The position numbers and the translations under genes were made by a program. This document shows, piece by piece, positions 1 through 64,000 of a stretch of 64,000 nucleotides of DNA; position 1 is the stretch's first letter; every line of letters starts with the position of its first letter. The notes under the pieces are model-generated. The model had not been told where the DNA came from. It was given only the letters and a program-made list of their open reading frames with translations, and did not search any database. Origin of the DNA: Actinomadura litoris. Lineage in GTDB: Bacteria > Actinomycetota > Actinomycetes > Streptosporangiales > Streptosporangiaceae. The stretch spans positions 186,001-250,000 of the forward strand of contig NZ_WOFH01000003.1 in the NCBI RefSeq assembly GCF_009733595.1. The letters run 5' to 3'.

Positions 1-929
1 TTCAGCCGCCAGATCAGGTCGCTGTTGTTCCGCAGCTCCAGGCTGTTGGCGTAGAGGTCGCGGGTCGTGGTGTCGAGCAGCGCGTGGAAGTGCCCCGCCA
101 TGCTCACCGCCGCCGAGAACCGGTCGGAGTGCAGCATCGCGATCTTCGTCGCGCAGTACCCGCCGGTGGAGTACCCGGCGACGCCCCAGCCCGAGCGGTC
201 CCGGGCCGTGCGGTAGGTCTCCGCGACCGCCTCCGGGACGTCCTGCGCGAAGAACGTCTCGACCTTCGGGCCGCCGGGGACGTCGGCGCACTCGGTGTCC
301 CAGCCCTTCTCGACGGTGGGCCGCATCATCACGTAGATCATCGGCTGGAGCTGCCCGGCCTGCTGCGCCTTCGCGACGTCGGCGGGGATGTGCCCCTTGC
401 TGATCCACACGAACTTGTCCGACGCCGGATAGCCCGCGATGAAGATCACGACGGGCAGCCGCCTGTTCGCGTAGGCGGGCTGGAAGTACTGCGGCGGCAG
501 GTAGACGAACGCGTCCGACGACAGCCCCGTGCGGATGCCGCGGATGTCGAGGTGCTCCACCTGCCCGTCCCGCTCGGGGACGCGCCCGTGGCCGAGCGCG
601 GGCCCGAGGCTCGCGCGCACCGTCCGCACGACCTGCGAGGCCGCCGCCGCGTTCGGGTTGGGCGGCGGCCGGTCGCGCATCTCCTGGGCCTTGCCGCCCG
701 CCGCGCCCGCGAGATCGGCCCACGACCCGTAGAACAGGTAGTAGCTGTTCAGCGAGGTCACCAGCGTCACCAGCACGGCGAACTGGCAGCCGACCAGGAT
801 CAGCACGCGCGCGCCCACCGAGCGCGCGCCGGACGAGGCGACCCGCGGCCACGCCCACACCGTCACGGCCAGCAGGCCGGAGGTGATGAATGTCAGCAGA
901 CCGAGCAGCCCCCAGCTCGTCAGTCCCAC
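1..929 (-). CDS. Membrane-anchored esterase (PF00756-like), C-terminus beyond left edge
   Basis: Alpha/beta-hydrolase of the putative-esterase type, related to actinobacterial esterase D and mycolyltransferase-like proteins. About 310 residues are visible. The GTG start at 929 follows GGGGAGA by six bases. The N-terminus has two hydrophobic segments (about residues 4-25 and 38-60), then a linker rich in Ala, Pro and Asn, then the catalytic domain. The nucleophile elbow reads GYSTGGYC, with Ser as the expected nucleophile. The fold core LPVVIFIAGYP and the stretch MIYVMMRPTVEKGWDTECAD precede it. The acid and histidine are not visible because the gene runs off the window. The layout suggests a membrane-tethered enzyme with an extracytoplasmic hydrolase domain; the substrate is unknown. 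It stands alone, with about 200 non-coding bases upstream. Confidence 0.8.
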   Translation of the reverse strand, partial: MGLTSWGLLGLLTFITSGLLAVTVWAWPRVASSGARSVGARVLILVGCQFAVLVTLVTSLNSYYLFYGSWADLAGAAGGKAQEMRDRPPPNPNAAAASQVVRTVRASLGPALGHGRVPERDGQVEHLDIRGIRTGLSSDAFVYLPPQYFQPAYANRRLPVVIFIAGYPASDKFVWISKGHIPADVAKAQQAGQLQPMIYVMMRPTVEKGWDTECADVPGGPKVETFFAQDVPEAVAETYRTARDRSGWGVAGYSTGGYCATKIAMLHSDRFSAAVSMAGHFHALLDTTTRDLYANSLELRNNSDLIWRL

Positions 930-1129
930 TGCCGTCTCCCCTTGTACCGAAGGCACGTCCACGCGGATGTGCGAAGGAGCGATCGAGCCGCTGTACGGCG
1001 CGATCACGATGGGCGTTCAGCGGTTGAAGGCAACCGTGAACGGCGGGGTAGGGCAGGCCGTGCTCACAACGGCCGGCGCGCGGCGGGAATGTGCCGCGGC
1101 AGTTCAGGCGAAGACGCCGTGCCCGCTCT

Positions 1130-2053
1130 TCAGCCGGTCCATCGAACGGGAAGCCGTTCGAAGCCGTGACGGGCGTTTGACCGCAATAGTACCGGCTCTC
1201 CGGCGGGACGAACACGCCCAGGCCGGTCCAAAAGCGCGACGAGAAGGGCGCGCAGGTGAACCCGCGCGAGCGCCGCGCCGAGGCATGCCCGCTCGCCGTA
1301 TCCGAAGCACAAATGCGGGCGGACGCGCTGCTCCCGCAGCCGCCGCCGCGCGGCCCGGTTCGGCGTCCCCCCGAGCGGGACGCTCCGGAAGCGGTCGGGC
1401 ACGAACCGTCCGGGCTCGGCGAACACCGCCTCGTCATGGTTGGCGGACGCGAGCCACAGCGCGACCCGCTCACCGGCCAGCAGCGGCACCCCGCCGATCA
1501 CGGTGCCGCGCCGCATCGTCCGCCACACCTGGATGACGGGCGTCCACCAGCGCAGCATCTCCTCGACGGCGCTGTCGAGGAGGCCGTCGTCCGTCCTGCG
1601 CTCGCGCAGCCGCTCGTACTGCCCGGGGTGGCGCAGCAGCGCGTGCACGCCTCCGGCCAGCGTGTTGCGGAGCATCTCGGGGAGGCCGGTGACGACGTCC
1701 GCCATGAAGTCGACGGGCGCCCCGTCCGGCATCCGGTCGAGCATGGCCCTGGCCGGTGGGTCCATGTCGATGCGCGCGGCCTCGCCGCTCGGGGGCTCCT
1801 CGGGGGTGGCGTGCAGGCCGTCGTCGTGCTCCGGGGTGAAGAGTCCGGGGTGCGCCAGCGCGTGCCGGACGTCCTCGTAGCGCAGCACGGCCCAGGCGCC
1901 GGGGACATCGGAGAGCCGCCCGTCCAGCCAGACCACGGGGGTGCGCGCCCGGAGCCGTTCCAGCCGGTCGTAGGGGACGCCGCGCGCGTAGGTGTCCGGG
2001 CAGTCGAGGACCTCGGCGTCGGAGATGGGCAACGCGCCTCGGCGTTGAGGCAT
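1130..2053 (-). CDS. Cytochrome P450-like protein with two internal deletions, probably non-functional
   Basis: A 307-residue protein clearly derived from a bacterial cytochrome P450 of about 400-430 residues; the sequence style recalls the CYP125/CYP142 group. ATG at 2053 follows GGGAGGAGG. Conserved parts kept: IDMDPPA, the K-helix EEMLR (ExxR), the segment LWLASANHDEAVF and the haem loop FGYGERACLG, where the usual His before the Cys is Arg. Two stretches are missing in frame: helices B'-C just after DPPA, and nearly everything from the ADVVTGLP region to the end of the I-helix. Only EMLRNTLAGG remains of the usual ETTRNTLSGG, so the oxygen-activating Thr is gone. Roughly 110-140 residues are lost by comparison with the family. 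The frame stays open, but normal P450 folding or catalysis is unlikely. Confidence 0.75.
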   Translation of the reverse strand: MPQRRGALPISDAEVLDCPDTYARGVPYDRLERLRARTPVVWLDGRLSDVPGAWAVLRYEDVRHALAHPGLFTPEHDDGLHATPEEPPSGEAARIDMDPPARAMLDRMPDGAPVDFMADVVTGLPEMLRNTLAGGVHALLRHPGQYERLRERRTDDGLLDSAVEEMLRWWTPVIQVWRTMRRGTVIGGVPLLAGERVALWLASANHDEAVFAEPGRFVPDRFRSVPLGGTPNRAARRRLREQRVRPHLCFGYGERACLGAALARVHLRALLVALLDRPGRVRPAGEPVLLRSNARHGFERLPVRWTG

Positions 2054-2227
2054 GGGGGACCTCCTCCCTCAAGGCGGACGCTAACGCACCGGAGCAGACC
2101 CGGTATGTCCGGTTTCGGCCGCATCCGATGCCGGCGGCGGGTGCCGGAGAAGTTGCCTAGCGCGGCGAAGTACCCCGGATTGTGTTAGATTTTCCCTGCT
2201 TGATGGGGGTTTAAAGGGGTGCACGGG

Positions 2228-2365
2228 GTGAACCGCAAGAAGCTCGGCCTGCTGGCCGTCGCGTTCGTTTTGACCATCGCTCTGATGGAGGTCCTGGCGC
2301 TCAAGCTGGGCTCGATGGATTTCCTGGCGCCGCAGCAGAAGCCGGCGGTCGCCGACCGCCGCTGA
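2228..2365 (+). CDS. Small single-span membrane protein (45 aa), unknown function
   Basis: A short open frame of 45 codons starting at GTG 2228. AAAGGGG lies eight bases upstream. An in-frame GTG at 2219 would add three residues. The product has a basic N-terminus (NRKK), a hydrophobic stretch at about residues 6-26 that could span the membrane once, and a polar tail ending in ADRR. I recognise no family. It lies alone between the P450 remnant and the hydrolase, both on the opposite strand, and its stop is ten bases from the end of the converging hydrolase gene. Codon pattern and ribosome site make it plausible, but nothing proves it is expressed. Confidence 0.5.
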   Translation: MNRKKLGLLAVAFVLTIALMEVLALKLGSMDFLAPQQKPAVADRR

Positions 2366-2374
2366 CCGCGCGGC

Positions 2375-3259
2375 TCACACGCGTTCGGCGAGAAAACCCA
2401 GCACGACCTCGGCCACCTCGTCGGGAACCTCCTCGGCGAGATCATGTCCGGCGTCGAAGACATGGCCGGTGACGTCGTCGGCCATGAAACGCATCTGGCT
2501 CTCGTTCCGTGCGCCGATGAACGCCGAACCGCCGAGGGCCAGCACGGGTATGTCGAGCCGGGTCCGCGCGGCCTCCCGGTTCTGCTCGGCGTCGACGAGC
2601 ATCGCCCGGTAGATCGCCAGCATGGACCGAATGCCGCCGGGCATCGAATAGCAGCGCACATACTCCTCGACCGCGTCGGGCGTCGCGCTGTCGGGGCGGC
2701 TCCGCTCGAACTTCACCATGTAGGTGATCAGCTCCCGCTCATGCCCGGCGATGAGCATCTCGGGGACGTCCGGCTGGAAATAGAAGCCCAGGTGCCACAT
2801 ATGCATTCCGCCGTGCACGTTCTCCGAGGTCAAAGCCGTGTGGTCCTCGAAACCGAAGCCGGGGAACAATGCCTCCGCGAACACCAGCGCCGAGACGTGT
2901 CCCCGGTGCCGGGCCGCGAGCTGGTAGCCGATGACCGCTCCCCAGTCCTCGCCCATCACGCTGTAGGACGCGTGCCCGAGATGCGCCATCAGCTCGGCGA
3001 TGTCGTCGGCCATCGTCGCGGAGTCGAATCCGTCCGCGGGACGGGCGGAGTCCCCGAGCCCGCGAAGATCCGGCACCACGACCGTGTACCGCTCGGTCAG
3101 CCGGGGGACGAGATGACGCCAGTGGTACCCGGTCTTGGGCACGCCGTGCAGCAGCACGATCACCGGGCCGGAGCCGCCCGTCCGGTAGTGCAGGCTCGTC
3201 CCGTTCACGTCGGCGCGCCCGCTGCGGACGGCCGCCCCGCGATGGTCGAGGATCATCAT
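2375..3259 (-). CDS. Alpha/beta hydrolase, epoxide hydrolase-like
   Basis: A 294-residue alpha/beta hydrolase. The frame stays open further upstream, but ATG at 3259 is preceded by AGGGAGCGGGA and begins just before the conserved first strand. Oxyanion motif HGVP lies at about 39-42. The nucleophile elbow is GEDWGA with Asp at about 105, as in epoxide hydrolases and haloalkane dehalogenases rather than Ser esterases. The catalytic His is probably that of GHDLAEEVP (about 272). These features predict a soluble cytoplasmic enzyme that hydrolyses an epoxide or similar substrate through an Asp-ester intermediate. It is divergent from an HxlR regulator, with a perfect inverted repeat in the shared 94-base gap, so it is the likely target of that regulator. 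Confidence 0.82.
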   Translation of the reverse strand: MMILDHRGAAVRSGRADVNGTSLHYRTGGSGPVIVLLHGVPKTGYHWRHLVPRLTERYTVVVPDLRGLGDSARPADGFDSATMADDIAELMAHLGHASYSVMGEDWGAVIGYQLAARHRGHVSALVFAEALFPGFGFEDHTALTSENVHGGMHMWHLGFYFQPDVPEMLIAGHERELITYMVKFERSRPDSATPDAVEEYVRCYSMPGGIRSMLAIYRAMLVDAEQNREAARTRLDIPVLALGGSAFIGARNESQMRFMADDVTGHVFDAGHDLAEEVPDEVAEVVLGFLAERV

Positions 3260-3284
3260 TCCCGCTCCCTGTGCTCTCTTCTGG

Positions 3285-3309
3285 TTACTCGGGAACCGTA
3301 AGCGAGTAA
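3285..3309. promoter_or_regulatory. Inverted repeat between hydrolase and HxlR genes (candidate operator)
   Basis: TTACTCG at 3285-3291 and its exact inverse complement CGAGTAA at 3303-3309, separated by 11 bases. It sits midway between the divergent starts at 3259 and 3354. HxlR proteins act as dimers on such sites next to their own gene, so this is the best candidate operator. The role is inferred from position and symmetry only. Confidence 0.55.
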
Positions 3310-3353
3310 GCTCCGACCTGGAAGAACGCACTTCTTGGTGAGAGAGGAACCCG

Positions 3354-3773
3354 GTGGAAACCGAGCAGGCAGGCCGCGCCCCCGACGACGCGGACGTGAC
3401 GCGCGCCGACTCCCTGGCCCGCGAGATCTTCTCCGGCGTCGCCAACAAGTGGGCCCTGCTGGCCATCAACATCCTGGGGGAGCGCACGCTGCGCTTCACC
3501 GAGCTGCGCACCGAGCTGGAGGGCATCAGCCACAAGATGCTCACCCAGACGCTGCGCGGCCTGGAGCGGGACGGAGTGGTGCACAGAACCGTGTACCCCA
3601 CCGTCCCGCCGCGCGTGGAGTACCACCTGACGGAGCCGGGCAAGGTGCTGCGAGTGACGGTCAACGCCATGTGCGCCTGGACCCGCCGCTACCTGACCGA
3701 GATCGAGGACTCCCGCCGCCGCTTCGACGCCAAGAGGAAAAGCGGTCACACCGAGTCGTCCTCCTCGAACTGA
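3354..3773 (+). CDS. HxlR-family winged-helix transcriptional regulator
   Basis: A 139-residue DNA-binding protein of the HxlR (MarR-related) family. GTG start at 3354, preceded by GAGAGAGGAA. Family landmarks are ANKWALLAINIL (the usual GGKW..LIL helix), RFTELRTELEGISHKMLTQTLRGLERDGVVHR (recognition helix and start of the wing), YPTVPPRVEYHLTEPGK (wing) and a C-terminal dimer helix. The cysteine often found just before the first helix is absent, so formaldehyde-type sensing is not indicated. It probably controls itself and the divergent hydrolase. Its last 28 bases overlap the converging gene at 3746. Confidence 0.9.
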   Translation: METEQAGRAPDDADVTRADSLAREIFSGVANKWALLAINILGERTLRFTELRTELEGISHKMLTQTLRGLERDGVVHRTVYPTVPPRVEYHLTEPGKVLRVTVNAMCAWTRRYLTEIEDSRRRFDAKRKSGHTESSSSN

Positions 3774-4150
3774 CCCTCGTCCGGAACGCGGACGGCGCCA
3801 TTGAGCACAGCGTCGATGCGCTCCGCCGCAGCCGTGGGATCGTCGCAGGGCGCAAGCAGCCCATGCCGTTCCTCAGGCCCGTCGATCCGGTAGTAGGCCC
3901 AGGTCCGTCCGGGCGCCGCATGGACGATCATCACGACCTTGAGCCGATCGCCGGGCCGGGGCGTGCACACCCACAGCAGCAAAGGCCGTGTGGGAAACCG
4001 CTCGGCGCGATAAAGCTTGAGGCACCGGTAGCCCTTCTTGCCGAGCGCGTGGGCGAGCAGATCCAGATGCCCGATGGCGGCGGCGCGCCCCCACGGGATC
4101 CGCATGGCCCGCCTCCACCGCCGTCGCGTCAGACCGCGCAGCGCGCCCAT
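3746..4150 (-). CDS. Actinobacterial hypothetical protein next to anti-sigma-like ATPase
   Basis: A 134-residue protein of no family I can name. ATG at 4150 lies inside the end of the upstream ATPase gene (22-base overlap) and follows GGGGAAG, which suggests translational coupling. A second ATG at 4105 would remove 15 basic residues. Visible features: a strongly basic N-terminus (TRRRWRRAMR), GHLDLLAHALGKKGYRCLKLY, a hydrophobic strand LLLWVCTPRPGDRLKVVMIV and an acidic tail. The pattern fits a small alpha/beta protein. Pairing with an RsbW-like ATPase and an XRE/DUF397 locus suggests a shared regulatory role, but none is shown. Confidence 0.6.
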   Translation of the reverse strand: MGALRGLTRRRWRRAMRIPWGRAAAIGHLDLLAHALGKKGYRCLKLYRAERFPTRPLLLWVCTPRPGDRLKVVMIVHAAPGRTWAYYRIDGPEERHGLLAPCDDPTAAAERIDAVLNGAVRVPDEGQFEEDDSV

Positions 4151-4527
4151 ACGATCTTCCCCTCCTCATTCAGCGGACGGACACCCCAGTCATGGACGAG
4201 CGCGGCCACCAGTGCCAGCCCGCGCCCGCAGAGGTCATGGAGTTCGGCGGCCCGGATCACGGGCATTCCGGCCCCCTGATCCCAGACCTCGATTCCCACC
4301 AGCCCGCCCCCTTCCTCGGGGACGACCCGGACGACGATGTGCCCGAATCCCACGTGCCTGTAGGCATTGGTCACCAATTCGGTAACCACGAGCCGCCCGA
4401 CATGGTCGTCGGCGACCCCCATCTCCCAGAACCGCGCACTGACGAATCGCCGCGCACAAGCAGCCGCAAGACCAGTAGGCGCAAGTACGAGAACTGACGG
4501 TTCCGGCGTAAGCGCTATCGCTGGCAT
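4129..4527 (-). CDS. ATP-binding protein, anti-sigma/RsbW-like HATPase
   Basis: A 132-residue GHKL ATPase domain protein. ATG at 4527 with AAGGGGG eight bases upstream is preferred over the longer open frame back to 4635. The N-box reads VVTELVTNAYRH, with the Mg-binding Asn, and the G1 box reads WDQGAGMP, followed by GRGLALVAALVHDWG. Such small stand-alone ATPases in actinomycetes resemble RsbW/SpoIIAB anti-sigma kinases and are commonly found beside XRE-DUF5753 and DUF397 genes, as here. It is divergent from the XRE gene and overlaps the next gene on its own strand. Confidence 0.85.
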   Translation of the reverse strand: MPAIALTPEPSVLVLAPTGLAAACARRFVSARFWEMGVADDHVGRLVVTELVTNAYRHVGFGHIVVRVVPEEGGGLVGIEVWDQGAGMPVIRAAELHDLCGRGLALVAALVHDWGVRPLNEEGKIVWARCAV

Positions 4528-4609
4528 CGGAGACCCCCTTCCAGCATGGGCGGCAAAGATGATCTCGGACGAGGTCCTCACCGCAAGCTGGTACATCCCG
4601 ACCAAAATC

Positions 4610-4648
4610 ACTCTGTGTTGTGGAACGGTCACCATGAAGCCACAGAGT
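4610..4648. promoter_or_regulatory. Spaced inverted repeat upstream of the XRE gene
   Basis: ACTCTGTG at 4610-4617 and its exact inverse complement CACAGAGT at 4641-4648, separated by 23 bases (centres about three helical turns apart). It lies in the 206-base gap between the ATPase (minus) and XRE (plus) genes, 86 bases before the XRE start. Possible operator for the XRE protein; function inferred. Confidence 0.35.
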
Positions 4649-4733
4649 CGCGTAGGTTAATAGGTGACCCCCGAAGCACCCGCATTCCAGTCGCCTTCGT
4701 TAGCGCTCCGCTCGCCCCCGACGGGAGACCGAA

Positions 4734-5537
4734 ATGGCTGAGACCAGCGGCAAGGCCAAGGACAATCCCGAACTCCGGACGTTTGGCGCGGAGGTCAGGC
4801 GCTTGCGCGAGGGAGCTGGGCTCAACCAGGCCGAACTGGCCGTACTGGTACATGTCTCACGTGCCTACATCAGTCATGTCGAGCGCGGCAGGACGCGCTG
4901 CCGTTATGACTTCGCGGAACGCTTGGACATCGCGCTGCGTGCTAACGGCGAGATCATTCGGGCCTGGGACGATCTGCTGGAAGCGATCAAGTCGATCAGG
5001 TACGCCGCCTACTTCGTCGACTTCCCCAAGGCGGAGTTGACCGCCAACCTGATCCGTGTCTATGAGACGCACATCGTGAACGGCCTCTTCCAGACCGAGC
5101 GCTACGCCAGCGCGATCCTCAAGAGCCCCGATGACGTCACCACCCGGATGACCAGGCAGAAGCAGGTCATGAGTGACCCGTTGCCGAAGATATTCGTGGT
5201 GCTGGAGGAGAGCGTCCTGCACAGGCAGGTCGGATCGGCCGATGTCATGCGCGAGCAGTTGGAGTTCCTGTACGAGCTGTCCCATCGGGACGGCGTCCGG
5301 CTCCAGGTGCTCCCCACCGTCTACGTGGAGGAAGCCCGAGCGGCCTTTGCCATCGCCACCCAGGCAGACCGCAGCGAAGCCGCATACGTCGTTACCGCCA
5401 CCGGTGGCATCACCAGCGCAGATCCGGCAGATGCGGCCAACCTCCACGTAAGGTTCGCTAGTCTGCAAGCAGAGGCACTCAACGTGAGAGATTCTCGGGC
5501 GCTGATCAGAAAGGTGATCGAGGAGAGATGGACCTGA
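4734..5537 (+). CDS. XRE-family regulator with DUF5753 domain
   Basis: A 267-residue regulator. The helix-turn-helix is at about residues 18-75 (FGAEVRRLREGAGLNQAEL, then VSRAYISHVERGRT). The rest (about 90-265) is the DUF5753 ligand/partner domain, recognised by ETHIVNGLFQTERYA and LQVLPTVYVE. ATG at 4734 follows GGGAGACCGAA. This is the WhiJ-like architecture seen many times per genome in Streptomyces and relatives, where it works with a DUF397 partner and often an ATPase. The next gene overlaps it by ten bases. It probably acts in a developmental or metabolic regulatory switch; the target is unknown. Confidence 0.92.
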   Translation: MAETSGKAKDNPELRTFGAEVRRLREGAGLNQAELAVLVHVSRAYISHVERGRTRCRYDFAERLDIALRANGEIIRAWDDLLEAIKSIRYAAYFVDFPKAELTANLIRVYETHIVNGLFQTERYASAILKSPDDVTTRMTRQKQVMSDPLPKIFVVLEESVLHRQVGSADVMREQLEFLYELSHRDGVRLQVLPTVYVEEARAAFAIATQADRSEAAYVVTATGGITSADPADAANLHVRFASLQAEALNVRDSRALIRKVIEERWT

Positions 5538-5713
5538 GCAAGGTTGTGTGGCGCAAGGCTTCGCGCAGCACGGTGGAAAACGACAACTGCGTTGAGTTGG
5601 CGCTCGCGACCGGAGTCGTGGCTGTTCGTGACAGCAAAGACCCCGAAGGTCCCAAGCTCATCTTGAGCCGGAGCGACTTTCGCCGCTTCGCCGACAGGCT
5701 CAAGAGCATCTAG
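5528..5713 (+). CDS. DUF397 protein, partner of the XRE regulator
   Basis: A 61-residue DUF397 protein. The diagnostic pattern is VVWRKASRS....NCVELA at the N-terminus, then VAVRDSKDPEGPKL and FRRFADRLK at the end. ATG at 5528 lies within the last codons of the XRE gene, so the two are translationally coupled. DUF397 proteins are small partners of XRE-DUF5753 regulators and in known cases antagonise them (WhiJ-type systems). The function here is inferred from that pairing. Confidence 0.92.
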   Translation: MDLSKVVWRKASRSTVENDNCVELALATGVVAVRDSKDPEGPKLILSRSDFRRFADRLKSI

Positions 5714-5731
5714 GGCCGGTGTCCGGCCGCG

Positions 5732-6619
5732 CTAGGGGCGGGGGGCGCAGACGACGCCTCCCTCTATGTCGTAGCCGGGAACGCCGGGGTTGAGGGCGGT
5801 GACTCGCCAGTCGCTCTCGCCGATGGTGTGGGGCTTGCTGGACCTCAGAGAGGCGTTCGACCTGAACGTGACACCGATGCTGCGCTCCCCGGCCGGGCAG
5901 GCCCAGAGCGGCCCCCGGTCGTTGGGATAGGAACTCTGCCACTCATTGTGCCAGTAGGTGCTGCCGTCGTAAGCGGTGGCGCAGATCGCGTAAACGTCGA
6001 TCTCGACGGTGCCGGCGTCAGTTCGAAAACCCCTCGCGCCCGCGTAGGTGATCGTGCTGGACGGGTTGGTCCACATGCTGCTGGTGGTCAGTGCCGCAGT
6101 GGGGCCCTTGGCTTCACCTCCGACGTTCACCATGTATTCGTACGGGTAATTGAAGATTGAGCAGGTCTGCCCAACGTTATCTCCGTTGGGCACGATGCCC
6201 GTCTGTTTGACGATCCGGTAGCCGGGCGACGGGGTGGCGCACATGGCGTACCAGGTCATCTCGAAGGGCGTGGGGTCGTCCTTGATGGAACGGGCCTTGA
6301 CCACCCACCCGGTGTCGGCGACGGGATAGGAGGCGGACACGGTGTGCTCGATGGGGAGTTCGAACCCGCCTCCCAGTGGCTGCTTGCCCGGAGGACAGTG
6401 GGCGATCTTGGCCTCGTAGGGCGCGACCGTCCCGGTCTCCCGCACCATTTCCAGGTCGGTCAACCGGTACGGGGCCGCCGCGCCGGTGGCCGAGGACGGG
6501 ACGGCCGAGGCCACGGACGGCGAGACACCGGTAACGGCGGCGGTGGCCATCAGGGCGAGCGCGGCGGCCACGGCACGGCTGTGCGCCAGGAGGCCGGTGT
6601 GGGAGCGTCGGGACAGCAA
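5732..6619 (-). CDS. Secreted protein with three cysteine-pair repeats, unknown function
   Basis: A 295-residue protein. The chosen start is TTG at 6619, since AGGAG lies five bases before it. It gives a clear signal peptide: RRS, hydrophobic AVAAALALMATAAV, then small residues up to about position 40. The mature part has six Cys (75, 127, 153, 213, 241, 291) falling into three similar blocks of about 55-65 residues. Each block opens near CP-G or QTC and closes with YAxCA or VVCA, which suggests three disulfide-closed beta units. CPPGKQPLGGG and CPAGERSIG recall glycine-rich repeats of secreted actinobacterial proteins. No catalytic motif is visible. The gene stands alone; the frame upstream of TTG is open but composition-driven. 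Confidence 0.7.
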   Translation of the reverse strand: MLSRRSHTGLLAHSRAVAAALALMATAAVTGVSPSVASAVPSSATGAAAPYRLTDLEMVRETGTVAPYEAKIAHCPPGKQPLGGGFELPIEHTVSASYPVADTGWVVKARSIKDDPTPFEMTWYAMCATPSPGYRIVKQTGIVPNGDNVGQTCSIFNYPYEYMVNVGGEAKGPTAALTTSSMWTNPSSTITYAGARGFRTDAGTVEIDVYAICATAYDGSTYWHNEWQSSYPNDRGPLWACPAGERSIGVTFRSNASLRSSKPHTIGESDWRVTALNPGVPGYDIEGGVVCAPRP

Positions 6620-7046
6620 AACGTCTCCTTCCCGTGAAGGCACCGCCGCTGCGCCCCGCCGTGGGGCTCCGGTGGGCGGCGAGCATCTCACCGCCTCCCC
6701 GCACCGCCAAGCCCCCCGGGACTTCCGGCCTCCACCCCCACCCCCCCGACGACGGCCCCAACCCCGGCGAACCCGCGCTGAACTGCGGGGTCTCGGGGAA
6801 CCCCGCCCTCGGACCACGAGTCCGAAACCGGCCGGGGGAGCCGAGGACGCTCGGCCTCCGGCTACAGGTTCGACCGGCACGGTCCGCCGGGGCGGGAGGG
6901 GCTCGGGTTGCTGCGGTGTCGACAGAACGAAACCGAACGGCAACCGTGCCATGGCCGTTGCGGAACGTTACGGTTTATCACGTGTTGTGCTCTCCTTGAT
7001 GAATAAGGCGGTGAACACCGCGTATCAGATCATGGGGGAGGCATTG
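6620..7046. other. 427-base gap between divergent genes, no gene seen
   Basis: The stretch must hold the promoters of the secreted repeat protein (minus) and the hydrolase-PKS pair (plus). The left half is very C-rich on the plus strand (about 6650-6860). The right end is more AT-rich, with TTTATCACGTGTTG near 6973-6986 that contains a CACGTG hexamer. No convincing -35/-10 pair, tRNA or repeat was found. Confidence 0.4.
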
Positions 7047-8012
7047 ATGGACGTTTCTTCCGCCCCTGGTGACGATGTCCGGGTCCTGTCCGTGGACGGT
7101 GTGCGATTCAACTGCCGCATTCTGTGGAATGACGATCATCCGCAGACGGTGCCCGTGGTGTACACGCATGACGCGTTCGCGCGGATGCACTTCTGTGGGC
7201 TTTCCGGGCCGATCAGCGACGTCGCCACTCTCGTCCAGGTGAATCTGCCGGGCTCCGGTGACGCGGATGACGTTCCTGTCGATCAATCACCCGATTTCCT
7301 CATCCGCGTGCTGCTTGAGGTGATGGACGAGGTGCCGCTGCCGCGCGTCAACCTCGTCGGGGGGTCCGCTACCGGTCCGTTGGCCTACCAGTTCGCCCGG
7401 CGATATCCGGAGCGGGTGCGGCGGCTCGTTCTGATCGCCGCCGTCGCCTCTGCGTCGGAGATGCGCAGCCTCCACGCGGACAAGTCCGTGTCCTGGGACG
7501 AAGGGGTGACGGAGACCCTCACGCAGTCCGACATAGACACGGTCCTGCGGCTGCTCGTGGATCACTCCTCCGGCAACCCCGTGATCGGGAGGGACGCGGT
7601 CCGAGACCGGCTGAGGGCGATGTTCGGCCACATGATGCCCGAGGAGATCGCGCGCCTCGCCCACCAATGGCAGGCGCTCGCCGCCCTCTCCACCGATTCC
7701 GGCGGCGGCGCCTATGACGGTCCCGCCCTGGTCTGCACCGGTGAGTTCGACGCCCTGACCCCTCCGGAGGCGTGTCGCGAATTCGCCGCCACCCTGGCTC
7801 CGTCGACCTTCGCGACCATCGGGAGGGCGGACCACATGGCGCACCTGGAACGTATCCACGAGGTCGCGGACCTGGTGCGCCGGTTCGTCACCGACCAGCC
7901 GCTCGACGGTCTGCCGTATCTGGCCTCGATCGAGTATTTCCTCGGCCCTCGCGGTGCCGAGACTCCAGCGACCCCGCAGGCCCCCCGGCCGCCCGTCGTC
8001 CCGGGCCCCTAG
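7047..8012 (+). CDS. Alpha/beta hydrolase coupled to the PKS (probable product-release or editing enzyme)
   Basis: A 321-residue alpha/beta hydrolase. ATG at 7047 is chosen because GGGGGAGG lies six bases upstream; the open frame extends further but without such a site. The nucleophile elbow is VGGSATG (Ser about 107), the acid probably the Asp in GEFDALTP, and the His that of GRADHMAHLE, which is the usual order. The C-terminus is a Pro-rich tail. Only eight bases separate it from the PKS start, and the PKS ribosome site AGGAG overlaps its stop codon, so both are made together. The PKS lacks a thioesterase domain, so this enzyme may hydrolyse the finished or stalled chain in trans. That role is inference; the hydrolase fold is clear. 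Confidence 0.85.
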   Translation: MDVSSAPGDDVRVLSVDGVRFNCRILWNDDHPQTVPVVYTHDAFARMHFCGLSGPISDVATLVQVNLPGSGDADDVPVDQSPDFLIRVLLEVMDEVPLPRVNLVGGSATGPLAYQFARRYPERVRRLVLIAAVASASEMRSLHADKSVSWDEGVTETLTQSDIDTVLRLLVDHSSGNPVIGRDAVRDRLRAMFGHMMPEEIARLAHQWQALAALSTDSGGGAYDGPALVCTGEFDALTPPEACREFAATLAPSTFATIGRADHMAHLERIHEVADLVRRFVTDQPLDGLPYLASIEYFLGPRGAETPATPQAPRPPVVPGP

Positions 8013-8020
8013 GAGCAAAG

Positions 8021-11000
8021 ATGACCGCTGATTTCGCGGAGACACCTATATCCTCCGTCGCCATCGTCGGCGTCGGGTGCCGTTTCCCCGGGGGGATCCA
8101 GTCGCTCGACGGCCTGTGGACGGCGCTCACCGAGCAGCGGGACCTCGTCGGCGAGGTCCCACCGGATCGCTTCGACGCCGCGCAATGGGCCACCCCCGGA
8201 AGAAGGGGGGAGCGGAACGCGTGCACCGCGGCCGGCGGCTTCCTGGACGATCTGCGATCGTTCGACGCGGACTTCTTCGAGATCTCGCCGAAGGAGGCCG
8301 CCCAGATCGACCCGCAGCAGAGGCTCCTGCTGGAATGCGCCGTGGAGGCGTTCGACGACGCCGGGATCGACCCCGCCGGGCTGCGGGGCAGCGAGGTGGC
8401 CGTGGTCGCCGGTGCGTCCCTGCACGACTACGAGGTCCTCCAGACGCGCAGGGTTCCGGCCACGCCCTATTCGATGAGCGGGATAGCGGCGTGCAATCTC
8501 GCCAATCGCATCTCTTATTTCCTCGACCTGCGCGGGCCCTCGCACACCGTGGACACGGCCTGTTCGTCGTCGCTGCTCGCGGTGCACCAGGCATGCATGG
8601 CGGTGCGGTCCGGCCGCAGCCCGCTGGCGCTGGCGGGCGGCGTGAACGTCCTGCTGTCACCGCATCCCTACCTGGGGTTCTCGCAGGCGTCCATGCTCTC
8701 GCCCACGGGCAGGTGCCGCCCGTTCTCCGCCCGCGCCGACGGGTACGTGCGCGCGGAGGGGGCCGCGGTGGTGCTGCTCAAGCCGCTGCGGACGGCGGTG
8801 CGCGACGGTGACCGGGTGCTGGGCGTGATCCTGGCGAGTGAGGCCAACGACGACGGCCGCACCCGGGGCCTGACGCTGCCGAGTTCCCGCGCGCAGGCCG
8901 CCTTGCTGGAGCGGGTGTACACGCAGGCGGGCGTGGCGCCCGAAGAGGTGGCCTACGTCGAGGCGCACGGCACCGGCACGGCGGCCGGGGATCCGGCCGA
9001 GTGCGAGGCCCTGGGCGAGGTGCTGGGGCGGCGTCGAGGCGGGCGGCCGCTCCCGATCGGGTCGGTCAAGTCCAACCTGGGGCATCTGGAACCCGCGTCG
9101 GGGATGGCGGGGCTGTGCAAGGCGATCACGGTACTGCGGTCGGGGCGGATCCCGGCGACACTGCACGCCGAGGTGCTCAACGAGCACATCGACTTCGCCG
9201 GTCTGGGGCTGGAGCCGGTCACCTCGCCCCGGCCGCTGCCCACCGGCGGCCGTCGCGTCGTCGGTGTCAGTTCCTTCGGGTTCGGCGGCGCCAACGTCCA
9301 CGTCGTGGTGGCGCCCCCGCCGGAGGACGGGCACGCGCGGGTGTGCGAGGCGGGCCCGCTTCCCGTGCTGGTCTCGGCTCGCACCCCGTTGGCTCTGAAG
9401 AACGCGGCGGAGCGCTGGGCGGAGCACCTGGAGCAAGCGGACGAGAAAGACTTCTACGACATCTCCTACACTTCCTGCCGCCGCCGCGCGCTGCACGAGC
9501 ACCGGATGGCCGTGCTGGCCGACGACCCGCACGAGGCCGCGGCGGGTCTGCGTTCGCTGGCCCGGGGACGGCCCACCCCGCGCGCCGCGTCGGCGGCGGC
9601 CGTGCCGGGCGGCCGGGTCGCCTTCGTCTTCAGCGGCAACGCCTCCCAGTGGATGGGGATGGGCGGTGCGCTGCTGGCCACTGATCCGGCGTTCGAGGCC
9701 GAGGTCCAGGCGGTCGACGAGGTGCTGTCCGGCCTGCTCGGCTGGTCGGTCCGCGAGGAGCTGGCCGTCCCCGCCGACGCGGCGCGATGGGCGCGGACGG
9801 AGGTGGCGCAACCGCTGCTGTTCGCGGTGCAGGCGGGGCTCGCGGCGGCGCTCGCGGCGCGCGGGGTGCGGCCGTCGGCCGTCACCGGGCACAGCGTCGG
9901 CGAAGTGGCCGCCGCCTACCGCGCGGGGGCGCTGACCCGCGAGGCGGCGTGCCGGGTGGTCGCCGAGCGCAGCCGGGCGCAGGCGCCGACGGCGGGCCTC
10001 GGCCGGATGGCGGCGGCGGGCCTGAGCCCGCGCCAGGCCGAGCGGTGGATCGCCGACCAGGGCTACCTCGACCGCATCTGGATCGCGGGGCTGAACGCCG
10101 CGCGGGATGTGACGCTGACCGGGAACCTGCGGGAGCTGGCGGCCTTCGGCGAGCTGCTGGAGGAGCGCGGGCTGTTCTTCCGCGACCTGGATCTGGACTA
10201 CGCCTTCCACAGCCCGGTGATGGACCCGCTGCGCGAACCGCTCCACTCGGCCTTGCGCGGCCTCGCCCCCGCCGGTTGCTCGGTCCCCCTGGTGTCCACC
10301 GTGACCGGCGAGGTGATCGAGGGGACGGCGCTGGACGCCGACTACTGGTGGCGCAACGTCCGCGAGCCGGTCCGCTTCGCCGACGCCGTCCACACGCTGC
10401 TCGACACGCAGGGCTGCGACGTGCTGGTGGAGGTCGGGCCGCACCCGGTGCTCGCCGCCTACCTGCGCCGCATCCGCTCGGGACGTCCGGAGCCGGTGGC
10501 GGTCGTGCCGACGATGAGCCGCTCGTCCAGCGGCGCGCGGGCGATGGACACCGCCGTCGCGCACGTGCTGGCGGCCGGTGGGCGGATCGGCTGGGACCGG
10601 ATCCTTCCTCGACGGGGGAGGGCGGTGCCCCTTCCCGGCTATCCCTGGCAGCGCGAGCCCCACTGGAGCGGTACGCCGGACTGGTGGAGCGAGCCTCCGG
10701 AGGACCGGCCGACCGGGCACCCGCTGCTCGGTCGGCGGCAGGTCGCCCCCGTCCCGTCCTGGAACCTGGACTTCGACGCCGGACGGCTGGGATGGCCCGC
10801 CGACCACGGCGTCGGCCCCGATGCCGTGCTGCCCGCCGCCGCCTTCGCGGACATGGCCCTGTCGGCCGGGCGCCAGGTGCTGGACGGGCCGGTCGAGATC
10901 CTCGGCCTGTCCATCGAACGGGCCTTCGTCGTGCGGCCCGACGACACGAGCGCGCACGTCCGGCTGCACACCACGCTGGCGCAGGACGGCACCCTCGTCA

Positions 11001-14000
11001 TCGCCGGCAGGGACGGCGACGCCGGCGACTGGGTCGATCATGCGCGGGGACGGGTCCGGCGCCTGCTGCACGACGCCCCGGCGACATGGGAACCGCCCGA
11101 GCCGGGGTCGCTGTCCGCGCGGGAGGCCGAGCGGTTCTACACGGCCATGGCCCGTACGGGCCTGCGGCACGGCCCCGCCTTCCAGACCGTGACGGCGCTC
11201 CGGGCCGGCTCCGGCGCGGTGCGGGCCGCCTACAGCGCCCGGATCGACCTCGGCGAGGGCCACGCGGCCCATCCCACCGTCCTGGACGCGGCGCTACAGC
11301 TCTACTACGCGCTGTGGCCCGAGATGGCGCGGGAGCGGAAGCTGTTCCTGCCGGTTCGCGTCGAGACGATCCGCTGCCACCGCCCGATGCCCCGCGCCGG
11401 ATTCCTGCACGCGCGGCCCCTGCGCGGCGACTCCGCGGAGGCGGTGTGGGACGTCACGGTCACCGACGAGCGGGGCGAGGTCGCCCTGGAACTGCTCGGA
11501 TGCCTGGTACGCCGCTACGACGCCGGGCGTCCCGCCGAGCCGGGCCGGTTGGTCGAGGTCGTGCGGGCCGCGCCGCTGCCCTCCGAGGACCTCGCACCGA
11601 TCACCGCGAGCCCGCTGCCCGCTCCCGCCGACGTCCTCGCGGCCTGCGCCCGCGATCCGGAGACCGGCCGCGTCCACGACCACGCCCGGGTGCGCGACCG
11701 GCTGCTGGACCTGACCGCGCACTTCGCGGCGGCGGCGATCGGTGATCTGCTGGCGGAGCCGGAGACCTTCACCCTGGAGGACCTGCTGGCGGCCGGGGTG
11801 GACGCGCGGCACACCGAACTGCTGCGCGCCCTGATCCGCGCCGCGACCGAACGCGGCGTCCTGGCCCTCCACGCCCCCGGGCGCTGGCGCGTCGCCGCCG
11901 CGCCGCGTCCCGCGGAGCTTTTTCGGGAGGCGCTGGACGAGCTGCCCGGCCAGAGCACCGCCCTGCACGTGTGGGGCGTCAGCGGCCGCCACCTGGCCGA
12001 AGTGCTGCGCGGCGAGCGGGACGCCTCGGACCTGCTGCGGGCCATGCCCGACCAGCTCGCCGCGCGCTTCGCCGAGGGCTTCCCGCTGCTGCGCGCGCAC
12101 CGGCGGCTGGCCGCGCGGCTGCTGCGCGCGACGCTCGCCGACTGGCCCGCCGACCGTCCGCTGCGGGTACTGGAGACGGGCGCGGGCACCGGCACGACCA
12201 CGGCGGCCCTGCTTCCCCTGCTGCCGCCCCGGCTCAGCCGCTACACCTTCACCGACCTCACCACGGCGCGCTTCCCGCAGGCGCGGAACCGCTTCGCCGC
12301 CTGCGACTTCATCGACTACCGCACGCTGGACCCGGACGCCGACCCCGCCGAGCAGGGCTTCACCCCCGCCTCCTACGACCTGGTCATCGCCGGTCACACG
12401 CTGAGCGCCCGCCGCGACCCGGCCGCCGCGCTGCGCCGGATCGCCGACCTGCTGGCCGATCACGGGCACCTGCTCGCCCTGGAGTTCCACGCGCCGCTGG
12501 TCCCGCCGCTGTTCGAGGTGCTCGGCTCCCGGCCGCTGCCGGGCCGGGACGAATGGCCGCCGCTGCTGCACGCATGCGGCTTCACCGGAACGGTGCGGGC
12601 GGGCGATGACACCGAGCCCGCGCGCGGCGACCACTCGGTGATCCTCACCGCACGGGCGCCGCGTCCGGCGTCCGCCGCCTCCGCTCCGGACATCGACGTC
12701 CCCGGCCGGTGGCTGGTCGCCGACCTGGACGGCGGCACCCCCGTCGCCGCCGAGTTGGGCCGCGTCCTCGGCGCCGAGGCCGTGCCCGCCGACGGCGACC
12801 GCGAGCGCTGGGCGGCGCACCTCGCGCCGGGGGCGCTCGGAGTGATCCTGGTGGCGGGCGCGGCGCGCCCGGATACCGAGCAGGCGGTAGGGCACCTGGC
12901 GGTGCTGCGCGCCCTCGCCGCGCGGGCCCCCGGCGGGCTCGCCGTGTGGATCGTCACCGAGGGCGCGCAGGGCCCGCCGCTCGCCGCGTCCGGCACCGGC
13001 CTGTGGGGCGCCGCGCGGACGCTCGGCAACGAACGCCCCGACCTGAAGGTCCGCCGGGTCGCCCTCGCGGGCCCCGACCCGCACGCCCTCGCGCGGCGGC
13101 TGGCGCGCGAGCTGATGTCGGGGTCGGATGAGGACGAGGTGCTGCTCACCGGCGCGGGCCGCTTCGTGACACGGGTGCGCCCGCGCGGCGAACCGCCCGG
13201 CCCGGACCGGGTCGGCGCGGAGCCCCGCGTGCTGACCCCGCACCCCACCGGCGAGCAGCGGTTGCGGTGGCGGCCCGCGACCGCGCGCGAACCGGGCGAG
13301 GGCGAGGTCGCGGTCCGGGTCGAGGTCGCGGGGCTGAACTACCGCGACGTCCTGGTCGCCACCGGGCGCGTCCCGGCGGCCGACCCGTCCCGGCCGCTGG
13401 GCCTGGAATGCGCCGGGGTGGTCACCGCGGTGGGCGGGGGCGTGCCCACCCCGGTCCCGGGCGACCGGGTCGCGGTGCTCGCGCCCGGGTGCCTCGCCAC
13501 GCACATCACCGTCCGGGCCGACCAGGTGATCCCCGTCGCCGCCGGGCTGAGCCTCGCCGAGGCCGCCTCGATGCCGACGGTCTTCCTCACCGTCCACCAC
13601 GGCCTCGGCCACCTGGCCCGGCTCGCCGCGGGCCAGACCGTACTGGTCCACGGGGCGGCGGGCGGCGTCGGGCTGGCGGCGCTGCAGTACGCCCGCGGCG
13701 TCGGCGCCCGCGTCATCGCCACCGCCGGCACCCCCGCCAAACGCGACCTGCTGCGCCTGCTCGGCGTCGAGCACGTCCTGAACTCGCGGACGCTGGACTT
13801 CGTCCGGCAGGTCAAGGACCTCACCGGCGGCGAGGGCGTCGACGTCGTGCTGAACTCGCTGGCCGGCGAGGCCCTGACCCGGGGGCTGGAACTCCTCAAG
13901 CCCCACGGCAGGTTCGTCGAGCTGGGCAAGCAGGACATCCTCGCCGATCGGCCCCTGCCGCTCGGGCCCTTCGCCGCGAACCTGGCGTTCTTCGGCGTGG

Positions 14001-15316
14001 ACGTCTCCACGCTGTTCACCGCGCCCTCGGCGCTCACCGCCGCGCACCTGACGGCGATCACCAGGGCGATCGAGACCGGCCGGTACCGCCCCCTGCCCTA
14101 CCGGACCTTCCCCGCGCACCAGGTCGAGGAGGCCTTCGAGTGCCTGCGGCACTCCCGGCACATAGGCAAGGTCCTGATCACCTTCGGCGAGCACGTCCCG
14201 CCGCCGCCCCGGCGCGCGGCTCCGGTCCTGGACCCCGAGGCGACCTACCTGGTCGTCGGGGGTCTGGGCGGGTTCGGCGCGGCGACCGCCCGGCACCTGG
14301 CCGCGCGCGGGGCGCGCCACCTGACCCTGATCGGCAGGCGCGGCCCGGACACCGGCGAGGCGCGGGCCCTGCTCGACGACCTGCGCGGACGCGGCGCGAC
14401 GGTGCTGGCCCTGGCCGCCGACGCCACCGATCCGCGGCGCATGCGGGACGTCTTCGCGCGGATCGACGCGGAGGGCCGCCGCCTGGCGGGGGTCGTGCAC
14501 GCGGCCATGGTCCTCGACGACGCCCCGCTCACCGAGCTGACCGACGAACGCGTCCGCGCGACCCTGGCGCCCAAGACGGCCGCCGCGCACCTGCTGGACG
14601 AGCTGACCCGCGACCGGCCGCTGGACTTCTTCGTCGTCTACAGCTCGGTCGCGGCACTGGCCGGGAACCTCAAGCAGGCCGCCTACGTCGCGGCGAACCT
14701 GGAACTCGAAGCGCTCGTCCGCGACCGCCGCCGCGCCGGACTGCCCGGCCTCGCCGTGCAGTGGGGCGCCATCGGCGACGCCGGATACGTGCACCGCGCC
14801 GGACGCGCCGAGGAGATGCGGCGCCTCGGCCTCGGCGAGCTGACCGCGCAGGACGCCCTGACCGCGTTGAGCGACCTGCTCGCCGACCCCGGCGCCGGCG
14901 TCGTCGCGGTCGCTCACCTCGACGGCGACCGGCTCCGCCACCTGCTGCCGCGCCTGGACGCGCCGCGCACCGCCGCCCTGCTCAGCGCCTCGTCCGAGCA
15001 CGCCGACGACGACCGCGCCCGGCTCCGCGAAGCCCTCGCGACCGCGAGCGCCGGCGAAGCCGGGGCCGTCATGGCGGACGCGCTGACCGTCCTGCTGGCG
15101 AAGGTCCTGCAGACCGCCCCGGACCACCTCGACCGGTCCCGCCGCCTGGACCAGCTCGGCGCGGACTCCATGCTGACCGTCGAGTTCGCCGCCGAGATCC
15201 GGCGGCTGCTCGACACCGAGATCTCCGCGATGGAGATCCTCAGCCTGGGAACCGTTCCGGCCATCGCCCACCGCCTCCTCGCGCGTCCCGGGACGACCGG
15301 CGACAAGCAGCGGTGA
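8021..15316 (+). CDS. Highly reducing single-module type I PKS, KS-AT-DH-MT-ER-KR-ACP
   Basis: 2431 residues from ATG 8021 (AGGAG five bases upstream). Approximate domains: KS 12-430 with Cys181 in DTACSSS and His316/His355; AT 535-850 with GHSVGE (Ser625) and AFHS, suggesting malonyl-CoA; DH 895-1185 with His929 and Asp1089; a leader then C-methyltransferase about 1330-1560 with SAM motif VLETGAGTGTTT near 1383; a structural pseudo-KR about 1565-1735; ER 1745-2060 with HGAAGGVG; KR 2075-2280 with GGLGGFG, LDD (B-type) and catalytic YSS...Y2222..N; ACP 2347-2425 with GADS (Ser2383). All active-site residues checked are present. The domain order equals that of fungal highly reducing iterative PKSs. 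A single fully reducing methylating module with no partner PKS nearby implies iterative synthesis of a methyl-branched acyl chain; this is inference. Confidence 0.93.
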   Translation: MTADFAETPISSVAIVGVGCRFPGGIQSLDGLWTALTEQRDLVGEVPPDRFDAAQWATPGRRGERNACTAAGGFLDDLRSFDADFFEISPKEAAQIDPQQRLLLECAVEAFDDAGIDPAGLRGSEVAVVAGASLHDYEVLQTRRVPATPYSMSGIAACNLANRISYFLDLRGPSHTVDTACSSSLLAVHQACMAVRSGRSPLALAGGVNVLLSPHPYLGFSQASMLSPTGRCRPFSARADGYVRAEGAAVVLLKPLRTAVRDGDRVLGVILASEANDDGRTRGLTLPSSRAQAALLERVYTQAGVAPEEVAYVEAHGTGTAAGDPAECEALGEVLGRRRGGRPLPIGSVKSNLGHLEPASGMAGLCKAITVLRSGRIPATLHAEVLNEHIDFAGLGLEPVTSPRPLPTGGRRVVGVSSFGFGGANVHVVVAPPPEDGHARVCEAGPLPVLVSARTPLALKNAAERWAEHLEQADEKDFYDISYTSCRRRALHEHRMAVLADDPHEAAAGLRSLARGRPTPRAASAAAVPGGRVAFVFSGNASQWMGMGGALLATDPAFEAEVQAVDEVLSGLLGWSVREELAVPADAARWARTEVAQPLLFAVQAGLAAALAARGVRPSAVTGHSVGEVAAAYRAGALTREAACRVVAERSRAQAPTAGLGRMAAAGLSPRQAERWIADQGYLDRIWIAGLNAARDVTLTGNLRELAAFGELLEERGLFFRDLDLDYAFHSPVMDPLREPLHSALRGLAPAGCSVPLVSTVTGEVIEGTALDADYWWRNVREPVRFADAVHTLLDTQGCDVLVEVGPHPVLAAYLRRIRSGRPEPVAVVPTMSRSSSGARAMDTAVAHVLAAGGRIGWDRILPRRGRAVPLPGYPWQREPHWSGTPDWWSEPPEDRPTGHPLLGRRQVAPVPSWNLDFDAGRLGWPADHGVGPDAVLPAAAFADMALSAGRQVLDGPVEILGLSIERAFVVRPDDTSAHVRLHTTLAQDGTLVIAGRDGDAGDWVDHARGRVRRLLHDAPATWEPPEPGSLSAREAERFYTAMARTGLRHGPAFQTVTALRAGSGAVRAAYSARIDLGEGHAAHPTVLDAALQLYYALWPEMARERKLFLPVRVETIRCHRPMPRAGFLHARPLRGDSAEAVWDVTVTDERGEVALELLGCLVRRYDAGRPAEPGRLVEVVRAAPLPSEDLAPITASPLPAPADVLAACARDPETGRVHDHARVRDRLLDLTAHFAAAAIGDLLAEPETFTLEDLLAAGVDARHTELLRALIRAATERGVLALHAPGRWRVAAAPRPAELFREALDELPGQSTALHVWGVSGRHLAEVLRGERDASDLLRAMPDQLAARFAEGFPLLRAHRRLAARLLRATLADWPADRPLRVLETGAGTGTTTAALLPLLPPRLSRYTFTDLTTARFPQARNRFAACDFIDYRTLDPDADPAEQGFTPASYDLVIAGHTLSARRDPAAALRRIADLLADHGHLLALEFHAPLVPPLFEVLGSRPLPGRDEWPPLLHACGFTGTVRAGDDTEPARGDHSVILTARAPRPASAASAPDIDVPGRWLVADLDGGTPVAAELGRVLGAEAVPADGDRERWAAHLAPGALGVILVAGAARPDTEQAVGHLAVLRALAARAPGGLAVWIVTEGAQGPPLAASGTGLWGAARTLGNERPDLKVRRVALAGPDPHALARRLARELMSGSDEDEVLLTGAGRFVTRVRPRGEPPGPDRVGAEPRVLTPHPTGEQRLRWRPATAREPGEGEVAVRVEVAGLNYRDVLVATGRVPAADPSRPLGLECAGVVTAVGGGVPTPVPGDRVAVLAPGCLATHITVRADQVIPVAAGLSLAEAASMPTVFLTVHHGLGHLARLAAGQTVLVHGAAGGVGLAALQYARGVGARVIATAGTPAKRDLLRLLGVEHVLNSRTLDFVRQVKDLTGGEGVDVVLNSLAGEALTRGLELLKPHGRFVELGKQDILADRPLPLGPFAANLAFFGVDVSTLFTAPSALTAAHLTAITRAIETGRYRPLPYRTFPAHQVEEAFECLRHSRHIGKVLITFGEHVPPPPRRAAPVLDPEATYLVVGGLGGFGAATARHLAARGARHLTLIGRRGPDTGEARALLDDLRGRGATVLALAADATDPRRMRDVFARIDAEGRRLAGVVHAAMVLDDAPLTELTDERVRATLAPKTAAAHLLDELTRDRPLDFFVVYSSVAALAGNLKQAAYVAANLELEALVRDRRRAGLPGLAVQWGAIGDAGYVHRAGRAEEMRRLGLGELTAQDALTALSDLLADPGAGVVAVAHLDGDRLRHLLPRLDAPRTAALLSASSEHADDDRARLREALATASAGEAGAVMADALTVLLAKVLQTAPDHLDRSRRLDQLGADSMLTVEFAAEIRRLLDTEISAMEILSLGTVPAIAHRLLARPGTTGDKQR

Positions 15317-15349
15317 AGGCCGCTGGGTGAACTGCTCTAACGTTGGTCT

Positions 15350-15898
15350 GTGTCTGGGAATTCTGCACGGATCGAATTGGCTCCGCTCACTCTTGGTGAG
15401 CAGGATGAGTTCTGCTCGCTCGTTCGGGACAGTGTCGGGCTGCATCGGCCTTGGATGCGGTTGCCCGTTACGGCGCAGGAGTTCCAGGAGTGGATGCGGC
15501 GTTTCGAGGGCGGTGACAACCTCGGCTTTCTTGTCCGGGTCCGGGAGAGCGGTGCCGCAGCCGGGATGGTGAACATCAACTCGATCATCCGGGGCCGCTA
15601 CCAGGGTGCCGCTCTCGGGTATGCCGCCTTCGCCTGGGCGGCGGGGCGGGGATACATGCGCGAGGGGGTCGCCGCCGTGCTGGATCATGCCTTCGGTGAG
15701 CTGCGGCTCCATCGGCTGGAGGCCAACATCCAGGCCGAGAACACGGCGTCGCTGGCGCTCGTCCGGCGGCTGGGCTTTCGCTACGAGGGGCTCTCGCCCT
15801 CCTACCTCTACATCGACGGTGCCTGGCGCGACCATGAGCGCTGGGCCATCACCGCGCCGTCTGCGTGGACGCCGCACCCGTCCCTTCCCGAGGTCTGA
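15350..15898 (+). CDS. GNAT-family N-acetyltransferase (RimJ/RimL type)
   Basis: A 182-residue acetyltransferase. GTG at 15350 begins 33 bases after the PKS stop; no strong ribosome site is visible. Family features: LGFLVRVRESGAAAGMVNINSI (beta strands 2-4), GYAAFAWAAGRGYMREGVAAVLDHAF with the acetyl-CoA loop, RLEANIQAENTASLALVRRLGFRYEG typical of RimJ/RimL, and a C-terminal WAIT strand. It would transfer an acetyl group from acetyl-CoA to an amine such as a protein N-terminus or small molecule. Its closeness to the PKS may be chance. Confidence 0.9.
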   Translation: MSGNSARIELAPLTLGEQDEFCSLVRDSVGLHRPWMRLPVTAQEFQEWMRRFEGGDNLGFLVRVRESGAAAGMVNINSIIRGRYQGAALGYAAFAWAAGRGYMREGVAAVLDHAFGELRLHRLEANIQAENTASLALVRRLGFRYEGLSPSYLYIDGAWRDHERWAITAPSAWTPHPSLPEV

Positions 15899-15947
15899 GC
15901 GCCGGACCGGGCGGGTTCCCGCTTCAGCAGTCGGGGCCGCCGGGCGT

Positions 15948-15972
15948 CTTTCTAGGTAGAAGCTCTAGAAAG
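15948..15972. promoter_or_regulatory. Perfect inverted repeat before the ECF sigma gene
   Basis: CTTTCTAG at 15948-15955 and its exact inverse complement CTAGAAAG at 15965-15972, with a nine-base spacer. It ends 13 bases before the GTG start of the sigma gene and its right arm reaches into the weak AAAGGG ribosome site. It could be an operator or, as RNA, a hairpin that masks the ribosome site. No T-run follows, so a terminator for the upstream gene is less likely. Confidence 0.4.
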
Positions 15973-15985
15973 GGCGGACCCTGGC

Positions 15986-16474
15986 GTGGCAAGAGAAGCT
16001 CTGTCCACGTTGTTCCAGGAGCACGCGAGAACGCTCGTACGCACGGCGGTGCTCCTGACCAACGACGAAGAACTGGCCGAAGAGGTGGTGCAGGAAGCCT
16101 TTCTCGGCCTCCATCGCCGCTGGCGGAGGAAAGGACCGCCGCGGAGCCCCGAGGCGTATCTGCGGACGTCCGTGGTCAACGGCTGCCGGTCGGCGCTGCG
16201 GCGCAGAAGGGTCGCCGCGAGCGCCAAGGTCCCCCAACTCGTGCCGGACGTCTCGGCGGAGGCCGCCGTCCTGCTGCGCGAGGAGCAGACCGAAGTGCTC
16301 GCCGCCATGGACGGCCTCAGCCGCCGCCAGCGCGAGGTCCTGGTGCTGCGCTTCTTCCTGGACCTGGACGACCGCGCGATCGCCGACACGCTCGGCGTCA
16401 GCCGCGGAACCGTTTCGTCGACGATCTCCAGAGCGCTGCGCAGCCTGGAAAGCCTGTTGGGAGAGGACGCATGA
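15986..16474 (+). CDS. ECF RNA polymerase sigma factor (SigE-family type)
   Basis: A 162-residue ECF sigma factor. Region 2 occupies about residues 8-75 (LFQEHARTLVRTAVLLTND...AEEVVQEAFLGLHRRW) and region 4 about 105-155 (LSRRQREVLVLRFFLDLDDRAIADTLGVSRGTVSSTISRALRSL). GTG at 15986; AAAGGG lies 11 bases upstream. The last codons overlap the next gene in an ATGA. In actinomycetes this small type is normally co-transcribed with a membrane partner, as here. It would direct RNA polymerase to a small stress- or envelope-related regulon, possibly including its own operon. Confidence 0.92.
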   Translation: MAREALSTLFQEHARTLVRTAVLLTNDEELAEEVVQEAFLGLHRRWRRKGPPRSPEAYLRTSVVNGCRSALRRRRVAASAKVPQLVPDVSAEAAVLLREEQTEVLAAMDGLSRRQREVLVLRFFLDLDDRAIADTLGVSRGTVSSTISRALRSLESLLGEDA

Positions 16475-17607
16475 CCACCGATCTCGAAAACCGCCTGCGG
16501 AACACGTTCCACGCGGCGACCGCCGACGTCCGGGACCCGGCCGAGCCCGAGTGGGAACCGGTTCGGTCCCGGCGGCGGCTCGTTCCGGTTCTGGGCGTCG
16601 CCGCCGCGGTCGCGGCGACGGTCATGGTGGCGTTCGGCATCGGCCTGGTGCGGGACGAGGCTCCAAGGGCGGGGCAGCCCTTCTCCGCCGCCACCGGAGG
16701 CGCCACGCCGGTGCGGCCGGCCCGGTCGCCCGCCTTCGCCTTGCAGGTGGGATACGAGCGGGAACTGCGGGTGGTGGACGTCGCGACCGGCGAGGCCAGG
16801 GGAGCGGTTCTGCCGCCGCCCGGCTATCCGGTGCTGTGGGCGGGTCACGCGGCGATGGCGGCCGACAACCGGACGGTCTTCTTCACGGTACGCAAGACGG
16901 CGGACGGCCCCTGGATGGTCGCACGCGCTCACCTGGACGACCGGGGCCGGTTGGACGCCCGCGCCGTCGTCGTCGCCCAGGCACCGGGAAGCCGTGAGGT
17001 GGAGGCGGCGGCGCCGAACCGGAAGGGGTCGCCCACGGCGTCCCCGGCGCCTTGGGCGGAGGGGGAGGACATCGCCGTCTCGCCCGATGCGACCCGGTTG
17101 GCCATGGTGGTCTCCTCGAAGAAGGCCACGGGGATATCGGTCTGGGATCTGCGGACAGGTAAGTCCGCGGTCTGGGGCAGTCCGGTCGCGGTGACCGCTC
17201 TCGCCTGGGGCGAGGACGGTTCGCTGCTGTGGGCGTCCGACCGCTCTTCGGGGCGGCTGGATCCCCGGAGCAAGCCGGACGTCCTGCGGCCGACCCGGTC
17301 CTTCGCGGACGACGGTGAGCCGCTGCGCGCCAAGCTGCTACCGAATGGCGATCGGATCGTCGTGCGCACCATGGCGGGGGTGCGCCTTCTGGTGCGCATG
17401 CCAGGGGGCTCGGGACGCCTCGAACGCACCCTCGACCGCTGGAACTCCAACGGTGCGAGCGAGGCTTCCGTGGCCGTCGACGGGGGCGGCGGCCACGTGC
17501 TCTACAGCCGGGACGGCGAATGGGTCCGAATGGATCTGAAGACCGGCAAGCGAGTCCCCGCCGAGTTCGAGGGCCTCGACATGAAAACGGCCCGGTTCGT
17601 GTGGTAG
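16471..17607 (+). CDS. Membrane-anchored beta-propeller-like partner of the sigma factor (putative anti-sigma)
   Basis: 378 residues, starting at ATG 16471 inside the sigma stop (ATGA overlap). The N-terminal ~35 residues are cytoplasmic (TTDLENRLRNTFHAATADV), then comes one membrane span at about 38-60. The large outer domain has propeller-like repeats: LRVVDVATGEARG, DIAVSPDATRLAMVV, ISVWDLRTGKSAVWG, WVRMDLKTGKRVP. The topology (short cytoplasmic head, one span, sensor outside) fits an anti-sigma factor, but the head lacks an obvious zinc motif. Anti-sigma action is inferred from operon position. The outer domain may sense a cell-surface signal. Confidence 0.75.
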   Translation: MTTDLENRLRNTFHAATADVRDPAEPEWEPVRSRRRLVPVLGVAAAVAATVMVAFGIGLVRDEAPRAGQPFSAATGGATPVRPARSPAFALQVGYERELRVVDVATGEARGAVLPPPGYPVLWAGHAAMAADNRTVFFTVRKTADGPWMVARAHLDDRGRLDARAVVVAQAPGSREVEAAAPNRKGSPTASPAPWAEGEDIAVSPDATRLAMVVSSKKATGISVWDLRTGKSAVWGSPVAVTALAWGEDGSLLWASDRSSGRLDPRSKPDVLRPTRSFADDGEPLRAKLLPNGDRIVVRTMAGVRLLVRMPGGSGRLERTLDRWNSNGASEASVAVDGGGGHVLYSRDGEWVRMDLKTGKRVPAEFEGLDMKTARFVW

Positions 17608-17752
17608 CCCGCTGGCGGGGACCGGGCGGCGGCCCGGTCCCCGTGCGGTCGGCGGTCGTGGCCGCTGAGAATTCGGTGGGCCCGAATGGCCCGGAAACAA
17701 GGGCGCCGAATGGCCCTACTGGTCGGTGTGGCCTGTCCGTAGCGTGGCGACG

Positions 17753-18382
17753 GTGACCAACCCACTGCTGTTCGTCCTGGCGGCGCTCACGCTCGTCGCC
17801 ATTCCCGGGCCCAACCACCTGTACATCACCACGCGCAGCATCGGGGAGGGACGTCGCGCCGGGTTCATGTCCGCGTTCGGGGTCGAGAGCGGCACGCTCG
17901 TGCATGTCGCGGCGGCGGCGGCGGGATTGTCGGCGGTCGTCGCCGCGTCCGCCACCGCGTTCGGGATCCTGCGGTACGCGGGCGCCGCGTACCTGCTCTA
18001 TCTCGCCATTCGGACGCTGCGCGGCGGGAACGGCCACGAGGAGATCAGGCTGAAGCCGCAGCCGCTGCACCGCGTCTACCTGGACGGCGTGCTCGTCAAC
18101 ATCCTCAACCCGAAGGTCGTGCTGTTCTTCCTGGCGTTCCTGCCGCAGTTCGTCGACCAGGACGCGGGGGCCGTCCCGGCGCAGATCGTGGTGCTCGGGC
18201 TCGTGCTCACGCTGATCGGGCTCACCGTCGACCTGGTCTACGCGGCGGCGGCCGGGTCGATCGGCGGGTGGCTGCGGTCGCGGCCCGCGTTCCGGCGCCG
18301 CCAGCGGTACGCAACGGGGATCATCTACCTCGGGCTCGGTGCCGCGACCGTCCTCGCGGGGCCGTCCGCCCGCCGTACCTGA
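17753..18382 (+). CDS. LysE/RhtB-family exporter
   Basis: A 209-residue integral membrane protein of the LysE family (usual length 200-210). GTG at 17753 is chosen because it gives the typical N-terminus TNPLLFVLAALTLVAIPGPNHLYI. An in-frame GTG further upstream (17726) lacks support. TAGCGT at 17740-17745 ends seven bases before the start, so the mRNA may be leaderless. About six hydrophobic segments are seen, with the conserved GPN in helix 1 and NPKVVLFFLAFLPQF in the middle. It should export an amino acid or similar small molecule. The substrate is unknown. Confidence 0.9.
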   Translation: MTNPLLFVLAALTLVAIPGPNHLYITTRSIGEGRRAGFMSAFGVESGTLVHVAAAAAGLSAVVAASATAFGILRYAGAAYLLYLAIRTLRGGNGHEEIRLKPQPLHRVYLDGVLVNILNPKVVLFFLAFLPQFVDQDAGAVPAQIVVLGLVLTLIGLTVDLVYAAAAGSIGGWLRSRPAFRRRQRYATGIIYLGLGAATVLAGPSARRT

Positions 18383-18410
18383 GAGGTTCCTGCACGGCCG
18401 CGGCGGCCGA

Positions 18411-18440
18411 TTGACCGGGCCCGCGCCCGGCCCCTACGGT
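18411..18440 (+). promoter_or_regulatory. Candidate leaderless promoter of the TetR gene
   Basis: TTGACC at 18411-18416, 18 bases, then TACGGT at 18435-18440. The ATG at 18448 falls seven bases after the -10-like box, where transcription would start. No ribosome site precedes the ATG, which agrees with a leaderless mRNA, common in actinobacteria. Confidence 0.5.
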
Positions 18441-18447
18441 GAGCCGC

Positions 18448-19053
18448 ATGACGAGCGAGCCCGGCCGGGAGCGGGTTCTGGACGCGGCGACCCGGCTGTT
18501 CGCGGCCCTCGGCTACGACGGCACGTCCACCAAGATGATCGCCGAGGCGGCGGGGCTGAACACCGCCGCCATCGCCCACCACGCGGGCGGCAAACGCGAC
18601 CTCTACCTGGCCGTCATGGAGCGCGCGCACCGGATGGAGCGGTCGGCGCTCGAAGCGGCGGTCGCGGACATGACCCCCGACGCGGCGGGCGTCCTCAACC
18701 TGCTCGACCGCTACATCGACTTCTGCGCGGCGCACCCCGAGATCCCCGCGCTGTGGATGCACCGCTGGCTGTCGGACGCCGCCGACGTCGCCCACCTGGA
18801 ATCCCTCTACGTCAAGCCGCTCATGCGGATGGTCACCGGCGCCGTCGGCGGGCTGCTCAGCGACGGCGCCGACGTCGAGTACCTCGCCTGGACGATCGTC
18901 TGGTGCACCCACGGCTTCGCGCGCGGCGGCGTCCTGGACGGCGACGGGCGGCGGCACGGCGTCGACGACCCGCGCGAGCTGGCCCGCTTCCGCGCCCATC
19001 TGCGCGGGCTCGTCGCGACCGCTCTCCGCCTGCCCGGCGACGAGGTCCGCTAG
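18448..19053 (+). CDS. TetR-family transcriptional regulator
   Basis: A 201-residue TetR regulator. ATG at 18448 is preferred because a promoter-like pair places it at the transcript start; GTG at 18439 would add three residues. The helix-turn-helix spans about residues 8-55: RVLDAATRLFAALGYDGTSTKMIAEAAGLNTAAIAHHAGGKRDLY. The C-terminal domain (about 70-200) carries RYIDFCAAHPEIPALWMHRWL and is the ligand/dimer part. No palindrome was found near it. The upstream LysE gene is a possible target. It overlaps the end of the converging carboxypeptidase gene by four bases. Confidence 0.92.
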   Translation: MTSEPGRERVLDAATRLFAALGYDGTSTKMIAEAAGLNTAAIAHHAGGKRDLYLAVMERAHRMERSALEAAVADMTPDAAGVLNLLDRYIDFCAAHPEIPALWMHRWLSDAADVAHLESLYVKPLMRMVTGAVGGLLSDGADVEYLAWTIVWCTHGFARGGVLDGDGRRHGVDDPRELARFRAHLRGLVATALRLPGDEVR

Positions 19054-20849
19054 CGGAGCCGGGTCAGGCGCCTGAGCGGGGACGGCTCGCTCAGCGCGGC
19101 GCCGAGGACGAGCGGGATCCGCGCCGCGCCCGCCGTCAGCACGCCGACCCTGTCGCCGCGCCTCCCGGTGGCCGGCGGGTCGCCGCCGACCGTCACCGGG
19201 ACCGAGAGACCGGGCCACCCCACCACGGTCACGGCGGACGCGGCGCGCGCCGGGGCGCCGCCGCCGAGCCCGTCGTCGACCTTCGCCACGGCGGTGTTCG
19301 CGGGCGCCAGCGTCGCCGCCGTCAGCGCGCCCTCCGCCGCCGCGACCAACTGCTGCCCGGCCGTCACCGCGCCCATCGCGCTCGGCGACCGCTGCGCCAT
19401 CACCGCGCCCACGATCAGCGTCGGGACGCCCGCGACCCGCTTGCGCGCGGCGAACACGAAGTTGCCGCCCGCCGCGTCGGTGTAGCCGGTCTTGCCGCCG
19501 ACCACGCCGTACTGGCCGAGCAGGATGTTCCCGCCCGGACGCGGCGCGCCGCCGCCGTCGGGCACGTAGGCGGGGTGGTTGACGATCTCCCCGAACGCCG
19601 GGATCGCCATCGCGGCGGTCAGCAGCTTCACCTGGTCGGCGGCCGTGGACACGGTCCGCGCGTCATAGCCGCTCGGGTCGGTGTAGGTCGTGCTCGTCAT
19701 GCCCAGCTCGCGCGCGGCCGCGTTCATCTTCGCGACGAACGCGCGCTCGTCCCCGGCGTCCCACCGGGCCAGCTCGTGCGCCACGTCGTTGGCGGAGATG
19801 ATCATCAGGGCCTCCAGGGCCTTGCGCTGGGTGAGCCGCTGGTTCGCGGTCACCCCGAGCAGCGACTCCTGGCGCTTCCTGCGCATCGGGATCTGCGCCG
19901 CCGCCTGCGGCGACACCGTCAGCACCGGGCCCGGCTCGCCCGCGCGCAGCGGATGGCCGCGCAGGTAGACGTACGCGGTCATCACCTTGGCGACGCTCGC
20001 GGTCGGCGTCGGCGCCGACCCACCGGAGGCGCCCATCGTCCCGAGCCCGTCCACATGCACGACCGACTGCCCCTGCGCGGGCCACGGCAGTGCCGGCGCC
20101 GCCCCGGGGAAGGTGTGCCTGGACGTCGCCAAGGTCATCTTGAGCGTCGCGTCGGGGGCGGGCCGCACGAGCTGGCCCGCCACCGCACCGGCGACCAGGA
20201 CCACCGCCGCCAGGGCGATGACCAGGGCACGCCGTCGCCGCCGGGGCCGCCGCTCGGCCGCGGGCGGTGGCGGTTCGGGGAGCGGCGGTTGCGGCGGTGC
20301 CGGTGCCGGTGCCGGCACCAGGGCGTGCGCCGGTTCGGGCTCGGGCTCGGATGTCTCCCAGGGCACCGTCCACTGGCCGGACGATCGCGTCGTGGGGGCC
20401 GGTTGAGGCTGGGATTGGGGGAGCGCGGCCTCCCACGGGCCCTGCGGTGCTTCCGGCTGGGCGCTGGGCTGCGGCGCGCTCGGCGGTTCGGGCAGGGGGG
20501 CGGCGGGGGGTTCGGGCGGGGGAGCGGCGGGCGTCTCCGGCCTCGGCTCCTCCCGCGTCCGCTGGGAGGACATGTCGAAGACGGTCGCGTCCGGGTTCCG
20601 CCGGACGGAGATGTCCGGGCGGGTCAGGGAGGCGGCCTTCTTCCGCTCCCGCTCGGCGCGGGCCTCCCCGTCCTCCTCCGGCTCTGTTTCCGCTGTTTCG
20701 GACGCCTCGTCCTCAGGCTCGGCGGGCTCGGCGGGCTCGGCGGGTCCGGGGGGCCTGGGCAGGGCGAACTCGGCGGTGCTCATGCGGTCGGGACCGTCGG
20801 GGACCTCGGCCTGCTCGGCCGCCTCCGGCTCCCGCTGGGCGTCGTCCAC
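19050..20849 (-). CDS. D-alanyl-D-alanine carboxypeptidase (S11) with long disordered cytoplasmic tail
   Basis: A 599-residue low-molecular-weight PBP of peptidase family S11. GTG at 20849 is chosen for the strong CGAGGAGGTCG eight bases upstream. Residues 1 to about 205 are Pro/Glu/Ala-rich and probably disordered, with a PAEPAEPAEPE repeat, then RRPRRRRR and one membrane span (ALVIALAAVVLVAGAVAG). The outer catalytic domain has TASVAKVM (SxxK), SAND (SxN) and GGKTGYT (KTG), a complete active site. It should trim the terminal D-Ala of peptidoglycan pentapeptides. The long acidic/proline-rich cytoplasmic tail is unusual for DacA-like enzymes. The gene is divergent from an ECF sigma/LCP operon, another envelope locus. 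Confidence 0.93.
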   Translation of the reverse strand: MDDAQREPEAAEQAEVPDGPDRMSTAEFALPRPPGPAEPAEPAEPEDEASETAETEPEEDGEARAERERKKAASLTRPDISVRRNPDATVFDMSSQRTREEPRPETPAAPPPEPPAAPLPEPPSAPQPSAQPEAPQGPWEAALPQSQPQPAPTTRSSGQWTVPWETSEPEPEPAHALVPAPAPAPPQPPLPEPPPPAAERRPRRRRRALVIALAAVVLVAGAVAGQLVRPAPDATLKMTLATSRHTFPGAAPALPWPAQGQSVVHVDGLGTMGASGGSAPTPTASVAKVMTAYVYLRGHPLRAGEPGPVLTVSPQAAAQIPMRRKRQESLLGVTANQRLTQRKALEALMIISANDVAHELARWDAGDERAFVAKMNAAARELGMTSTTYTDPSGYDARTVSTAADQVKLLTAAMAIPAFGEIVNHPAYVPDGGGAPRPGGNILLGQYGVVGGKTGYTDAAGGNFVFAARKRVAGVPTLIVGAVMAQRSPSAMGAVTAGQQLVAAAEGALTAATLAPANTAVAKVDDGLGGGAPARAASAVTVVGWPGLSVPVTVGGDPPATGRRGDRVGVLTAGAARIPLVLGAALSEPSPLRRLTRLR

Positions 20850-20991
20850 GGCACGACCTCCTCGACTCGGTGTCCTGACACGCGGACGGGACGGTCGCGG
20901 GCAGCGCGCCCCCACGCCGTCGACCCGTGCACCCTGAAGGATGCGCAGTTTAGCTGGAAGGTTCACTTCGTTACGCATTAGTGATCATGAG

Positions 20992-21007
20992 ACGGCGGTT
21001 CCGCCGT
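20992..21007. promoter_or_regulatory. Palindrome between carboxypeptidase and sigma genes
   Basis: ACGGCGG, TT, then CCGCCGT, a perfect 7-base-arm palindrome in the 227-base divergent gap. GC-rich symmetry of this kind can arise by chance here, so this is only a weak operator candidate. Confidence 0.25.
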
Positions 21008-21076
21008 GAACCGGGACGCGGCGTCGCGGAGATACACCGGCGAACACAGTCCCCACGGAAGGCCGGTTCGCATGCC

Positions 21077-21697
21077 ATGGTGTCAGCGATGACAGCACCT
21101 CCGGCCGGTATCCCCGTCACCGGCACCGCCGCCGGACCGGTCTGCGACGCCGACCTCGTCGAGCGGTCGCTGGAGGAGCCGGAGGCGTTCGCCGCGCTGT
21201 TCGACCGCTACTCGGCGATGCTGTACCGCTACGTTTCGCGCAGGATCGGCCCGGAGCCCGCCGAGGACCTCGTCGGCGACACGTTCCTGACCGCCTTCAG
21301 CAAGCGGCACCGCTACGACCTCGCCCACCGGGACGCGCGGCCGTGGCTGTTCGGCATCGCGACCAAGCTGATCGCGCGGCACCACCGGGGCGAGGCGACG
21401 CGGTACCGTGCGCTGCGCCGCAGCCCGGTGGACGGCCCCGGGGAGGAACTGGCCGAGCGCGTGGCGGAGGACGTGACGGCGTTCGCGGCGCGCCCGCTGC
21501 TGGCCGAGGCGCTGGCCGGGCTGCCGCGCCGCGACCGGGACGTGCTGCTGCTGATCGCCTGGGGCGATCTGAGCTACGAGGAGGTCGCGCAGGCGCTGCG
21601 GATACCGGTCGGCACCGTCCGCTCGCGGCTGAACCGCGCCCGGCGCAAGGTGCGCGCGGTGCTCGGCGACACCAACCCGATGCACGAGGAGGAGTAG
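21077..21697 (+). CDS. ECF RNA polymerase sigma factor
   Basis: A 206-residue sigma-70-family ECF factor if started at ATG 21077; ATG 21089 is an alternative four codons downstream and the upstream in-frame extension looks non-coding. Region 2 is about residues 30-100 (FAALFDRYSAMLYRYVSRRIG...EDLVGDTFLTAF, HRDARPWLFGIATKLIARHHR). Region 4 is about 140-200 (LAGLPRRDRDVLLLIAWGDLSYEEVAQALRIPVGTVRSRLNRARRKVR). The following LCP gene begins three bases after its stop, with its ribosome site inside the sigma gene, so they form one operon. This pairing suggests an envelope-related regulon. Confidence 0.92.
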   Translation: MVSAMTAPPAGIPVTGTAAGPVCDADLVERSLEEPEAFAALFDRYSAMLYRYVSRRIGPEPAEDLVGDTFLTAFSKRHRYDLAHRDARPWLFGIATKLIARHHRGEATRYRALRRSPVDGPGEELAERVAEDVTAFAARPLLAEALAGLPRRDRDVLLLIAWGDLSYEEVAQALRIPVGTVRSRLNRARRKVRAVLGDTNPMHEEE

Positions 21698-21699
21698 CG

Positions 21700-22746
21700 G
21701 TGGACGATCTCGAACTGCTGCGCGGCCTCGGCCGGGAGCTGGAGCACGAGCCGCCGGGGACGCTGGCGCGGCAGCGGCGGCGCCTGCTGGAGGCGCCGGA
21801 CGGCCGCCGCGCGACGCCGGGCAGGAGCGGGCGGCTCCGCAGGCCGGGCGGCCCCGCGGGCTGGAGCCTGATCGGCGCGGTCGCGATGGTGACGGCCGCG
21901 CTGGTCCTCATCCCGGGCGTGGTGCTGCGCGGGGCCGGGAAACCGGTGCTCGGCGGCGCGAAGCACCTCGCGTTCGGGACGGGCAAGACCCTCAACGTCC
22001 TGCTCGTCGGCTCGGACTCGCGGGGCGGCGGCGCGGCGCGCTCGGACACCCTCGTCCTCGTCCACCTGCCCGCCGACCGCAAGAACGTGCGCGCGGTCAG
22101 CATCCCCCGGGACACGCTGGTGCGCGTGCCGTCCTGCAAGGCCGACGGCGGGAGGGTCGTCCCGGCCCGCGTGGCGCCCGTGAACTCGGCGTTCGCGCTG
22201 GGCGTCGCATGCACGCACCGCACGGTGGAGTCGGTGGCCGGCGTCGAGGTCGACACCAGCGTGGTGGTCGACTTCACCGGGTTCGCGAAGATCGTGGACG
22301 TGCTCGGCGGCGTCGAGCTCACGATCCCCCGGGCGGTCTCGGACCCGCCGTCGGGCCTGTCGCTGCGCCCGGGGAGGCAGCGGCTCGACGGCCGGCAGGC
22401 GCTCGCCTACGCCAGGGTCCGGCACGGCCTCGGGGACGGTTCGGACCTGGCCCGGATCGAACGCCAGCAGAAGCTCATGTCCGCCCTCCTGAAGGAGGCC
22501 AGGGAGCAGCGGCTGCGCGACCCCGCGCGGTACGCGAAATTCCTGGCCATGTCGGCGCGGTCGGTCTCGACGTATCCGCGGCTGGACGTCGGCGCCCTGG
22601 AGGCCGTCGCGCGCGGCATGGAGAAGACGGGCGCGGACGCGGTGCGCTTCTCGACCGTGCCGGTGAAGCCCGCGCCGCAGGACCCGAACCGCGTCGCCCT
22701 CGACGGCGCCGCGGCGGAGCGGCTCTTCGCGCAGTTCAGGAAATAG
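21700..22746 (+). CDS. LytR-CpsA-Psr (LCP) family cell-wall glycopolymer ligase
   Basis: A 348-residue LCP protein. GTG at 21700 follows GAGGAGGAG. The cytoplasmic head (about 1-52) has LARQRRRLLEAP, then one span (WSLIGAVAMVTAALVLIPGVVL). The outer LCP domain shows LNVLLVGSDSRGG, ARSDTLVLVHL, VSIPRDTLVRVP, GVELTIPRAVSDP and GRQALAYARVRHG.....DLARIERQQKLM, including the Arg and Asp residues that bind the polyprenyl pyrophosphate and Mg. LCP enzymes attach teichoic-acid-like or arabinogalactan-type polymers to peptidoglycan. It is co-transcribed with the ECF sigma gene; in place of a classical anti-sigma it may be a membrane partner, which is speculative. Confidence 0.92.
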   Translation: MDDLELLRGLGRELEHEPPGTLARQRRRLLEAPDGRRATPGRSGRLRRPGGPAGWSLIGAVAMVTAALVLIPGVVLRGAGKPVLGGAKHLAFGTGKTLNVLLVGSDSRGGGAARSDTLVLVHLPADRKNVRAVSIPRDTLVRVPSCKADGGRVVPARVAPVNSAFALGVACTHRTVESVAGVEVDTSVVVDFTGFAKIVDVLGGVELTIPRAVSDPPSGLSLRPGRQRLDGRQALAYARVRHGLGDGSDLARIERQQKLMSALLKEAREQRLRDPARYAKFLAMSARSVSTYPRLDVGALEAVARGMEKTGADAVRFSTVPVKPAPQDPNRVALDGAAAERLFAQFRK

Positions 22747-22824
22747 GCGCGATGAGTGAGCCGAATCTCCTCGGGTAGGGCACGGCTCGTCCCAGGACCA
22801 GGAGCGAGTCGCAAGGAGTGAGTG

Positions 22825-23244
22825 ATGGCCACGAAGATCCGCGACATCATGACCGGTTCCCCGACGTCGGTGTCCCCCGAACTCGACATCGTCACGGTGG
22901 CGCGGGCGATGCGCGACGAGGACATCGGCGCCGTCCTGGTCGCGGACGGTGACGAGCTGCGCGGACTCGTCACCGACCGCGACCTGGTCGTGCGGGGCCT
23001 GGCGGCGGGCGGCGACCCGAGCCAGGCCAAGATCGGCGGCATCACCAGCAGCGTCACCGCGACGATCGGCCCGGAGGACTCCCCGCAGAAGGCCGCGCAG
23101 ATCATGCGCGAGCGGTCCGTCCGGCGGCTCCCGGTGCTGGAGGACGGCCGTCCGGTCGGCATCGTCTCGATCGGCGACCTCGCGGTCGAGGAGGACTCCG
23201 GCTCGGCGCTGGCCGACATCAGCGCGTCCCGCCCCAACCGCTGA
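22825..23244 (+). CDS. Tandem CBS-domain protein
   Basis: A 139-residue protein made of two CBS domains. ATG at 22825 has AAGGAG seven bases upstream; a GTG one codon earlier is less likely. Domain 1 is about residues 1-65 (IRDIMTGSPTSVSPELDIVTVARAMRDEDIGAVLVAD.DELRGLVTDRDLVVR) and domain 2 about 72-130 (SVTATIGPEDSPQKAAQIMRERSVRRLPVLEDGRPVGIVSIGDLA). Stand-alone CBS pairs bind adenine nucleotides and act as energy or redox sensors. The gene is monocistronic and ends six bases from the converging aminotransferase gene. Confidence 0.93.
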   Translation: MATKIRDIMTGSPTSVSPELDIVTVARAMRDEDIGAVLVADGDELRGLVTDRDLVVRGLAAGGDPSQAKIGGITSSVTATIGPEDSPQKAAQIMRERSVRRLPVLEDGRPVGIVSIGDLAVEEDSGSALADISASRPNR

Positions 23245-23250
23245 GGCCGG

Positions 23251-24411
23251 TCAGCCGGGGAGGGCCGACATGAGTAGGTCCAGTTCCTCCTCGGTGTTGT
23301 AGTAGTGCACGGACGCCCGCACCGCCGACGGGAGCGCCCGTGGGTCATACCCCTGTGAGCGCGGGCTCGTGGTGTTGATGTTGACGCCGCGTTCCCGCGC
23401 CGCCTTCTTCACGGCGGCGGGCTCGTGCCCGTCCACGGTGAAGGTGACGATGCCCGACGGGCGCTCGCCCTTGTCCAGGACGGTCGTCCCGGGCCGGGCG
23501 GCGAGCCGCTCCCGCAGCCCGTCGGCGAGCGCGGCCACCCGCTCCCGGATCGCCTCGATGCCCAGCTCCGACGCGTACTCCGCCGCCACGCCCAGGCCGA
23601 TCTGGCCCGCGACGTAGCGCTCCCACGACTCGAAGCGGCGCGCGTCGCCGCGGATCTCATAGCCGTCCGGCGCCTTCCAGGTGGCGGCGTGCAGGTCGAG
23701 GAACGGCGGCTCCAGCGCCGCGATCATCTCCCGGCGCACGTAGAGGAACCCCGTCCCGCGCGGTCCCCGCAGATACTTGCGGCCCGTCGCGGACAGCATG
23801 TCGCAGCCGATCTCCTCCACGTCCACGCTGATCTGCCCCACCGACTGGCAGGCGTCCAACAGGTAGAGGACGCCGTGCTGGCGGCACAGCCGCCCGACCG
23901 CCGCCGCCGGGTTCACCAGCCCGTTGTGCGTCGGGACGTGGTTGATCGACACCAGCCGGACGTCGCCCCGCTCCAGCTCGGCGCTCAGCGCGTCCAGTGA
24001 CAGCACGCCGTCCCGGCCGTCGGGGACGACCTCCACCTTGACGCCCCTGGCCGCCGCGACCTGCTGGTAGGCGATCGCGTTGCTGGAGTACTCGCTCGTC
24101 GTGGTGAGGATCCGGTCGCCCGGCGCGAAGGGGATCGCGTAGAACGCCATGTCCCACGCGCGGGTCGCGTTCTCCACGTAGGCGATCTCGTCCGGGCGGG
24201 CCCCGACCAGCCCCGCCACCGACTCGTAGAACCGCTCGATCGCCACCGCGTTCCGTTCGGCCGCCTCGTAGCCGCCGATGGTCGACTCCAGCGCGAGATG
24301 CTCCGCCACCGCCTCGATCACGGGACGCGGGGGCAGCGCCGCCCCCGCGTTGTTGAGATGCGCCACGTTCGCGCAGCCGGGGGTGTCCTTACGCGCCGCG
24401 TCGATGTCCAC
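23251..24411 (-). CDS. Class V aminotransferase (PLP-dependent)
   Basis: A 386-residue PLP enzyme of aminotransferase class V, in the group of isopenicillin-N-epimerase/EgtE/SufS-like proteins. GTG at 24411 follows GAAAGG. Landmarks: HLNNAGAALPPRPV at the N-terminus, NATRAWDMAFYAIPFAPGDRILTT, the PLP-binding Asp in LYLLDACQSVGQ, and the PLP lysine in SATGRKYLRGPRGTGFLYV. The C-terminal domain holds SGIVTF and INTTSPRSQGYD. The exact reaction (aminotransfer, epimerisation or cysteine desulfuration) cannot be told. It is divergent from an ABC exporter, with a SoxR-type palindrome between them, so redox-responsive control is possible. Confidence 0.9.
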   Translation of the reverse strand: MDIDAARKDTPGCANVAHLNNAGAALPPRPVIEAVAEHLALESTIGGYEAAERNAVAIERFYESVAGLVGARPDEIAYVENATRAWDMAFYAIPFAPGDRILTTTSEYSSNAIAYQQVAAARGVKVEVVPDGRDGVLSLDALSAELERGDVRLVSINHVPTHNGLVNPAAAVGRLCRQHGVLYLLDACQSVGQISVDVEEIGCDMLSATGRKYLRGPRGTGFLYVRREMIAALEPPFLDLHAATWKAPDGYEIRGDARRFESWERYVAGQIGLGVAAEYASELGIEAIRERVAALADGLRERLAARPGTTVLDKGERPSGIVTFTVDGHEPAAVKKAARERGVNINTTSPRSQGYDPRALPSAVRASVHYYNTEEELDLLMSALPG

Positions 24412-24483
24412 ATGATGCCTTTCGCCGAAGATCGTCTATCGATCCTGTCGTACCCATGTGCGAGGTTGTGCACGGCGGCAAGG

Positions 24484-24514
24484 TTGACCTCAATCTTTGT
24501 TGAGGTTCCAAGAT
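24484..24514 (+). promoter_or_regulatory. SoxR-type promoter: CCTCAA-N6-TTGAGG inside a 19-base spacer
   Basis: TTGACC at 24484-24489 and CAAGAT at 24509-24514 are 19 bases apart, longer than the usual 17-18. Between and overlapping them is a perfect palindrome: ACCTCAA at 24487-24493 and TTGAGGT at 24500-24506, six bases apart. The core CCTCAA-N6-TTGAGG matches the known SoxR box, and MerR-family activators use such over-long spacers. No merR/soxR gene is in the window, so the regulator would act in trans. In Streptomyces coelicolor SoxR is known to control an ABC transporter among a few other genes. Confidence 0.72.
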
Positions 24515-24550
24515 GTTCTTGGCGAGATCCTCCAGAGAGAGTGGTAACCG

Positions 24551-26434
24551 ATGGACATGGAAGTGACCGCGTGGATGTCCCTGCACCATGCGATGAACGC
24601 CAAGGACGACCGCCGCCCGTTCTCCAAGGCGACCCTGAAGCGGATAGCGAGGTTCGCGCGCCCGCACAGACGGCAGCTGTTCGCCTTCCTCGGGCTGAGC
24701 GTCGTGCTGGCCGTCCTCGCGGTCGCGACGCCCGTCCTGGCCGGACGCGTCGTCGACGCGATCGTGGACGACTCGGCCAGTTCCACCGTCGTGAACCTGG
24801 CCATCCTGATCGCCTTGCTGGCCCTGCTGGAGGGCGGGCTCGGGCTGGCCAACCGGTGGCTGTCGGCCCGCATCGGCGAGGGCCTGATCCTCGATCTGCG
24901 CACGTCCGTCTTCGACCACGTGCAGCGGATGCCGGTCGCCTTCTTCACCCGCACCCGCACCGGCGCGTTGGTCAGCCGCCTCAACAACGACGTCATCGGG
25001 GCGCAGCGCGCCTTCAGCGACACGTTGTCGGGCGTGGTCAGCAACCTCGTGATGGTGATGCTGACCTTCGGGGTGATGGTCGGCATCTCCTGGCAGATCA
25101 CGCTGCTCGCGCTGGTCCTGCTGCCCGTCTTCGTCCTCCCGGCGCGCCGCATGGGCACCCGCCTGGCCCGCCTCGAACGCGAGGCCGCCGCGCACGACGC
25201 CGCGATGAGCACCCAGATGACCGAGCGGTTCTCCGCCCCCGGCGCGACGCTGGTCAAGCTGTTCGGCCGCCCCGCCCGCGAGTCCGCCGAGTTCGCGGCC
25301 CGCGCGCGCCGCGTCCGCGACATCGGCGTCCGCACCGCGATGGTCCAGCACGTCTTCATCACCGCGCTGACCATGGTGTCGGCGCTCGCCCTCGCGCTCG
25401 TCTACGGCCTCGGCGGCTGGTTCTCGCTGCGCGGCTCCCTGGACGCGGGCGCGGTCGTGTCCCTCGCCCTGCTGCTGACCCGCCTCTACGCCCCGCTGAC
25501 CGCGCTCGCCAGCGCCCGCGTCGAGGTCATGAGCGCGCTCGTCAGCTTCGAGCGGGTCTTCGAGGTGCTCGACCTGAAGCCGCTGGTCGCCGAGAAGAGC
25601 GGCGCCCGCGCCGTCCCCGAGGGGCCCGTCGCGGTCGAGTTCGACGGCGTCCGCTTCGCCTACCCGTCCGCCGACAAGGTCTCCCTCGCCTCGCTGGAGG
25701 AGGTCGCCACCCTCGACACGCGCGGCGGCGTCGACGTCCTGCACGGGGTGTCGTTCCGCGCCGAGCCCGGCCAGATGGTCGCGCTCGTCGGCTCGTCCGG
25801 CGCGGGCAAGTCGACGATCGCGCAACTGCTCCCGCGCCTGTACGACGCCGACTCCGGCGCGATCCGGCTCGGCGGCGTCGACGTCCGCGACCTCACCTTC
25901 GAGTCGATCCGCGACACGCTCGGCATGGTCACCCAGGACGGGCACCTGTTCCACGAGTCGATCCGCGAGAACCTGCTGCTCGCCCGCCCCGACGCCACCG
26001 AGGACGACCTCTGGGACGTCCTGCGCCGCGCCCGCCTCGCCACCCTCATCGAGGGCCTGCCCGACGGGCTCGACACGATCGTCGGCGAGCGCGGCTACCG
26101 CCTGTCGGGCGGCGAGCGCCAGCGCCTCACGATCGCCCGCCTGCTGCTGGCCCGCCAGCGCGTCGTGATCCTGGACGAGGCCACCGCCCACCTGGACTCC
26201 ACGTCCGAGGCCGCCGTCCAGGAGGCCCTGGCCGAGGCCCTCGACGGCCGCACCGCCGTCGTCATCGCCCACCGCCTCAGCACGGTCCGCGCCGCCGACC
26301 TCATCCTCGTCGTCGAGGCCGGCCACATCGTCGAACGCGGCACCCACACCGAACTGCTGGCCGCCGGAGGCCGCTACGCCGACCTCTACCGCACCCAGTT
26401 CAGCGACGAGACCCCCTTGGAACCCGTCGCCTGA
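24551..26434 (+). CDS. ABC exporter, fused membrane and ATPase domains (MsbA/MDR type)
   Basis: A 627-residue half-transporter. The membrane domain (about 45-340) has six helices, beginning RRQLFAFLGLSVVLAVLAVATPVLAGRVVDAIVD and including FFTRTRTGALVSRLNNDV. The ATPase domain (about 375-615) has Walker A GSSGAGKST, Q-loop VTQDGHLF, signature LSGGERQRL, Walker B VVILDEAT and the switch His in IAHRLSTV. ATG at 24551 follows GAGAGAGTGG; later ATGs are possible but start inside conserved sequence. It should work as a homodimer exporting lipids, drugs or redox-active compounds. Its SoxR-type promoter points to export of, or defence against, a redox-cycling molecule; this is inference. Confidence 0.93.
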   Translation: MDMEVTAWMSLHHAMNAKDDRRPFSKATLKRIARFARPHRRQLFAFLGLSVVLAVLAVATPVLAGRVVDAIVDDSASSTVVNLAILIALLALLEGGLGLANRWLSARIGEGLILDLRTSVFDHVQRMPVAFFTRTRTGALVSRLNNDVIGAQRAFSDTLSGVVSNLVMVMLTFGVMVGISWQITLLALVLLPVFVLPARRMGTRLARLEREAAAHDAAMSTQMTERFSAPGATLVKLFGRPARESAEFAARARRVRDIGVRTAMVQHVFITALTMVSALALALVYGLGGWFSLRGSLDAGAVVSLALLLTRLYAPLTALASARVEVMSALVSFERVFEVLDLKPLVAEKSGARAVPEGPVAVEFDGVRFAYPSADKVSLASLEEVATLDTRGGVDVLHGVSFRAEPGQMVALVGSSGAGKSTIAQLLPRLYDADSGAIRLGGVDVRDLTFESIRDTLGMVTQDGHLFHESIRENLLLARPDATEDDLWDVLRRARLATLIEGLPDGLDTIVGERGYRLSGGERQRLTIARLLLARQRVVILDEATAHLDSTSEAAVQEALAEALDGRTAVVIAHRLSTVRAADLILVVEAGHIVERGTHTELLAAGGRYADLYRTQFSDETPLEPVA

Positions 26435-26602
26435 CCCTCCTCGGACTCGGCCCGCCCCGGCACCCGGCCGCCGCTCCGGCTCCCGACCCGGACGAGCCGC
26501 CGGACGGCGGCGGGAGGCATGGGAGAGGAGCGCGGGCGCCCCGGGTCAGCGGCCGCCTGCCCGCGGCCACCCGGTGTGGGCGATCGAGTGCCGGGAGGTC
26601 GA

Positions 26603-26637
26603 CCGCCCGCTCTTGGCGAGCCGCCAAGAGCGGGCGG
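26603..26637. terminator. Strong hairpin, probable bidirectional terminator
   Basis: A perfect 15-base-pair stem: 26603-26617 (CCGCCCGCTCTTGGC) pairs with 26623-26637 across a five-base loop. There is no T-run, as is usual in actinomycetes. It sits about 170 bases after the ABC exporter stop and 155 before the SRPBCC stop on the other strand, so it could end transcription from both sides. Confidence 0.6.
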
Positions 26638-26665
26638 GTGCGGATCGCGTGCCGTTGATCCGCAC
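26638..26665. repeat. Second hairpin in the convergent gap
   Basis: GTGCGGATC at 26638-26646 pairs perfectly with GATCCGCAC at 26657-26665 across a ten-base loop, directly abutting the larger hairpin. It may be part of a compound terminator. Confidence 0.45.
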
Positions 26666-26792
26666 GGTTCGGATGCCGGGCATCAAGGTCACGGGCCGTT
26701 GCGGGTGCCCGTGGAGTGCTCACCGGGGGCTTGGCCGCGCTCCGCGCCGGCGCCGGGCCGGGCGGGCGGGCGGCCGGGGCGTCCTGGTGCGG

Positions 26793-27209
26793 CTAGGCGA
26801 GGGCGGTGTGGAGGGACTCCAGCACGTGGGAGCGCCAGCCGTTGGTCATGCCGCGGAACGCGAACGCCTGGGACGGGTCGTCCATGTCGAAGCCCGCGTG
26901 GCGGATGAAGAGCCTCGTGCCGCGTCCCTCGGGGACCAGGCGCCAGGTGACGGTGGTGTCGAGGGCGCCGCCGCCCCAGCTGATGCGCAGCAGCCGTTCC
27001 TCGTCCAGGTCGAGGACCCGGCAGCGGATCGTCCCGTCGAAACCGGCGCCGGGGATAGGGCGGGTGGTGAAGGTGAACCGGTGCCCGACGACGGGTTCGA
27101 AGTCGTTCGGCATCAGCCACCGGGCCAGCAGGTCGCGGTCGGTGAGCGCCCGCCAGACCTTGGCGGGCGGGTGCGGGAGGAACTCCTCGACCTCGATGTC
27201 GGCGGTCAC
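26793..27209 (-). CDS. SRPBCC/AHSA1-family protein
   Basis: A 138-residue START/Bet v1-like protein of the activator-of-Hsp90 (AHSA1) type. Features: IEVEEFLPHPPAKVWRALTDRDLLARWLMPNDFEPVVGHRFTFTT at the N-terminus, a central beta sheet, TWRLVPEGRGTRLFIRHAGF, and the C-terminal helix GWRSHVLESLHTAL. GTG at 27209 overlaps the stop of the upstream ArsR gene (GTGA). Such SRPBCC genes are very often fused to or paired with ArsR regulators; they bind a hydrophobic ligand, but the ligand is rarely known. Third gene of the VOC-ArsR-SRPBCC operon. Confidence 0.9.
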   Translation of the reverse strand: MTADIEVEEFLPHPPAKVWRALTDRDLLARWLMPNDFEPVVGHRFTFTTRPIPGAGFDGTIRCRVLDLDEERLLRISWGGGALDTTVTWRLVPEGRGTRLFIRHAGFDMDDPSQAFAFRGMTNGWRSHVLESLHTALA

Positions 27210-27529
27210 TCCGGGTGCTCCTCGTCCAGGACGTCGCGCAGGTCGGCCAGGCGTTCGCGCCAGAACCGCTCGTAGGGGGTGAGCCAGTCCGACACGTCCA
27301 TCAGCGGGCCCGGCTCCAAACGGTAGACGCGGCGGCGGCCGTCGCGCCGCTCGGTGACGAGCCCGGCGGTCCGCAGGACGCGCAGGTGCTCGGAGACGCT
27401 CGGGCGGCTCATCTCGAAGTGGGCCGCCAGCTCGTTCACCGAGCGCGGGCCCTCCAGCAGGAGGCGGGTCAGCTCCAGCCGCACCGGGCTCGCGAGCGCC
27501 GCGAAGACGTCGGTGACCTCGGCGGCCAT
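27206..27529 (-). CDS. ArsR-family transcriptional regulator
   Basis: A 107-residue winged-helix repressor. ATG at 27529 begins two bases after the VOC gene stop. Sequence: FAALASPVRLELTRLLLEGPRSVNELAAHFEMSRPSVSEHLRVLRTAGLVTERRDGRRRVYRLEPGPL, the standard ArsR helix-turn-helix and wing, followed by a Trp-rich helix (DWLTPYERFWRERL) usual in the SRPBCC-linked, non-metal subgroup. No metal-binding CxC motif is seen. Two matching palindromes upstream of the operon are its likely binding sites. Confidence 0.93.
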   Translation of the reverse strand: MAAEVTDVFAALASPVRLELTRLLLEGPRSVNELAAHFEMSRPSVSEHLRVLRTAGLVTERRDGRRRVYRLEPGPLMDVSDWLTPYERFWRERLADLRDVLDEEHPE

Positions 27530-27531
27530 GG

Positions 27532-27891
27532 TCAGCGCGCCGCGAGGACGATCCCGTTGCCGTCGGGGTCGGCCAGGGTGGCCTGGCGTCCCCACGGCAG
27601 GTCCTGCGGGCCCTCGACGTCCACGCCCGCGCGGCGCAGTTCGGCGCAGTCGCCGTCGAGGTCGGACGTCTCCAGCATGAGGCCGTGCACGGTCCCCGGC
27701 GCGAGGCCGGGGACGTGGTTCGCCAGCACCACGTTCGTGCCCGCGCCGGCGGGGGCGAGCTGGAGCCAGCGGACGGGGCCCATCGCCCGGTCGGTGACCA
27801 CCTCGAACCCGAGGGTTCCGGCGTAGAAGTCCTTCGCGGCGTCCTGGTCGGAGACCGGCACCGTCAGCAGCCGTACACACGTGATGTTCAT
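27532..27891 (-). CDS. VOC-family (glyoxalase/bleomycin-resistance fold) protein
   Basis: A 119-residue single VOC domain: CVRLLTVPVSDQDAAKDFYAGTLGFEVVTDR, a central VRWLQLAPAGAGTNVVLA, GLMLETSDLDGDCAELRRAGVDVEGPQDLPWGRQATLADPDGNGIVLA. This is the usual betaalphabetabetabeta repeat, with the DPDGN end motif. The metal-ligand set looks incomplete, so it may bind a ligand or act as a lyase/dioxygenase-like enzyme. First gene of the operon. ATG at 27891 has no clear ribosome site and may be leaderless. Confidence 0.92.
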   Translation of the reverse strand: MNITCVRLLTVPVSDQDAAKDFYAGTLGFEVVTDRAMGPVRWLQLAPAGAGTNVVLANHVPGLAPGTVHGLMLETSDLDGDCAELRRAGVDVEGPQDLPWGRQATLADPDGNGIVLAAR

Positions 27892-27903
27892 GCGCCCGAA
27901 GAT

Positions 27904-27923
27904 AGGTAGGAAGCTCCCTACCT
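27904..27923. promoter_or_regulatory. ArsR operator candidate, proximal copy
   Basis: AGGTAGG at 27904-27910, six bases, then CCTACCT at 27917-27923: a perfect palindrome 12 bases upstream of the VOC start. It shares the core GTAGG-N6-CCTAC with the neighbouring copy. TTGACA, read on the minus strand at 27923-27928, lies between the two. Confidence 0.7.
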
Positions 27924-27928
27924 GTCAA

Positions 27929-27948
27929 GCGTAGGGAGTTGCCTACGC
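27929..27948. promoter_or_regulatory. ArsR operator candidate, distal copy
   Basis: GCGTAGG at 27929-27935, six bases, then CCTACGC at 27942-27948, again perfect. Its centre is 25 bases from the centre of the proximal copy. The shared core and the flanked TTGACA make autorepression of the VOC-ArsR-SRPBCC operon the simplest reading. Confidence 0.7.
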
Positions 27949-28016
27949 GACCCCGGTGGGCTCGGGCCTCCGGCGCGGTGGCAGGCTTTGGAATGGTCCA
28001 CTAACCGGAGGAAGAC

Positions 28017-28943
28017 ATGCGCGCGGTCACCTATGACGCCTACGCCGACGACAACTCCCGCTTGAAGCTGGGTGAGGTCCCCGATCCGAGGGTCCCGCCG
28101 AGCAGTGTGCTCATCGAGGTGCGCGCGGCGGGGGTGAACCCGGTGGACTGGAAGGCGATGGCGGGCGGGCTCGACCCGCTGCTGGACACCGTGTTCCCCG
28201 TCATCCCGGGTTGGGACGTCGCCGGGGTCGTCGTCAGGCCGGGGCCCGACGTCCCCGAGTTCGCGGCCGGTGACGAGGTGATGGCCTACGCGCGCAAGGA
28301 CGCCCTCCAGGCGGGGACGTTCGCGCAGTACGTCGCGGTGCAGGCGGCCCACATCGCCCTCAAGCCCGCGAACCTCGGTTGGGAGCAGGCGGGAGGGTTG
28401 CCGCTCGCCGGGCTGACCGCGCAGCGCGTCCTCGACCACCTGGACGTGGGTGAGGGTGACACCGTCCTGGTGCACGCGGCGGCCGGTGGCGTGGGGAGCC
28501 TCGCCGTGCAGATCGCGCGGGCGCGAGGTGCGCGGGTGATCGGCACCGCGTCCGAGAAGAACCATGACTACCTGCGGGGACTCGGTGCCGCGCCGGTCGC
28601 CTACGGCGAGGGGCTGGCGGGACGCGTCCGCGAGCTGGCGCCGGACGGGGTCTCCGCCGTGGCCGACCTCGCCGGGGGCCAGCTCGACGCGACGCTCGCG
28701 GTCCTCGCGCCCGGCGGGCGGCACGCCTCGATCGCCGACCCCGCCGTCGAGGAGCACGGCGGCCACGTGGTGTGGGTCCGCCCGGACGGCGCCAAGCTCG
28801 CCCTGCTCGCCGACCTCGCGGAGCGGGGCGCGCTCGACGTCGAGGTCGCCGGCTCCTTCCCCCTGGCGGAGGTCGGAGCCGCCTTCGACCTCAGCCGGGC
28901 CGGGCACACCCGGGGCAAGCTGGTGATCGACCCGTCCGCCTGA
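28017..28943 (+). CDS. NADPH:quinone reductase-like MDR oxidoreductase
   Basis: A 308-residue zinc-free medium-chain dehydrogenase/reductase. ATG at 28017 follows CGGAGGAAGAC. The GroES-like half (about 1-120) has VRAAGVNPVDWKAMAGG and PVIPGWDVAGVV; the Rossmann half has VLVHAAAGGVGSLAVQIARARGARVIGTASEKNHDYLRGLGA, a classic NADPH site, and ends with GKLVIDPSA. It should reduce a quinone, enone or aldehyde. It is divergent from the VOC operon and converges on the ROK gene, four bases away. The twin ArsR sites lie in its upstream region too, so it may share that control. Confidence 0.92.
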   Translation: MRAVTYDAYADDNSRLKLGEVPDPRVPPSSVLIEVRAAGVNPVDWKAMAGGLDPLLDTVFPVIPGWDVAGVVVRPGPDVPEFAAGDEVMAYARKDALQAGTFAQYVAVQAAHIALKPANLGWEQAGGLPLAGLTAQRVLDHLDVGEGDTVLVHAAAGGVGSLAVQIARARGARVIGTASEKNHDYLRGLGAAPVAYGEGLAGRVRELAPDGVSAVADLAGGQLDATLAVLAPGGRHASIADPAVEEHGGHVVWVRPDGAKLALLADLAERGALDVEVAGSFPLAEVGAAFDLSRAGHTRGKLVIDPSA

Positions 28944-28946
28944 GGT

Positions 28947-29846
28947 CTAGCGGAGGCGGGAGGCGAGGATCGTCGCGCCCTTGACGCCGGCCTGGTCGTC
29001 CAGCTCCGTGGGGACGATCGGCGGCGCCGGGCGGAACTTCAGACGGTCGGTCAGGCGGGACGCCAGCGGCGTGAGCAGCGTGGCGCCCGCCTTGGCCAGC
29101 CCGCCGCCGACGACGATGAGGCCCGGGTCGAGGAAGAGCGTGGCGGAGGCCAGGCTGTCGGCGAGGCAGTCCAGTGCCTCGTTCCAGACCGCGGACGCGT
29201 GCGGTTCGCCCGCGGCGGCCAGCGCGACCACCTTCTCGGCCGGGACGCCCGAGCCGTGCCTGCGGGTCAGCGCGGCGGCCGACGCGTAGGTCTCCAGGCA
29301 CCCCCGGTTGCCGCAGGCGCAGGGCTCGCCGTCCGGGCGGACGACGATGTGCCCGATCTCGCCGCTCCACCCGGACGTGCCCGGATAGGGGGAGTCGTTC
29401 AGGATCAGCGCGGCGGCGATGCCCGTGCCGATGGCGACGAACACGAAGTCGGACACCTCGCGTCCCGCGCCGAGCTCGGCCTCCCCGAGCCCGGCCGTGC
29501 GGACGTCGTGGCCGATCGCGACCGGGATGCCGAGGCGCTCCGCCGCGAGCCGCCGCATCGGGACGTCCCGCCAGCCGAGGTTGGCCGAGTGCACGGCCGT
29601 GCCGGACGTCTCGTCCACGATGCCGGGCAGCACGATGCCCGCCGCGGCGGCGGGGGAGCCGGTCAGCTCCTCCGCGCGCGCGGCGAGGTGGGCGGCGAAG
29701 CCGAGCACGCCGCCCACCGGGTCGGCCTGGTCGGTCGGCCAGGAGAGCGTCGCGAGGACCTCCCCGCCCGCCTCCGCCCGGCCGGCGACCTTGACGATCT
29801 CCGCCTTCATCGACGTGCCGCCCACGTCCAGGCCGATCAGCGTCAC
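28947..29846 (-). CDS. ROK-family sugar kinase
   Basis: A 299-residue ROK kinase without a DNA-binding domain, so an enzyme and not a ROK repressor. GTG at 29846 overlaps the permease stop (GTGA). ATP motif LIGLDVGGTSMKAEIV; sugar-binding EIGHIVV; zinc motif CACGNRGCLETYAS; second ATP motif LIVVGGGLAKAG. It would phosphorylate the sugar brought in by the upstream ABC transporter, making glucose-6-phosphate or an amino-sugar phosphate. Order SBP-permease-permease-ROK kinase recalls the Streptomyces csn chitosan-oligosaccharide operon. With DasR-like sites upstream, GlcNAc or glucosamine is a reasonable guess, not a demonstrated substrate. Confidence 0.92.
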   Translation of the reverse strand: MTLIGLDVGGTSMKAEIVKVAGRAEAGGEVLATLSWPTDQADPVGGVLGFAAHLAARAEELTGSPAAAAGIVLPGIVDETSGTAVHSANLGWRDVPMRRLAAERLGIPVAIGHDVRTAGLGEAELGAGREVSDFVFVAIGTGIAAALILNDSPYPGTSGWSGEIGHIVVRPDGEPCACGNRGCLETYASAAALTRRHGSGVPAEKVVALAAAGEPHASAVWNEALDCLADSLASATLFLDPGLIVVGGGLAKAGATLLTPLASRLTDRLKFRPAPPIVPTELDDQAGVKGATILASRLR

Positions 29847-30715
29847 TTGACCGAGCCCGCGGTGAGGCCGCCGATCAGGTAGCGCTCGACGAACACGAAC
29901 AGGATGACGACCGGCACGATCGCGATCAGCGACGAGGCGAACAGGTACTGCCAGTGCGCCTGGTACTGGGTCACGAACGAGGGGACGGCGACGGTGAGCG
30001 GACGCCGGTCGGGCGACGCGGTCACGGTCAGCGCCACGATGTATTCGTTCCACGCCGCGATGAAGGTGTAGACGACGGCGGTGACGACGCCGGGCATCGA
30101 GATGGGCAGGGTGACGCGGGTGAGCGCCCCGACCCGTCCGGCGCCGTCCAGGAACGCGGCCTCCTCCAGCTCCTTGGGGATGCTGGAGAAGTAGCCGTGC
30201 AGGATCCACACGCAGAACGGCAGGTTGAACGCCGCGTTCACCAGCACGAGCGCGAACAGCGTGTCGGTCAGGTTGAGCGCGACCATCTCCCGGTAGATGC
30301 CGATGACCAGCGCGGTCGGCGCGAACATCTGCGTGACCAGGACGAGCAGCAGGTAGGCGCCGCGCCCCCGGAAGCGGTAGCGGGCCGTGTAGTACGCGGC
30401 GGGCAGCGCGCACGCCAGCGTGACGACCGTCGCGGCCACCGCGACGATCAGCGAGACCCGCAGGTAGGTCCACAGCGGCGCCGCGTCCCAGACGTCGACG
30501 AAGTTCGACCAGGTCCAGTGGTCGGGCAGGTAGCCGCCCGGCGACTTGGTCAGGTCCTTCTCCGACTTGAGCGAGGTCAGCGCCATCTGCAGGTAGGGCA
30601 GCAGGAAGCCCACGGCCACCAGCCAGCCGACGGCGGTCAGCAGGGCCGTGCGGAGCCGGAGCGGGCGGCGGCGCGCCGCCCCCGCCGGGCTCGTCTCCTT
30701 GGACGGGCGCGTCAT
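29843..30715 (-). CDS. Sugar ABC transporter permease (MalG/CUT1 type)
   Basis: A 290-residue inner-membrane permease. ATG at 30715 overlaps the stop of the preceding permease (ATGA). Six membrane spans are visible. The ATPase-contact loop reads EELEEAAFLDGAGRVGALTRVTLPISMPG, matching the EAA motif of CUT1 permeases. N-terminal RRRPLRLRTALLTAVGWLVAVGFLLPYLQMALTSLK is typical for MalG-like proteins. It pairs with the next gene to form the channel. No ATPase gene is in the operon; in actinomycetes a shared MsiK-type ATPase usually serves such transporters. Confidence 0.94.
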   Translation of the reverse strand: MTRPSKETSPAGAARRRPLRLRTALLTAVGWLVAVGFLLPYLQMALTSLKSEKDLTKSPGGYLPDHWTWSNFVDVWDAAPLWTYLRVSLIVAVAATVVTLACALPAAYYTARYRFRGRGAYLLLVLVTQMFAPTALVIGIYREMVALNLTDTLFALVLVNAAFNLPFCVWILHGYFSSIPKELEEAAFLDGAGRVGALTRVTLPISMPGVVTAVVYTFIAAWNEYIVALTVTASPDRRPLTVAVPSFVTQYQAHWQYLFASSLIAIVPVVILFVFVERYLIGGLTAGSVK

Positions 30716-31659
30716 CGGACCTCCTCCCGCCACCGCGCGGCGCGCAGGTACATCAGGACCATCGCGAGGATGAGGACGAAGTTGACGACCGCCATCGCGC
30801 CGGACTCACCCACGTTCTGGTCGTAGAAGGCGAGCTTGTACATGAACGTGGTGGTGGTGTCGGTGGAGTGCCCGGGGCCGCCCCCGGTCATCGCCCAGAT
30901 GATCGGGAAGCTGTTGAACACGTTGATGACGTTGATGATGGAGGCGATCATGATCGAGGGCCGCAGCAGCGGCAGCGTGATCCCGAAGTAGGTGCGCAGC
31001 GGTCCGGCGCCGTCGACGCGCGCGGCCTCGTAGACGTCCTCGGGGATCGTCTGGAGCCCGGCGAGGATCACGAACGAGGCGAACGGCAGCGACACGAACA
31101 CCGCGACCCACATCATCCACAGCATCGCCTGCCAGGGATGGGCCAGCCAGTTCACCGGCTCGTCGATCAGGTGCAGGTCGAGCAGCACCCGGTTGACCAG
31201 GCCGGAGTAGTTGTCCAGCATCCACTTCCAGATGAGCGAGGTCATCAGCACCGACGCGGCCCACGGGACGATGACCGTCCAGCGGACGATGCGCCGTCCC
31301 GGGAAGCGGCTGTTCAGCAACTGGCCGATGGCGAGCGACAGCACCATCGTGGTGATGACGATGCCGGCGACCCAGCCGAGCGTCCGCAGGACGACCGGGA
31401 TGAGGTCGTCCTCGTCGAACAGGTCGGTGTAGTTGGTGGTCCCGTTGCCGCCGAGCGTCACACCCGACGAGCTGATCTTCTGGAACGAGGTGCGGACCAT
31501 CTCGACGACGGGCCACAGGACGACGACGGTGATGAGGACGAGGGACGGGCCGAGCCAGACGAGCGGCGTCAGCGCCCGCCCGGCCCGCCGGAGTGCGGAG
31601 GGGCGGGACGGCCGGGCCGTGGCACCGGCGTCCCGCGCCCTGGTTTCGAGGTCCTGCAC
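30712..31659 (-). CDS. Sugar ABC transporter permease (MalF/CUT1 type)
   Basis: A 315-residue permease. GTG at 31659 lies two bases after the binding-protein stop. N-terminal span GPSLVLITVVVLWPVVEMVRTSF is followed by five more. The EAA loop is EDVYEAARVDGAGPLRTYFGITLPLLRP, and GGGPGHSTDTTTTFMYKLAF is the periplasmic loop typical of MalF-like CUT1 permeases. It forms the translocation pore with the downstream permease. Confidence 0.94.
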   Translation of the reverse strand: MQDLETRARDAGATARPSRPSALRRAGRALTPLVWLGPSLVLITVVVLWPVVEMVRTSFQKISSSGVTLGGNGTTNYTDLFDEDDLIPVVLRTLGWVAGIVITTMVLSLAIGQLLNSRFPGRRIVRWTVIVPWAASVLMTSLIWKWMLDNYSGLVNRVLLDLHLIDEPVNWLAHPWQAMLWMMWVAVFVSLPFASFVILAGLQTIPEDVYEAARVDGAGPLRTYFGITLPLLRPSIMIASIINVINVFNSFPIIWAMTGGGPGHSTDTTTTFMYKLAFYDQNVGESGAMAVVNFVLILAMVLMYLRAARWREEVR

Positions 31660-31661
31660 TA

Positions 31662-32915
31662 TCAGCCGCTCTTCTCGGCCGTCTTCTGGATGTCGTCCAG
31701 GACCTTCTTCGGGTCCTTGTTCGCCACCGAGGAGCCGAGGCTCTGCTTGACCGCGCCCGCGACGGCCGACCACGCCGGGTTGCTCGTCGGCGCGAACTTG
31801 GAGGAGGGCAGCGCGTCCACGAACTGCTTCATGTACGGGTCGGAGCTGAGCGCGTCACCGGCCGACTTCGTCACCGGGAGGAAGCCTTCCTTCTTGAGGA
31901 AGGTGGACGTGTTCTCCTTCTGGTACAGGAAGTCGAGGAACTTCTTGAGGGCCTCCTTGTTCTTGCCGTCGTTCTTCTTGAACGCGGCGAGGAGGTCCAT
32001 GACGCCGAGCGTGTTGTGCTCGGTGCCGCTCTTGCTCGGCAGCGAGGTGACGCCGAAGTTCAGGTTCTTGTTGACGGGGTCGATGAACCCGGCCTTGGTG
32101 AACGGTCCGCCGATCGCCATGCCGATCTTGCCCTGCGCGAACTGGTTGAACACCGTCTTGCGGTCGGTGGTCTCCGGGTTCGGCTGGGTCAGCTTGGCGT
32201 CCTTCAGGCCCTTCAGGAAGTTCAGCGTCTCGACGTTGGCGGGCTGGTTGATCGCCCATTTGCCGGACGCGTCGACCCAGCCGCCGCCGTTGTTCATCGC
32301 CCAGGAGTAGAACTCCGCCTGCGACTCCTCGGGGCCGAGCGGCAGCCCGTAGCCGGTGGCGCCGCCCTCCTTCTGGATCTTCTCGGCGTCGGTCTTGACC
32401 TCGTCCCAGGTCTTGGGCGGGTTGGCGATCTTGGCCTTGGCGAACAGGTCCTTGTTGTAGAACAGCAGGCGGGCGCTGGAGATGAACGGCAGCGCGTACT
32501 GGTCGCCGTTGTACTTGGACTGCTCGACGAACGTCGGCGTGAAGTCGCTCAGCGTGGTCGGTGAAACGACCTCGGACGCCTTGTAGATGAGCCCGTCCCG
32601 CGCGAAGTCGGAGAACGAGTTGTAGTTCAGGAGGTCGGGAGCCTGCTTCGTCTGGATGTAGGTCTTGACCTTGGCGTCCATCTGGGTCCAGTCGACCATC
32701 TCCAGCTGCACCTTGTAGCCGGAGTTCTTGGCCTCGAAGTCCTTGATGAGCGCCTTCCAGTAGGGCTCGGCGTTGCTGTCGTAGATCGCCGCGACGAACT
32801 TGATGCTCTTGCCGTCGGAGCCGCCGTCGTCCGACGAGCTGCCCTTCCCGCATCCGCTCACGCCGAGGGCCACTGTCAGGCCCGTGGCGATGGCGACCGT
32901 GAGGTGCCGTTTCAT
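31662..32915 (-). CDS. Extracellular sugar-binding lipoprotein of ABC transporter
   Basis: A 417-residue solute-binding protein (family 1). ATG at 32915 follows GGGGACAG. The signal peptide MKRHLTVAIATGLTVALGVSGC ends in a lipobox with Cys22, so it is a lipoprotein on the outer face of the membrane. The body has SIKFVAAIYDSNAEPYWKALIKDFEAKNSGYKV, APDLLNYNSFSDFARDGL and PKTWDEVKTDAEKIQKEGGATGYGLP, standard for oligosaccharide binders. First gene of the SBP-MalF-MalG-ROK operon. A well-formed promoter and two DasR-like sites lie 250-370 bases upstream. Ligand inferred only as a sugar. Confidence 0.94.
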   Translation of the reverse strand: MKRHLTVAIATGLTVALGVSGCGKGSSSDDGGSDGKSIKFVAAIYDSNAEPYWKALIKDFEAKNSGYKVQLEMVDWTQMDAKVKTYIQTKQAPDLLNYNSFSDFARDGLIYKASEVVSPTTLSDFTPTFVEQSKYNGDQYALPFISSARLLFYNKDLFAKAKIANPPKTWDEVKTDAEKIQKEGGATGYGLPLGPEESQAEFYSWAMNNGGGWVDASGKWAINQPANVETLNFLKGLKDAKLTQPNPETTDRKTVFNQFAQGKIGMAIGGPFTKAGFIDPVNKNLNFGVTSLPSKSGTEHNTLGVMDLLAAFKKNDGKNKEALKKFLDFLYQKENTSTFLKKEGFLPVTKSAGDALSSDPYMKQFVDALPSSKFAPTSNPAWSAVAGAVKQSLGSSVANKDPKKVLDDIQKTAEKSG

Positions 32916-33132
32916 CTGTCCCCGCCTTCTCCGGCTTGCTCTTCTTCGGGGCGCCCGCGCGCCCGTGCCGACTGTCGATCCGCTAGCTGCCGCCGACCCC
33001 GCGCTAGGGTCGCGCGGCCTCTCCCGCCGCGGTCGTTTGGCGCGATGAGTCTCCTGGGCACGGCGTCCGGACGGTCTCGGGTTCCGCCCGGCGTGCCCCC
33101 TCGCGCGCATGAACATTTGTGCGCGGGGCGAA

Positions 33133-33145
33133 TGCTCATTGAGCA
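33133..33145. promoter_or_regulatory. 13-base palindrome downstream of the sugar-operon promoter
   Basis: TGCTCA-T-TGAGCA, perfect arms. On the minus strand it lies about 20 bases after the -10 box, a position where a bound repressor would block elongation. Also flanked by TTTGTGC (33115-33122 region) and GCACAAA (33143-33149), a wider inverted pair. Candidate operator for an unknown regulator. Confidence 0.4.
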
Positions 33146-33165
33146 CAAACGCGCGTTGGTCCCAG

Positions 33166-33194
33166 AAGATATGAGCTGGTCCGTACCAGTTCAA
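33166..33194 (-). promoter_or_regulatory. Promoter of the sugar ABC operon
   Basis: On the minus strand TTGAAC (33194-33189), 17 bases, then TATCTT (33171-33166), a good fit to the vegetative sigma consensus. Transcription would begin near 33159, leaving a leader of about 240 bases before the binding-protein start at 32915. A DasR-like palindrome fills the spacer. Confidence 0.6.
33175..33190. promoter_or_regulatory. DasR-like (dre) site in the promoter spacer
   Basis: Read on the minus strand: ACTGGTACGGACCAGC. It matches the outer arms of the dre consensus (ACTGGTCTAGACCACT type), with a changed centre; 12 of 16 positions agree with ACTGGTCTAGACCAGT. It lies exactly between the -35 and -10 boxes, where a repressor would exclude RNA polymerase. 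Confidence 0.5.
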
Positions 33195-33269
33195 GAGGTC
33201 ATTTCCGCAAGAGTCTTAACTGTTACCGGGCGCGGGACCTGCGGAGATCTGGTCCGGTGTGCACGCTGG

Positions 33270-33285
33270 ACTGGTCTAGTCCAGC
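33270..33285. promoter_or_regulatory. DasR-like (dre) site, second copy
   Basis: ACTGGTCTAGTCCAGC, 14 of 16 positions equal to ACTGGTCTAGACCAGT, including the TGGTCTAG core. It lies within a longer perfect inverted repeat, GCTGGACT-N5-AGTCCAGC (33265-33285), about 75 bases upstream of the sugar-operon promoter. DasR is the GntR-type GlcNAc regulator of actinomycetes; no dasR gene is in the window. Confidence 0.55.
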
Positions 33286-33471
33286 TGTCAGGAGTGTCTT
33301 GCTGTTCACTCTCAGCGAACGTTGGTCTTTCGGGCCGAAACGGACCTGAGGTGGCCCCGAGGTGGCCTCCACGTGTCGGCGCCGTACGCCGGTCGAGCGC
33401 CCGCCGGGAACGCGGGAAGTGGCGGACATGGGAGGATCCGAGGCGGGCGCGACTGCGATGTGAGGGGATCG

Positions 33472-35475
33472 GTGGCCGTCGAGGGGTTCACGGCGTCCGG
33501 GCGGGCGCGGCTGGTCGCCGGGCTCGTCATGGCCTCGTTCGCCGGTGTGTACGCGTTGGGCGCCCCCGCGCGGACGGACGGCGCGCCCCGGGTCGCGGTG
33601 GCGATCGTCCTCGTCGCGGCGGTGTGCGCTCTGCACCTGGTGTGGCTCGTCCCGCGAATCCCCGGCAGCCGCTGGGCCGCCGTCGCCGCGCAGGCCGCGT
33701 GCGCCTACGGCGCGGTGGCGCTCGGCACCTCGGTCGGGGTCCTCGGCTTCGTCGCGGGTTCGCTGATGCTGGCGGCGGCGTGGCCGGCGGCGGTCGCGGT
33801 GCTCGCGAGCGCCGCCGTCCTGGACGCGCCGCGCGACGGCTCGACCGCCGACGCGACGCTCTCGGCCCTGCTGGTCGGGCTCGTCGTCTACGGGCTGGTG
33901 CGGCTCGCCGACCGGGTGGACGACACGGCGGCGGCGCGGCTGCCGCTCACGATGGCGGCGGTGTCGCGGGAACGGCTCCGCATCGCGACCGAACTCGACC
34001 GGGGCCTCGGCGAGGGGCTCGCCACGATCTCCGCGGGCGGCCGCCGCGCCCTCGACCGCCCCGAACGGATCGGCGACGTGCTGGACGTCGCGCGCCGCTC
34101 GCTGAACGACGTGCGGGCGGCGGCGGCCGACTTCCGGAGCATGTCGCTGGCGCCGGAGGTGGCGGCGGCGCGGGCGCTGCTGGAGGCGGCGGGCGTCGAG
34201 GCGGAGGTGCGGAGCGGGCACCGGGAACCGCTGGGCCCGGCCGGGGCGCTGCTGGCGACCGTCCTGCGCGAGGCGGTCACCGACGTGGTGCGCGGGGACT
34301 CCGCCGAGCGGTGCGTCATCGAGACGTCCGAGAGCCGGGGCGTGGTCAGGCTGCGCGTCGTGAACGACGGCGTCCGGACGGCGGCCGAGGGCGAGGAGGG
34401 CCTCGCGGACGCGGCGGAACGCGTCCGCGAGGCGGGCGGCACGTTCGCCACGGGCCTCGGCGGCGACGGCCGCTTCACGGTGGAGGCCGCCATCCGGGCC
34501 GCGAAGCGACCCGTGACCACATCCGACCGCAACGCCTACCGGCTGTCGGTCACGCTGCTCGCGGCGGTGCTGGCGGGGTTCGCGCTGAAGGGCCTGCTAC
34601 AGGCCCCGTCGGGCCTGTGGCTGGGGCTGGCCGGGTTCCTCGTCGGAGGGCTGCTGGTCGCGCTGCCGCACCGGTTCGCGGTCCCGCTGGTCGCGGCCGT
34701 GATCACCGGCGTCGGCGCGGCGGCCGCCGGGCCGTTCCGGGGGGACGTCCCCCCGCAGGAGGCCGGCCCGGACGTCGCCGCCACGGTCAACTCCATGATC
34801 AGCGCGCTGGTGACCGGGCTCGTGCTGTACGGGCTCGTCCGCCTCACCCGGCTGGTGCGCGACCTCCGGGTCGCGGGCGAGGAGCTGGCGCGCGCCGCGA
34901 CCGTCCAGGAGCGGCTGCGGGCGGCCCGCGACCTGCACGACCTGCTCGGGCACAGCCTCGCCGCGATCCTGCTGAAGTGCGAGCTGGCGCGGCGGCTGGC
35001 GGAGGCGGACCCGGCCCGTGCCAGGGCCGAGCTGACCGAGGTCCTCGCGATGGCCGAGCGGGCGCAGGGGGACCTGCGGGCCGCGACCGGCGGCACGTCG
35101 GCGCTGGTGCTGGACGCGGAGGTCGCCTCGGCGCGGTCGGTGCTCGCGGCGGCGGGCGTCGAGGTCGAGGTGGACACCGGCCACGCGGGGCTCACGGCCG
35201 AGGCGTCGGCGGTGCTCAGCGTCGTACTGCGCGAGGCGGTCACCAACGTGCTGCGGCACAGCGCCGCCCGGCACTGCGCGATCGTCACGGCGCGCGACGG
35301 CGCGGGCGTCCGGCTGACCGTCCGCAACGACGGCCTCGACCCGCGCGCCCGCCGCACGCCCCCCGGCGCGGGCATCGGCAACCTCACCACGAGGCTCGCC
35401 TCCCACAACGGCACGCTCAGCGCCCGCGCCGACGGAAACGGCGACTTCCGCCTCGACGCCCACCTGCCCGCCTAG
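33472..35475 (+). CDS. Duplicated NarL-type histidine kinase: dead first half fused to active second half
   Basis: 667 residues from GTG 33472 (AGGGGA upstream). The protein is two kinases in a row. Copy 1: membrane spans at about 11-145, a dimerisation helix RLRIATELDRGLGEGLATIS (168-187) and an ATPase-like part to about 345. Copy 2: spans at about 356-460, helix RLRAARDLHDLLGHSLAAI (481-499) with phospho-acceptor His489, then a GHKL domain with EAVTNVLRH (Asn592) and GAGIGNLTTRL. In copy 1 the His is Asp176 and the N-box Asn is Asp271, so it cannot phosphorylate normally. It converges on a NarL-type response regulator with a 4-base overlap, its likely partner. Confidence 0.9.
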   Translation: MAVEGFTASGRARLVAGLVMASFAGVYALGAPARTDGAPRVAVAIVLVAAVCALHLVWLVPRIPGSRWAAVAAQAACAYGAVALGTSVGVLGFVAGSLMLAAAWPAAVAVLASAAVLDAPRDGSTADATLSALLVGLVVYGLVRLADRVDDTAAARLPLTMAAVSRERLRIATELDRGLGEGLATISAGGRRALDRPERIGDVLDVARRSLNDVRAAAADFRSMSLAPEVAAARALLEAAGVEAEVRSGHREPLGPAGALLATVLREAVTDVVRGDSAERCVIETSESRGVVRLRVVNDGVRTAAEGEEGLADAAERVREAGGTFATGLGGDGRFTVEAAIRAAKRPVTTSDRNAYRLSVTLLAAVLAGFALKGLLQAPSGLWLGLAGFLVGGLLVALPHRFAVPLVAAVITGVGAAAAGPFRGDVPPQEAGPDVAATVNSMISALVTGLVLYGLVRLTRLVRDLRVAGEELARAATVQERLRAARDLHDLLGHSLAAILLKCELARRLAEADPARARAELTEVLAMAERAQGDLRAATGGTSALVLDAEVASARSVLAAAGVEVEVDTGHAGLTAEASAVLSVVLREAVTNVLRHSAARHCAIVTARDGAGVRLTVRNDGLDPRARRTPPGAGIGNLTTRLASHNGTLSARADGNGDFRLDAHLPA

Positions 35476-36077
35476 AGCCAGCCGGCCTCGCCCGCTATTC
35501 GCGCCGCGTCGGTGCGGTTGCGGGCGTTGAGCTTGGCCACGACGGACGTCAGGTGGTTGCGGACCGTCCCGGCCGACAGGAACAGCCGCTCGGCGATCTC
35601 GGTGGCCTCGGCGCCCTCGGCGGCGAGGCGCAGCACGTCGGTCTCGCGCGGGGTGAGCGGGTTGTCGGCGAGGTCCCAGGCGGTGACGGCGAGGCTCGGG
35701 TCCAGGACGCGGCCGCCCGCCGCGACCTCGCGGATCCCGGCGGCCAGCTCCTCGGGCGGCGCGGTCTTCAGCAGGAACCCCCGGACGTGCGCGGCGAGCG
35801 CGCGGCGCAGGTGGTGGGGCTTGCCGTGGCCGGTGAGGATCAGCGCCGCGGTCGCGGGCAGCTCCTCGTGCAGGGCGGCCGCGGCCGCGAGGCCGTCCAT
35901 GCCGGGCATGTCCACGTCGAGGACGGCGACGTCGGGACGGTGCGTCCGGGCCGCGGGCAGCACCGCGTCGCCGCGCTCGACCTCGGCCACCACCTCCAGG
36001 TCGGGCTCCAGGTTCAGCAGCGCGGCGAGCGCGCCGCGCACGACGTGGTGGTCGTCGGCCAGCAGCACCCTGATCAC
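35472..36077 (-). CDS. NarL/LuxR-type response regulator
   Basis: 201 residues. Receiver domain about 1-120 with acidic DD at 8-9, phospho-acceptor Asp54 (AVLDVDMPG) and Lys in FLLKTAPP; LuxR helix-turn-helix about 138-198 (NPLTPRETDVLRLAAEGAEATEIAERLFLSAGTVRNHLTSVVAKLNARNRTDAARIA). GTG at 36077. It overlaps the end of the tandem kinase by four bases in converging orientation, an uncommon layout for a kinase/regulator pair. Divergent from it is a MacB-like ABC transporter, with a palindrome and three 10-base repeats in the shared gap, so the transporter is the likely target. Confidence 0.93.
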   Translation of the reverse strand: MIRVLLADDHHVVRGALAALLNLEPDLEVVAEVERGDAVLPAARTHRPDVAVLDVDMPGMDGLAAAAALHEELPATAALILTGHGKPHHLRRALAAHVRGFLLKTAPPEELAAGIREVAAGGRVLDPSLAVTAWDLADNPLTPRETDVLRLAAEGAEATEIAERLFLSAGTVRNHLTSVVAKLNARNRTDAARIAGEAGWL

Positions 36078-36082
36078 GCTCT

Positions 36083-36112
36083 ATGTCTATCAATGTCCAC
36101 CAATGTCTACCA
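36083..36112. repeat. Three tandem 10-base repeats next to the response-regulator start
   Basis: ATGTCTATCA, ATGTCCACCA and ATGTCTACCA lie head to tail at 36083-36092, 36093-36102 and 36103-36112. On the minus strand they read TGGTAGACAT-like, just upstream of the GTG at 36077. The 10-base period puts each copy on the same face of the helix, which suits cooperative binding, perhaps by the regulator itself. Confidence 0.55.
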
Positions 36113-36128
36113 GCCGCCGCCACGGCGG

Positions 36129-36151
36129 CACCCATGACGAGGTCATGGGTG
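36129..36151. promoter_or_regulatory. Perfect palindrome between response regulator and ABC transporter
   Basis: CACCCATGAC at 36129-36138, three bases (GAG), then the exact inverse complement GTCATGGGTG at 36142-36151. It lies 53 bases before the ABC ATPase start and 51 bases before the response-regulator start. Ten-base perfect arms make chance unlikely; the probable ligand is the adjacent NarL-type regulator. Confidence 0.65.
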
Positions 36152-36204
36152 ATCGGTGACGGCGTCTCTGGTGGGCGGACCCGCAGGTCAGAAGACTTGG
36201 GGGC

Positions 36205-36936
36205 ATGGACGAAGCGGTGCGTTTGGACGCGGTGAGCAAGGTCTACGGCAGGGGCGGCGGCGCCGTCGCGGCGCTGCGGGAGGTGACGGTGGGGATCCCG
36301 CGCGGCCGGTTCACGGCCGTCATGGGGCCGTCCGGATCGGGGAAGAGCACGTTCCTGCACTGCGCGGCGGGGCTGGACACGCCGACGTCGGGGACCGTCC
36401 GGCTCGGTGGCACCGAGCTGTCGGCGATGAGCGAGACGCGGCTGACCGAGCTGCGCCGCGAGCGCGTCGGGTTCGTGTTCCAGGCGTTCAACCTGGTCTC
36501 CGCGCTGACCGTGGAGAAGAACATCACGCTGCCGCTGCGGCTGGCCCGCGCGCGTGTCGACCGGGCGTGGCTGGAGGAGGTGGTGGCCCGCGTCGGCCTG
36601 CGGGACCGCGCCGCGCACCGTCCCGCGCAGCTCTCGGGCGGGCAGCAGCAGCGGGTGGCGATCGCCCGCGCCCTGGTCACCCGGCCGGACGTGGTGTTCG
36701 GCGACGAGCCGACCGGCGCGCTCGACACGATGACGGCGCGCGAGGTCCTCACGCTGCTGCGCGAACTCGTGGACGGGATGGGCCAGACGGTCGTGATGGT
36801 CACCCACGATCCCGTCGCCGCGTCCTACGCCGACACGGTGCTGTTCCTCGCCGACGGCCGGATCGCCGACACGCTGGACGCGCCGTCCAGCGACGGCGTC
36901 GCCGCCCGCATGACGCGGCTGGGGGCCTGGAAGTGA
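36205..36936 (+). CDS. ABC transporter ATPase (LolD/MacB type)
   Basis: A 243-residue ATPase of the lipoprotein/antimicrobial-peptide exporter class. ATG at 36205. Walker A GPSGSGKST, Q-loop VFQAFNLV, signature LSGGQQQRVAIARAL, Walker B VVFGDEPTGALD and switch His in VMVTHDPVAA. It pairs with the FtsX-type permease that begins in its stop codon (GTGA overlap). Such pairs next to a two-component system often extrude or sense envelope-active peptides; that function is inferred from context. Confidence 0.94.
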   Translation: MDEAVRLDAVSKVYGRGGGAVAALREVTVGIPRGRFTAVMGPSGSGKSTFLHCAAGLDTPTSGTVRLGGTELSAMSETRLTELRRERVGFVFQAFNLVSALTVEKNITLPLRLARARVDRAWLEEVVARVGLRDRAAHRPAQLSGGQQQRVAIARALVTRPDVVFGDEPTGALDTMTAREVLTLLRELVDGMGQTVVMVTHDPVAASYADTVLFLADGRIADTLDAPSSDGVAARMTRLGAWK

Positions 36937-39329
36937 TCGCGAGGAAGGCCGGTCTCGCCGGCGCGTTCGCCGCCCTGCTGTGCGCCGCCGCGCTCGTCTG
37001 CGCCTGCGGGATCCTGCTGGACACGGGGCTGCGCGGGTCCGTCGCGCCGCAGCGGTACGCGGGCGCGCCGGTCGTCGTCGGCGGCGACCAGTACGTGCAC
37101 GCGGTCAAGGAGAAGAAGGGCAGGACCAAGCACAAGGCGAAGGTGCTCGGCGAGCGCGTCTGGGTCCCGGCGTCGCTGGCGGACCGGATCCGCTCGGCGC
37201 CGGGCGTCCGCGCGGTGACGACCGAGGTCAGCTTCCCCGCCGAGATCGCGGGCCGGGACGGCGAGTCGTGGGGGCACGGCTGGGAGTCGGCCGCGCTCAC
37301 CCCGTTCACGCTGCGGGCCGGGCGTGCGCCCGCCGCCGACGACGAGATCGTGGTGGACGCGGCGTCCGCCCGCGAGCGGGGGCTGCGGCCCGGCTCGCGG
37401 GTGCGGGTCGAGTCGGCTGAGCCCGGCACCTACCGGGTCGTGGGCGTGACGCGGCAGGCGCTCAGGGACCAGACCGCGATCTTCTTCAGCTCCGCGCGGG
37501 CGGCGCGCCTGGCCGGGCGTCCCGGCATGGTCTCCGCGATCGGCGTGACCGGGCCGGAGCGGGCGGTGCGCGACGCGGTGCGCGGCGCGCGGGTGACCGT
37601 CCACACCGGGGACGGCCGGGGCAGGGCCGAGTTCCCCGGCGCCGAGCGGTCCCGGATCAAGCTGATCAGCATGGGCGGTGCCCTCGGCGGGACGGCGCTG
37701 CTGGTGGCGGTCCTCGTCGTGTCCGGCACGTTCGCGCTGTCGGTGCAGCAGCGGGAGCGGGAGATCGCGCTGCTGCGCGCCATCGCCGCGACGCCGCGCC
37801 AGGTCCGCCGGATGATCGGCCGGGAGGCCCTGGCGGTCGGGCTCGTCGCGGGCCCGCTCGGCGCCGCCGCCGGGCTGCCGCTGGCGTTCTGGCTGCGCGA
37901 CCGGTTCCGGGGCCTCGGCGCGCTGCCGGCCGGTCTCGACCTCGTGACCGGCCCGTTCCCGCCGGCCGTCGCGGTGCTCGCGGCCGTGGCCGCCGCGTGG
38001 GCGGCCGCCCGGACCGCCGCGCGGCGGACGTCGCGGATCCGGCCGGTCGAGGCGCTGGGGGAGGCGGCGCTGCGTCCCGTCCGGCTCGGGGTGGGGCGGC
38101 TCGTCGCCGGGCTCGGGTGCACCGCCGGGGGCGCCGCGTTGACGGTGCTGCTGGCCCACCTGAACGTCGAGGCCGCGTCCAGCCCGGTCACGATGCTGAC
38201 CGCCATCGTCTGGACGGTCGCCGTGGCGCTCCTCGGCCCGGTGCTCGCCCGCGCCGGTGTCGCCGTGCTGGCGGTGCCGCTGCGCCTGTTCCCGGTCGGT
38301 GGCGACCTGGCCGCCGCGAACCTCGGCGCGGGCGCGCGGCGGCTCGCGTCCGTCATCACCCCGCTCACGCTGATGATGGGGCTGACCGCCACGATCCTGT
38401 TCGTCCAGACGACGATGGGCCACGCCGCGACCCGCCAGGCCGCCGACGGCACGATCGCCGCGCACGTGGCCGGGCCCGGGGTTCCGCACGCGGTCGCGGA
38501 GGAGATCCGCCGCTCGCCCGGGGTCACCGCCGTGACCGAGGTCGTGCGCGGCACCGTCCGGGTCGGGCTGGAGAACTACCGGATCCAGGGCGTCACGCCC
38601 GCTGGTCTGAACCGCACGCTGGACCTCGACGTCCGCTCCGGCTCGCTGGACGCGTTGGGCGGGTCCGGCATCGCGGTCAGCGAGACGGCCGCCGGACGGC
38701 TGCACGTGCGGCCGGGCGACCGGCTTCGCCTCACGCTCGGGGACGGGACGCCGATCGCCCCCACGGTGATCGCCGTCTACGGGCGCGGCCTCGGGTTCGG
38801 CGACCTCACCGTCTCCCGGGACCTGCTCGCCGCCCACGTGGACGACCCGCGCGGCACCCTGCTCGTGGCCGGGGAGCCCCCGCGGATCCCCGGCCTGCGG
38901 TTCGCCGGCGCTGCCTCCATCACCACGAACGCCTCCCAGAACGCCGAGGTCAACCAGGTCGCGATGATCCTGATCATCGCGTTCACCGCGATCGCCGTGG
39001 TGAACACGCTGGCGATGGCGACCTCCGCCCGCGCCCGCGAGTTCGCGCTGCTGCGGATCGTCGGGACCACCCGCCGCCAGGTCATGGGCATGCTCGGCTG
39101 GGAGACGCTCGCGACCGTGCTCATCGCGGCCGTCCTCGGCACGGCGGTCGCGCTGGTCACGCTCACCGCGTTCGGCCGGGGCATGACCGGCGGCGCGCCC
39201 CACGTCCCGCCGCTCACCTACCTGGGCGTCCTCGGCTGGGCCGGGGTGCTCGCGCTGGTGGCGACCGCGCTCCCGGCGCGGCTCGCGATGGCGCCGCGTC
39301 CGGCCGACACCATCGGCGCGGGCGAGTGA
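36933..39329 (+). CDS. FtsX-domain ABC transporter permease, two-unit type
   Basis: 798 residues from GTG 36933. Layout: N-terminal span (about 5-25), a large outer domain (about 35-240), three spans near 250-365 with the FtsX motif SVQQREREIALLRAIAATPRQVRRMIGREAL, a fourth near 395-440, a second outer domain (about 500-660), then three more spans (about 670-790) with MATSARAREFALLRIVGTTRRQVMGMLGWETL. The two halves are internal duplicates, typical for actinobacterial MacB-like permeases. It works with the preceding ATPase and probably moves a lipid or peptide across or out of the membrane. Its last 112 bases overlap the converging DUF6463-like gene. Confidence 0.93.
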   Translation: MIARKAGLAGAFAALLCAAALVCACGILLDTGLRGSVAPQRYAGAPVVVGGDQYVHAVKEKKGRTKHKAKVLGERVWVPASLADRIRSAPGVRAVTTEVSFPAEIAGRDGESWGHGWESAALTPFTLRAGRAPAADDEIVVDAASARERGLRPGSRVRVESAEPGTYRVVGVTRQALRDQTAIFFSSARAARLAGRPGMVSAIGVTGPERAVRDAVRGARVTVHTGDGRGRAEFPGAERSRIKLISMGGALGGTALLVAVLVVSGTFALSVQQREREIALLRAIAATPRQVRRMIGREALAVGLVAGPLGAAAGLPLAFWLRDRFRGLGALPAGLDLVTGPFPPAVAVLAAVAAAWAAARTAARRTSRIRPVEALGEAALRPVRLGVGRLVAGLGCTAGGAALTVLLAHLNVEAASSPVTMLTAIVWTVAVALLGPVLARAGVAVLAVPLRLFPVGGDLAAANLGAGARRLASVITPLTLMMGLTATILFVQTTMGHAATRQAADGTIAAHVAGPGVPHAVAEEIRRSPGVTAVTEVVRGTVRVGLENYRIQGVTPAGLNRTLDLDVRSGSLDALGGSGIAVSETAAGRLHVRPGDRLRLTLGDGTPIAPTVIAVYGRGLGFGDLTVSRDLLAAHVDDPRGTLLVAGEPPRIPGLRFAGAASITTNASQNAEVNQVAMILIIAFTAIAVVNTLAMATSARAREFALLRIVGTTRRQVMGMLGWETLATVLIAAVLGTAVALVTLTAFGRGMTGGAPHVPPLTYLGVLGWAGVLALVATALPARLAMAPRPADTIGAGE

Positions 39330-39703
39330 GCCCGGTAGGCGGAGGTCAGCGACAGCGCGCCGATGACCAGCAGCAGCCAGCCGCCGCCCGCCGGGAAGTA
39401 CAGCGCGACGAGCACGACGCCGAGCAGCAGCATCACCCAGCCGGTCTCGGCGGGCATGCGCCCCGTCCGGACGGCGACCGAGCGCGACAGGAGCCCGGCG
39501 AGCAGCAGCATCGGGGCGGCCAGCAGGAACCACACGCTCGACTCGCGCTCGACGAAGCCGGCCGCGCCGTCGTCCGCCAGCGCCCGGAAGAACCCGTCGC
39601 GGGCGATGTCGTCCCAGGCGTTCGGCTGGACGAACGCGAACAGCACGTGGCCCACCGCCGTGGCGAGGATCAGGCGGATCGTCCAGCGGGTCAGATTGTC
39701 CAT
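39218..39703 (-). CDS. Small four-span membrane protein, DUF6463-like
   Basis: 161 residues, ATG at 39703 after CAGGAGGTAATC. About four hydrophobic segments: WTIRLILATAVGHVLFAF, SSVWFLLAAPMLLLAGLLS, TGWVMLLLGVVLVALYF, GGWLLLVIGALSLTSAY. The pattern resembles DUF6463 proteins. The C-terminal ~35 residues are polar and lie opposite the end of the FtsX permease gene, so the real end could be looser than the frame shows. Function unknown. Confidence 0.7.
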   Translation of the reverse strand: MDNLTRWTIRLILATAVGHVLFAFVQPNAWDDIARDGFFRALADDGAAGFVERESSVWFLLAAPMLLLAGLLSRSVAVRTGRMPAETGWVMLLLGVVLVALYFPAGGGWLLLVIGALSLTSAYRAHSPAPMVSAGRGAIASRAGSAVATSASTPAQPRTPR

Positions 39704-39760
39704 GATTACCTCCTGACCTGGGACGCTACGGCCGTGCCGCGCGGGCCCGCGAGGGTGCGG

Positions 39761-41860
39761 TCACCCGGTTCCGGGTACGGTTCCGCGCCCCCGCGCGGTG
39801 GTGCCCGCACGAGGCACGGGCACCCGCCCCCGGACGGTGGTGCCCGCGCCGGGGGACGAGCGGATCTCCAGCCGCCCGCCGACGGCGTCGATCCGGTCGC
39901 GCATGTTGCCGAGTCCCGCCCCCCGCGCCGTCGCGGACGGGTCGAACCCCGGCCCGCCGTCGGACACCGCGAACTCCAGCACGTCACCGTCTCCGCCGAG
40001 GTCGAGCCGGAGCCGGGGCGCGCTCCCGGCGGCGTGCTTCGCCGCGTTCTGCAGGGCCTCCAGGCAGCAGAAGTACACCGCCGCCTCGACCTCGGGCGCG
40101 AACCGCCGCCCGGCGAGTGCCGGTGCCGCCGCGACCTCGGCCGGGACGCGGGCCGCGTGCGCGCGCAGCGCCCGGGCCAGGCCCTTCTCGGCGAGGATCG
40201 CGGGGAAGATGCCCCGGGCCAGGTCGCGCAGGGTGTCCAGGGCCGTCCCGGTGTCGTGGCGAAGCTCGTCCAGCAGCGCCCCGACCTCGGGGGAGGCGTC
40301 ACCGAGCAGCGCCCGCGCGAGGCCGATCTTCGCGGCGACCGCGAGCAGGTGCTGCTGCGCGCCGTCGTGCAGGTCGCGTTCGAGGCGGCGGCGCTCGGTG
40401 TCCTGCGCGGCGACCAGCCGCCGCCGCGACGCGCGCAGCTCGGCGGCGCGCGCGACGTCGCGGAACGCGATCGCGGCGTGCGCGGCGAGGTCGGCGGCGA
40501 GGGCGGAGTCCCGCGCGGTGACCGGGTCGCCCGGCGGTTTGGCGATCGTGATCGCCCCGAGCGTCTCCGCGCCGTCGCGCACCTCGGCCACGGCGTCCGC
40601 GCCCGGGACGCCGTCCAGGAACGGGACCGGTTCGGCGGTGCGCGGCGGGTGCGCGGCGGCCAGCCGCAGCTCCTCGCCCACCCTGACCCAGACCTCCGTG
40701 CGGGACGCGCCGGTGGCGTCGGCCAGGGCCCGCGCGAGCGAGGGCAGGAACTCCTCGATCGGCGCGGCCGAGGCGAGCCGCTCCGACAGCAGCGACAGCG
40801 TCTCGTAGGGCGTCGCCCTCACGCCGTGGACGAGCCGGTCCGCGACCTGCCGCGCGCGAGCGCGCATCGGGCCGAACCCGAGCGCCGCGACGGCCGTCGC
40901 CACGAGCGGCGGCAGCGGCCCGCCCCCGACGTGCGACCCCACCAGCGAACCGGCGCCGACGACCACCGCGACGTAGACGACCGTGATGAACGCGGCCAGC
41001 GTCGCGTACACGATCGTGCCGCGCAGGACGGCGTCGATGTCGTACAGCCGGTACTTGGAGATCGCGAACCCGATCGCGACCGGCGTGCCCGTGCCCAGCA
41101 CGAGCAGCGACGCGAACCACGGGTCCGGCGTCGGCGCCACCGGCTGGACGAACTGCGCCGCCACCGCCGCCGCGCCGAGCGCCACGCTCAGCCCGAACCA
41201 GCGGAGCTGCGCCCGCTCGTCGCCGCGCGCCCGCCGGTACCGGCCCCGGCTCGCCGCCGCCGACAGCACGGCGAGCAGCCCGGCCGCGGCGGCGGGCCCG
41301 GCGACCAGCGCCACGTCCCCGGGCCCGCTCACCTCCGGCTGGAACGCGGGCGGGCCCGCCCCGGCCGAGACGGCGCCGAAGCAGACCGAGGCCGCGGCGA
41401 GGTTCGCGGCCGACAGCCGGCCGACCGCGCGCCAGCGCCGGGACGGGAGCCGCCCGTCCGGGAACAGCAGCGGCAGGAACGTTCCCGCCGGGAACACCGC
41501 GAGGATCCACGACCACGTCCCGGCCCAGCCCGCGAACTCCCCGAACGGCAGCGACCCCGGCCGCGTCGTCAGCGCGTAGACGGCGTAGGACTGCCACAGG
41601 CCCGTCATCGCGATCGCCGCGCCGATGCCGCTGAGCAGCCAGCCCACCGGGTTCGCCGGATGGCGCGGCGTCACGACCGCGCCGACCGCCGCGAACGCCA
41701 CCGCCATCAGCGACAGCCCGACCGGGTAACCGGCGCCGAGGCCGCCCGCGTCGGTCCCGTTCAGGACGGCGAGGAGCAGGTTCGCCGAGGCCAGGAGCAC
41801 CGTCCCGAGCCACAGCCCGTGGCACGCCCACCGCACCCACCGCGCCTTGTCGATGTCCAT
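39761..41860 (-). CDS. GAF-containing NarL-type sensor histidine kinase
   Basis: 699 residues, ATG at 41860, eight bases after the response-regulator stop with GGGGCTC-type purines between. The N-terminus (about 10-340) has about eight to ten membrane spans. A GAF-like domain lies at about 370-500 (LSLLSERLASAAPIEEFLPSLARAL). The kinase core is RRRLERDLHDGAQQHLLAVAAKIGLA with the phospho-acceptor His, an N-box ALQNAAKHA and GGPGFDPSATARGAGLGNMRDRIDAVGG. The C-terminus is a short Arg/Gly-rich tail. It forms a two-component system with the regulator upstream; the signal is unknown. Confidence 0.92.
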   Translation of the reverse strand: MDIDKARWVRWACHGLWLGTVLLASANLLLAVLNGTDAGGLGAGYPVGLSLMAVAFAAVGAVVTPRHPANPVGWLLSGIGAAIAMTGLWQSYAVYALTTRPGSLPFGEFAGWAGTWSWILAVFPAGTFLPLLFPDGRLPSRRWRAVGRLSAANLAAASVCFGAVSAGAGPPAFQPEVSGPGDVALVAGPAAAAGLLAVLSAAASRGRYRRARGDERAQLRWFGLSVALGAAAVAAQFVQPVAPTPDPWFASLLVLGTGTPVAIGFAISKYRLYDIDAVLRGTIVYATLAAFITVVYVAVVVGAGSLVGSHVGGGPLPPLVATAVAALGFGPMRARARQVADRLVHGVRATPYETLSLLSERLASAAPIEEFLPSLARALADATGASRTEVWVRVGEELRLAAAHPPRTAEPVPFLDGVPGADAVAEVRDGAETLGAITIAKPPGDPVTARDSALAADLAAHAAIAFRDVARAAELRASRRRLVAAQDTERRRLERDLHDGAQQHLLAVAAKIGLARALLGDASPEVGALLDELRHDTGTALDTLRDLARGIFPAILAEKGLARALRAHAARVPAEVAAAPALAGRRFAPEVEAAVYFCCLEALQNAAKHAAGSAPRLRLDLGGDGDVLEFAVSDGGPGFDPSATARGAGLGNMRDRIDAVGGRLEIRSSPGAGTTVRGRVPVPRAGTTARGRGTVPGTG

Positions 41861-41868
41861 GGAGGGGC

Positions 41869-42549
41869 TCAGCCGGACGCGAGCAGGCCCTCGTCGTCCA
41901 GGAACTGCAGGACCGCCTTCACCCGCCGGTGCACCACCGGCTCCTCGGTGATGCCGAGCTTGCCGAACACGGCGTTGATGTGCTTCTCCACGGCGCGCAC
42001 CGACACGGTCAGGTCGGCCGCGATCCGCGCGTTGTTCTTGCCCTCCGCCATCAGCGCGAGGACCTCCCGCTCGCGCGGCGACAGCGCCCCGAGCGGCGAG
42101 CCGGGCGCGCGGCGCCGCCCGGCCAGCAGCGCGGCGACGATCTCCGGGTCGAGCGCCGAGCCGCCGCGCGCCGTGTCCTCCAGCGCGCGGACGATCTGCT
42201 CGACGTCCCCGATCCGCGACTTGAGCAGGTAGCCGAGGCCCTCCGCGCTCTCGCCCAGCAGGTCGTAGGCGAGGTCGGGCTCCGCGAACTGCGAGAGCAC
42301 GACGACGCCGACGTCCGGGTGGTCGCGGCGGATGGTCCGCGCCGCGCGGATCCCCTCGTCGGTGCCCGTCGGCGGCATCCGGATGTCGGTGAGGACGGCG
42401 TCCGGGCGGTGCTCGGCGACGGCCGCCAGCAGGTCCGGCAGGTCGTCGGCGGTCGCGGCGACCTCGACGCCCCCGGCGCGCGCGAGCAGCGCGGCGACGC
42501 CCTCCCGGACGAGGTAGCTGTCGTCGGCCAGAACGACCCGAAGTGCCAT
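41869..42549 (-). CDS. NarL/LuxR-type response regulator, partner of the GAF kinase
   Basis: 226 residues, ATG at 42549. Receiver domain with DD at 9-10, phospho-acceptor Asp55 in AVLTDIRMPP and Lys in YLLKSRIG; LuxR domain LGALSPREREVLALMAEGKNNARIAADLTVSVRAVEKHINAVFGKLGITEE near 155-205. First gene of a two-gene operon with the histidine kinase. Targets are not apparent; the adjacent DUF6463-like gene is one possibility. Confidence 0.94.
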   Translation of the reverse strand: MALRVVLADDSYLVREGVAALLARAGGVEVAATADDLPDLLAAVAEHRPDAVLTDIRMPPTGTDEGIRAARTIRRDHPDVGVVVLSQFAEPDLAYDLLGESAEGLGYLLKSRIGDVEQIVRALEDTARGGSALDPEIVAALLAGRRRAPGSPLGALSPREREVLALMAEGKNNARIAADLTVSVRAVEKHINAVFGKLGITEEPVVHRRVKAVLQFLDDEGLLASG

Positions 42550-42714
42550 GTCGGCGATGATATTGCCCGGTCGTCCGCGCCCGGCTCGGGCGGGTCGGCC
42601 GGTCGGCCCGCGTGACCCCCTCGATCACGCGGGCCGCGACAGCCGGCCTCCGGGTTCCGTCCCTTCGTACCCCTTCTGGACGGCCGGCGGAACCTCACCG
42701 CCGGTGAGATCTCA

Positions 42715-43701
42715 CTATGCGGGACGCGAGACGGGACGGGCGCCGAGGCCCTCCGCCAGGATCGCGGCGGTCTCGGCGATCGCCTTCTCATCCGCCGAAC
42801 CGCCCGATGCCCGCCGGTTGGTGGTGATCACGATGATCAGCGGGGCGCCGCCGGACGGCGGGTAGGCGATGGCGATGTCGTTGGCCGTGCCGTAGGTGCC
42901 GCCGGTGCCGGTCTTGTCGCCGACCGTCCAGCCCGGGGGCAGCCCGGCGCGGATGCGGGCGCCGCCGGTCTCGGCGGCCTTCATCCAGCCGATCAGCCGG
43001 GCCCGGTCGGCGGGGACGAGCGCCCGGCCGAGCGTCAGCTCGCGCAGGTCGCGTCCCCAGGCGCGGGGCGTGACGGTGTCGCGCCGCTCGCCGGGGCTCC
43101 ACAGGTTGAGGTCGGTCTCCCAGCGGTCGTGGCGGCTGACCCGGTCGCCGAGCGAGCGGAAGAAGGCGGTGTGCCCGGCGGGCCCGCCGATCTGCCGCAG
43201 GACGAGGTTCCCGGCGGTGTTGTCGCTGACGGTGATGGCCGCGTGGCACAGGTCCGCGACGCTCATCCCGGTGGCGACGTGCTTCTCGGTGACGGGCGAG
43301 TTCGGGACGAGGTCGTCCTCGGTGTAGCGGATCACACGGTCCAGCAGCCCGGGGTCGGACCGGCGCGCCTTCCGCAGGACCGCGCCGCACGCGATCGCCT
43401 TGAACGTCGACAGGAACGGGAACCGCTCGTCCGCGCGGTGGGTGCGGACCCGGCCGGTGCCGGTGTCGAGCGCCCACGCGCCGATCCGCGCCCGGTGGGT
43501 CCGCTCCAGCTCGTTCAGCCGCTTGGCGACGGCGCCCTGGGAGAGCGCGGGACGTGCGGGCGCGGCCAGCGGTGCGGTGTCGCCGCGGGGCGCGGCGGAG
43601 GTGGAGCCGCCGCCGGCGCCGCAGGCGGTCACGCCGGTGAGCAGGACCGCCGCGGCCCCGGCGGCGAGCCGGACCCGGAACCGGGAAGGTGGAGTTCGCA
43701 T
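42715..43701 (-). CDS. Class A beta-lactamase (lipoprotein)
   Basis: 328 residues, ATG at 43701. Signal peptide with lipobox LTGVTAC (Cys about 27), so probably membrane-anchored. The active site is complete: FLSTFKAIACG (SxxK), ITVSDNTAGN (SDN), RWETDLN (Glu of the omega loop) and VGDKTGTGG (KTG). It should hydrolyse penicillins and perhaps cephalosporins by the Ser-acyl mechanism. The region before the catalytic domain is Ala/Ser-rich. A perfect palindrome lies 34 bases upstream. No blaI/blaR gene is nearby. Confidence 0.95.
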   Translation of the reverse strand: MRTPPSRFRVRLAAGAAAVLLTGVTACGAGGGSTSAAPRGDTAPLAAPARPALSQGAVAKRLNELERTHRARIGAWALDTGTGRVRTHRADERFPFLSTFKAIACGAVLRKARRSDPGLLDRVIRYTEDDLVPNSPVTEKHVATGMSVADLCHAAITVSDNTAGNLVLRQIGGPAGHTAFFRSLGDRVSRHDRWETDLNLWSPGERRDTVTPRAWGRDLRELTLGRALVPADRARLIGWMKAAETGGARIRAGLPPGWTVGDKTGTGGTYGTANDIAIAYPPSGGAPLIIVITTNRRASGGSADEKAIAETAAILAEGLGARPVSRPA

Positions 43702-43734
43702 GCCGGAAGAAGACCAGACCCCCGGCGATGATGT

Positions 43735-43750
43735 CCAATATTGATATTGG
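43735..43750. promoter_or_regulatory. CCAATAT-TG-ATATTGG palindrome upstream of the beta-lactamase
   Basis: Perfect 16-base palindrome at 43735-43750, between the beta-lactamase start (43701) and the thioesterase stop (43754). It is AT-rich against a GC-rich background. The adjoining GATATTGGTT and GATACTGGTT form a 17-base-spaced direct repeat. Candidate operator for the beta-lactamase gene; not the usual BlaI box. Confidence 0.5.
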
Positions 43751-43753
43751 TTT

Positions 43754-44524
43754 TCAGCTGATACTGGTTCGCATATCGATCGTGGTCGCGAGCCGTTCGA
43801 TCGTCTCGGCGGGCGACCGCGTCAGGTAGAAGTGGCCGCCCTCGAAGACGTGCATGTCGAACCCGCCGGTGGTGTGCTCCCGCCAGGCCCGCGCCTCGTC
43901 CAGCGTGACGTGCGGGTCGTCGTCGCCGACGAACACGGTGATCGGCGTGTCGATCGCCGCGCCCGGCGCGCAGGCGTAGGTCTCGATCGCGGCGTAGTCG
44001 CCGCGGACGGCCGGCAGCAGCATCGCGAGCAGCTCGGCGTCCTCCAGCAGGCTCGCCTCGGTGCCGCCCAGCGCGCGCAGCTCCGCGACGACGCCCGCGT
44101 CGTCGCGCAGGTGCACCGACTCGGCGCGGCGGCGCGAGGGCGCGCGGCGCCCCGAGGCCACGAGCTTGACGGGCGGGCGCTCCATCCGGCGGGCGACCTC
44201 GAACGCCAGCGCGGCGCCCATGCTGTGCCCGAAGAACGCGGTCGGCGCGCCGTCCCAGCCGGGCAGCGCGGCGGGCAGGGCCTCGGCGACCGCGTCGGCG
44301 AGCCGGTGCAGGTCGGTGACCGGCTTCTCGTGGCGGCGGTCCTGGCGCCCGGGGTACTGGACGGCCAGCACCTCGACGCCCCGGTCCGCCAGCGCGGTCG
44401 CGACGGGGAAGAAGAAGCTCGCGGAGCCGCCCGCGTGCGGGAAGCACACCAGGCGCAGCGCGGCGTCGGTGACGCGGCGGTAGCGGCGGACCCACAGGTC
44501 GGCGGTGGTCTGCGGCGCGCTCAT
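43754..44524 (-). CDS. Type II thioesterase
   Basis: 256 residues. ATG at 44524 overlaps the stop of the DUF5988 gene (ATGA). Landmarks: LVCFPHAGGSASFFFP at the N-terminus, VQYPGRQDRRHE, the nucleophile FGHSMGAALAFEVAR, Asp in VFVGDDDPHV and His in FEGGHFYL. These are the hallmarks of external (type II) thioesterases of PKS/NRPS clusters, which hydrolyse wrong or stalled acyl groups from carrier proteins. It is likely the editing enzyme for the modular PKS 12 kb to the right, in which no thioesterase domain is seen. Confidence 0.95.
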   Translation of the reverse strand: MSAPQTTADLWVRRYRRVTDAALRLVCFPHAGGSASFFFPVATALADRGVEVLAVQYPGRQDRRHEKPVTDLHRLADAVAEALPAALPGWDGAPTAFFGHSMGAALAFEVARRMERPPVKLVASGRRAPSRRRAESVHLRDDAGVVAELRALGGTEASLLEDAELLAMLLPAVRGDYAAIETYACAPGAAIDTPITVFVGDDDPHVTLDEARAWREHTTGGFDMHVFEGGHFYLTRSPAETIERLATTIDMRTSIS

Positions 44525-44763
44525 TCGGCGATCTTCGTTCGCGTCGTCCAGTGGTAGACGGGGACGCCGTCGGCGGACGCGCCGCCGTCCGGGCCGTCGG
44601 CCCGCTCGAAGTGCTGGTAGGCGCCCCGGTGCGGGATCTTGACGGTGGCGCCCTCGGGTGGGGTGCGGAGCACGCGCAGCTCGGCGGGCAGGTCGGCGGG
44701 CCCGCCCTCAAGCACCGCGCAGACGCTGCCGGGTCGGCCGGAGGATTTCCTCGCAGTGTCCAT
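44521..44763 (-). CDS. DUF5988-like small protein
   Basis: 80 residues, ATG at 44763. The sequence AVLEGGPADLPAELRVLRTPPEG, then VKIPHRGAYQHFERA and VPVYHWTTRTKIAE at the C-terminus fits the DUF5988 family, small proteins found in actinomycete biosynthetic clusters. It is translationally coupled to the type II thioesterase that follows. Function unknown. A CGCTTTAGCGG element lies 20 bases upstream of the start. Confidence 0.75.
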   Translation of the reverse strand: MDTARKSSGRPGSVCAVLEGGPADLPAELRVLRTPPEGATVKIPHRGAYQHFERADGPDGGASADGVPVYHWTTRTKIAE

Positions 44764-44782
44764 GGCCGCAGGCTCGCAATAC

Positions 44783-44794
44783 CCGCTAAAGCGG
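44783..44794 (-). promoter_or_regulatory. Shared promoter element, copy 1 (DUF5988-thioesterase operon)
   Basis: CCGCTTTAGCGG on the minus strand, a palindrome with CCGCT/AGCGG arms. It begins 19 bases upstream of the ATG at 44763. Copy 2 lies at the same distance from the carboxyltransferase start, and the leader ends CTGCGGCCATG here and CTGCGTCCATG there. Confidence 0.6.
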
Positions 44795-44810
44795 TCACAA
44801 AGCCGCACCG

Positions 44811-46121
44811 TCACGGCCGTCCCTCCGGCCGCGCCTCCAACCGGGGGAGGGACGCGGCGCCGGCGCGGCGCGTCCGGGCGGCGTCGCGCCCCGGCCGGAT
44901 CGTGAGCACCGAGACGACCGCGCCGGCCGCGAGCAGCCCGGCGGCGACGTCGAAGGCGTGCCGGAACCCGTCCGGGCGGCTCGCCGCCGCGTCGATGATC
45001 CGTCCGGTGGTGAACGGCCCGAGCACGCTCGCGAGCGCGGCGACCGCGTAGGACAGGCCGAGCGCCGCGCCGCGCAGCCGCGCCGGGCAGCCGTCGGCGA
45101 TCGCCGCGTTGACCAGCGGAACCTGCGCGTTCCCGCAGAACGCGACCGCCATCAGGAGCAGCAGCAGCGGGACGCCGCCCGTCCTTGTCATACCGAACAT
45201 GCACAGCCCGGCGGCGAGGCCGACGGCGCCGCCGACCGCGCCGTAGGCGATCCGGGTGGACGCGCCGCGCCCGAGCAGCCGCTGCGCCGCGATGCCGAGC
45301 AGCGGCCCCAGCACCACGGTCAGCACGCTGGGCAGCCCGACGGTCGCGCCGATCTGCGCGTCGGTGAGGCCCGTGTCCTCCTCCAGGAACAGCGGCATCC
45401 ACGCGAGCCCGACGGCGAGCGCCCACATGGCGGTGAACGTCGTGAACGTCCCGCCGAGCCACGTGCCGGTGAGGAGGACGCGCCGCCGCGGCACCGGCCC
45501 GCCGGACGCCTCGACCGGCTTCGCGGCGGCGGGCGAGGGGGCGTAGGGACCGGTGCCGCCGTAGCGCAGCCACACCAGCACCCAGCCGAGGCCCATGACG
45601 CCGAGCGCGCCGAACGCCGCGCGCCAGCCGAACAGCCCGTCCACCGCGATGACCAGCGGGCCGCCGACGACCGCGCCGAGCGCCCCGCCGACGGTGATCG
45701 CGGCGGCGGGCAGCGCGCGCCGCCCCTCGGGATACCAGCTGAACGCGGTGTGGTTGGCGAGCGGGAAGCCGGGCCCCTCGCCCGCGCCCAGCACGACGCG
45801 GGTGCCGAGCAGGACGGCGTATCCGGCGGCCGGGATCAGCACCGGCAGCTGCGCCGCCGCCCACACCAGGCCGAGCGCGGCGAGCAGCGTCCGCGCGGGG
45901 AACCGGTCGCCGAGCATCCCCACCAGCAGCGCGGACACGCTGAACAGCAGGTAGAACGCCGAGGCGAGCGCGCCGAAGCCGGTCGCGGTGAGGTCGAACT
46001 CCTCCATGATCGGGTCGGCGGTGAGGCCGAGCACGCTCTTGTCGGCGACGTTGACGAACATGAAGCCCGCCAGCAGGAGCAGCGCGGTACGGGAAGAGGT
46101 TCGCCGTGGGGGATTACGCAT
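44811..46121 (-). CDS. MFS transporter
   Basis: 436 residues with 12 hydrophobic segments. ATG at 46121; the ribosome site is weak, and it starts 27 bases after the carboxyltransferase stop, so it is probably read from the same mRNA. MFS signature in loop 2-3: GMLGDRFPARTLLAALGLVWA; loop 4-5: GAGEGPGFPLANHTAFSWYPEGRRALPAAAITVGGALGAVVGGPLV resembles the ACS family of anion/cation symporters. In the cluster context it may export the polyketide or import a precursor; substrate unknown. Confidence 0.92.
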   Translation of the reverse strand: MRNPPRRTSSRTALLLLAGFMFVNVADKSVLGLTADPIMEEFDLTATGFGALASAFYLLFSVSALLVGMLGDRFPARTLLAALGLVWAAAQLPVLIPAAGYAVLLGTRVVLGAGEGPGFPLANHTAFSWYPEGRRALPAAAITVGGALGAVVGGPLVIAVDGLFGWRAAFGALGVMGLGWVLVWLRYGGTGPYAPSPAAAKPVEASGGPVPRRRVLLTGTWLGGTFTTFTAMWALAVGLAWMPLFLEEDTGLTDAQIGATVGLPSVLTVVLGPLLGIAAQRLLGRGASTRIAYGAVGGAVGLAAGLCMFGMTRTGGVPLLLLLMAVAFCGNAQVPLVNAAIADGCPARLRGAALGLSYAVAALASVLGPFTTGRIIDAAASRPDGFRHAFDVAAGLLAAGAVVSVLTIRPGRDAARTRRAGAASLPRLEARPEGRP

Positions 46122-46148
46122 CGGAGGGGTGCCTTCCTGAGGCGCGGG

Positions 46149-47363
46149 TCAGAGCGGGATGTTGCCGTGCCGGCCGCGGCGGCGGACCCCGGCGGTGAGG
46201 GCGGCGGCGATCTTCTCCCGGGTGCGGCCGGGGGTGACGACCTCGTCGACGACGCCGTACCGGGCGTCGCCCATCGCCGCGACGTCCGCGTCCGGCCAGG
46301 CGAACACCTTCGTCGCGCCCAGCGAGCGGGAGTTCAGCGCGACGCACATCGCGTCGGCGGAGCGCCCGGTGATCAGCGTGACGCGCGGGACGACGGCCTC
46401 CGCGAACGCGTACAGCAGCTTGGCGCCGCGCAGCATGACGCCGTCCCACTCCTCCCGGGCACTGGGCAGCTCGCCGGGCGCGTCGAAGACGACGACCAGC
46501 GGGATCCCGAGGGAGTCGCACATCCGGACGAAGCGCGCCACCTTCTCCGCGCCGACCCCGTCGAGCGTGCCGCCCTCGCGCCGGGGGTCGCCCGCGACGA
46601 CGCCGATCGTCCCGCCCGCGAGCCGGCCGAGGCCGATCACGACGCCCGGGGCCCGGTGGCGCTGCATCTCGGTGAGCTCGCCGCCGTCGAGCAGGGCGCG
46701 CAGCAGCGCGCGCGGGTCGGGCGCGGCGTCGGGCGGCAGGCCCGCCGGCGGCGCGGGATCGAACCTCCCCGGTCGGGTCAGCAGCGCGATCAGCCGCCTG
46801 GCCTCGTCGAGCGCCTCGTCCCGCGAGCCCGCCACCATGTGGACGACGCCCGTGTGGCGCGCCTGCGGCTCCGCGCCGAAGCCGGTCGGGTCGATGAGCG
46901 GGCCGCGCCCGTCCGGCGCCACGATCACCAGGTCGGTGAGCGCGGGGCCGTAGGCGGCGCCGTGCGCGGCGGGCCCGAGGACGACGGAGATCTGCGGGAC
47001 CTTCCCCGAGGCCCGCACCATCGCCGCGAACACGCGGCCCGCGCCGTCCAGCGCCTCGACGCCGTCGTCCAGCCGGGTGCCGCCGGGGTGCCAGACGCCG
47101 ATGACGGGACGGTCCTCGGCGGCGGCGAGGTCGGTCGCGTGGGCGATCCGCAGGCACTCGCCCATCCCGATCTCGCCGCCCGCGCAGAACGCGATGACCT
47201 CAGCGCCCGCGACGCGGCCCCGCACGGCGACGGCCGACAGGTCGTCCTCGGGGTGGACGCGGCGCAGGGAACCGGTGTCCAGCAGCCGGTTGAGCCGCAG
47301 GTAGGGGTCGCGCCCGCCCGCGGGACGCCGCTCGCCGGGCGGCACCGTGGTGAGTCTCGTCAT
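46149..47363 (-). CDS. Acyl-CoA carboxylase carboxyltransferase-like (AccD/PccB type), short and divergent
   Basis: 404 residues versus about 520 for PccB. ATG at 47363. It has the crotonase-like two-half fold: LLDTGSLRRV, DRPVIGVWHPGGTRLDDGVEAL (family SGGARIQEGV), KVPQISVVLGPAAHGAAYGPALTDLVIV, then in the second half GAEKVARFVRMCDSLGIPLVVVFDAPGELP and GAKLLYAFAEAVVPRVTLIT. Several glycine-rich acyl-CoA/biotin loops are altered or shortened. It could carboxylate an acyl-CoA to give (methyl)malonyl-type extender units with a biotin carboxylase from elsewhere, since no alpha subunit is nearby. A shifted or lost activity cannot be excluded. The methylmalonyl-type AT of the PKS fits an extender-supply role. 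Confidence 0.85.
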   Translation of the reverse strand: MTRLTTVPPGERRPAGGRDPYLRLNRLLDTGSLRRVHPEDDLSAVAVRGRVAGAEVIAFCAGGEIGMGECLRIAHATDLAAAEDRPVIGVWHPGGTRLDDGVEALDGAGRVFAAMVRASGKVPQISVVLGPAAHGAAYGPALTDLVIVAPDGRGPLIDPTGFGAEPQARHTGVVHMVAGSRDEALDEARRLIALLTRPGRFDPAPPAGLPPDAAPDPRALLRALLDGGELTEMQRHRAPGVVIGLGRLAGGTIGVVAGDPRREGGTLDGVGAEKVARFVRMCDSLGIPLVVVFDAPGELPSAREEWDGVMLRGAKLLYAFAEAVVPRVTLITGRSADAMCVALNSRSLGATKVFAWPDADVAAMGDARYGVVDEVVTPGRTREKIAAALTAGVRRRGRHGNIPL

Positions 47364-47382
47364 GGACGCAGTGTCGAGAGCG

Positions 47383-47394
47383 CCGCTAAAGCGC
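47383..47394 (-). promoter_or_regulatory. Shared promoter element, copy 2 (carboxyltransferase operon)
   Basis: GCGCTTTAGCGG on the minus strand, 11 of 12 bases equal to copy 1, beginning 19 bases upstream of the ATG at 47363, the same offset as copy 1. Confidence 0.6.
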
Positions 47395-47454
47395 GACCTA
47401 ACCGGCGAAGCGGACACTCGGCGGCGACCGGTGCCCCGAATCGCTGGAAATAAG

Positions 47455-47470
47455 ATGAACCATGGTTCAT
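47455..47470. promoter_or_regulatory. TetR operator candidate 1 upstream of MMPL gene
   Basis: ATGAACCATGGTTCAT, a perfect 16-base palindrome, 45 bases before the MMPL start. The 14-base core TGAACCATGGTTCA recurs at 47479 and, with one change, upstream of the TetR gene at 53017. Confidence 0.75.
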
Positions 47471-47478
47471 TATTATGG

Positions 47479-47492
47479 TGAACCATGGTTCG
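47479..47492. promoter_or_regulatory. TetR operator candidate 2 upstream of MMPL gene
   Basis: TGAACCATGGTTCG, 13 of 14 bases palindromic, centre 23 bases from candidate 1. One base later comes CTTATG (47494-47499), probably part of the -10 region; the TetR gene has the same operator-N1-CTTATG arrangement. Confidence 0.75.
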
Positions 47493-47514
47493 ACTTATGG
47501 AAGGGTGACCTCAC

Positions 47515-49704
47515 GTGGCTGCGATCCTCTACCGGGTTGGCGCCTTCTGCTTCCGGCGCCGCCGCCTGGTCTGCGGGCTCTGGGCGCTGCTCGTGGTGCT
47601 GACGATCGCCGGGGCGGCCACGCTCGCGGGCGAGACGTCCAACACCGTGACGATCCCCGGCACCGAGGCGCAGCAGACCCTCGACCGGCTGAACGAGCGC
47701 TTCCCCGAGGCGAGGGTCGGCAACGCCTCGGCCCGGGTCGTGTTCGTCGCGCCCCCCGGGCAGCGCCTTTCCGACGGGCCGAACCAGGCCGCGGTCGAGA
47801 AGGTGGTCCAGGGGATGCGCAAGGCGCCGAGGGTGAGCGCGGTCCTCGACCCGTTCCAGGCGAAGGCGCTGTCGCGCGACGGCAGGTTCGGCTACGGGCA
47901 GGCGACCTACGACGTCCCCGCCGCGGACCTGGAGAAGGAGGAGCAGGAGGCGCTCAAGGACGCCGCCGCGCCCGGCCGCGCCGCCGGGCTGACCGTCGAG
48001 TTCGGCGGCGACGCCGTCACCGAGAAGCCCGTCACCGGCGTGTTCGAGCTGATCGGCGTGCTGGTCGCGGCCGTGGTGCTGGTGGTCACGCTCGGCTCGA
48101 TGATCGCCGCCGGGCTGCCGCTGGTGATGGCGATCCTCGGCGTCGGCATCGGGATGAGCGGCGTCGCGATCGCCTCCGGCATGACCGACCTGAACGTCAA
48201 CACCGGCGTGCTGGCGCTGATGCTCGGCCTCGCGGTCGGCATCGACTACACGCTGCTGATCGTGTCGCGGTTCCGGCACGAGGTGGCCGAGCGCCCGCCC
48301 GAGGAGGCGGCGGCGCTCGCGGTCGGCACCGCCGGGTCCGCGGTCGTGTTCGCCGGGCTCACCGTCATGATCGCGCTGGCCGGGCTGTCGGTCGTCGGCA
48401 TCCCGGTGCTGACCGCGATGGGCCTCGCCGCCGCCGGGACCGTCGCCGTCGCGGTGCTGCTCGCGCTGACCCTGCTCCCGGCGCTGCTCGGCTTCGCCGC
48501 GCGCCGCATCGCGGCGGCCAGGCGCGGGCGGGTCAAGCCCGGGGCGGTCCCGCACGGGGAGCGGTGGGCGCGGTTCGTCATCCGGCGGCGGATCCCCGTC
48601 CTGCTGGTGGCGCTGGTGGGCCTCGGCATCGCCGCGATCCCGGCCGCCGACCTGCGGCTCGGCCTGCCCGACGACTCGATGCTGCCCGCCGACTCCACCC
48701 AGCGCAAGGCGTTCGAGCTGGTCAGCGAGGGCTTCGGCCCCGGCTTCAACGGCCCCCTGGTCGTCGTCGTGGACGGCGGACGCGGCGGCGGCGCCGCGGC
48801 GGCGGGCCAGGTCGCCGCGACCATCGGCCGCATGGACGGCGTCGCCGCCGTCACCCCGCCGACCCCGAACCGCGACGGCGGCATCGCGCTGCTGACGGTG
48901 TTCCCGAAGACCGGGGCGACCGAGCAGGCCACGACCGACCTCGTCCACCGGATCCGCGACCGGCGCGGCGAAGTGCGCGCGGCGACCGGCGCCTCGATCG
49001 CCGTGACCGGGCTGACCGCCGTCAACATCGACTTCTCCAAGAAGCTCAACGACGCGCTGCTGCCCTACCTCGGCGTCGTCGTGGGGCTGACGTTCCTGCT
49101 GCTGATGCTGGTGTTCCGGTCGCTGATCGTCCCGGTGAAGGCCGCGCTCGGCTTCCTGCTCAGCGTCGCGGCGACGTTCGGCGCGGTCGTCGCGGTGTTC
49201 CAGTGGGGCTGGCTGTCGTCGGTGTTCGGCCTGGACGCGACGGGCCCGACCGCCAGCCTGCTGCCGATCGCGCTGATCGGCATCCTGTTCGGCCTCGCGA
49301 TGGACTACGAGGTGTTCATCGTCGCGCGGATGCGGGAGGAGCACGTCCACGGCACCGCCCCCGACGAGGCCGTCGCGACCGCGTTCCGGCACAACGCCCG
49401 GGTGGTCACCGCCGCCGCGATCATCATGATCAGCGTGTTCGCCGGGTTCCTGTTCTCCACCGAGCAGCTCAGCCGGTCGATCGGCTTCGCGCTGGCCTTC
49501 GGCGTCCTCGCCGACGCGCTGGTCGTGCGCATGACGATCGTGCCGGTGGTGATGTCGCTGTTCGGACGGGCCGCCTGGTGGCTGCCCGGCTGGCTGGAGC
49601 GGATCCTGCCCGCCGTCGACGTCGACGGCGAGCGGCTGGCCGAGCGCCGCGACCCGCCGGCCGGCCGACGCTCGGAGCCGGACGTCGCCGCCCCCGCCGG
49701 CTGA
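47515..49704 (+). CDS. MMPL-family (RND) transporter
   Basis: 729 residues from GTG 47515 (GGAAGGG upstream). Two MMPL units: each has one leading span, an outer domain and a block of about five spans. Span 1 is CGLWALLVVLTIAGAATLA; the first block has GLAVGIDYTLLIVSRFRHE and the second LIGILFGLAMDYEVFIVARMREEHVHG, the family Asp-Tyr proton-relay motifs. MMPL proteins export lipids or hydrophobic metabolites using the proton gradient. Two TetR-type operators lie directly upstream, and the same operator precedes a TetR gene 5.5 kb away, so it is probably derepressed by a small-molecule ligand, perhaps the cluster product. Confidence 0.94.
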   Translation: MAAILYRVGAFCFRRRRLVCGLWALLVVLTIAGAATLAGETSNTVTIPGTEAQQTLDRLNERFPEARVGNASARVVFVAPPGQRLSDGPNQAAVEKVVQGMRKAPRVSAVLDPFQAKALSRDGRFGYGQATYDVPAADLEKEEQEALKDAAAPGRAAGLTVEFGGDAVTEKPVTGVFELIGVLVAAVVLVVTLGSMIAAGLPLVMAILGVGIGMSGVAIASGMTDLNVNTGVLALMLGLAVGIDYTLLIVSRFRHEVAERPPEEAAALAVGTAGSAVVFAGLTVMIALAGLSVVGIPVLTAMGLAAAGTVAVAVLLALTLLPALLGFAARRIAAARRGRVKPGAVPHGERWARFVIRRRIPVLLVALVGLGIAAIPAADLRLGLPDDSMLPADSTQRKAFELVSEGFGPGFNGPLVVVVDGGRGGGAAAAGQVAATIGRMDGVAAVTPPTPNRDGGIALLTVFPKTGATEQATTDLVHRIRDRRGEVRAATGASIAVTGLTAVNIDFSKKLNDALLPYLGVVVGLTFLLLMLVFRSLIVPVKAALGFLLSVAATFGAVVAVFQWGWLSSVFGLDATGPTASLLPIALIGILFGLAMDYEVFIVARMREEHVHGTAPDEAVATAFRHNARVVTAAAIIMISVFAGFLFSTEQLSRSIGFALAFGVLADALVVRMTIVPVVMSLFGRAAWWLPGWLERILPAVDVDGERLAERRDPPAGRRSEPDVAAPAG

Positions 49705-49722
49705 CCCCGACTCCCCTCCCCG

Positions 49723-49766
49723 GGCCCCGCCGTCCGTCCGTCCCCCGTGGGGCGGACGGCGGGGCC
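49723..49766. terminator. Shared hairpin terminator between MMPL and LAL genes
   Basis: GGCCCCGCCGTCCG at 49723-49736 pairs perfectly with 49753-49766 across a 16-base loop that itself contains a short CCCC/GGGG stem. It lies 19 bases after the MMPL stop and 50 bases from the LAL stop, in converging orientation, so it can serve both. Confidence 0.7.
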
Positions 49767-49815
49767 ACTCCCTTGCGACGCACTTCGGTGGTGAGGGGCA
49801 GGTCGGCGGTGAGGG

Positions 49816-52635
49816 TCAGGAGCCGTACCGCTCGGAGAGGGCGAGGCTCGCCTCGGGCGGGATCGCGGACGGCAGGTCCGACCGGCGGCTCAGACGCAGC
49901 TTGCGGTAGACGCGGGTCAGGTGCTGCTCGACGGTGCTGACCGTGATGAACAGCTTCGCCGCGATCTGCCGGTTGGTGTAGCCGTCGGCGGCGAGCGCGG
50001 CGACCCGCAGCTCGGCGTTGCTGAGGTCGTCGACGCCGGGCCCGGCCACCGCGGCGGGGACGCCCTCGGGGCCGCCCCTGGAACCGGCGCCCGACCCGGC
50101 CTCCGCACGCCCCTCGGCCACCGCGCGTCCCTCGGTGGCCGCGCGCGCCGCCGGGGCGAGCGCGAACGGCGGGCGGCCCCGCCACTGCGCGCCCGACGCC
50201 TCGGCGAGCCGGTCGGCGCGGCGCGCCGTCCGGCGGGCGGTGCCGGGCTCGCCCAGGCCGTGCTGGACGCGGCTGAGGTCGGTGAGCGCGCGGGCCAGCT
50301 CCAGCCGGTCGTAGGAGCGCTGGAGCACCTCGACGGCCTCGAACAGCAGCGCGCGGCGGCCCCGCATGTCGCTGGTCCTGGCGAGGGCGCGCAGCGTGAT
50401 CCCGCGCGTCCGGTGGTCCCAGGACGGGATCACGGCGAGCTGCTCCTCGGCCAGCGCCCGGCCCTCGTCCCGGCGGCCCAGCTCGGCGTAGGCGTAGGCG
50501 GCCGAGGAGCGCCACGGCACGACCGCCGGGATGTCCAGCCCCCACCGGCCCATCAGCTCGCCGCACACCTGGAAGTCGCCGAGCGCGGCGTGCAGCCGTC
50601 CGGTGGACATGTGGAACCAGCCGCGCGCCTCCAGGTAGTGCAGGCCCGCGCGGGTCTGGAACATCGCCTCGGGGACGGAGGTGTCGAGCCACGCCTCGGC
50701 GCGGTCCAGGTTGCCGAGCCCGACGGTGGCCGCCACCATGCTCGCCAGCGGCAGCCCGATCCCGACGCCCCAGCTCCTGGCGGGCATGACCGTCAGCGCC
50801 CGGGACGCCTGCCGGTGCGCGGCGCGCAGGTCGCCGCGCCGCAGCTCGGTCATCGCGCCGAGGCCCGCGAGCATCGCCTCCCACACGGGGGTGCGGCGCA
50901 CCCCCGCCTCGGCGGCGAGGGACTCGCGCCAGAACTCCGCCTTGTCGAGCGAGCCGCCGTAGATCAGCGCGGCGAGCGCGGCGATGACGGGGATCAGCGC
51001 GGAGTCGTCCAGCCGCGCGCTCTGGAGCACCTGCTCGGCGCCGGTCATCAGCACGTCGACGTCGTCGGAGAGGGTGTGCACCGCCGACAGCTGCGGGGCG
51101 AGCGCCGCGCGGCCCGGGGCCGCCTCGCCCCACGCCGGGGGCCTGGTGTCGGGGTAGAGGGCCCGCAGGCGGTTCAGCGCCTGGCCGGCGGTCCGCTCGT
51201 CGTGGTGCCGCAGCTCGCCGAGCAGCTCCGCCGCGTCCTGCGGGCGGCCGTGCCACAGCAGGTAGTCGATGGCGCGGGCGCCGTGCCGGCCGGTGAGCAG
51301 CCCCCGCCGCACGGCGGTGCCGAGCTCGGGCAGGAGCCGTTCGACGCTGGAGGGGTCCAGCAGCCACTCGGCGCGCGCGATCAGCGACAGCGCGACCGCG
51401 CGCTCGCGCTCGTCGGCGCTGTGCCGCTGCGCCCGCTTGAGCAGCACCAGCGCGCGCTCCCCGTCGCCGTTGTCGAGGGCCTGCTCGGCGGTCTCGCGCA
51501 GCACCGCCACCTCCCACGGCTCGCGGGGGCCGACCCCGCACAGCAGGTGCTCGGCGACGGCGGAGGCGGGGAACCCGGCGTTGTGCAGCGCCGTCGCCGC
51601 CGAGGCGTGCAGCGCCATCCGGTCGCCCGGCGGGATGCTCTGCAGGACGGCGACCCGCGCCGCCCCGTCCCGGAACCGGGTGCCGTCGAGCAGCCCGGCG
51701 AGCGTCAGCGTCTCGGTGGCCTCGGCGACCGGATGGCGGCTCAGCCCGAGCGTCGCCGCCAGCAGGTCGGGGGACGCGGCGTCGCCCAGGATCGCGATGG
51801 CACGTGCCACGTCAAGTTCGGGCGACTCATAGCGGTAGAGGCAGCGGACGACCGCCTCCTGGAACGCCTCGCCCGGCGCCGGCGCGCTCATCCCGCGCGC
51901 GGGGTCGAGCGAGTCCTCCAGCAGGGCCTTCACCAGCAGCGGGTTGCCGCCGGTGATGCGGTGGAAGGCGCCGACGAGGCGCTGCGCGCCCGGACGGCTC
52001 GTCCGCTGCGTCAGGAGCGTTCCCACCGCGAACGGCGACAGCGGCTCCAGCCGTATGTAGCGGCAGTAGGGCTGCCGCATGACGTCGGTCTCCAGGATCG
52101 GATGCCGCCGCCGGGGGCCGAACAGCTCGGTGAACACCACCATGACGCGGTCGGAGCGCAGCCGCCGGACGAGGTAGAGCAGGCACCGCAGGGACAGGTC
52201 GTCGGCGTACTCGACGTCGTCGACGGCGATCAGGACGGGCCGGTCCTCGGCGAGCTGGTGCAGCCTGCCGAGCAGGTCGCGGACGCTGGGCGAGGCCAGG
52301 TGCGTGGTGACGTCGAGGTCGGGCGAGGACAGCGCGCGGGTGAGCGCGTGGTCGAGCGGGGACAGCTCGCGGTCGACGTCGCCGTCCGCGGACTCCACGT
52401 TGCGGAGCAGTTGGTCGAGCACGCCGAGCGGGAGGGTCTGCTCCGCGCGCGACGCCGCCGCGCTCAGCACCAGCGCGCCGGCCTCGACCGCGCGCTCGGC
52501 GAGGGCGTGCAGCAGCGCGGTCTTCCCGCTCGCGACCGGACCGCCGACGATCGCGACCCGCACCGTGCCGGTGGCGCACTCCTTGAACAGTGCGTCGAGA
52601 CTGGACAATTCTCTGTAGCGTTCCGCCAAGGTCAC
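49816..52635 (-). CDS. LAL-type (large ATP-binding LuxR) cluster regulator
   Basis: 939 residues from GTG 52635. N-terminal AAA/NTPase: Walker A VGGPVASGKTALLHAL (about 30-46), Walker B PVLIAVDDVEYAD (about 133). A long alpha-helical TPR-like middle follows (about 350-830), then a Gly/Ala/Glu-rich linker and a C-terminal LuxR helix-turn-helix, LSNAELRVAALAADGYTNRQIAAKLFITVSTVEQHLTRVYRKLRLSRRSDL (about 870-920). This is the PikD-like architecture of pathway-specific activators in macrolide and other polyketide clusters. Expected role: ATP-dependent activation of the PKS cluster. The ribosome site is weak. It converges on the MMPL gene. Confidence 0.94.
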   Translation of the reverse strand: MTLAERYRELSSLDALFKECATGTVRVAIVGGPVASGKTALLHALAERAVEAGALVLSAAASRAEQTLPLGVLDQLLRNVESADGDVDRELSPLDHALTRALSSPDLDVTTHLASPSVRDLLGRLHQLAEDRPVLIAVDDVEYADDLSLRCLLYLVRRLRSDRVMVVFTELFGPRRRHPILETDVMRQPYCRYIRLEPLSPFAVGTLLTQRTSRPGAQRLVGAFHRITGGNPLLVKALLEDSLDPARGMSAPAPGEAFQEAVVRCLYRYESPELDVARAIAILGDAASPDLLAATLGLSRHPVAEATETLTLAGLLDGTRFRDGAARVAVLQSIPPGDRMALHASAATALHNAGFPASAVAEHLLCGVGPREPWEVAVLRETAEQALDNGDGERALVLLKRAQRHSADERERAVALSLIARAEWLLDPSSVERLLPELGTAVRRGLLTGRHGARAIDYLLWHGRPQDAAELLGELRHHDERTAGQALNRLRALYPDTRPPAWGEAAPGRAALAPQLSAVHTLSDDVDVLMTGAEQVLQSARLDDSALIPVIAALAALIYGGSLDKAEFWRESLAAEAGVRRTPVWEAMLAGLGAMTELRRGDLRAAHRQASRALTVMPARSWGVGIGLPLASMVAATVGLGNLDRAEAWLDTSVPEAMFQTRAGLHYLEARGWFHMSTGRLHAALGDFQVCGELMGRWGLDIPAVVPWRSSAAYAYAELGRRDEGRALAEEQLAVIPSWDHRTRGITLRALARTSDMRGRRALLFEAVEVLQRSYDRLELARALTDLSRVQHGLGEPGTARRTARRADRLAEASGAQWRGRPPFALAPAARAATEGRAVAEGRAEAGSGAGSRGGPEGVPAAVAGPGVDDLSNAELRVAALAADGYTNRQIAAKLFITVSTVEQHLTRVYRKLRLSRRSDLPSAIPPEASLALSERYGS

Positions 52636-53062
52636 AGGTCGGCCTCGTCAATTCCAGGTGAAAGACACATGGGCACACCCGGCTTGCGACCAGGTGGGAC
52701 ACGATTCAGCGGGGCAGAAGAGGTGTTAGGGCGAAATGGTCGTGGGAGCGATGATCAATTGTCGGCCGTTGCGCACGCCAAACAAATAAGGGAGCCGGTT
52801 CATTTTCTGTTCACTCTAACCGTTGGTATGGATGGGTGGACTCCCGGGTTCGGGTCGTGGCCTGAAGTGGTCGGGGACGGTGGGCGGCCCCGCGGGCCCG
52901 GCCCGCGCGGCGCCGCGACGGGAGGACGCGGGACCGGCCCGGGACCCTCGCCGCGAACGGCGCACCCGGCGGGACCTGCGGTCATGGCGACTCCAGCGCT
53001 GCACTACGGTGTAGTGTGAACCGTGGTTCATCTTATGATAAGTCCACCGAGGACGGGCGCGC
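52636..53062. other. 427-base divergent gap between LAL and TetR genes
   Basis: Contains the TetR operator (53017-53030) near its right end. The middle (about 52780-52830) is AT-richer, with GGTTCATTTTCTGTTCAC at 52797-52814, and may hold the LAL promoter. TGATCA and CAATTG hexamers lie around 52750. No further gene was recognised; the open frame on the plus strand here has no family features. Confidence 0.5.
53017..53030. promoter_or_regulatory. TetR operator candidate upstream of the TetR gene
   Basis: TGAACCGTGGTTCA differs from the MMPL operators by one central base. It is followed after one base by CTTATG (53032-53037), exactly as at the MMPL promoter. Autorepression is expected. Confidence 0.75.
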
Positions 53063-53716
53063 ATGGAAAAAACACCGGGACTTCGGGCCGACGCCACCCG
53101 GAACCGGGCGAAGATCCTTCAGTCGGCGCGTGATCTGATCACCGCGCACGGCCCGCAGATCGGGATGGATGAGATCGCGCGCTCGGCGGGGGTGGCGGTC
53201 GGCACCCTGTACCGGCACTTCCCGACCAAGAACGCCCTGGTCAACGCGATCATGATCGAGATCGAGGCCGGGGTGGTCGCGGGCCTGGAGGAGGCGGTGG
53301 CCCGCATCGAGGGCGGCGGCAGCGCGCTGGCGGAGATCGAGTTGATGCTGCGCCGGCTTGCCGTGGACATGGCCGACGACCGCGCGCTGCGCGCCGTGGC
53401 GACCCGCATCGGGGCCTACTCGCCCGACAACGTCCGCCGGCACGCCGACGCGGCGCTCGGCCGGATGGTCGCGGCGGCGCACGCCGCCGGGGCGCTGCGT
53501 CCCGACGTCACCTCCGAGGACATCGGCCTGCTCATCGGCACGATGCCCGGCGCCGAGGTGCCCGAGCCCGCCCGCCGCCGCTGGGTGGAGCTGATCCTGC
53601 GGAGCATCGTCCCGGCCCCGGTCCAGGAGGGCTCGCCCGGCGGCTCGCCCTCCTGGACCGCCGTCCCGCCCGGCGCCGTATCGCGCCCGTGTGACGGCCG
53701 GGATCACGCGGAGTAA
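53063..53716 (+). CDS. TetR-family repressor, probable regulator of the MMPL exporter
   Basis: 217 residues, ATG at 53063. Helix-turn-helix at about 14-60: RAKILQSARDLITAHGPQIGMDEIARSAGVAVGTLYRHFPTKNALVNAI. The ligand domain follows (MIEIEAGVVAGLEEAVARIEGGG...), and the C-terminal ~25 residues after VPAPVQ are low-complexity. Its own promoter and that of the MMPL gene carry the same palindrome, which identifies the likely regulon. It converges on the SARP gene, 41 bases away. Confidence 0.94.
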   Translation: MEKTPGLRADATRNRAKILQSARDLITAHGPQIGMDEIARSAGVAVGTLYRHFPTKNALVNAIMIEIEAGVVAGLEEAVARIEGGGSALAEIELMLRRLAVDMADDRALRAVATRIGAYSPDNVRRHADAALGRMVAAAHAAGALRPDVTSEDIGLLIGTMPGAEVPEPARRRWVELILRSIVPAPVQEGSPGGSPSWTAVPPGAVSRPCDGRDHAE

Positions 53717-53757
53717 GGGGTTTCGGTCCGCGGGGCCCGGTCGCGCGGCCCAGGCCG

Positions 53758-54543
53758 TCAGACGGCGGCGCGGGCCAGCTCGGGGGCGCCGAGGAGCCGC
53801 TCGTCCCCGCGCAGGATGGACTCGTGCAGGTCGCGCAGCGAGCGGCACGGCTCCAGGCCCAGCTCCCGGTTGAGGCGCTCGCGCGCGGTGCGGTAGGCGC
53901 CGAGCGCGTCGGCCTGCCGGTCGGCGCGGTAGAGCGCCAGCATGAGCTGCCGGTAGAACGCCTCGTGCAGCGGGTGCTCCTCGGTCAGCGTGTAGAGCCG
54001 CCCGATGATCTCCCGGTGCCGGCCGAGCCACAGGTAGACGTCGATGAGCATCTCCAGGCACTCCAGCCGGAGCTCCTCCAGCCACGTGACGTAGGAGTAG
54101 ATGATCGGGCCGTCGCGCAGGTCCCCGAGCGTCGCGCCGCGCCAGAGCGCGAGCGCCCGCTCGAAGGCGGGGGCGGCCTCCTCCGGACGGCCCTGCTGGA
54201 CGGCGCACCGCCCCTGCTGGACGAGCCGCTGGAAGTCGTGGACGTCCAGCTCGTCGTCGCCGAGCCGCAGCAGGTAGCCGGGGGGACGGGTGATGATCGG
54301 GCCGGTCTCGCGGCCGGGCCGGTCGAGGAACTTGCGGAGCTGGGAGACGTACACGTGCAGGGAGGCCGTCGCCCGGCGGGGCGGGTTCTCGCCCCAGATC
54401 TCGGTCATGAGCTGGCCGGTCGTCGTCACCTGGTCCGCCCGCGCGAGCAGCACCACCAGAAGAATCTCGATCTTGCGCGCGGTGAGTGAGGACGCCCCAT
54501 CATGATCAATAACGCGTACCGGGCCGAGCATTTCGAAGCGCAT
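53758..54543 (-). CDS. SARP-family (AfsR/DnrI-type) transcriptional activator
   Basis: 261 residues, the usual small-SARP size. ATG at 54543 follows GGGGGATC. N-terminal winged helix (about 1-92): MRFEMLGPVRV, LTARKIEILLVVLLARADQVTTTGQLMTEIWGENPPRRATASLHVYVSQLRKFL. The bacterial transcriptional activation domain (about 98-245) has GDDELDVHDFQRLVQQGR and LYTLTEEHPLHEAFYRQLMLALYRADRQADALGAYRTARERLNRELGLEP. SARPs bind direct repeats just upstream of the -10 box of biosynthetic operons and recruit RNA polymerase. It is a good candidate to act at the shared TTTAGCGG promoters of this cluster. Confidence 0.95.
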   Translation of the reverse strand: MRFEMLGPVRVIDHDGASSLTARKIEILLVVLLARADQVTTTGQLMTEIWGENPPRRATASLHVYVSQLRKFLDRPGRETGPIITRPPGYLLRLGDDELDVHDFQRLVQQGRCAVQQGRPEEAAPAFERALALWRGATLGDLRDGPIIYSYVTWLEELRLECLEMLIDVYLWLGRHREIIGRLYTLTEEHPLHEAFYRQLMLALYRADRQADALGAYRTARERLNRELGLEPCRSLRDLHESILRGDERLLGAPELARAAV

Positions 54544-54567
54544 GTGATCCCCCGTGGTGTGTCATGT

Positions 54568-54591
54568 TGTGCCTTATCAGACTTTGGCACA
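54568..54591. promoter_or_regulatory. Spaced inverted repeat upstream of the SARP gene
   Basis: TGTGCC at 54568-54573 and GGCACA at 54586-54591, 12 bases apart, 25 bases upstream of the SARP start. Short arms, so a weak candidate. On the minus strand GTTTAGGG lies beyond it (around 54592-54599), faintly like the shared TTTAGCGG element. Confidence 0.3.
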
Positions 54592-54741
54592 CCCTAAACT
54601 CGCCTTCGAACCCCTACGCGGCCCCTACAGACCCCAGATCGGGCGCCCCGAGTGGTTATCGGGGATTTACTTTTCGTAATTGTGAATTCTGTTCCCGTTC
54701 CGCCGCCGGTCAGGGCGCGCCGGGCCGGGCGGCGGTAAGGG

Positions 54742-54753
54742 CGGCTTTAGCGG
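54742..54753 (+). promoter_or_regulatory. Shared promoter element, copy 3 (FAD monooxygenase)
   Basis: CGGCTTTAGCGG in the gene's direction, 11 of 12 bases equal to copy 1. It is 90 bases before ATG 54843, but only 12 bases before an in-frame ATG at 54765. The bases after it, CGGGTCCGAC, align with CGCTCTCGAC at copy 2. Confidence 0.5.
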
Positions 54754-54842
54754 CGGGTCCGACGATGGGCCGGGGCCGCCTCCGCCGTGGAGCGGCCGGA
54801 ACGTCACGCCGCCGCCGCACCAGGCGGCACGGGAGGGTGGAG

Positions 54843-56303
54843 ATGGAATCACGACAGCGGCCGGCGCCCGTGCTCATCGTCGGGGCGGGCCCGGTCGGGC
54901 TGTGGCTGGCGCGGGAGCTGGCGCTGGCGGGCGTCCGGCCGCGCATCGTGGAACGCGAGCCCCGGCCGAGCTCCTACGTCCGCGCCGGGGGCCTGCATCC
55001 CCGCACGATCGAGCTGCTGGACATGCGCGGCGTCATGGACCGCTACACCGGCCACGCGCTCAAATGGCCCTACGTGAACTTCGCCGGTCTGATGCCGCTG
55101 CTCGACCTCGCGCCGCTCGACACCGCGCACGCGTTCGGGCTCACGATCCGGCAGGACGTCGTGGAGCAGATCACCGAGGAGCTGCTCGGCGAACTCGGCG
55201 TCACCGTGGAGCGCGAGCGGACGGTGACGGCCGTGGAGCAGGGCGCGGACGCCGTCCGGGTCGCGATGGAGGACGGCGAGGTCATCGAGGCCGCCTACGT
55301 CGTGGGCTGCGACGGCGCCCGCAGCCTGGTGCGCAAGCAGGCGGGGATCACCTTCCCCGGCATCGACTCGACCGCGACCTACGTCCTGTCCGACGTGCGG
55401 CTGGACGACCCGCCCGAGTGGCTCGGCAAGCTCGGCATCAAGTCGTTCGAGGGCGCGGACGGGCAGCGGATCGGCTGGTTCCTCGGCGGCCAGGTCCCCG
55501 GCACCGACCAGTACCGCATCATGATCGCGGACGAGCCGTCCAGCCGCGCGGGCAAGGACGACCCGGTCGAGATCGAGGAGGTCCGCGCGATCCTGCGGCG
55601 CATCGCCGGGTCCGACTTCGGCGCGCACAGCCCGACCTGCCTCGCGCGGGTCGGCAACCAGGCGCGGGTCGCCGACCGGTACCGCGCCGGGCGGGTGCTG
55701 CTGGCGGGCGACGCCGCGCACGTCCACTCGCCGTTCGGCGGGCAGGGCCTGAACACCGGCCTCCAGGACGCCACGAACCTCGGCTGGAAGCTCGCGGCGG
55801 TCGTGCGCGGCGAGTCCGGCGAGGAACTGCTGGACACCTACCACGACGAGCGGCACCCGATCGGCGAGCGGGTCGTCGCGAACACGCTGGCCCAGACGCG
55901 GATGGTCTTCGACTTCACGCTCGGCGGCGCGCGGCTCCGCGAGCTGTTCTCCTCGCTGATGAAGCTGCCCCAGGTCAACGACCACCTCGCCGGGATGATC
56001 ACCGCGCTGGACTACTCCTACGCGCCCGCCTCCGGCGCGCACCCGCTGGTCGGCACGCGCGTCCCGGACCTGGAGCTGAAGTCCCCGGACGCCGGACGCC
56101 TCTACGAGCTGTTCCGCGACGGCGGGCACGTCGTGCTGGAGCTGGCGGCGGGCGGCGCGAAGGAGCTGGACGTCCCGGCGAAGGCCCAGGTCAGGGTCGT
56201 GCGGGGCGAGCCGTCCGCGCCGAGGGAGGGCTGGGACGGGCTGGACGCCGTCCTGATCCGCCCCGACGGCCACATCGCGGCGGTGGCCCCGGCCGGGAGC
56301 TGA
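54843..56303 (+). CDS. FAD-dependent monooxygenase (aromatic hydroxylase family)
   Basis: 486 residues from ATG 54843 (GGGAGGGTGGAG upstream); an in-frame ATG at 54765 would add 26 Arg/Gly-rich residues. FAD Rossmann motif VLIVGAGPVGLWLARELALAGVRPRIVERE at the N-terminus, the FAD/NADPH motif YVVGCDGARSLVRKQAGITF in the middle, and LLAGDAAHVHSPFGGQGLNTGLQDATNLGWKLAAV. The C-terminal ~100 residues have the thioredoxin-like fold of PgaE/phenol-hydroxylase-type enzymes (GTRVPDLEL onward). It should hydroxylate or epoxidise an aromatic or polyketide intermediate with NADPH and O2. It converges on the PKS gene; a strong hairpin lies between them. Confidence 0.94.
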   Translation: MESRQRPAPVLIVGAGPVGLWLARELALAGVRPRIVEREPRPSSYVRAGGLHPRTIELLDMRGVMDRYTGHALKWPYVNFAGLMPLLDLAPLDTAHAFGLTIRQDVVEQITEELLGELGVTVERERTVTAVEQGADAVRVAMEDGEVIEAAYVVGCDGARSLVRKQAGITFPGIDSTATYVLSDVRLDDPPEWLGKLGIKSFEGADGQRIGWFLGGQVPGTDQYRIMIADEPSSRAGKDDPVEIEEVRAILRRIAGSDFGAHSPTCLARVGNQARVADRYRAGRVLLAGDAAHVHSPFGGQGLNTGLQDATNLGWKLAAVVRGESGEELLDTYHDERHPIGERVVANTLAQTRMVFDFTLGGARLRELFSSLMKLPQVNDHLAGMITALDYSYAPASGAHPLVGTRVPDLELKSPDAGRLYELFRDGGHVVLELAAGGAKELDVPAKAQVRVVRGEPSAPREGWDGLDAVLIRPDGHIAAVAPAGS

Positions 56304-56318
56304 TCGCCTCGACCGCAG

Positions 56319-56357
56319 AGAAGGGCGCGCATCCCGGGACGGGACGCGCGCCCTTCT
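56319..56357. terminator. Hairpin terminator between monooxygenase and PKS
   Basis: AGAAGGGCGCGC at 56319-56330 pairs perfectly with 56346-56357, and the loop contains a further TCCC/GGGA stem. TCTT follows on the plus strand. It lies 15 bases after the monooxygenase stop and seven bases from the PKS stop, so it can terminate both converging genes. Confidence 0.75.
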
Positions 56358-56364
56358 TCTTGGG

Positions 56365-59300
56365 TCAGCCCGCGCCCAGCTCGTTGTCGATGAACTCGAA
56401 GATCTCCTCGTCGGACGCGGCGCCCAGCCGGTCGGTGACGGCCCCGGCGGCGTCCCCGGTCACGCTCACCGCCACGCCGATGCGGGTCAGCATGCCCTGG
56501 AGCCGCGCCGCCAGCTCCTCGACCACCGCCGGTTCGGGCGGCGGCCCCGCGGCGAGCTCGGCGTCGAGCCGGTCGAGTTCGGCCAGCACGCCCCGGCCCT
56601 CCTCGGGCACCAGCAGCCCGGCCAGGTGGCGGCCGAGCGCGACCGGCGTCGGATGGTCGAACACGACCGTGGACGGCAGCCGCAGCCCGGTCGCCGCCGA
56701 CAGCCGGTTGCGCAGCTCGACGGCGGTGAGCGAGGTCATCCCGGAGTCCAGGAACCCGGCGCCCGGGTCCACCGACGACGCCGAGCCGTGCCCGAGGATC
56801 GTCGCGGTCGCCGACCGGACGAGTTCCAGCGCCGCCTTCTCCCGCTCCTCGGGGGGCAGCTCGCGCACGTCGCTCGTCCGCGCCGCCGCCGGGGCCGGTG
56901 GGGGCGTCGTGGGCGGACGCTTCACCAGGCCCGCGAAGACCGGGTTCAGCGTCCCGTCGGCGGCCTGGCGGCGCAGCGCGCGCGGGTCGAGGGCGACCGG
57001 GATCGCCAGCGGGCGCCCGCCGGCGAGCGCCGCGTCCAGCAGCCGCAGGCCCTGCTCCGCGTCGAGCGGGACGATGCCCGCCCGGCCGAGCCGCTCGTGC
57101 TCCGCGCCGTCGAGGTGGCCGGTCATCGCGCTCGCCCCCGCCCACAGCCCCCACGCGACCGAGACCGCGGGCAGCCCGTCGTCCCGCCGCTGTCGCGCGA
57201 GCGCGTCGAGGTAGGTGTTCGCGGCGGCGTAGTTGCCCTGGCCCGGGTTGCCCAGGATTCCGGCGAACGAGGAGAACAGCACGAACGCGTCCAGGTCGTG
57301 GTCGCGCGTCAGCCGGTGCAGGTTCCACGCCGCCTCGACCTTCGGCCGGACGACCCGAGCGAGCCGCTCGGGGGTGAGCGAGGCGAGCATCCCGTCGTCG
57401 GTGATCCCGGCCGCGTGGACGACGGCCCGCAGCGGATACCGGTCGGGGACCGCGTCGATGAGCTCGGCGAGCGCCGCGCGGTCGGCGGCGTCGCAGGCCG
57501 CGATCGCGACGTCCGCGCCGAGTCCGGTCAGCTCCTCGCGCAGGGCGTCGGCGCCCGGCGTGTCCGGGCCCTTCCGGCCGAGCAGGAGGAGCCGCCGGAC
57601 GCCGTGCTCGGCCACCAGGTGCCGGGCGACCAGCGTGCCGAGCTGCCCGAGCCCGCCGGTGATCAGGACGGTCCCGTCGGTGCGCAGCCGCGGTGCCGCC
57701 GGGGACGGGGCGACCGGCGCCAGGCGCGGTGCCAGCAGCGTGCGGTCGCGGACGGCCAGCTGCGGGTGCTCGGTCGCGTGGACGGCCGCCGCGAGGGCGG
57801 GCCAGGCGACGTCGTCCCCGTCCAGGTCGACCAGGGTGATCCGGCCGGGCTCCTCGTTCTGCGCGCAGCGCACCAGCCCCCACACCGTGGACGAGTCCAG
57901 GTCGATCTCCTTCTGCCCGTCCCCGGCGTCCACGGCCCGCCGCGTCACCACCACCAGGTGGGAATCGGCGAAGCGCTCCTCGGACACCCAGTTCTGGACG
58001 AGGTGGAGCGCGTGCTCGGCGGCGTCCTGGGGGCTCGCGCCGGTGCAGGGCGCCAGCACGATCGGCGGCGGCCCGGTCTCCGCGAGGGCCTTGAGGTCGG
58101 AGTGGTCGGCCAGGACGGCGATCCGCGGGGCGTCGATCGGCGTCGCGGGGAGGTCTCCCACGGGGATCCAGTCGAGGGTGAACAGCGACCGCTCGGCCTC
58201 GCCGAGGGCCGCCAGCCGCTCCGGCGACATCGGACGCGTCGTCACCGTCCCGAACGCGACGATCGGCCCGTCGGCGTCGCTGAGGACCGCGCGGACTCCG
58301 CCGTCCTGGGCCCGGATCCGCACGCGCGCGGCCGTCACCGGCGCCCGGCGCGCCACGACGTCGCCGAACGAGAACGGAAGCTCGGTCTCCTCGCCCTCCT
58401 CGACACGCAACCCCAGCAGGTGGAACGCGGCGTCGAGCAGGGCGGGGTGCTGGACGAAGCCCCCGGTGCCGGTACCGGGCGGGAGCTCGACCTCGGCGCA
58501 GACGTCGTCGCCGTCCCGCCAGGCGGCCTTGAGGCCCTGGAACAGCGGGCCGTACTCGTAGCCGCGCTCGGCGAGGCGCTCGTAGCAGCCGTCCAGCTCC
58601 ACGGGCTCGGCGCTCGGCGGCGGCCACGCCTCGTGGACCGCTTCCGGGAGCACGGCCTCGCCCCCGACGACCCCGGCCGCGTGCTGCGTCCAGGCGTCGT
58701 CGCCGGTGCGGGAACGGATCGTGATGGGCCGTCGCCCGCTCTCCTCAGGCCCGACGACCACCTGAAGATGGGTGAGCCGCCGGCCGAGGATGAGGGGTGC
58801 GTGGAGGGTGAGTTCGTGGACGGTGGGGTGGGTGTGGAGGGCGAGGTCGAGGAACGCGGTGCCGGGGAGGATCGGTGTGCCGGTGACGGCGTGGTCGGTG
58901 AGCCAGGGGTGGGTGTGGGTGGAGATGGCTCCGGTGTAGAGGGTGGTTCCGTCGGGGAGTTCGGTGGCGGTGGCCAGGAGTGGGTGCTCGGCGCTCTGGA
59001 GGCCGAGGTGCGGGGCATCGGTCGCGGAAGGTGACGCGGTGAGCCAGTAGGGCTCATGTTGGAAGGGGTAGGTGGGGAGGTCGGCTGGCGCTGCGCCCTT
59101 GGGGAGGAAGGGTGTCCAGTCGATGGTGGTGCCGTGGACGTGGAGGTGTGCGGCGGAGGTGAGGAATCGGTCGAGTCCGCCTTCGTCGCGCTTGAGTGTT
59201 CCGGTGACGAGGGTGTCTTCGTCGATGTCGCTGATGGGTGTGGTCAGCACGGGGTGGGCGCTGGCCTCGATGAACGTCTCATGCCCGTCGTTGAGGAGTT

Positions 59301-62300
59301 GCTGGATGGCGGGTTGGAATCGGACGGGGTTGCGGAGGTTGTTGTACCAGTAGTCGCCGTCAAGCTGTTCGGTGTCGAGGCGTTGGCCGGTGAGGGTGGA
59401 GTAGAAGGGGATGTGGGGTTCTTGCGCGTTGATGTCGGCCAGGTCGGTGAGGATCTGGTCGCGGATGTGTTCGGTGTGGGCGCAGTGGGAGGCGTAGTCG
59501 ACCGGCAGGACGCGTGCGTTGAGCCCTTCGTCTTTGCACGCCCCGACGATGGTTTCGATCGCGTCGGGGTCGCCGGAGATGACGGTCGCCAATGGCCCGT
59601 TGAAGACGGCGATCTCGACTCCGGCATGCCCGGCGATGCGCTTCTGCGTCTGCTCGGCGGACAGGGAAAGCGATGCCATCGCGCCGGTGCCGGAGAGGGC
59701 GGTGAGTGCCTGGCTGCGCAATGCGACGACTTTGGCCGAGTCGGCGAGGGTGAGGGCTCCGGCGATGTGGGCGGCGGCGATCTCGCCTTGGGAGTGCCCG
59801 ATGACGGCGTCCGGGGTCACACCGGCCGACTTCCACAGTTCGGCCAGGGAGATCATGACGGCCCAGAGCGTGGGTTGCAGGACGTCGACCCGGTCCATGC
59901 CGACCTCGTTGCGAAGGGCGTCGATCAAAGACCAGTCGATGAACGGTTCGAGTGCCTCGGCGCAGCGCTTGATGGATTCGGCGAAGACCGGTGACTCGTC
60001 CAAGAGCGTGGCGGCCATTCCCTGCCATTGCCATCCCTGTCCGGGGAACACCAGCACCGTTTTGCCGGGGGTTCCGGCGCGGCCTTGGACCAGGTGGGGT
60101 GCCTCGGCGCCGGCGGCCAGGGCCCGCAGACCGGTGTCGAACTCGTTCGGGGCCTGCCCGATGATCACGGCACGGTGTTCCAGGGTGGCGCGGGTGTTCG
60201 CCAGGGCGGTTGCTACCCCTGCCACATCCCCAGTCACACCAGCAAGGCGGTCGGCCTGGGCGCGTAGGGCGGGTTCGGTCTTGGCTGAGATCAGCCATGG
60301 CACCGGTCCTGAGATTTCCGCCGGCGTTGTTGGGGGTTCTTCTGGGGCTTGTTCGAGGATGATGTGGGCGTTGGTGCCGCTGATCCCGAACGAGGACACC
60401 GCAGCGCGGCGCGGTTGGTCCTTGTCCCACGGCTGCGACTCGGTGAGCAGTGACACCGCACCGGCGGACCAGTCGACGTGCGGGGATGGTTCGTCCACGT
60501 GCAACGTCTGGGGGAGGATGCCTGCGCGTATGGCGCCGACCATTTTGATGACGCCTGCGACTCCGGCGGCGGCCTGGGTGTGCCCGATGTTGGACTTCAC
60601 CGACCCCAACCACAACGGACGACCCTCCGAACGCCCCCGCCCATAGGTCGCCAACAACGCCTGCGCCTCGATCGGGTCACCCAACGCCGTACCCGTCCCA
60701 TGCGCCTCAACGACATCCACATCACCGCCGGTCAAACCCGCATTAGCCAGCGCCTGAGTGATCACGCGCTCCTGCGAGGGGCCGTTGGGGGCGGTCAGGC
60801 CGTTCGACGCGCCGTCCTGGTTGACCGCCGAGCCACGCACCACCGCCAACACCCGATGCCCGTTGCGCTGCGCCTGGGACAGCGGCTCCAGCAGGACCAG
60901 GCCGACGCCCTCACCCCAACCCGTCCCATCAGCGGCAGCGGCGAACGCTTTGCAGCGGCCGTCCACCGACAAGGCCCGCTGCCGCGAGAACTCCACGAAA
61001 TGGGTCGGGCCCGCCATGACGGTGACTCCTCCGGCCACGGCGAGAGCGCAGTCGCCATTGCGGAGCGACTGCATCGCCAGATGCATGGCGACCAGGGAGG
61101 ACGAGCAGGCGGTGTCCACCGTGATCGCCGGGCCCTCCAGGCCGAGGGTGTAGGCGATCCGGCCGGAGGCGACGCTGGTGGTGTTGCCGATGGCGAGTTG
61201 TCCGGCGAGTTCCTCGGGGGCCTCGGTGAGGTGCGCGGTGTAGTCGCCGGGCGTGACCCCGGCGAAGACCCCGGTGCTGGAGCCGCGCAGCGCGTTCGGG
61301 TCGATGCCCGCCCGCTCGAACACCTCCCAGGCCGTCTCCAGCAGCAGCCGCTGCTGCGGGTCCATCGCGGTGGCCTCGCGCGGCGATATCCCGAAGAACG
61401 CCGCGTCGAACCCGTCCGCGTCGTGCAGGAACGAGCCGTGCCGGACGTAGGACGTCCCGGTGCCGCCGTCCGGGTCGGGGTCGTAGAGCTTGTCGAGGTC
61501 CCAGCCGCGGTTGACCGGGAAGCCCGTCAGCGCGTCCCGGCCGCCCGCGACGAGCGTCCACAGGTCCTCGGGTGAGGCGACGCCGCCGGGGAACCGGCAC
61601 GCCATCCCGACGATCGCGATCGGCTCGTCCGCTGAAGCGGCGGCCATTATGGCGCCAGAGGAGACGGACGCGCCCGACAGCTCGCCCACCAGGTAGGCGG
61701 ACAGCGCCTCGGGCGTCGGACGGTCGAACACCAGCGACGCGGGCAGCCGCAGGCCCGTCACCGCGCTCAACCGGTTCCGCAGTTCGAGGGCGGTCAGCGA
61801 GGTGAAGCCGAGTTCCTTGAAGTTCCGGTCGGAGGCGAGCGCGCCGGAGCCGGTGTGGCCGAGGACGGCGGCGGCCTCCTGCCGGACGAGCGTCGCCACG
61901 GCCGTCGCGCGTTCGGCCTCCGGCAGGTCGAGCATCCTGCGGGCCCAGGCGCTCTCGTCCCCGGTCGCGCGTCCGGCCCGGCGCAGCGGGGCGCGGACGA
62001 GCCCGCCGAACACGGCGGGCAGCAGCCCGGATCGTGCCTGGGAGCGCAGCGCCCCGGTGTCCAGGTGGACGGGTGCGAGGAGCGGCCGGGGCGACGCGAG
62101 CGCCGCGTCCAGCAGGGCCATGCCCTCGGCGGGGGAGAGCGGGGAGATGCCGGTCCGCTGGAGCCGGTCCAGGTCGCTCTGCCGGAGGGTGTCGCCCATG
62201 CCGCTCGCCTCGGTGTCCCACAGGCCCCAGGCGAGGCTGGTCGCGGGGAGCCCGTTCGCGTGCCGGTGGCAGGCGAGGGCGTCGAGGAAGGTGTTGGCGG

Positions 62301-64000
62301 CGGCGTAGTTGGCCTGTCCGGCGTTGCCGATGAGCCCGGCGACGGAGGAGAACAGGACGAACGCCTCCGGGGCGAGGTCGCGGGTGAGCTCGTGCAGGTT
62401 CCAGGCGGCGTCGGCCTTGGCGCGCAGGACGCGGTCGAGGCGTTCGCCGTCCTGGGACGCGAGGACGGCGTCGTCGATGACCCCGGCGGTGTGGATCACG
62501 GCGGTGAGCGGACGCTCCCCGGGGATCGACGCGAGCAGCGCGGCCAGCGCGTCGCGGTCGCCGGCGTCGCAGGAGACGACGTCGGCGTCGGCGCCGAGCG
62601 CGGCCAGCTCGTCCCGGAGGGCGGCCGCGCCTTCGGCGGCGGGGCCCCGGCGGCTGATGAGCAGCAGGTGGCGCACGCCGTGCTCGGTGACGAGGTGCCG
62701 CGCCACGCGGGCGCCGAGCGCGCCGGTGCCGCCGGTGACGAGCACGGTCCCGTCCAGGTCGGGGGCCGTGTCCCCCTCGGGCTCGGCGGCACTGACGAGG
62801 CGCGGCACGAGCAGCTCCCCGTCGCGGACGGCGAGTTGAGGCTCTCCGGTGGCGATCGCGGCGGCGAGGACGTCGTCCGTGGGGTCGTCGGTGTCGAGCA
62901 GGACGAACCGTCCCGGGTTCTCGGTCTGGGCGACGCGGACGAGCCCCCACACGGCGGCGCCCGCCAGGTCGGTCACGTCCTCGCCGGGACGGGCCGCGAC
63001 CGCGTTCCGGGTGGCGATCACGAGCCGGGAGCCGGTGCGGCCGTCGCCGGACCACTCCTGGAGCGCCGCGAGCACGTCGCGGGTGAGGTCGCGCGTCCCC
63101 GTGAGGACGTCGTCCCCGGACCCGACGGCGGGTCTCACCTCCACGTCGGGCGTCGGCGCGTCCGCGGGCGTGGGGATCGGCTGCCATTCGGGCGCGTAGA
63201 GCGAGCGCGCCACCGGCGACGAGGGGCCGAGGTCGTCCAGCGGCATCGGCCCGGTCCGGAGCGCGCCGACCGACAGGACGGGCGCTCCGGCCGGGTCGGT
63301 CAGCGTGACGTCGAGGGCGCCGTCCGGGCCCGGAGAGAGGCGGGCCCGGACGGCGGTGGCGTCGGTGGCGTGCAGCCGCAGCCCGCCGATGCCGGTGATG
63401 TGCGGCGGGGCGTCCGGCCGCAGGAGGTGGGGGACGGCGTCCAGCAGCGCCGGGTGGAGGCCGTAGCCGGAGACCTCGACGCCGTCCGCGAGCGCCAGGT
63501 CGGCGAACACCTCGTCGCCGCGCCGCCACGCGGCCCGCACCCGCGCGTTGCCGAGGTCGTCGAGGTCGTCCAGGTCAAGGGGGTCGGCTCCGGCCGGCGG
63601 CCACACGCCGACGTCCGCACCGCCGACGGCGATGTCGGCGGCGATGTCGGCGGCGACGGCGCGGGCGTGCAGGGCCCAGGGGAGGTCGGCGTCCGCCGGG
63701 CGGCCGTGGACGGTCACGGCCCGGGTCCCGTCCTCGCCGGGCGCGCCGACGGCGACCTGGAGGTGGACGGCGCCCTGGTCCGGCAGCACCAGCGGCGCGC
63801 CGAACTCCAGGTCGCGGACGGACGCGGACCCCGCGGCCGCCACGATCAGATCGGCCAGCGCGGCCGAGGGCAGGACGATCCGCCCCGCGACGCGGTGTCC
63901 GGCGAGCCAGGGGTGGTCGTGCACCGAGATCCGGCCGGTGAACAGCGTCCCGTCGCCGTCGGCGAGGCCGATCGCGGCGGCCAGCAGCGGATGCTCGGCG
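56365..64000 (-). CDS. Modular type I PKS, DH-KR-ACP / KS-AT-DH-KR-ACP-docking; start beyond right edge
   Basis: About 2544 residues visible; numbering from the right edge. Module n (partial): DH (about 1-290; [10 protein letters not shown] and LLDAVPH), KR (about 410-600; [14 protein letters not shown]...YAAAN, B-type VIDD), ACP near 731 (LGFTSL). Module n+1: KS about 790-1215 (DTACSSS), AT about 1300-1600 (GHSQGE and YASH, predicting methylmalonyl-CoA), DH near 1700 ([18 protein letters not shown]), KR about 2110-2300 (GGLGQLG, B-type TDD), ACP near 2420 (GMTSL). The end (about 2465-2544; [11 protein letters not shown]...[12 protein letters not shown]) is a docking domain, not a thioesterase, so the chain passes to another PKS protein. 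Each module should add a unit and leave a double bond. Confidence 0.95.

Follow-up and report, generated by a model that had tools for sequence, protein, structure and literature searches.

The gene at 8021–15316 on the forward strand of the window (the whole 64-kb stretch of DNA analysed here) encodes a real, intact polyketide synthase (PKS) of the highly reducing (HR) type, and the alpha/beta-hydrolase gene directly upstream completes a conserved two-gene cassette. On balance we think it probable that the protein, labelled P0001, is an actinobacterial iterative highly reducing type I PKS that uses malonyl units and is released by the hydrolase, and whose embedded methyltransferase (MT) is most likely inactive and structural.

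In the working that we propose, the malonyl-loading AT and the KS would carry a starter through several rounds of extension, each unit would be reduced by KR, DH and ER, fully or to differing extents, and the adjacent hydrolase would cut the finished chain off the ACP, the role that discrete thioesterases probably play for several sister PKSs. The MT retains its C-MT fold and SAM motif, but its catalytic His and a portion of the substrate pocket are gone; it has most likely ceased to C-methylate and would be retained as a structural element of the megasynthase, and the chain is therefore probably unbranched. The analysis shows directly which domains are present, where the KS falls, that the two genes stay together, and that the MT has lost residues yet is conserved; iteration, release by the hydrolase, the lack of methylation and the product are deduced from these.

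A stand-alone PKS and its adjacent hydrolase

The features of the cassette, all on the forward strand, are as follows.

6951..8012, + strand: alpha/beta-hydrolase of up to 353 residues, start between 6951 and 7047 (Pfam Abhydrolase_1)
8021..15316, + strand: stand-alone type I PKS, KS-AT-DH-MT-psiKR-ER-KR-ACP, 2431 residues (translation, Pfam)
8048..9316, + strand: KS domain (Pfam; Cys in DTACSSS and two His present; trees)
9617..10570, + strand: AT domain (Pfam; malonyl-type motif AFHS; GHSVGE present)
10712..11545, + strand: DH domain (Pfam; His and LDAALQ Asp present)
11918..12700, + strand: C-methyltransferase domain (catalytic His replaced by Ser1462, Glu1488 retained, loop deletion of ~12 residues after about residue 1503)
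12404..12406, + strand: codon of Ser1462, at the position of the catalytic His in the CurJ, LovB and CitS C-MTs (alignment)
12728..13225, + strand: putative structural (pseudo) KR half (position, likeness to relatives)
13253..14185, + strand: ER domain (Pfam; GAAGGVG motif)
14228..14785, + strand: KR domain (Pfam; Ser, Tyr, Asn, Lys and LDD motif in the translation)
15074..15286, + strand: ACP domain (Pfam; GADSM, carrier Ser present)

P0001 is translated from a single open frame of 2431 residues, whose ATG at 8021 is preceded by AGGAG, overlapping the stop of the upstream gene. Pfam places the KS at residues 12–383, AT at 535–847, DH at 900–1172, methyltransferase at 1384–1484, ER at 1759–2053, KR at 2074–2252 and ACP at 2354–2419, each with at least one model above cut-off, in agreement with the order KS-AT-DH-MT-ER-KR-ACP that the initial annotation had read in one protein of this length. 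Residues ~1570–1735, in the MT–ER interval, have no Pfam match; by their position and their likeness to relatives we infer that they form a structural (pseudo) KR half. Long antisense ORFs across the gene were taken as high-GC frame artefacts. The AFHS motif of the AT, assigned to malonyl-CoA in the initial annotation, is confirmed; FHS is present at this position in 94 of 100 distinct relatives, P0001 counted in. The glycine of the DH HxxxG motif is replaced by Pro in P0001 and by Gln in the ortholog from Actinokineospora pegani (L079), and the threonine of the KR TGG motif is Val in both.

The hydrolase gene lies on the same strand as the PKS gene, from which it is separated by 8 bases; in A. 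pegani the two genes overlap at a likely TTG start. The range given for the hydrolase start reflects the frame of the A. pegani ortholog, which opens only near 7047. The nucleophile Ser of GGSATG, the Asp and the His are conserved between the two hydrolases (64% identity), and the closest NCBIfam models, well short of their cut-offs, are PcaD-like. When the 16 window genes around the PKS were compared with the 19.7-kb A. pegani stretch, the hydrolase alone was matched. Downstream of the PKS lie genes for a RimJ-like GNAT, a SigE-family sigma factor, LysE, TetR and others; the GNAT, sigma factor, LysE and other neighbours were rejected as cassette parts because 15 of the 16 window genes have no match in the A. 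pegani stretch. ORFs without any Pfam match adjoin the cassette in both organisms (5732–6952 in the window, 12874–14520 in L079).

We regard the hydrolase as the probable off-loading enzyme for the PKS chain. Among seven sister loci (L080, L081, L084, L097, L111, L126 and L127), a discrete thioesterase lies directly downstream of the PKS in four, called by Pfam in L084 and L111 and by tblastn in L081 and L127, and three gave no thioesterase match. As for fungi, LovB has a discrete release enzyme, and fungal PKSs can pair with trans-hydrolases. Homologues of the hydrolase were found at E ≤ 1e-30 in 10 of 394 genomes of the class, the own genome included, the nine others being 31–39% identical. 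The nine stretches fetched around those homologues contained no PKS of the P0001 family, though PKS domains of other kinds occur in L177 and a weak KS match in L181.

The initial annotation had noted that no second PKS is adjacent, and indeed the next KS on the contig lies ~45.6 kb downstream (G000:C23:246871) and belongs to a modular cluster at the window's right end, with none listed upstream of the PKS on the same contig. As the assembly is a draft in 36 contigs, a partner PKS elsewhere is possible. Positions 56365–63924 on the reverse strand are the edge of a large modular type I PKS that continues beyond the window, the KSs of the cluster reaching ~G000:C23:291,557. Beside it, at 49816–56303, are LuxR/ATPase and BTAD regulators and an FAD hydroxylase.

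Relatives of P0001 in actinobacteria

Relatives were sought with the MT–psiKR stretch as query in 298 genomes of the same family (E ≤ 1e-20). Matches were obtained in 63 of them, a count that includes the own genome and weak matches to other PKSs, and many of the weaker matches fall in other kinds of PKS; an embedded MT is thus less unusual for bacteria than the initial annotation had supposed. We analysed 40 regions of 14–20 kb, chosen chiefly around the strongest matches, plus 79 named loci from a one-DNA-pattern scan of species genomes (the best 80 of 163 relatives). These 119 stretches yielded 111 proteins (P0001 included) with KS, DH, MT, ER and KR, the presence of AT and ACP not being required for the count, and 100 of the proteins are distinct; frequencies among them are biased by choice, as the relatives are selected matches and the best 80 of 163. 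With 100 distinct such proteins in 119 stretches, the KS-AT-DH-MT-psiKR-ER-KR-ACP arrangement is a common bacterial family trait. P0001 has in common with the actinobacterial stand-alone PKSs of its clade the domain order, size, KS clade and malonyl-type AT, but 98 of the 100 distinct rows do not share its Ser1462 change. One clade member (L048:6550–15870) lies in an unusually long frame of ~3100–3288 residues, with possible extra domains.

The best relative among the best 80 of 163, L079 from A. pegani (NZ_WHOL01000036), is a clear ortholog with the same gene order and strand. Its identity to P0001 is 80% in the KS, 75% in the AT, 65% in the DH, 75% in the MT, 61% in the psiKR, 79% in the ER, 84% in the KR and 69% in the ACP; the next-best relatives in that set are 44–48% identical in the MT stretch. 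No characterized member of the clade, and no product for any member, was found in the open-access literature. Articles there on the domain string concern mostly fungi and, by their titles and abstracts, include no bacterial single-module case. A 2020 PNAS survey reportedly dealt with Streptomyces iterative PKSs.

The methyltransferase domain lacks its catalytic base

The SAM-binding motif that the initial annotation had seen in the MT is present (VLETGAGTGTTT; VLETGAGTG), so that the counter-argument named there, a methyltransferase without SAM-binding residues, does not apply. The further claims of that annotation, that all checked catalytic residues are present and that the chain is methylated from SAM, fare less well: the MT base His is Ser1462, a conserved pocket loop is missing as well, and the methylation claim is probably wrong for P0001. 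In the solved C-MTs nearest by sequence, CurJ, CalH (7dmb), LovB and CitS, the base position has HAT in common (LHAT in CurJ and LovB, VHAT in CitS), where P0001 has SAR. The CitS dyad is His2067–Glu2093 (PMC11579551), and its spacing of 26 fits Ser1462 and Glu1488 of P0001. At the dyad His position, 97 of the 100 distinct rows carry His, whereas P0001 and L079 carry Ser and L054 carries Tyr; the dyad Glu is kept in 99. L054, a 2509-residue frame on the reverse strand, belongs to a different branch of the clade, and its change from His to Tyr is probably a second, independent loss.

A pocket loop of ~12 residues, with an Asp and an Arg in it, is likewise missing from P0001 and L079; these two residues occur in every one of the 29 other rows of alignment A2 and, in the wider set, in 95 of the 98 others. 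Part of the loop is missing in L037 and L047, which keep the canonical His; only P0001 and its A. pegani ortholog, among the 100 distinct rows, have lost both His and loop. A conserved Gly of the MT is also gone in P0001. When near-invariant positions were defined as those kept in ≥95% of the 98 others, with the two columns of one deletion counted separately, both P0001 and L079 had lost 4 of 30 in the MT, whereas for the remaining domains counted the figure was 4 of 326 (Fisher p 0.0023). Individually, P0001 has lost four such MT positions and L079 six, and the His-keeping L067, L037, L058 and L051 have lost eight, five, four and four, respectively. Because several His-keeping relatives have thus lost equally many positions, what matters is which residues are lost and not their number.

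A precedent for loss of the base is C-MeT1 of the fungal strobilurin PKS, a canonical embedded C-MT in which the same His is replaced, by Gly where P0001 has Ser. According to PMC12828468, C-MeT1 is inactive in vitro, ITC shows no SAM binding by the construct that contains it, and another C-MT of the strobilurin PKS is functional. In contrast, P0001 keeps the SAM motif and no second MT is seen in it by Pfam. Given this precedent and the loss of catalytic His and pocket loop, no C-methylation is expected of P0001.

The methyltransferase domain remains conserved, with a predicted C-MT fold

Between P0001 and L079 the MT is 75.1% identical, compared with 76.8% for KS, AT, DH, ER and KR together. 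Among 121 pairs of comparable distance (this one included), which share ancestry, the median gap is 12.9 points, and only two, again including this one, are so tight. The ratio dN/dS for the pair, estimated by NG86 and therefore crude at high GC, is 0.365 in the MT, 0.269 in the KS, 0.394 in the AT, 0.471 in the DH, 0.447 in the psiKR, 0.331 in the ER, 0.272 in the KR and 0.595 in the ACP. We therefore rejected the idea that the MT is a decaying pseudo-domain, against which both its identity and its dN/dS argue. Its conservation fits a structural role but also an altered activity.

The AlphaFold2 model of the MT is a confident C-MT fold (mean pLDDT 89). Its fold matches are CurJ (Z 40.6), CitS (35.2), DszA (34.8) and LovB (24.3), and it also matches the MT remnant of animal FAS (Z 18–20). 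CurJ, which is cyanobacterial, is the nearest solved C-MT by sequence (E 7.3e-26) as well as by fold (rmsd 2.5 over 358 aligned residues), but its C-MT has the His and the pocket loop and sits in a modular PKS. The remnant in animal FAS is inactive, and the simplest reading is that the P0001 MT likewise has a structural role.

An alternative that we consider unlikely is an active MT with a rebuilt site, in which His1459 would be the base beside Glu1488 and the short loop would alter the intermediate that is methylated. His1459, three residues before Ser1462, matches the CitS pocket residue Asn2064 by alignment counting (PMC11579551); it is the strongest candidate should the base have moved, and could act as such, and the strong conservation between the two orthologs and the retained SAM motif, Glu and fold also speak for activity. 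However, a His at this position need not be a replacement, since six of the eight distinct rows (out of 100) that have it keep the canonical His (L037, L047, L064, L082, L100 and L108). The MT has also lost a conserved Gly and, with the pocket loop, its Asp and Arg, and in strobilurin C-MeT1 loss of the His accompanied inactivity (PMC12828468). We are similarly doubtful of the idea that the MT of P0001 and L079 has been repurposed and is actively maintained: with the base lost or moved to His1459 and the loop cut, it would not carry out ordinary alpha-methylation, and might act on another intermediate or serve in SAM/SAH sensing or chain-length gating, in a PKS paired with a dedicated hydrolase. 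An inactive, structural MT is the reading that we prefer.

The KS is neither directly fungal nor modular

In a 92-row KS tree, 63 of 64 family rows fall on one side of a branch with 100/100 support, L067 being the sole family row outside; P0001 lies inside this actinobacterial clade, where it pairs with L079 at 100/100. AU tests on a 39-row KS tree rejected the union of P0001 and L079 with the fungal LovB and PsoA (p-AU 8.8e-5) and with modular KSs (p-AU 5.7e-5). From these trees, P0001 is neither a direct relative of the fungal enzymes nor a module of a modular system. We take iteration, which the initial annotation had also thought probable, to be the likely mode because the single module is isolated, no partner is nearby and its KS belongs to a clade of stand-alone PKSs.

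The initial annotation had described a fungal HR-PKS style. As a statement about domain order this holds, fungal HR-PKSs such as LovB and PsoA having the same order, including the C-MT and a structural KR (PMC12828468); as a statement of direct kinship the label fails on the KS trees. That P0001 is a fungal-type HR-PKS by descent or transfer, iterating and methylating with SAM, we find barely credible, although its discrete hydrolase partner recalls the trans-hydrolases of fungi and a sister relationship of the whole bacterial clade to LovB and PsoA, which alone represented fungal HR-PKSs in the trees, was compatible with the data (p-AU 0.569). Recent transfer from fungi was rejected because P0001 lies deep in the actinobacterial clade and direct union with the two fungal KSs fails; in addition the MT fold is nearest to that of the bacterial modular C-MT of CurJ and much less similar to LovB, and the catalytic His is absent. 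It is very unlikely, too, that P0001 is a single extension module serving other PKS proteins. The modular cluster ~41 kb downstream, whose large PKS continues beyond the window, would be the obvious partner, but the P0001 KS is only 43–46% identical to modular KSs of the same genome and a joint clade is rejected, so that the grouping with cis-AT modular PKSs that the initial annotation had envisaged as a counter-argument was not found. Moreover, the downstream cluster has its own KS in a branch of putative loading KSs ('loading' being our label), the sampled genes between PKS and cluster are of other kinds, and tblastn found no second PKS in the 19.7-kb stretch around the A. pegani ortholog.

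Mycocerosic acid synthase (MAS) is a single-protein reducing actinobacterial PKS that uses a methylmalonyl extender and is the best PDB match for P0001 as a whole, and P0001 might, like MAS-type PKSs with MMPL exporters, be a lipid synthase for envelope lipids. We consider this quite unlikely. In its favour, five of the 40 first-fetched loci carry a member of one gene cluster near the PKS, identified as MMPL by Pfam on L037, and the second-best NCBIfam model for whole P0001 is Pks2-like, far below its cut-off. On the other side, no MMPL gene is next to P0001, the one in the window (47515–49704) being 32 kb off, and the MT of P0001 has no match in MAS. The MAS KS lies in a different branch, grouping with modular KSs (96/97, 92-row tree), though the AU test did not reject its union with the family KSs (p-AU 0.399). 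Another bacterial iterative enzyme, the predicted lagunapyrone iPKS of Streptomyces sp. MP131-18, is likened to fungal highly reductive PKSs but is without ER and C-MT, according to PMC5301196. An iterative, hydrolase-released PKS with a structural MT is the account of P0001 that we favour.

Partner genes at other loci of the clade

Homologs of OleA, OleC and OleD were found by tblastn in 34 of the 98 relatives' stretches (for example L035:2506–13945). NCBIfam assigned the examples to an OleA-like KAS III, an OleC-like beta-lactone synthetase and an OleD-like reductase, below equivalog cut-offs. This suggests that the Ole-paired PKSs make acyl chains that are joined head to head into beta-lactones or olefins. 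No report of PKSs with OleA/C/D cassettes was present among the literature matches listed, and the words polyketide and PKS are absent from PMC7158056. For P0001 itself we rejected this pathway, as neither the window nor the A. pegani stretch has a match to OleA, OleC or OleD and the OleA-like gene of the own genome (41% identity) is on another contig, C13, where weak OleC-like (29%) and OleD-like (33%) matches lie beside it.

Other loci have other neighbours. In L034 (13315–14439), L051 and L122 the gene after a clade PKS resembles thioester reductases (by a Pfam NAD_binding_4 match in L034, by tblastn in the others), which suggests reductive release to an aldehyde or alcohol. In L046 (2218–19899) two clade PKSs flank a gene that clusters with the Pfam-confirmed MMPL gene of L037 and three others.

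Discussion

In 2022 NaPDoS2 listed aromatic, PTM, enediyne and PUFA subclasses of bacterial iterative PKSs, and a class with the domain set of fungal HR-PKSs is absent from that list; further iterative PKSs are stated there to be widespread in Streptomyces (PMC9582728). The clade described here puts that domain set in many actinobacteria. The programming of fungal HR-PKSs, that is when to methylate, reduce and stop, could thereby be studied in bacterial enzymes, which may be easier to express.

Beyond P0001, we think that the size of the bacterial clade, the pairing with OleA/C/D and the conserved, base-less MT are worth passing on, and the OleA/C/D pairing is possibly a larger find than P0001 itself. 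P0001 offers a natural experiment, an embedded C-MT that is without its base and yet conserved, with which a possible structural role of such domains could be tested.
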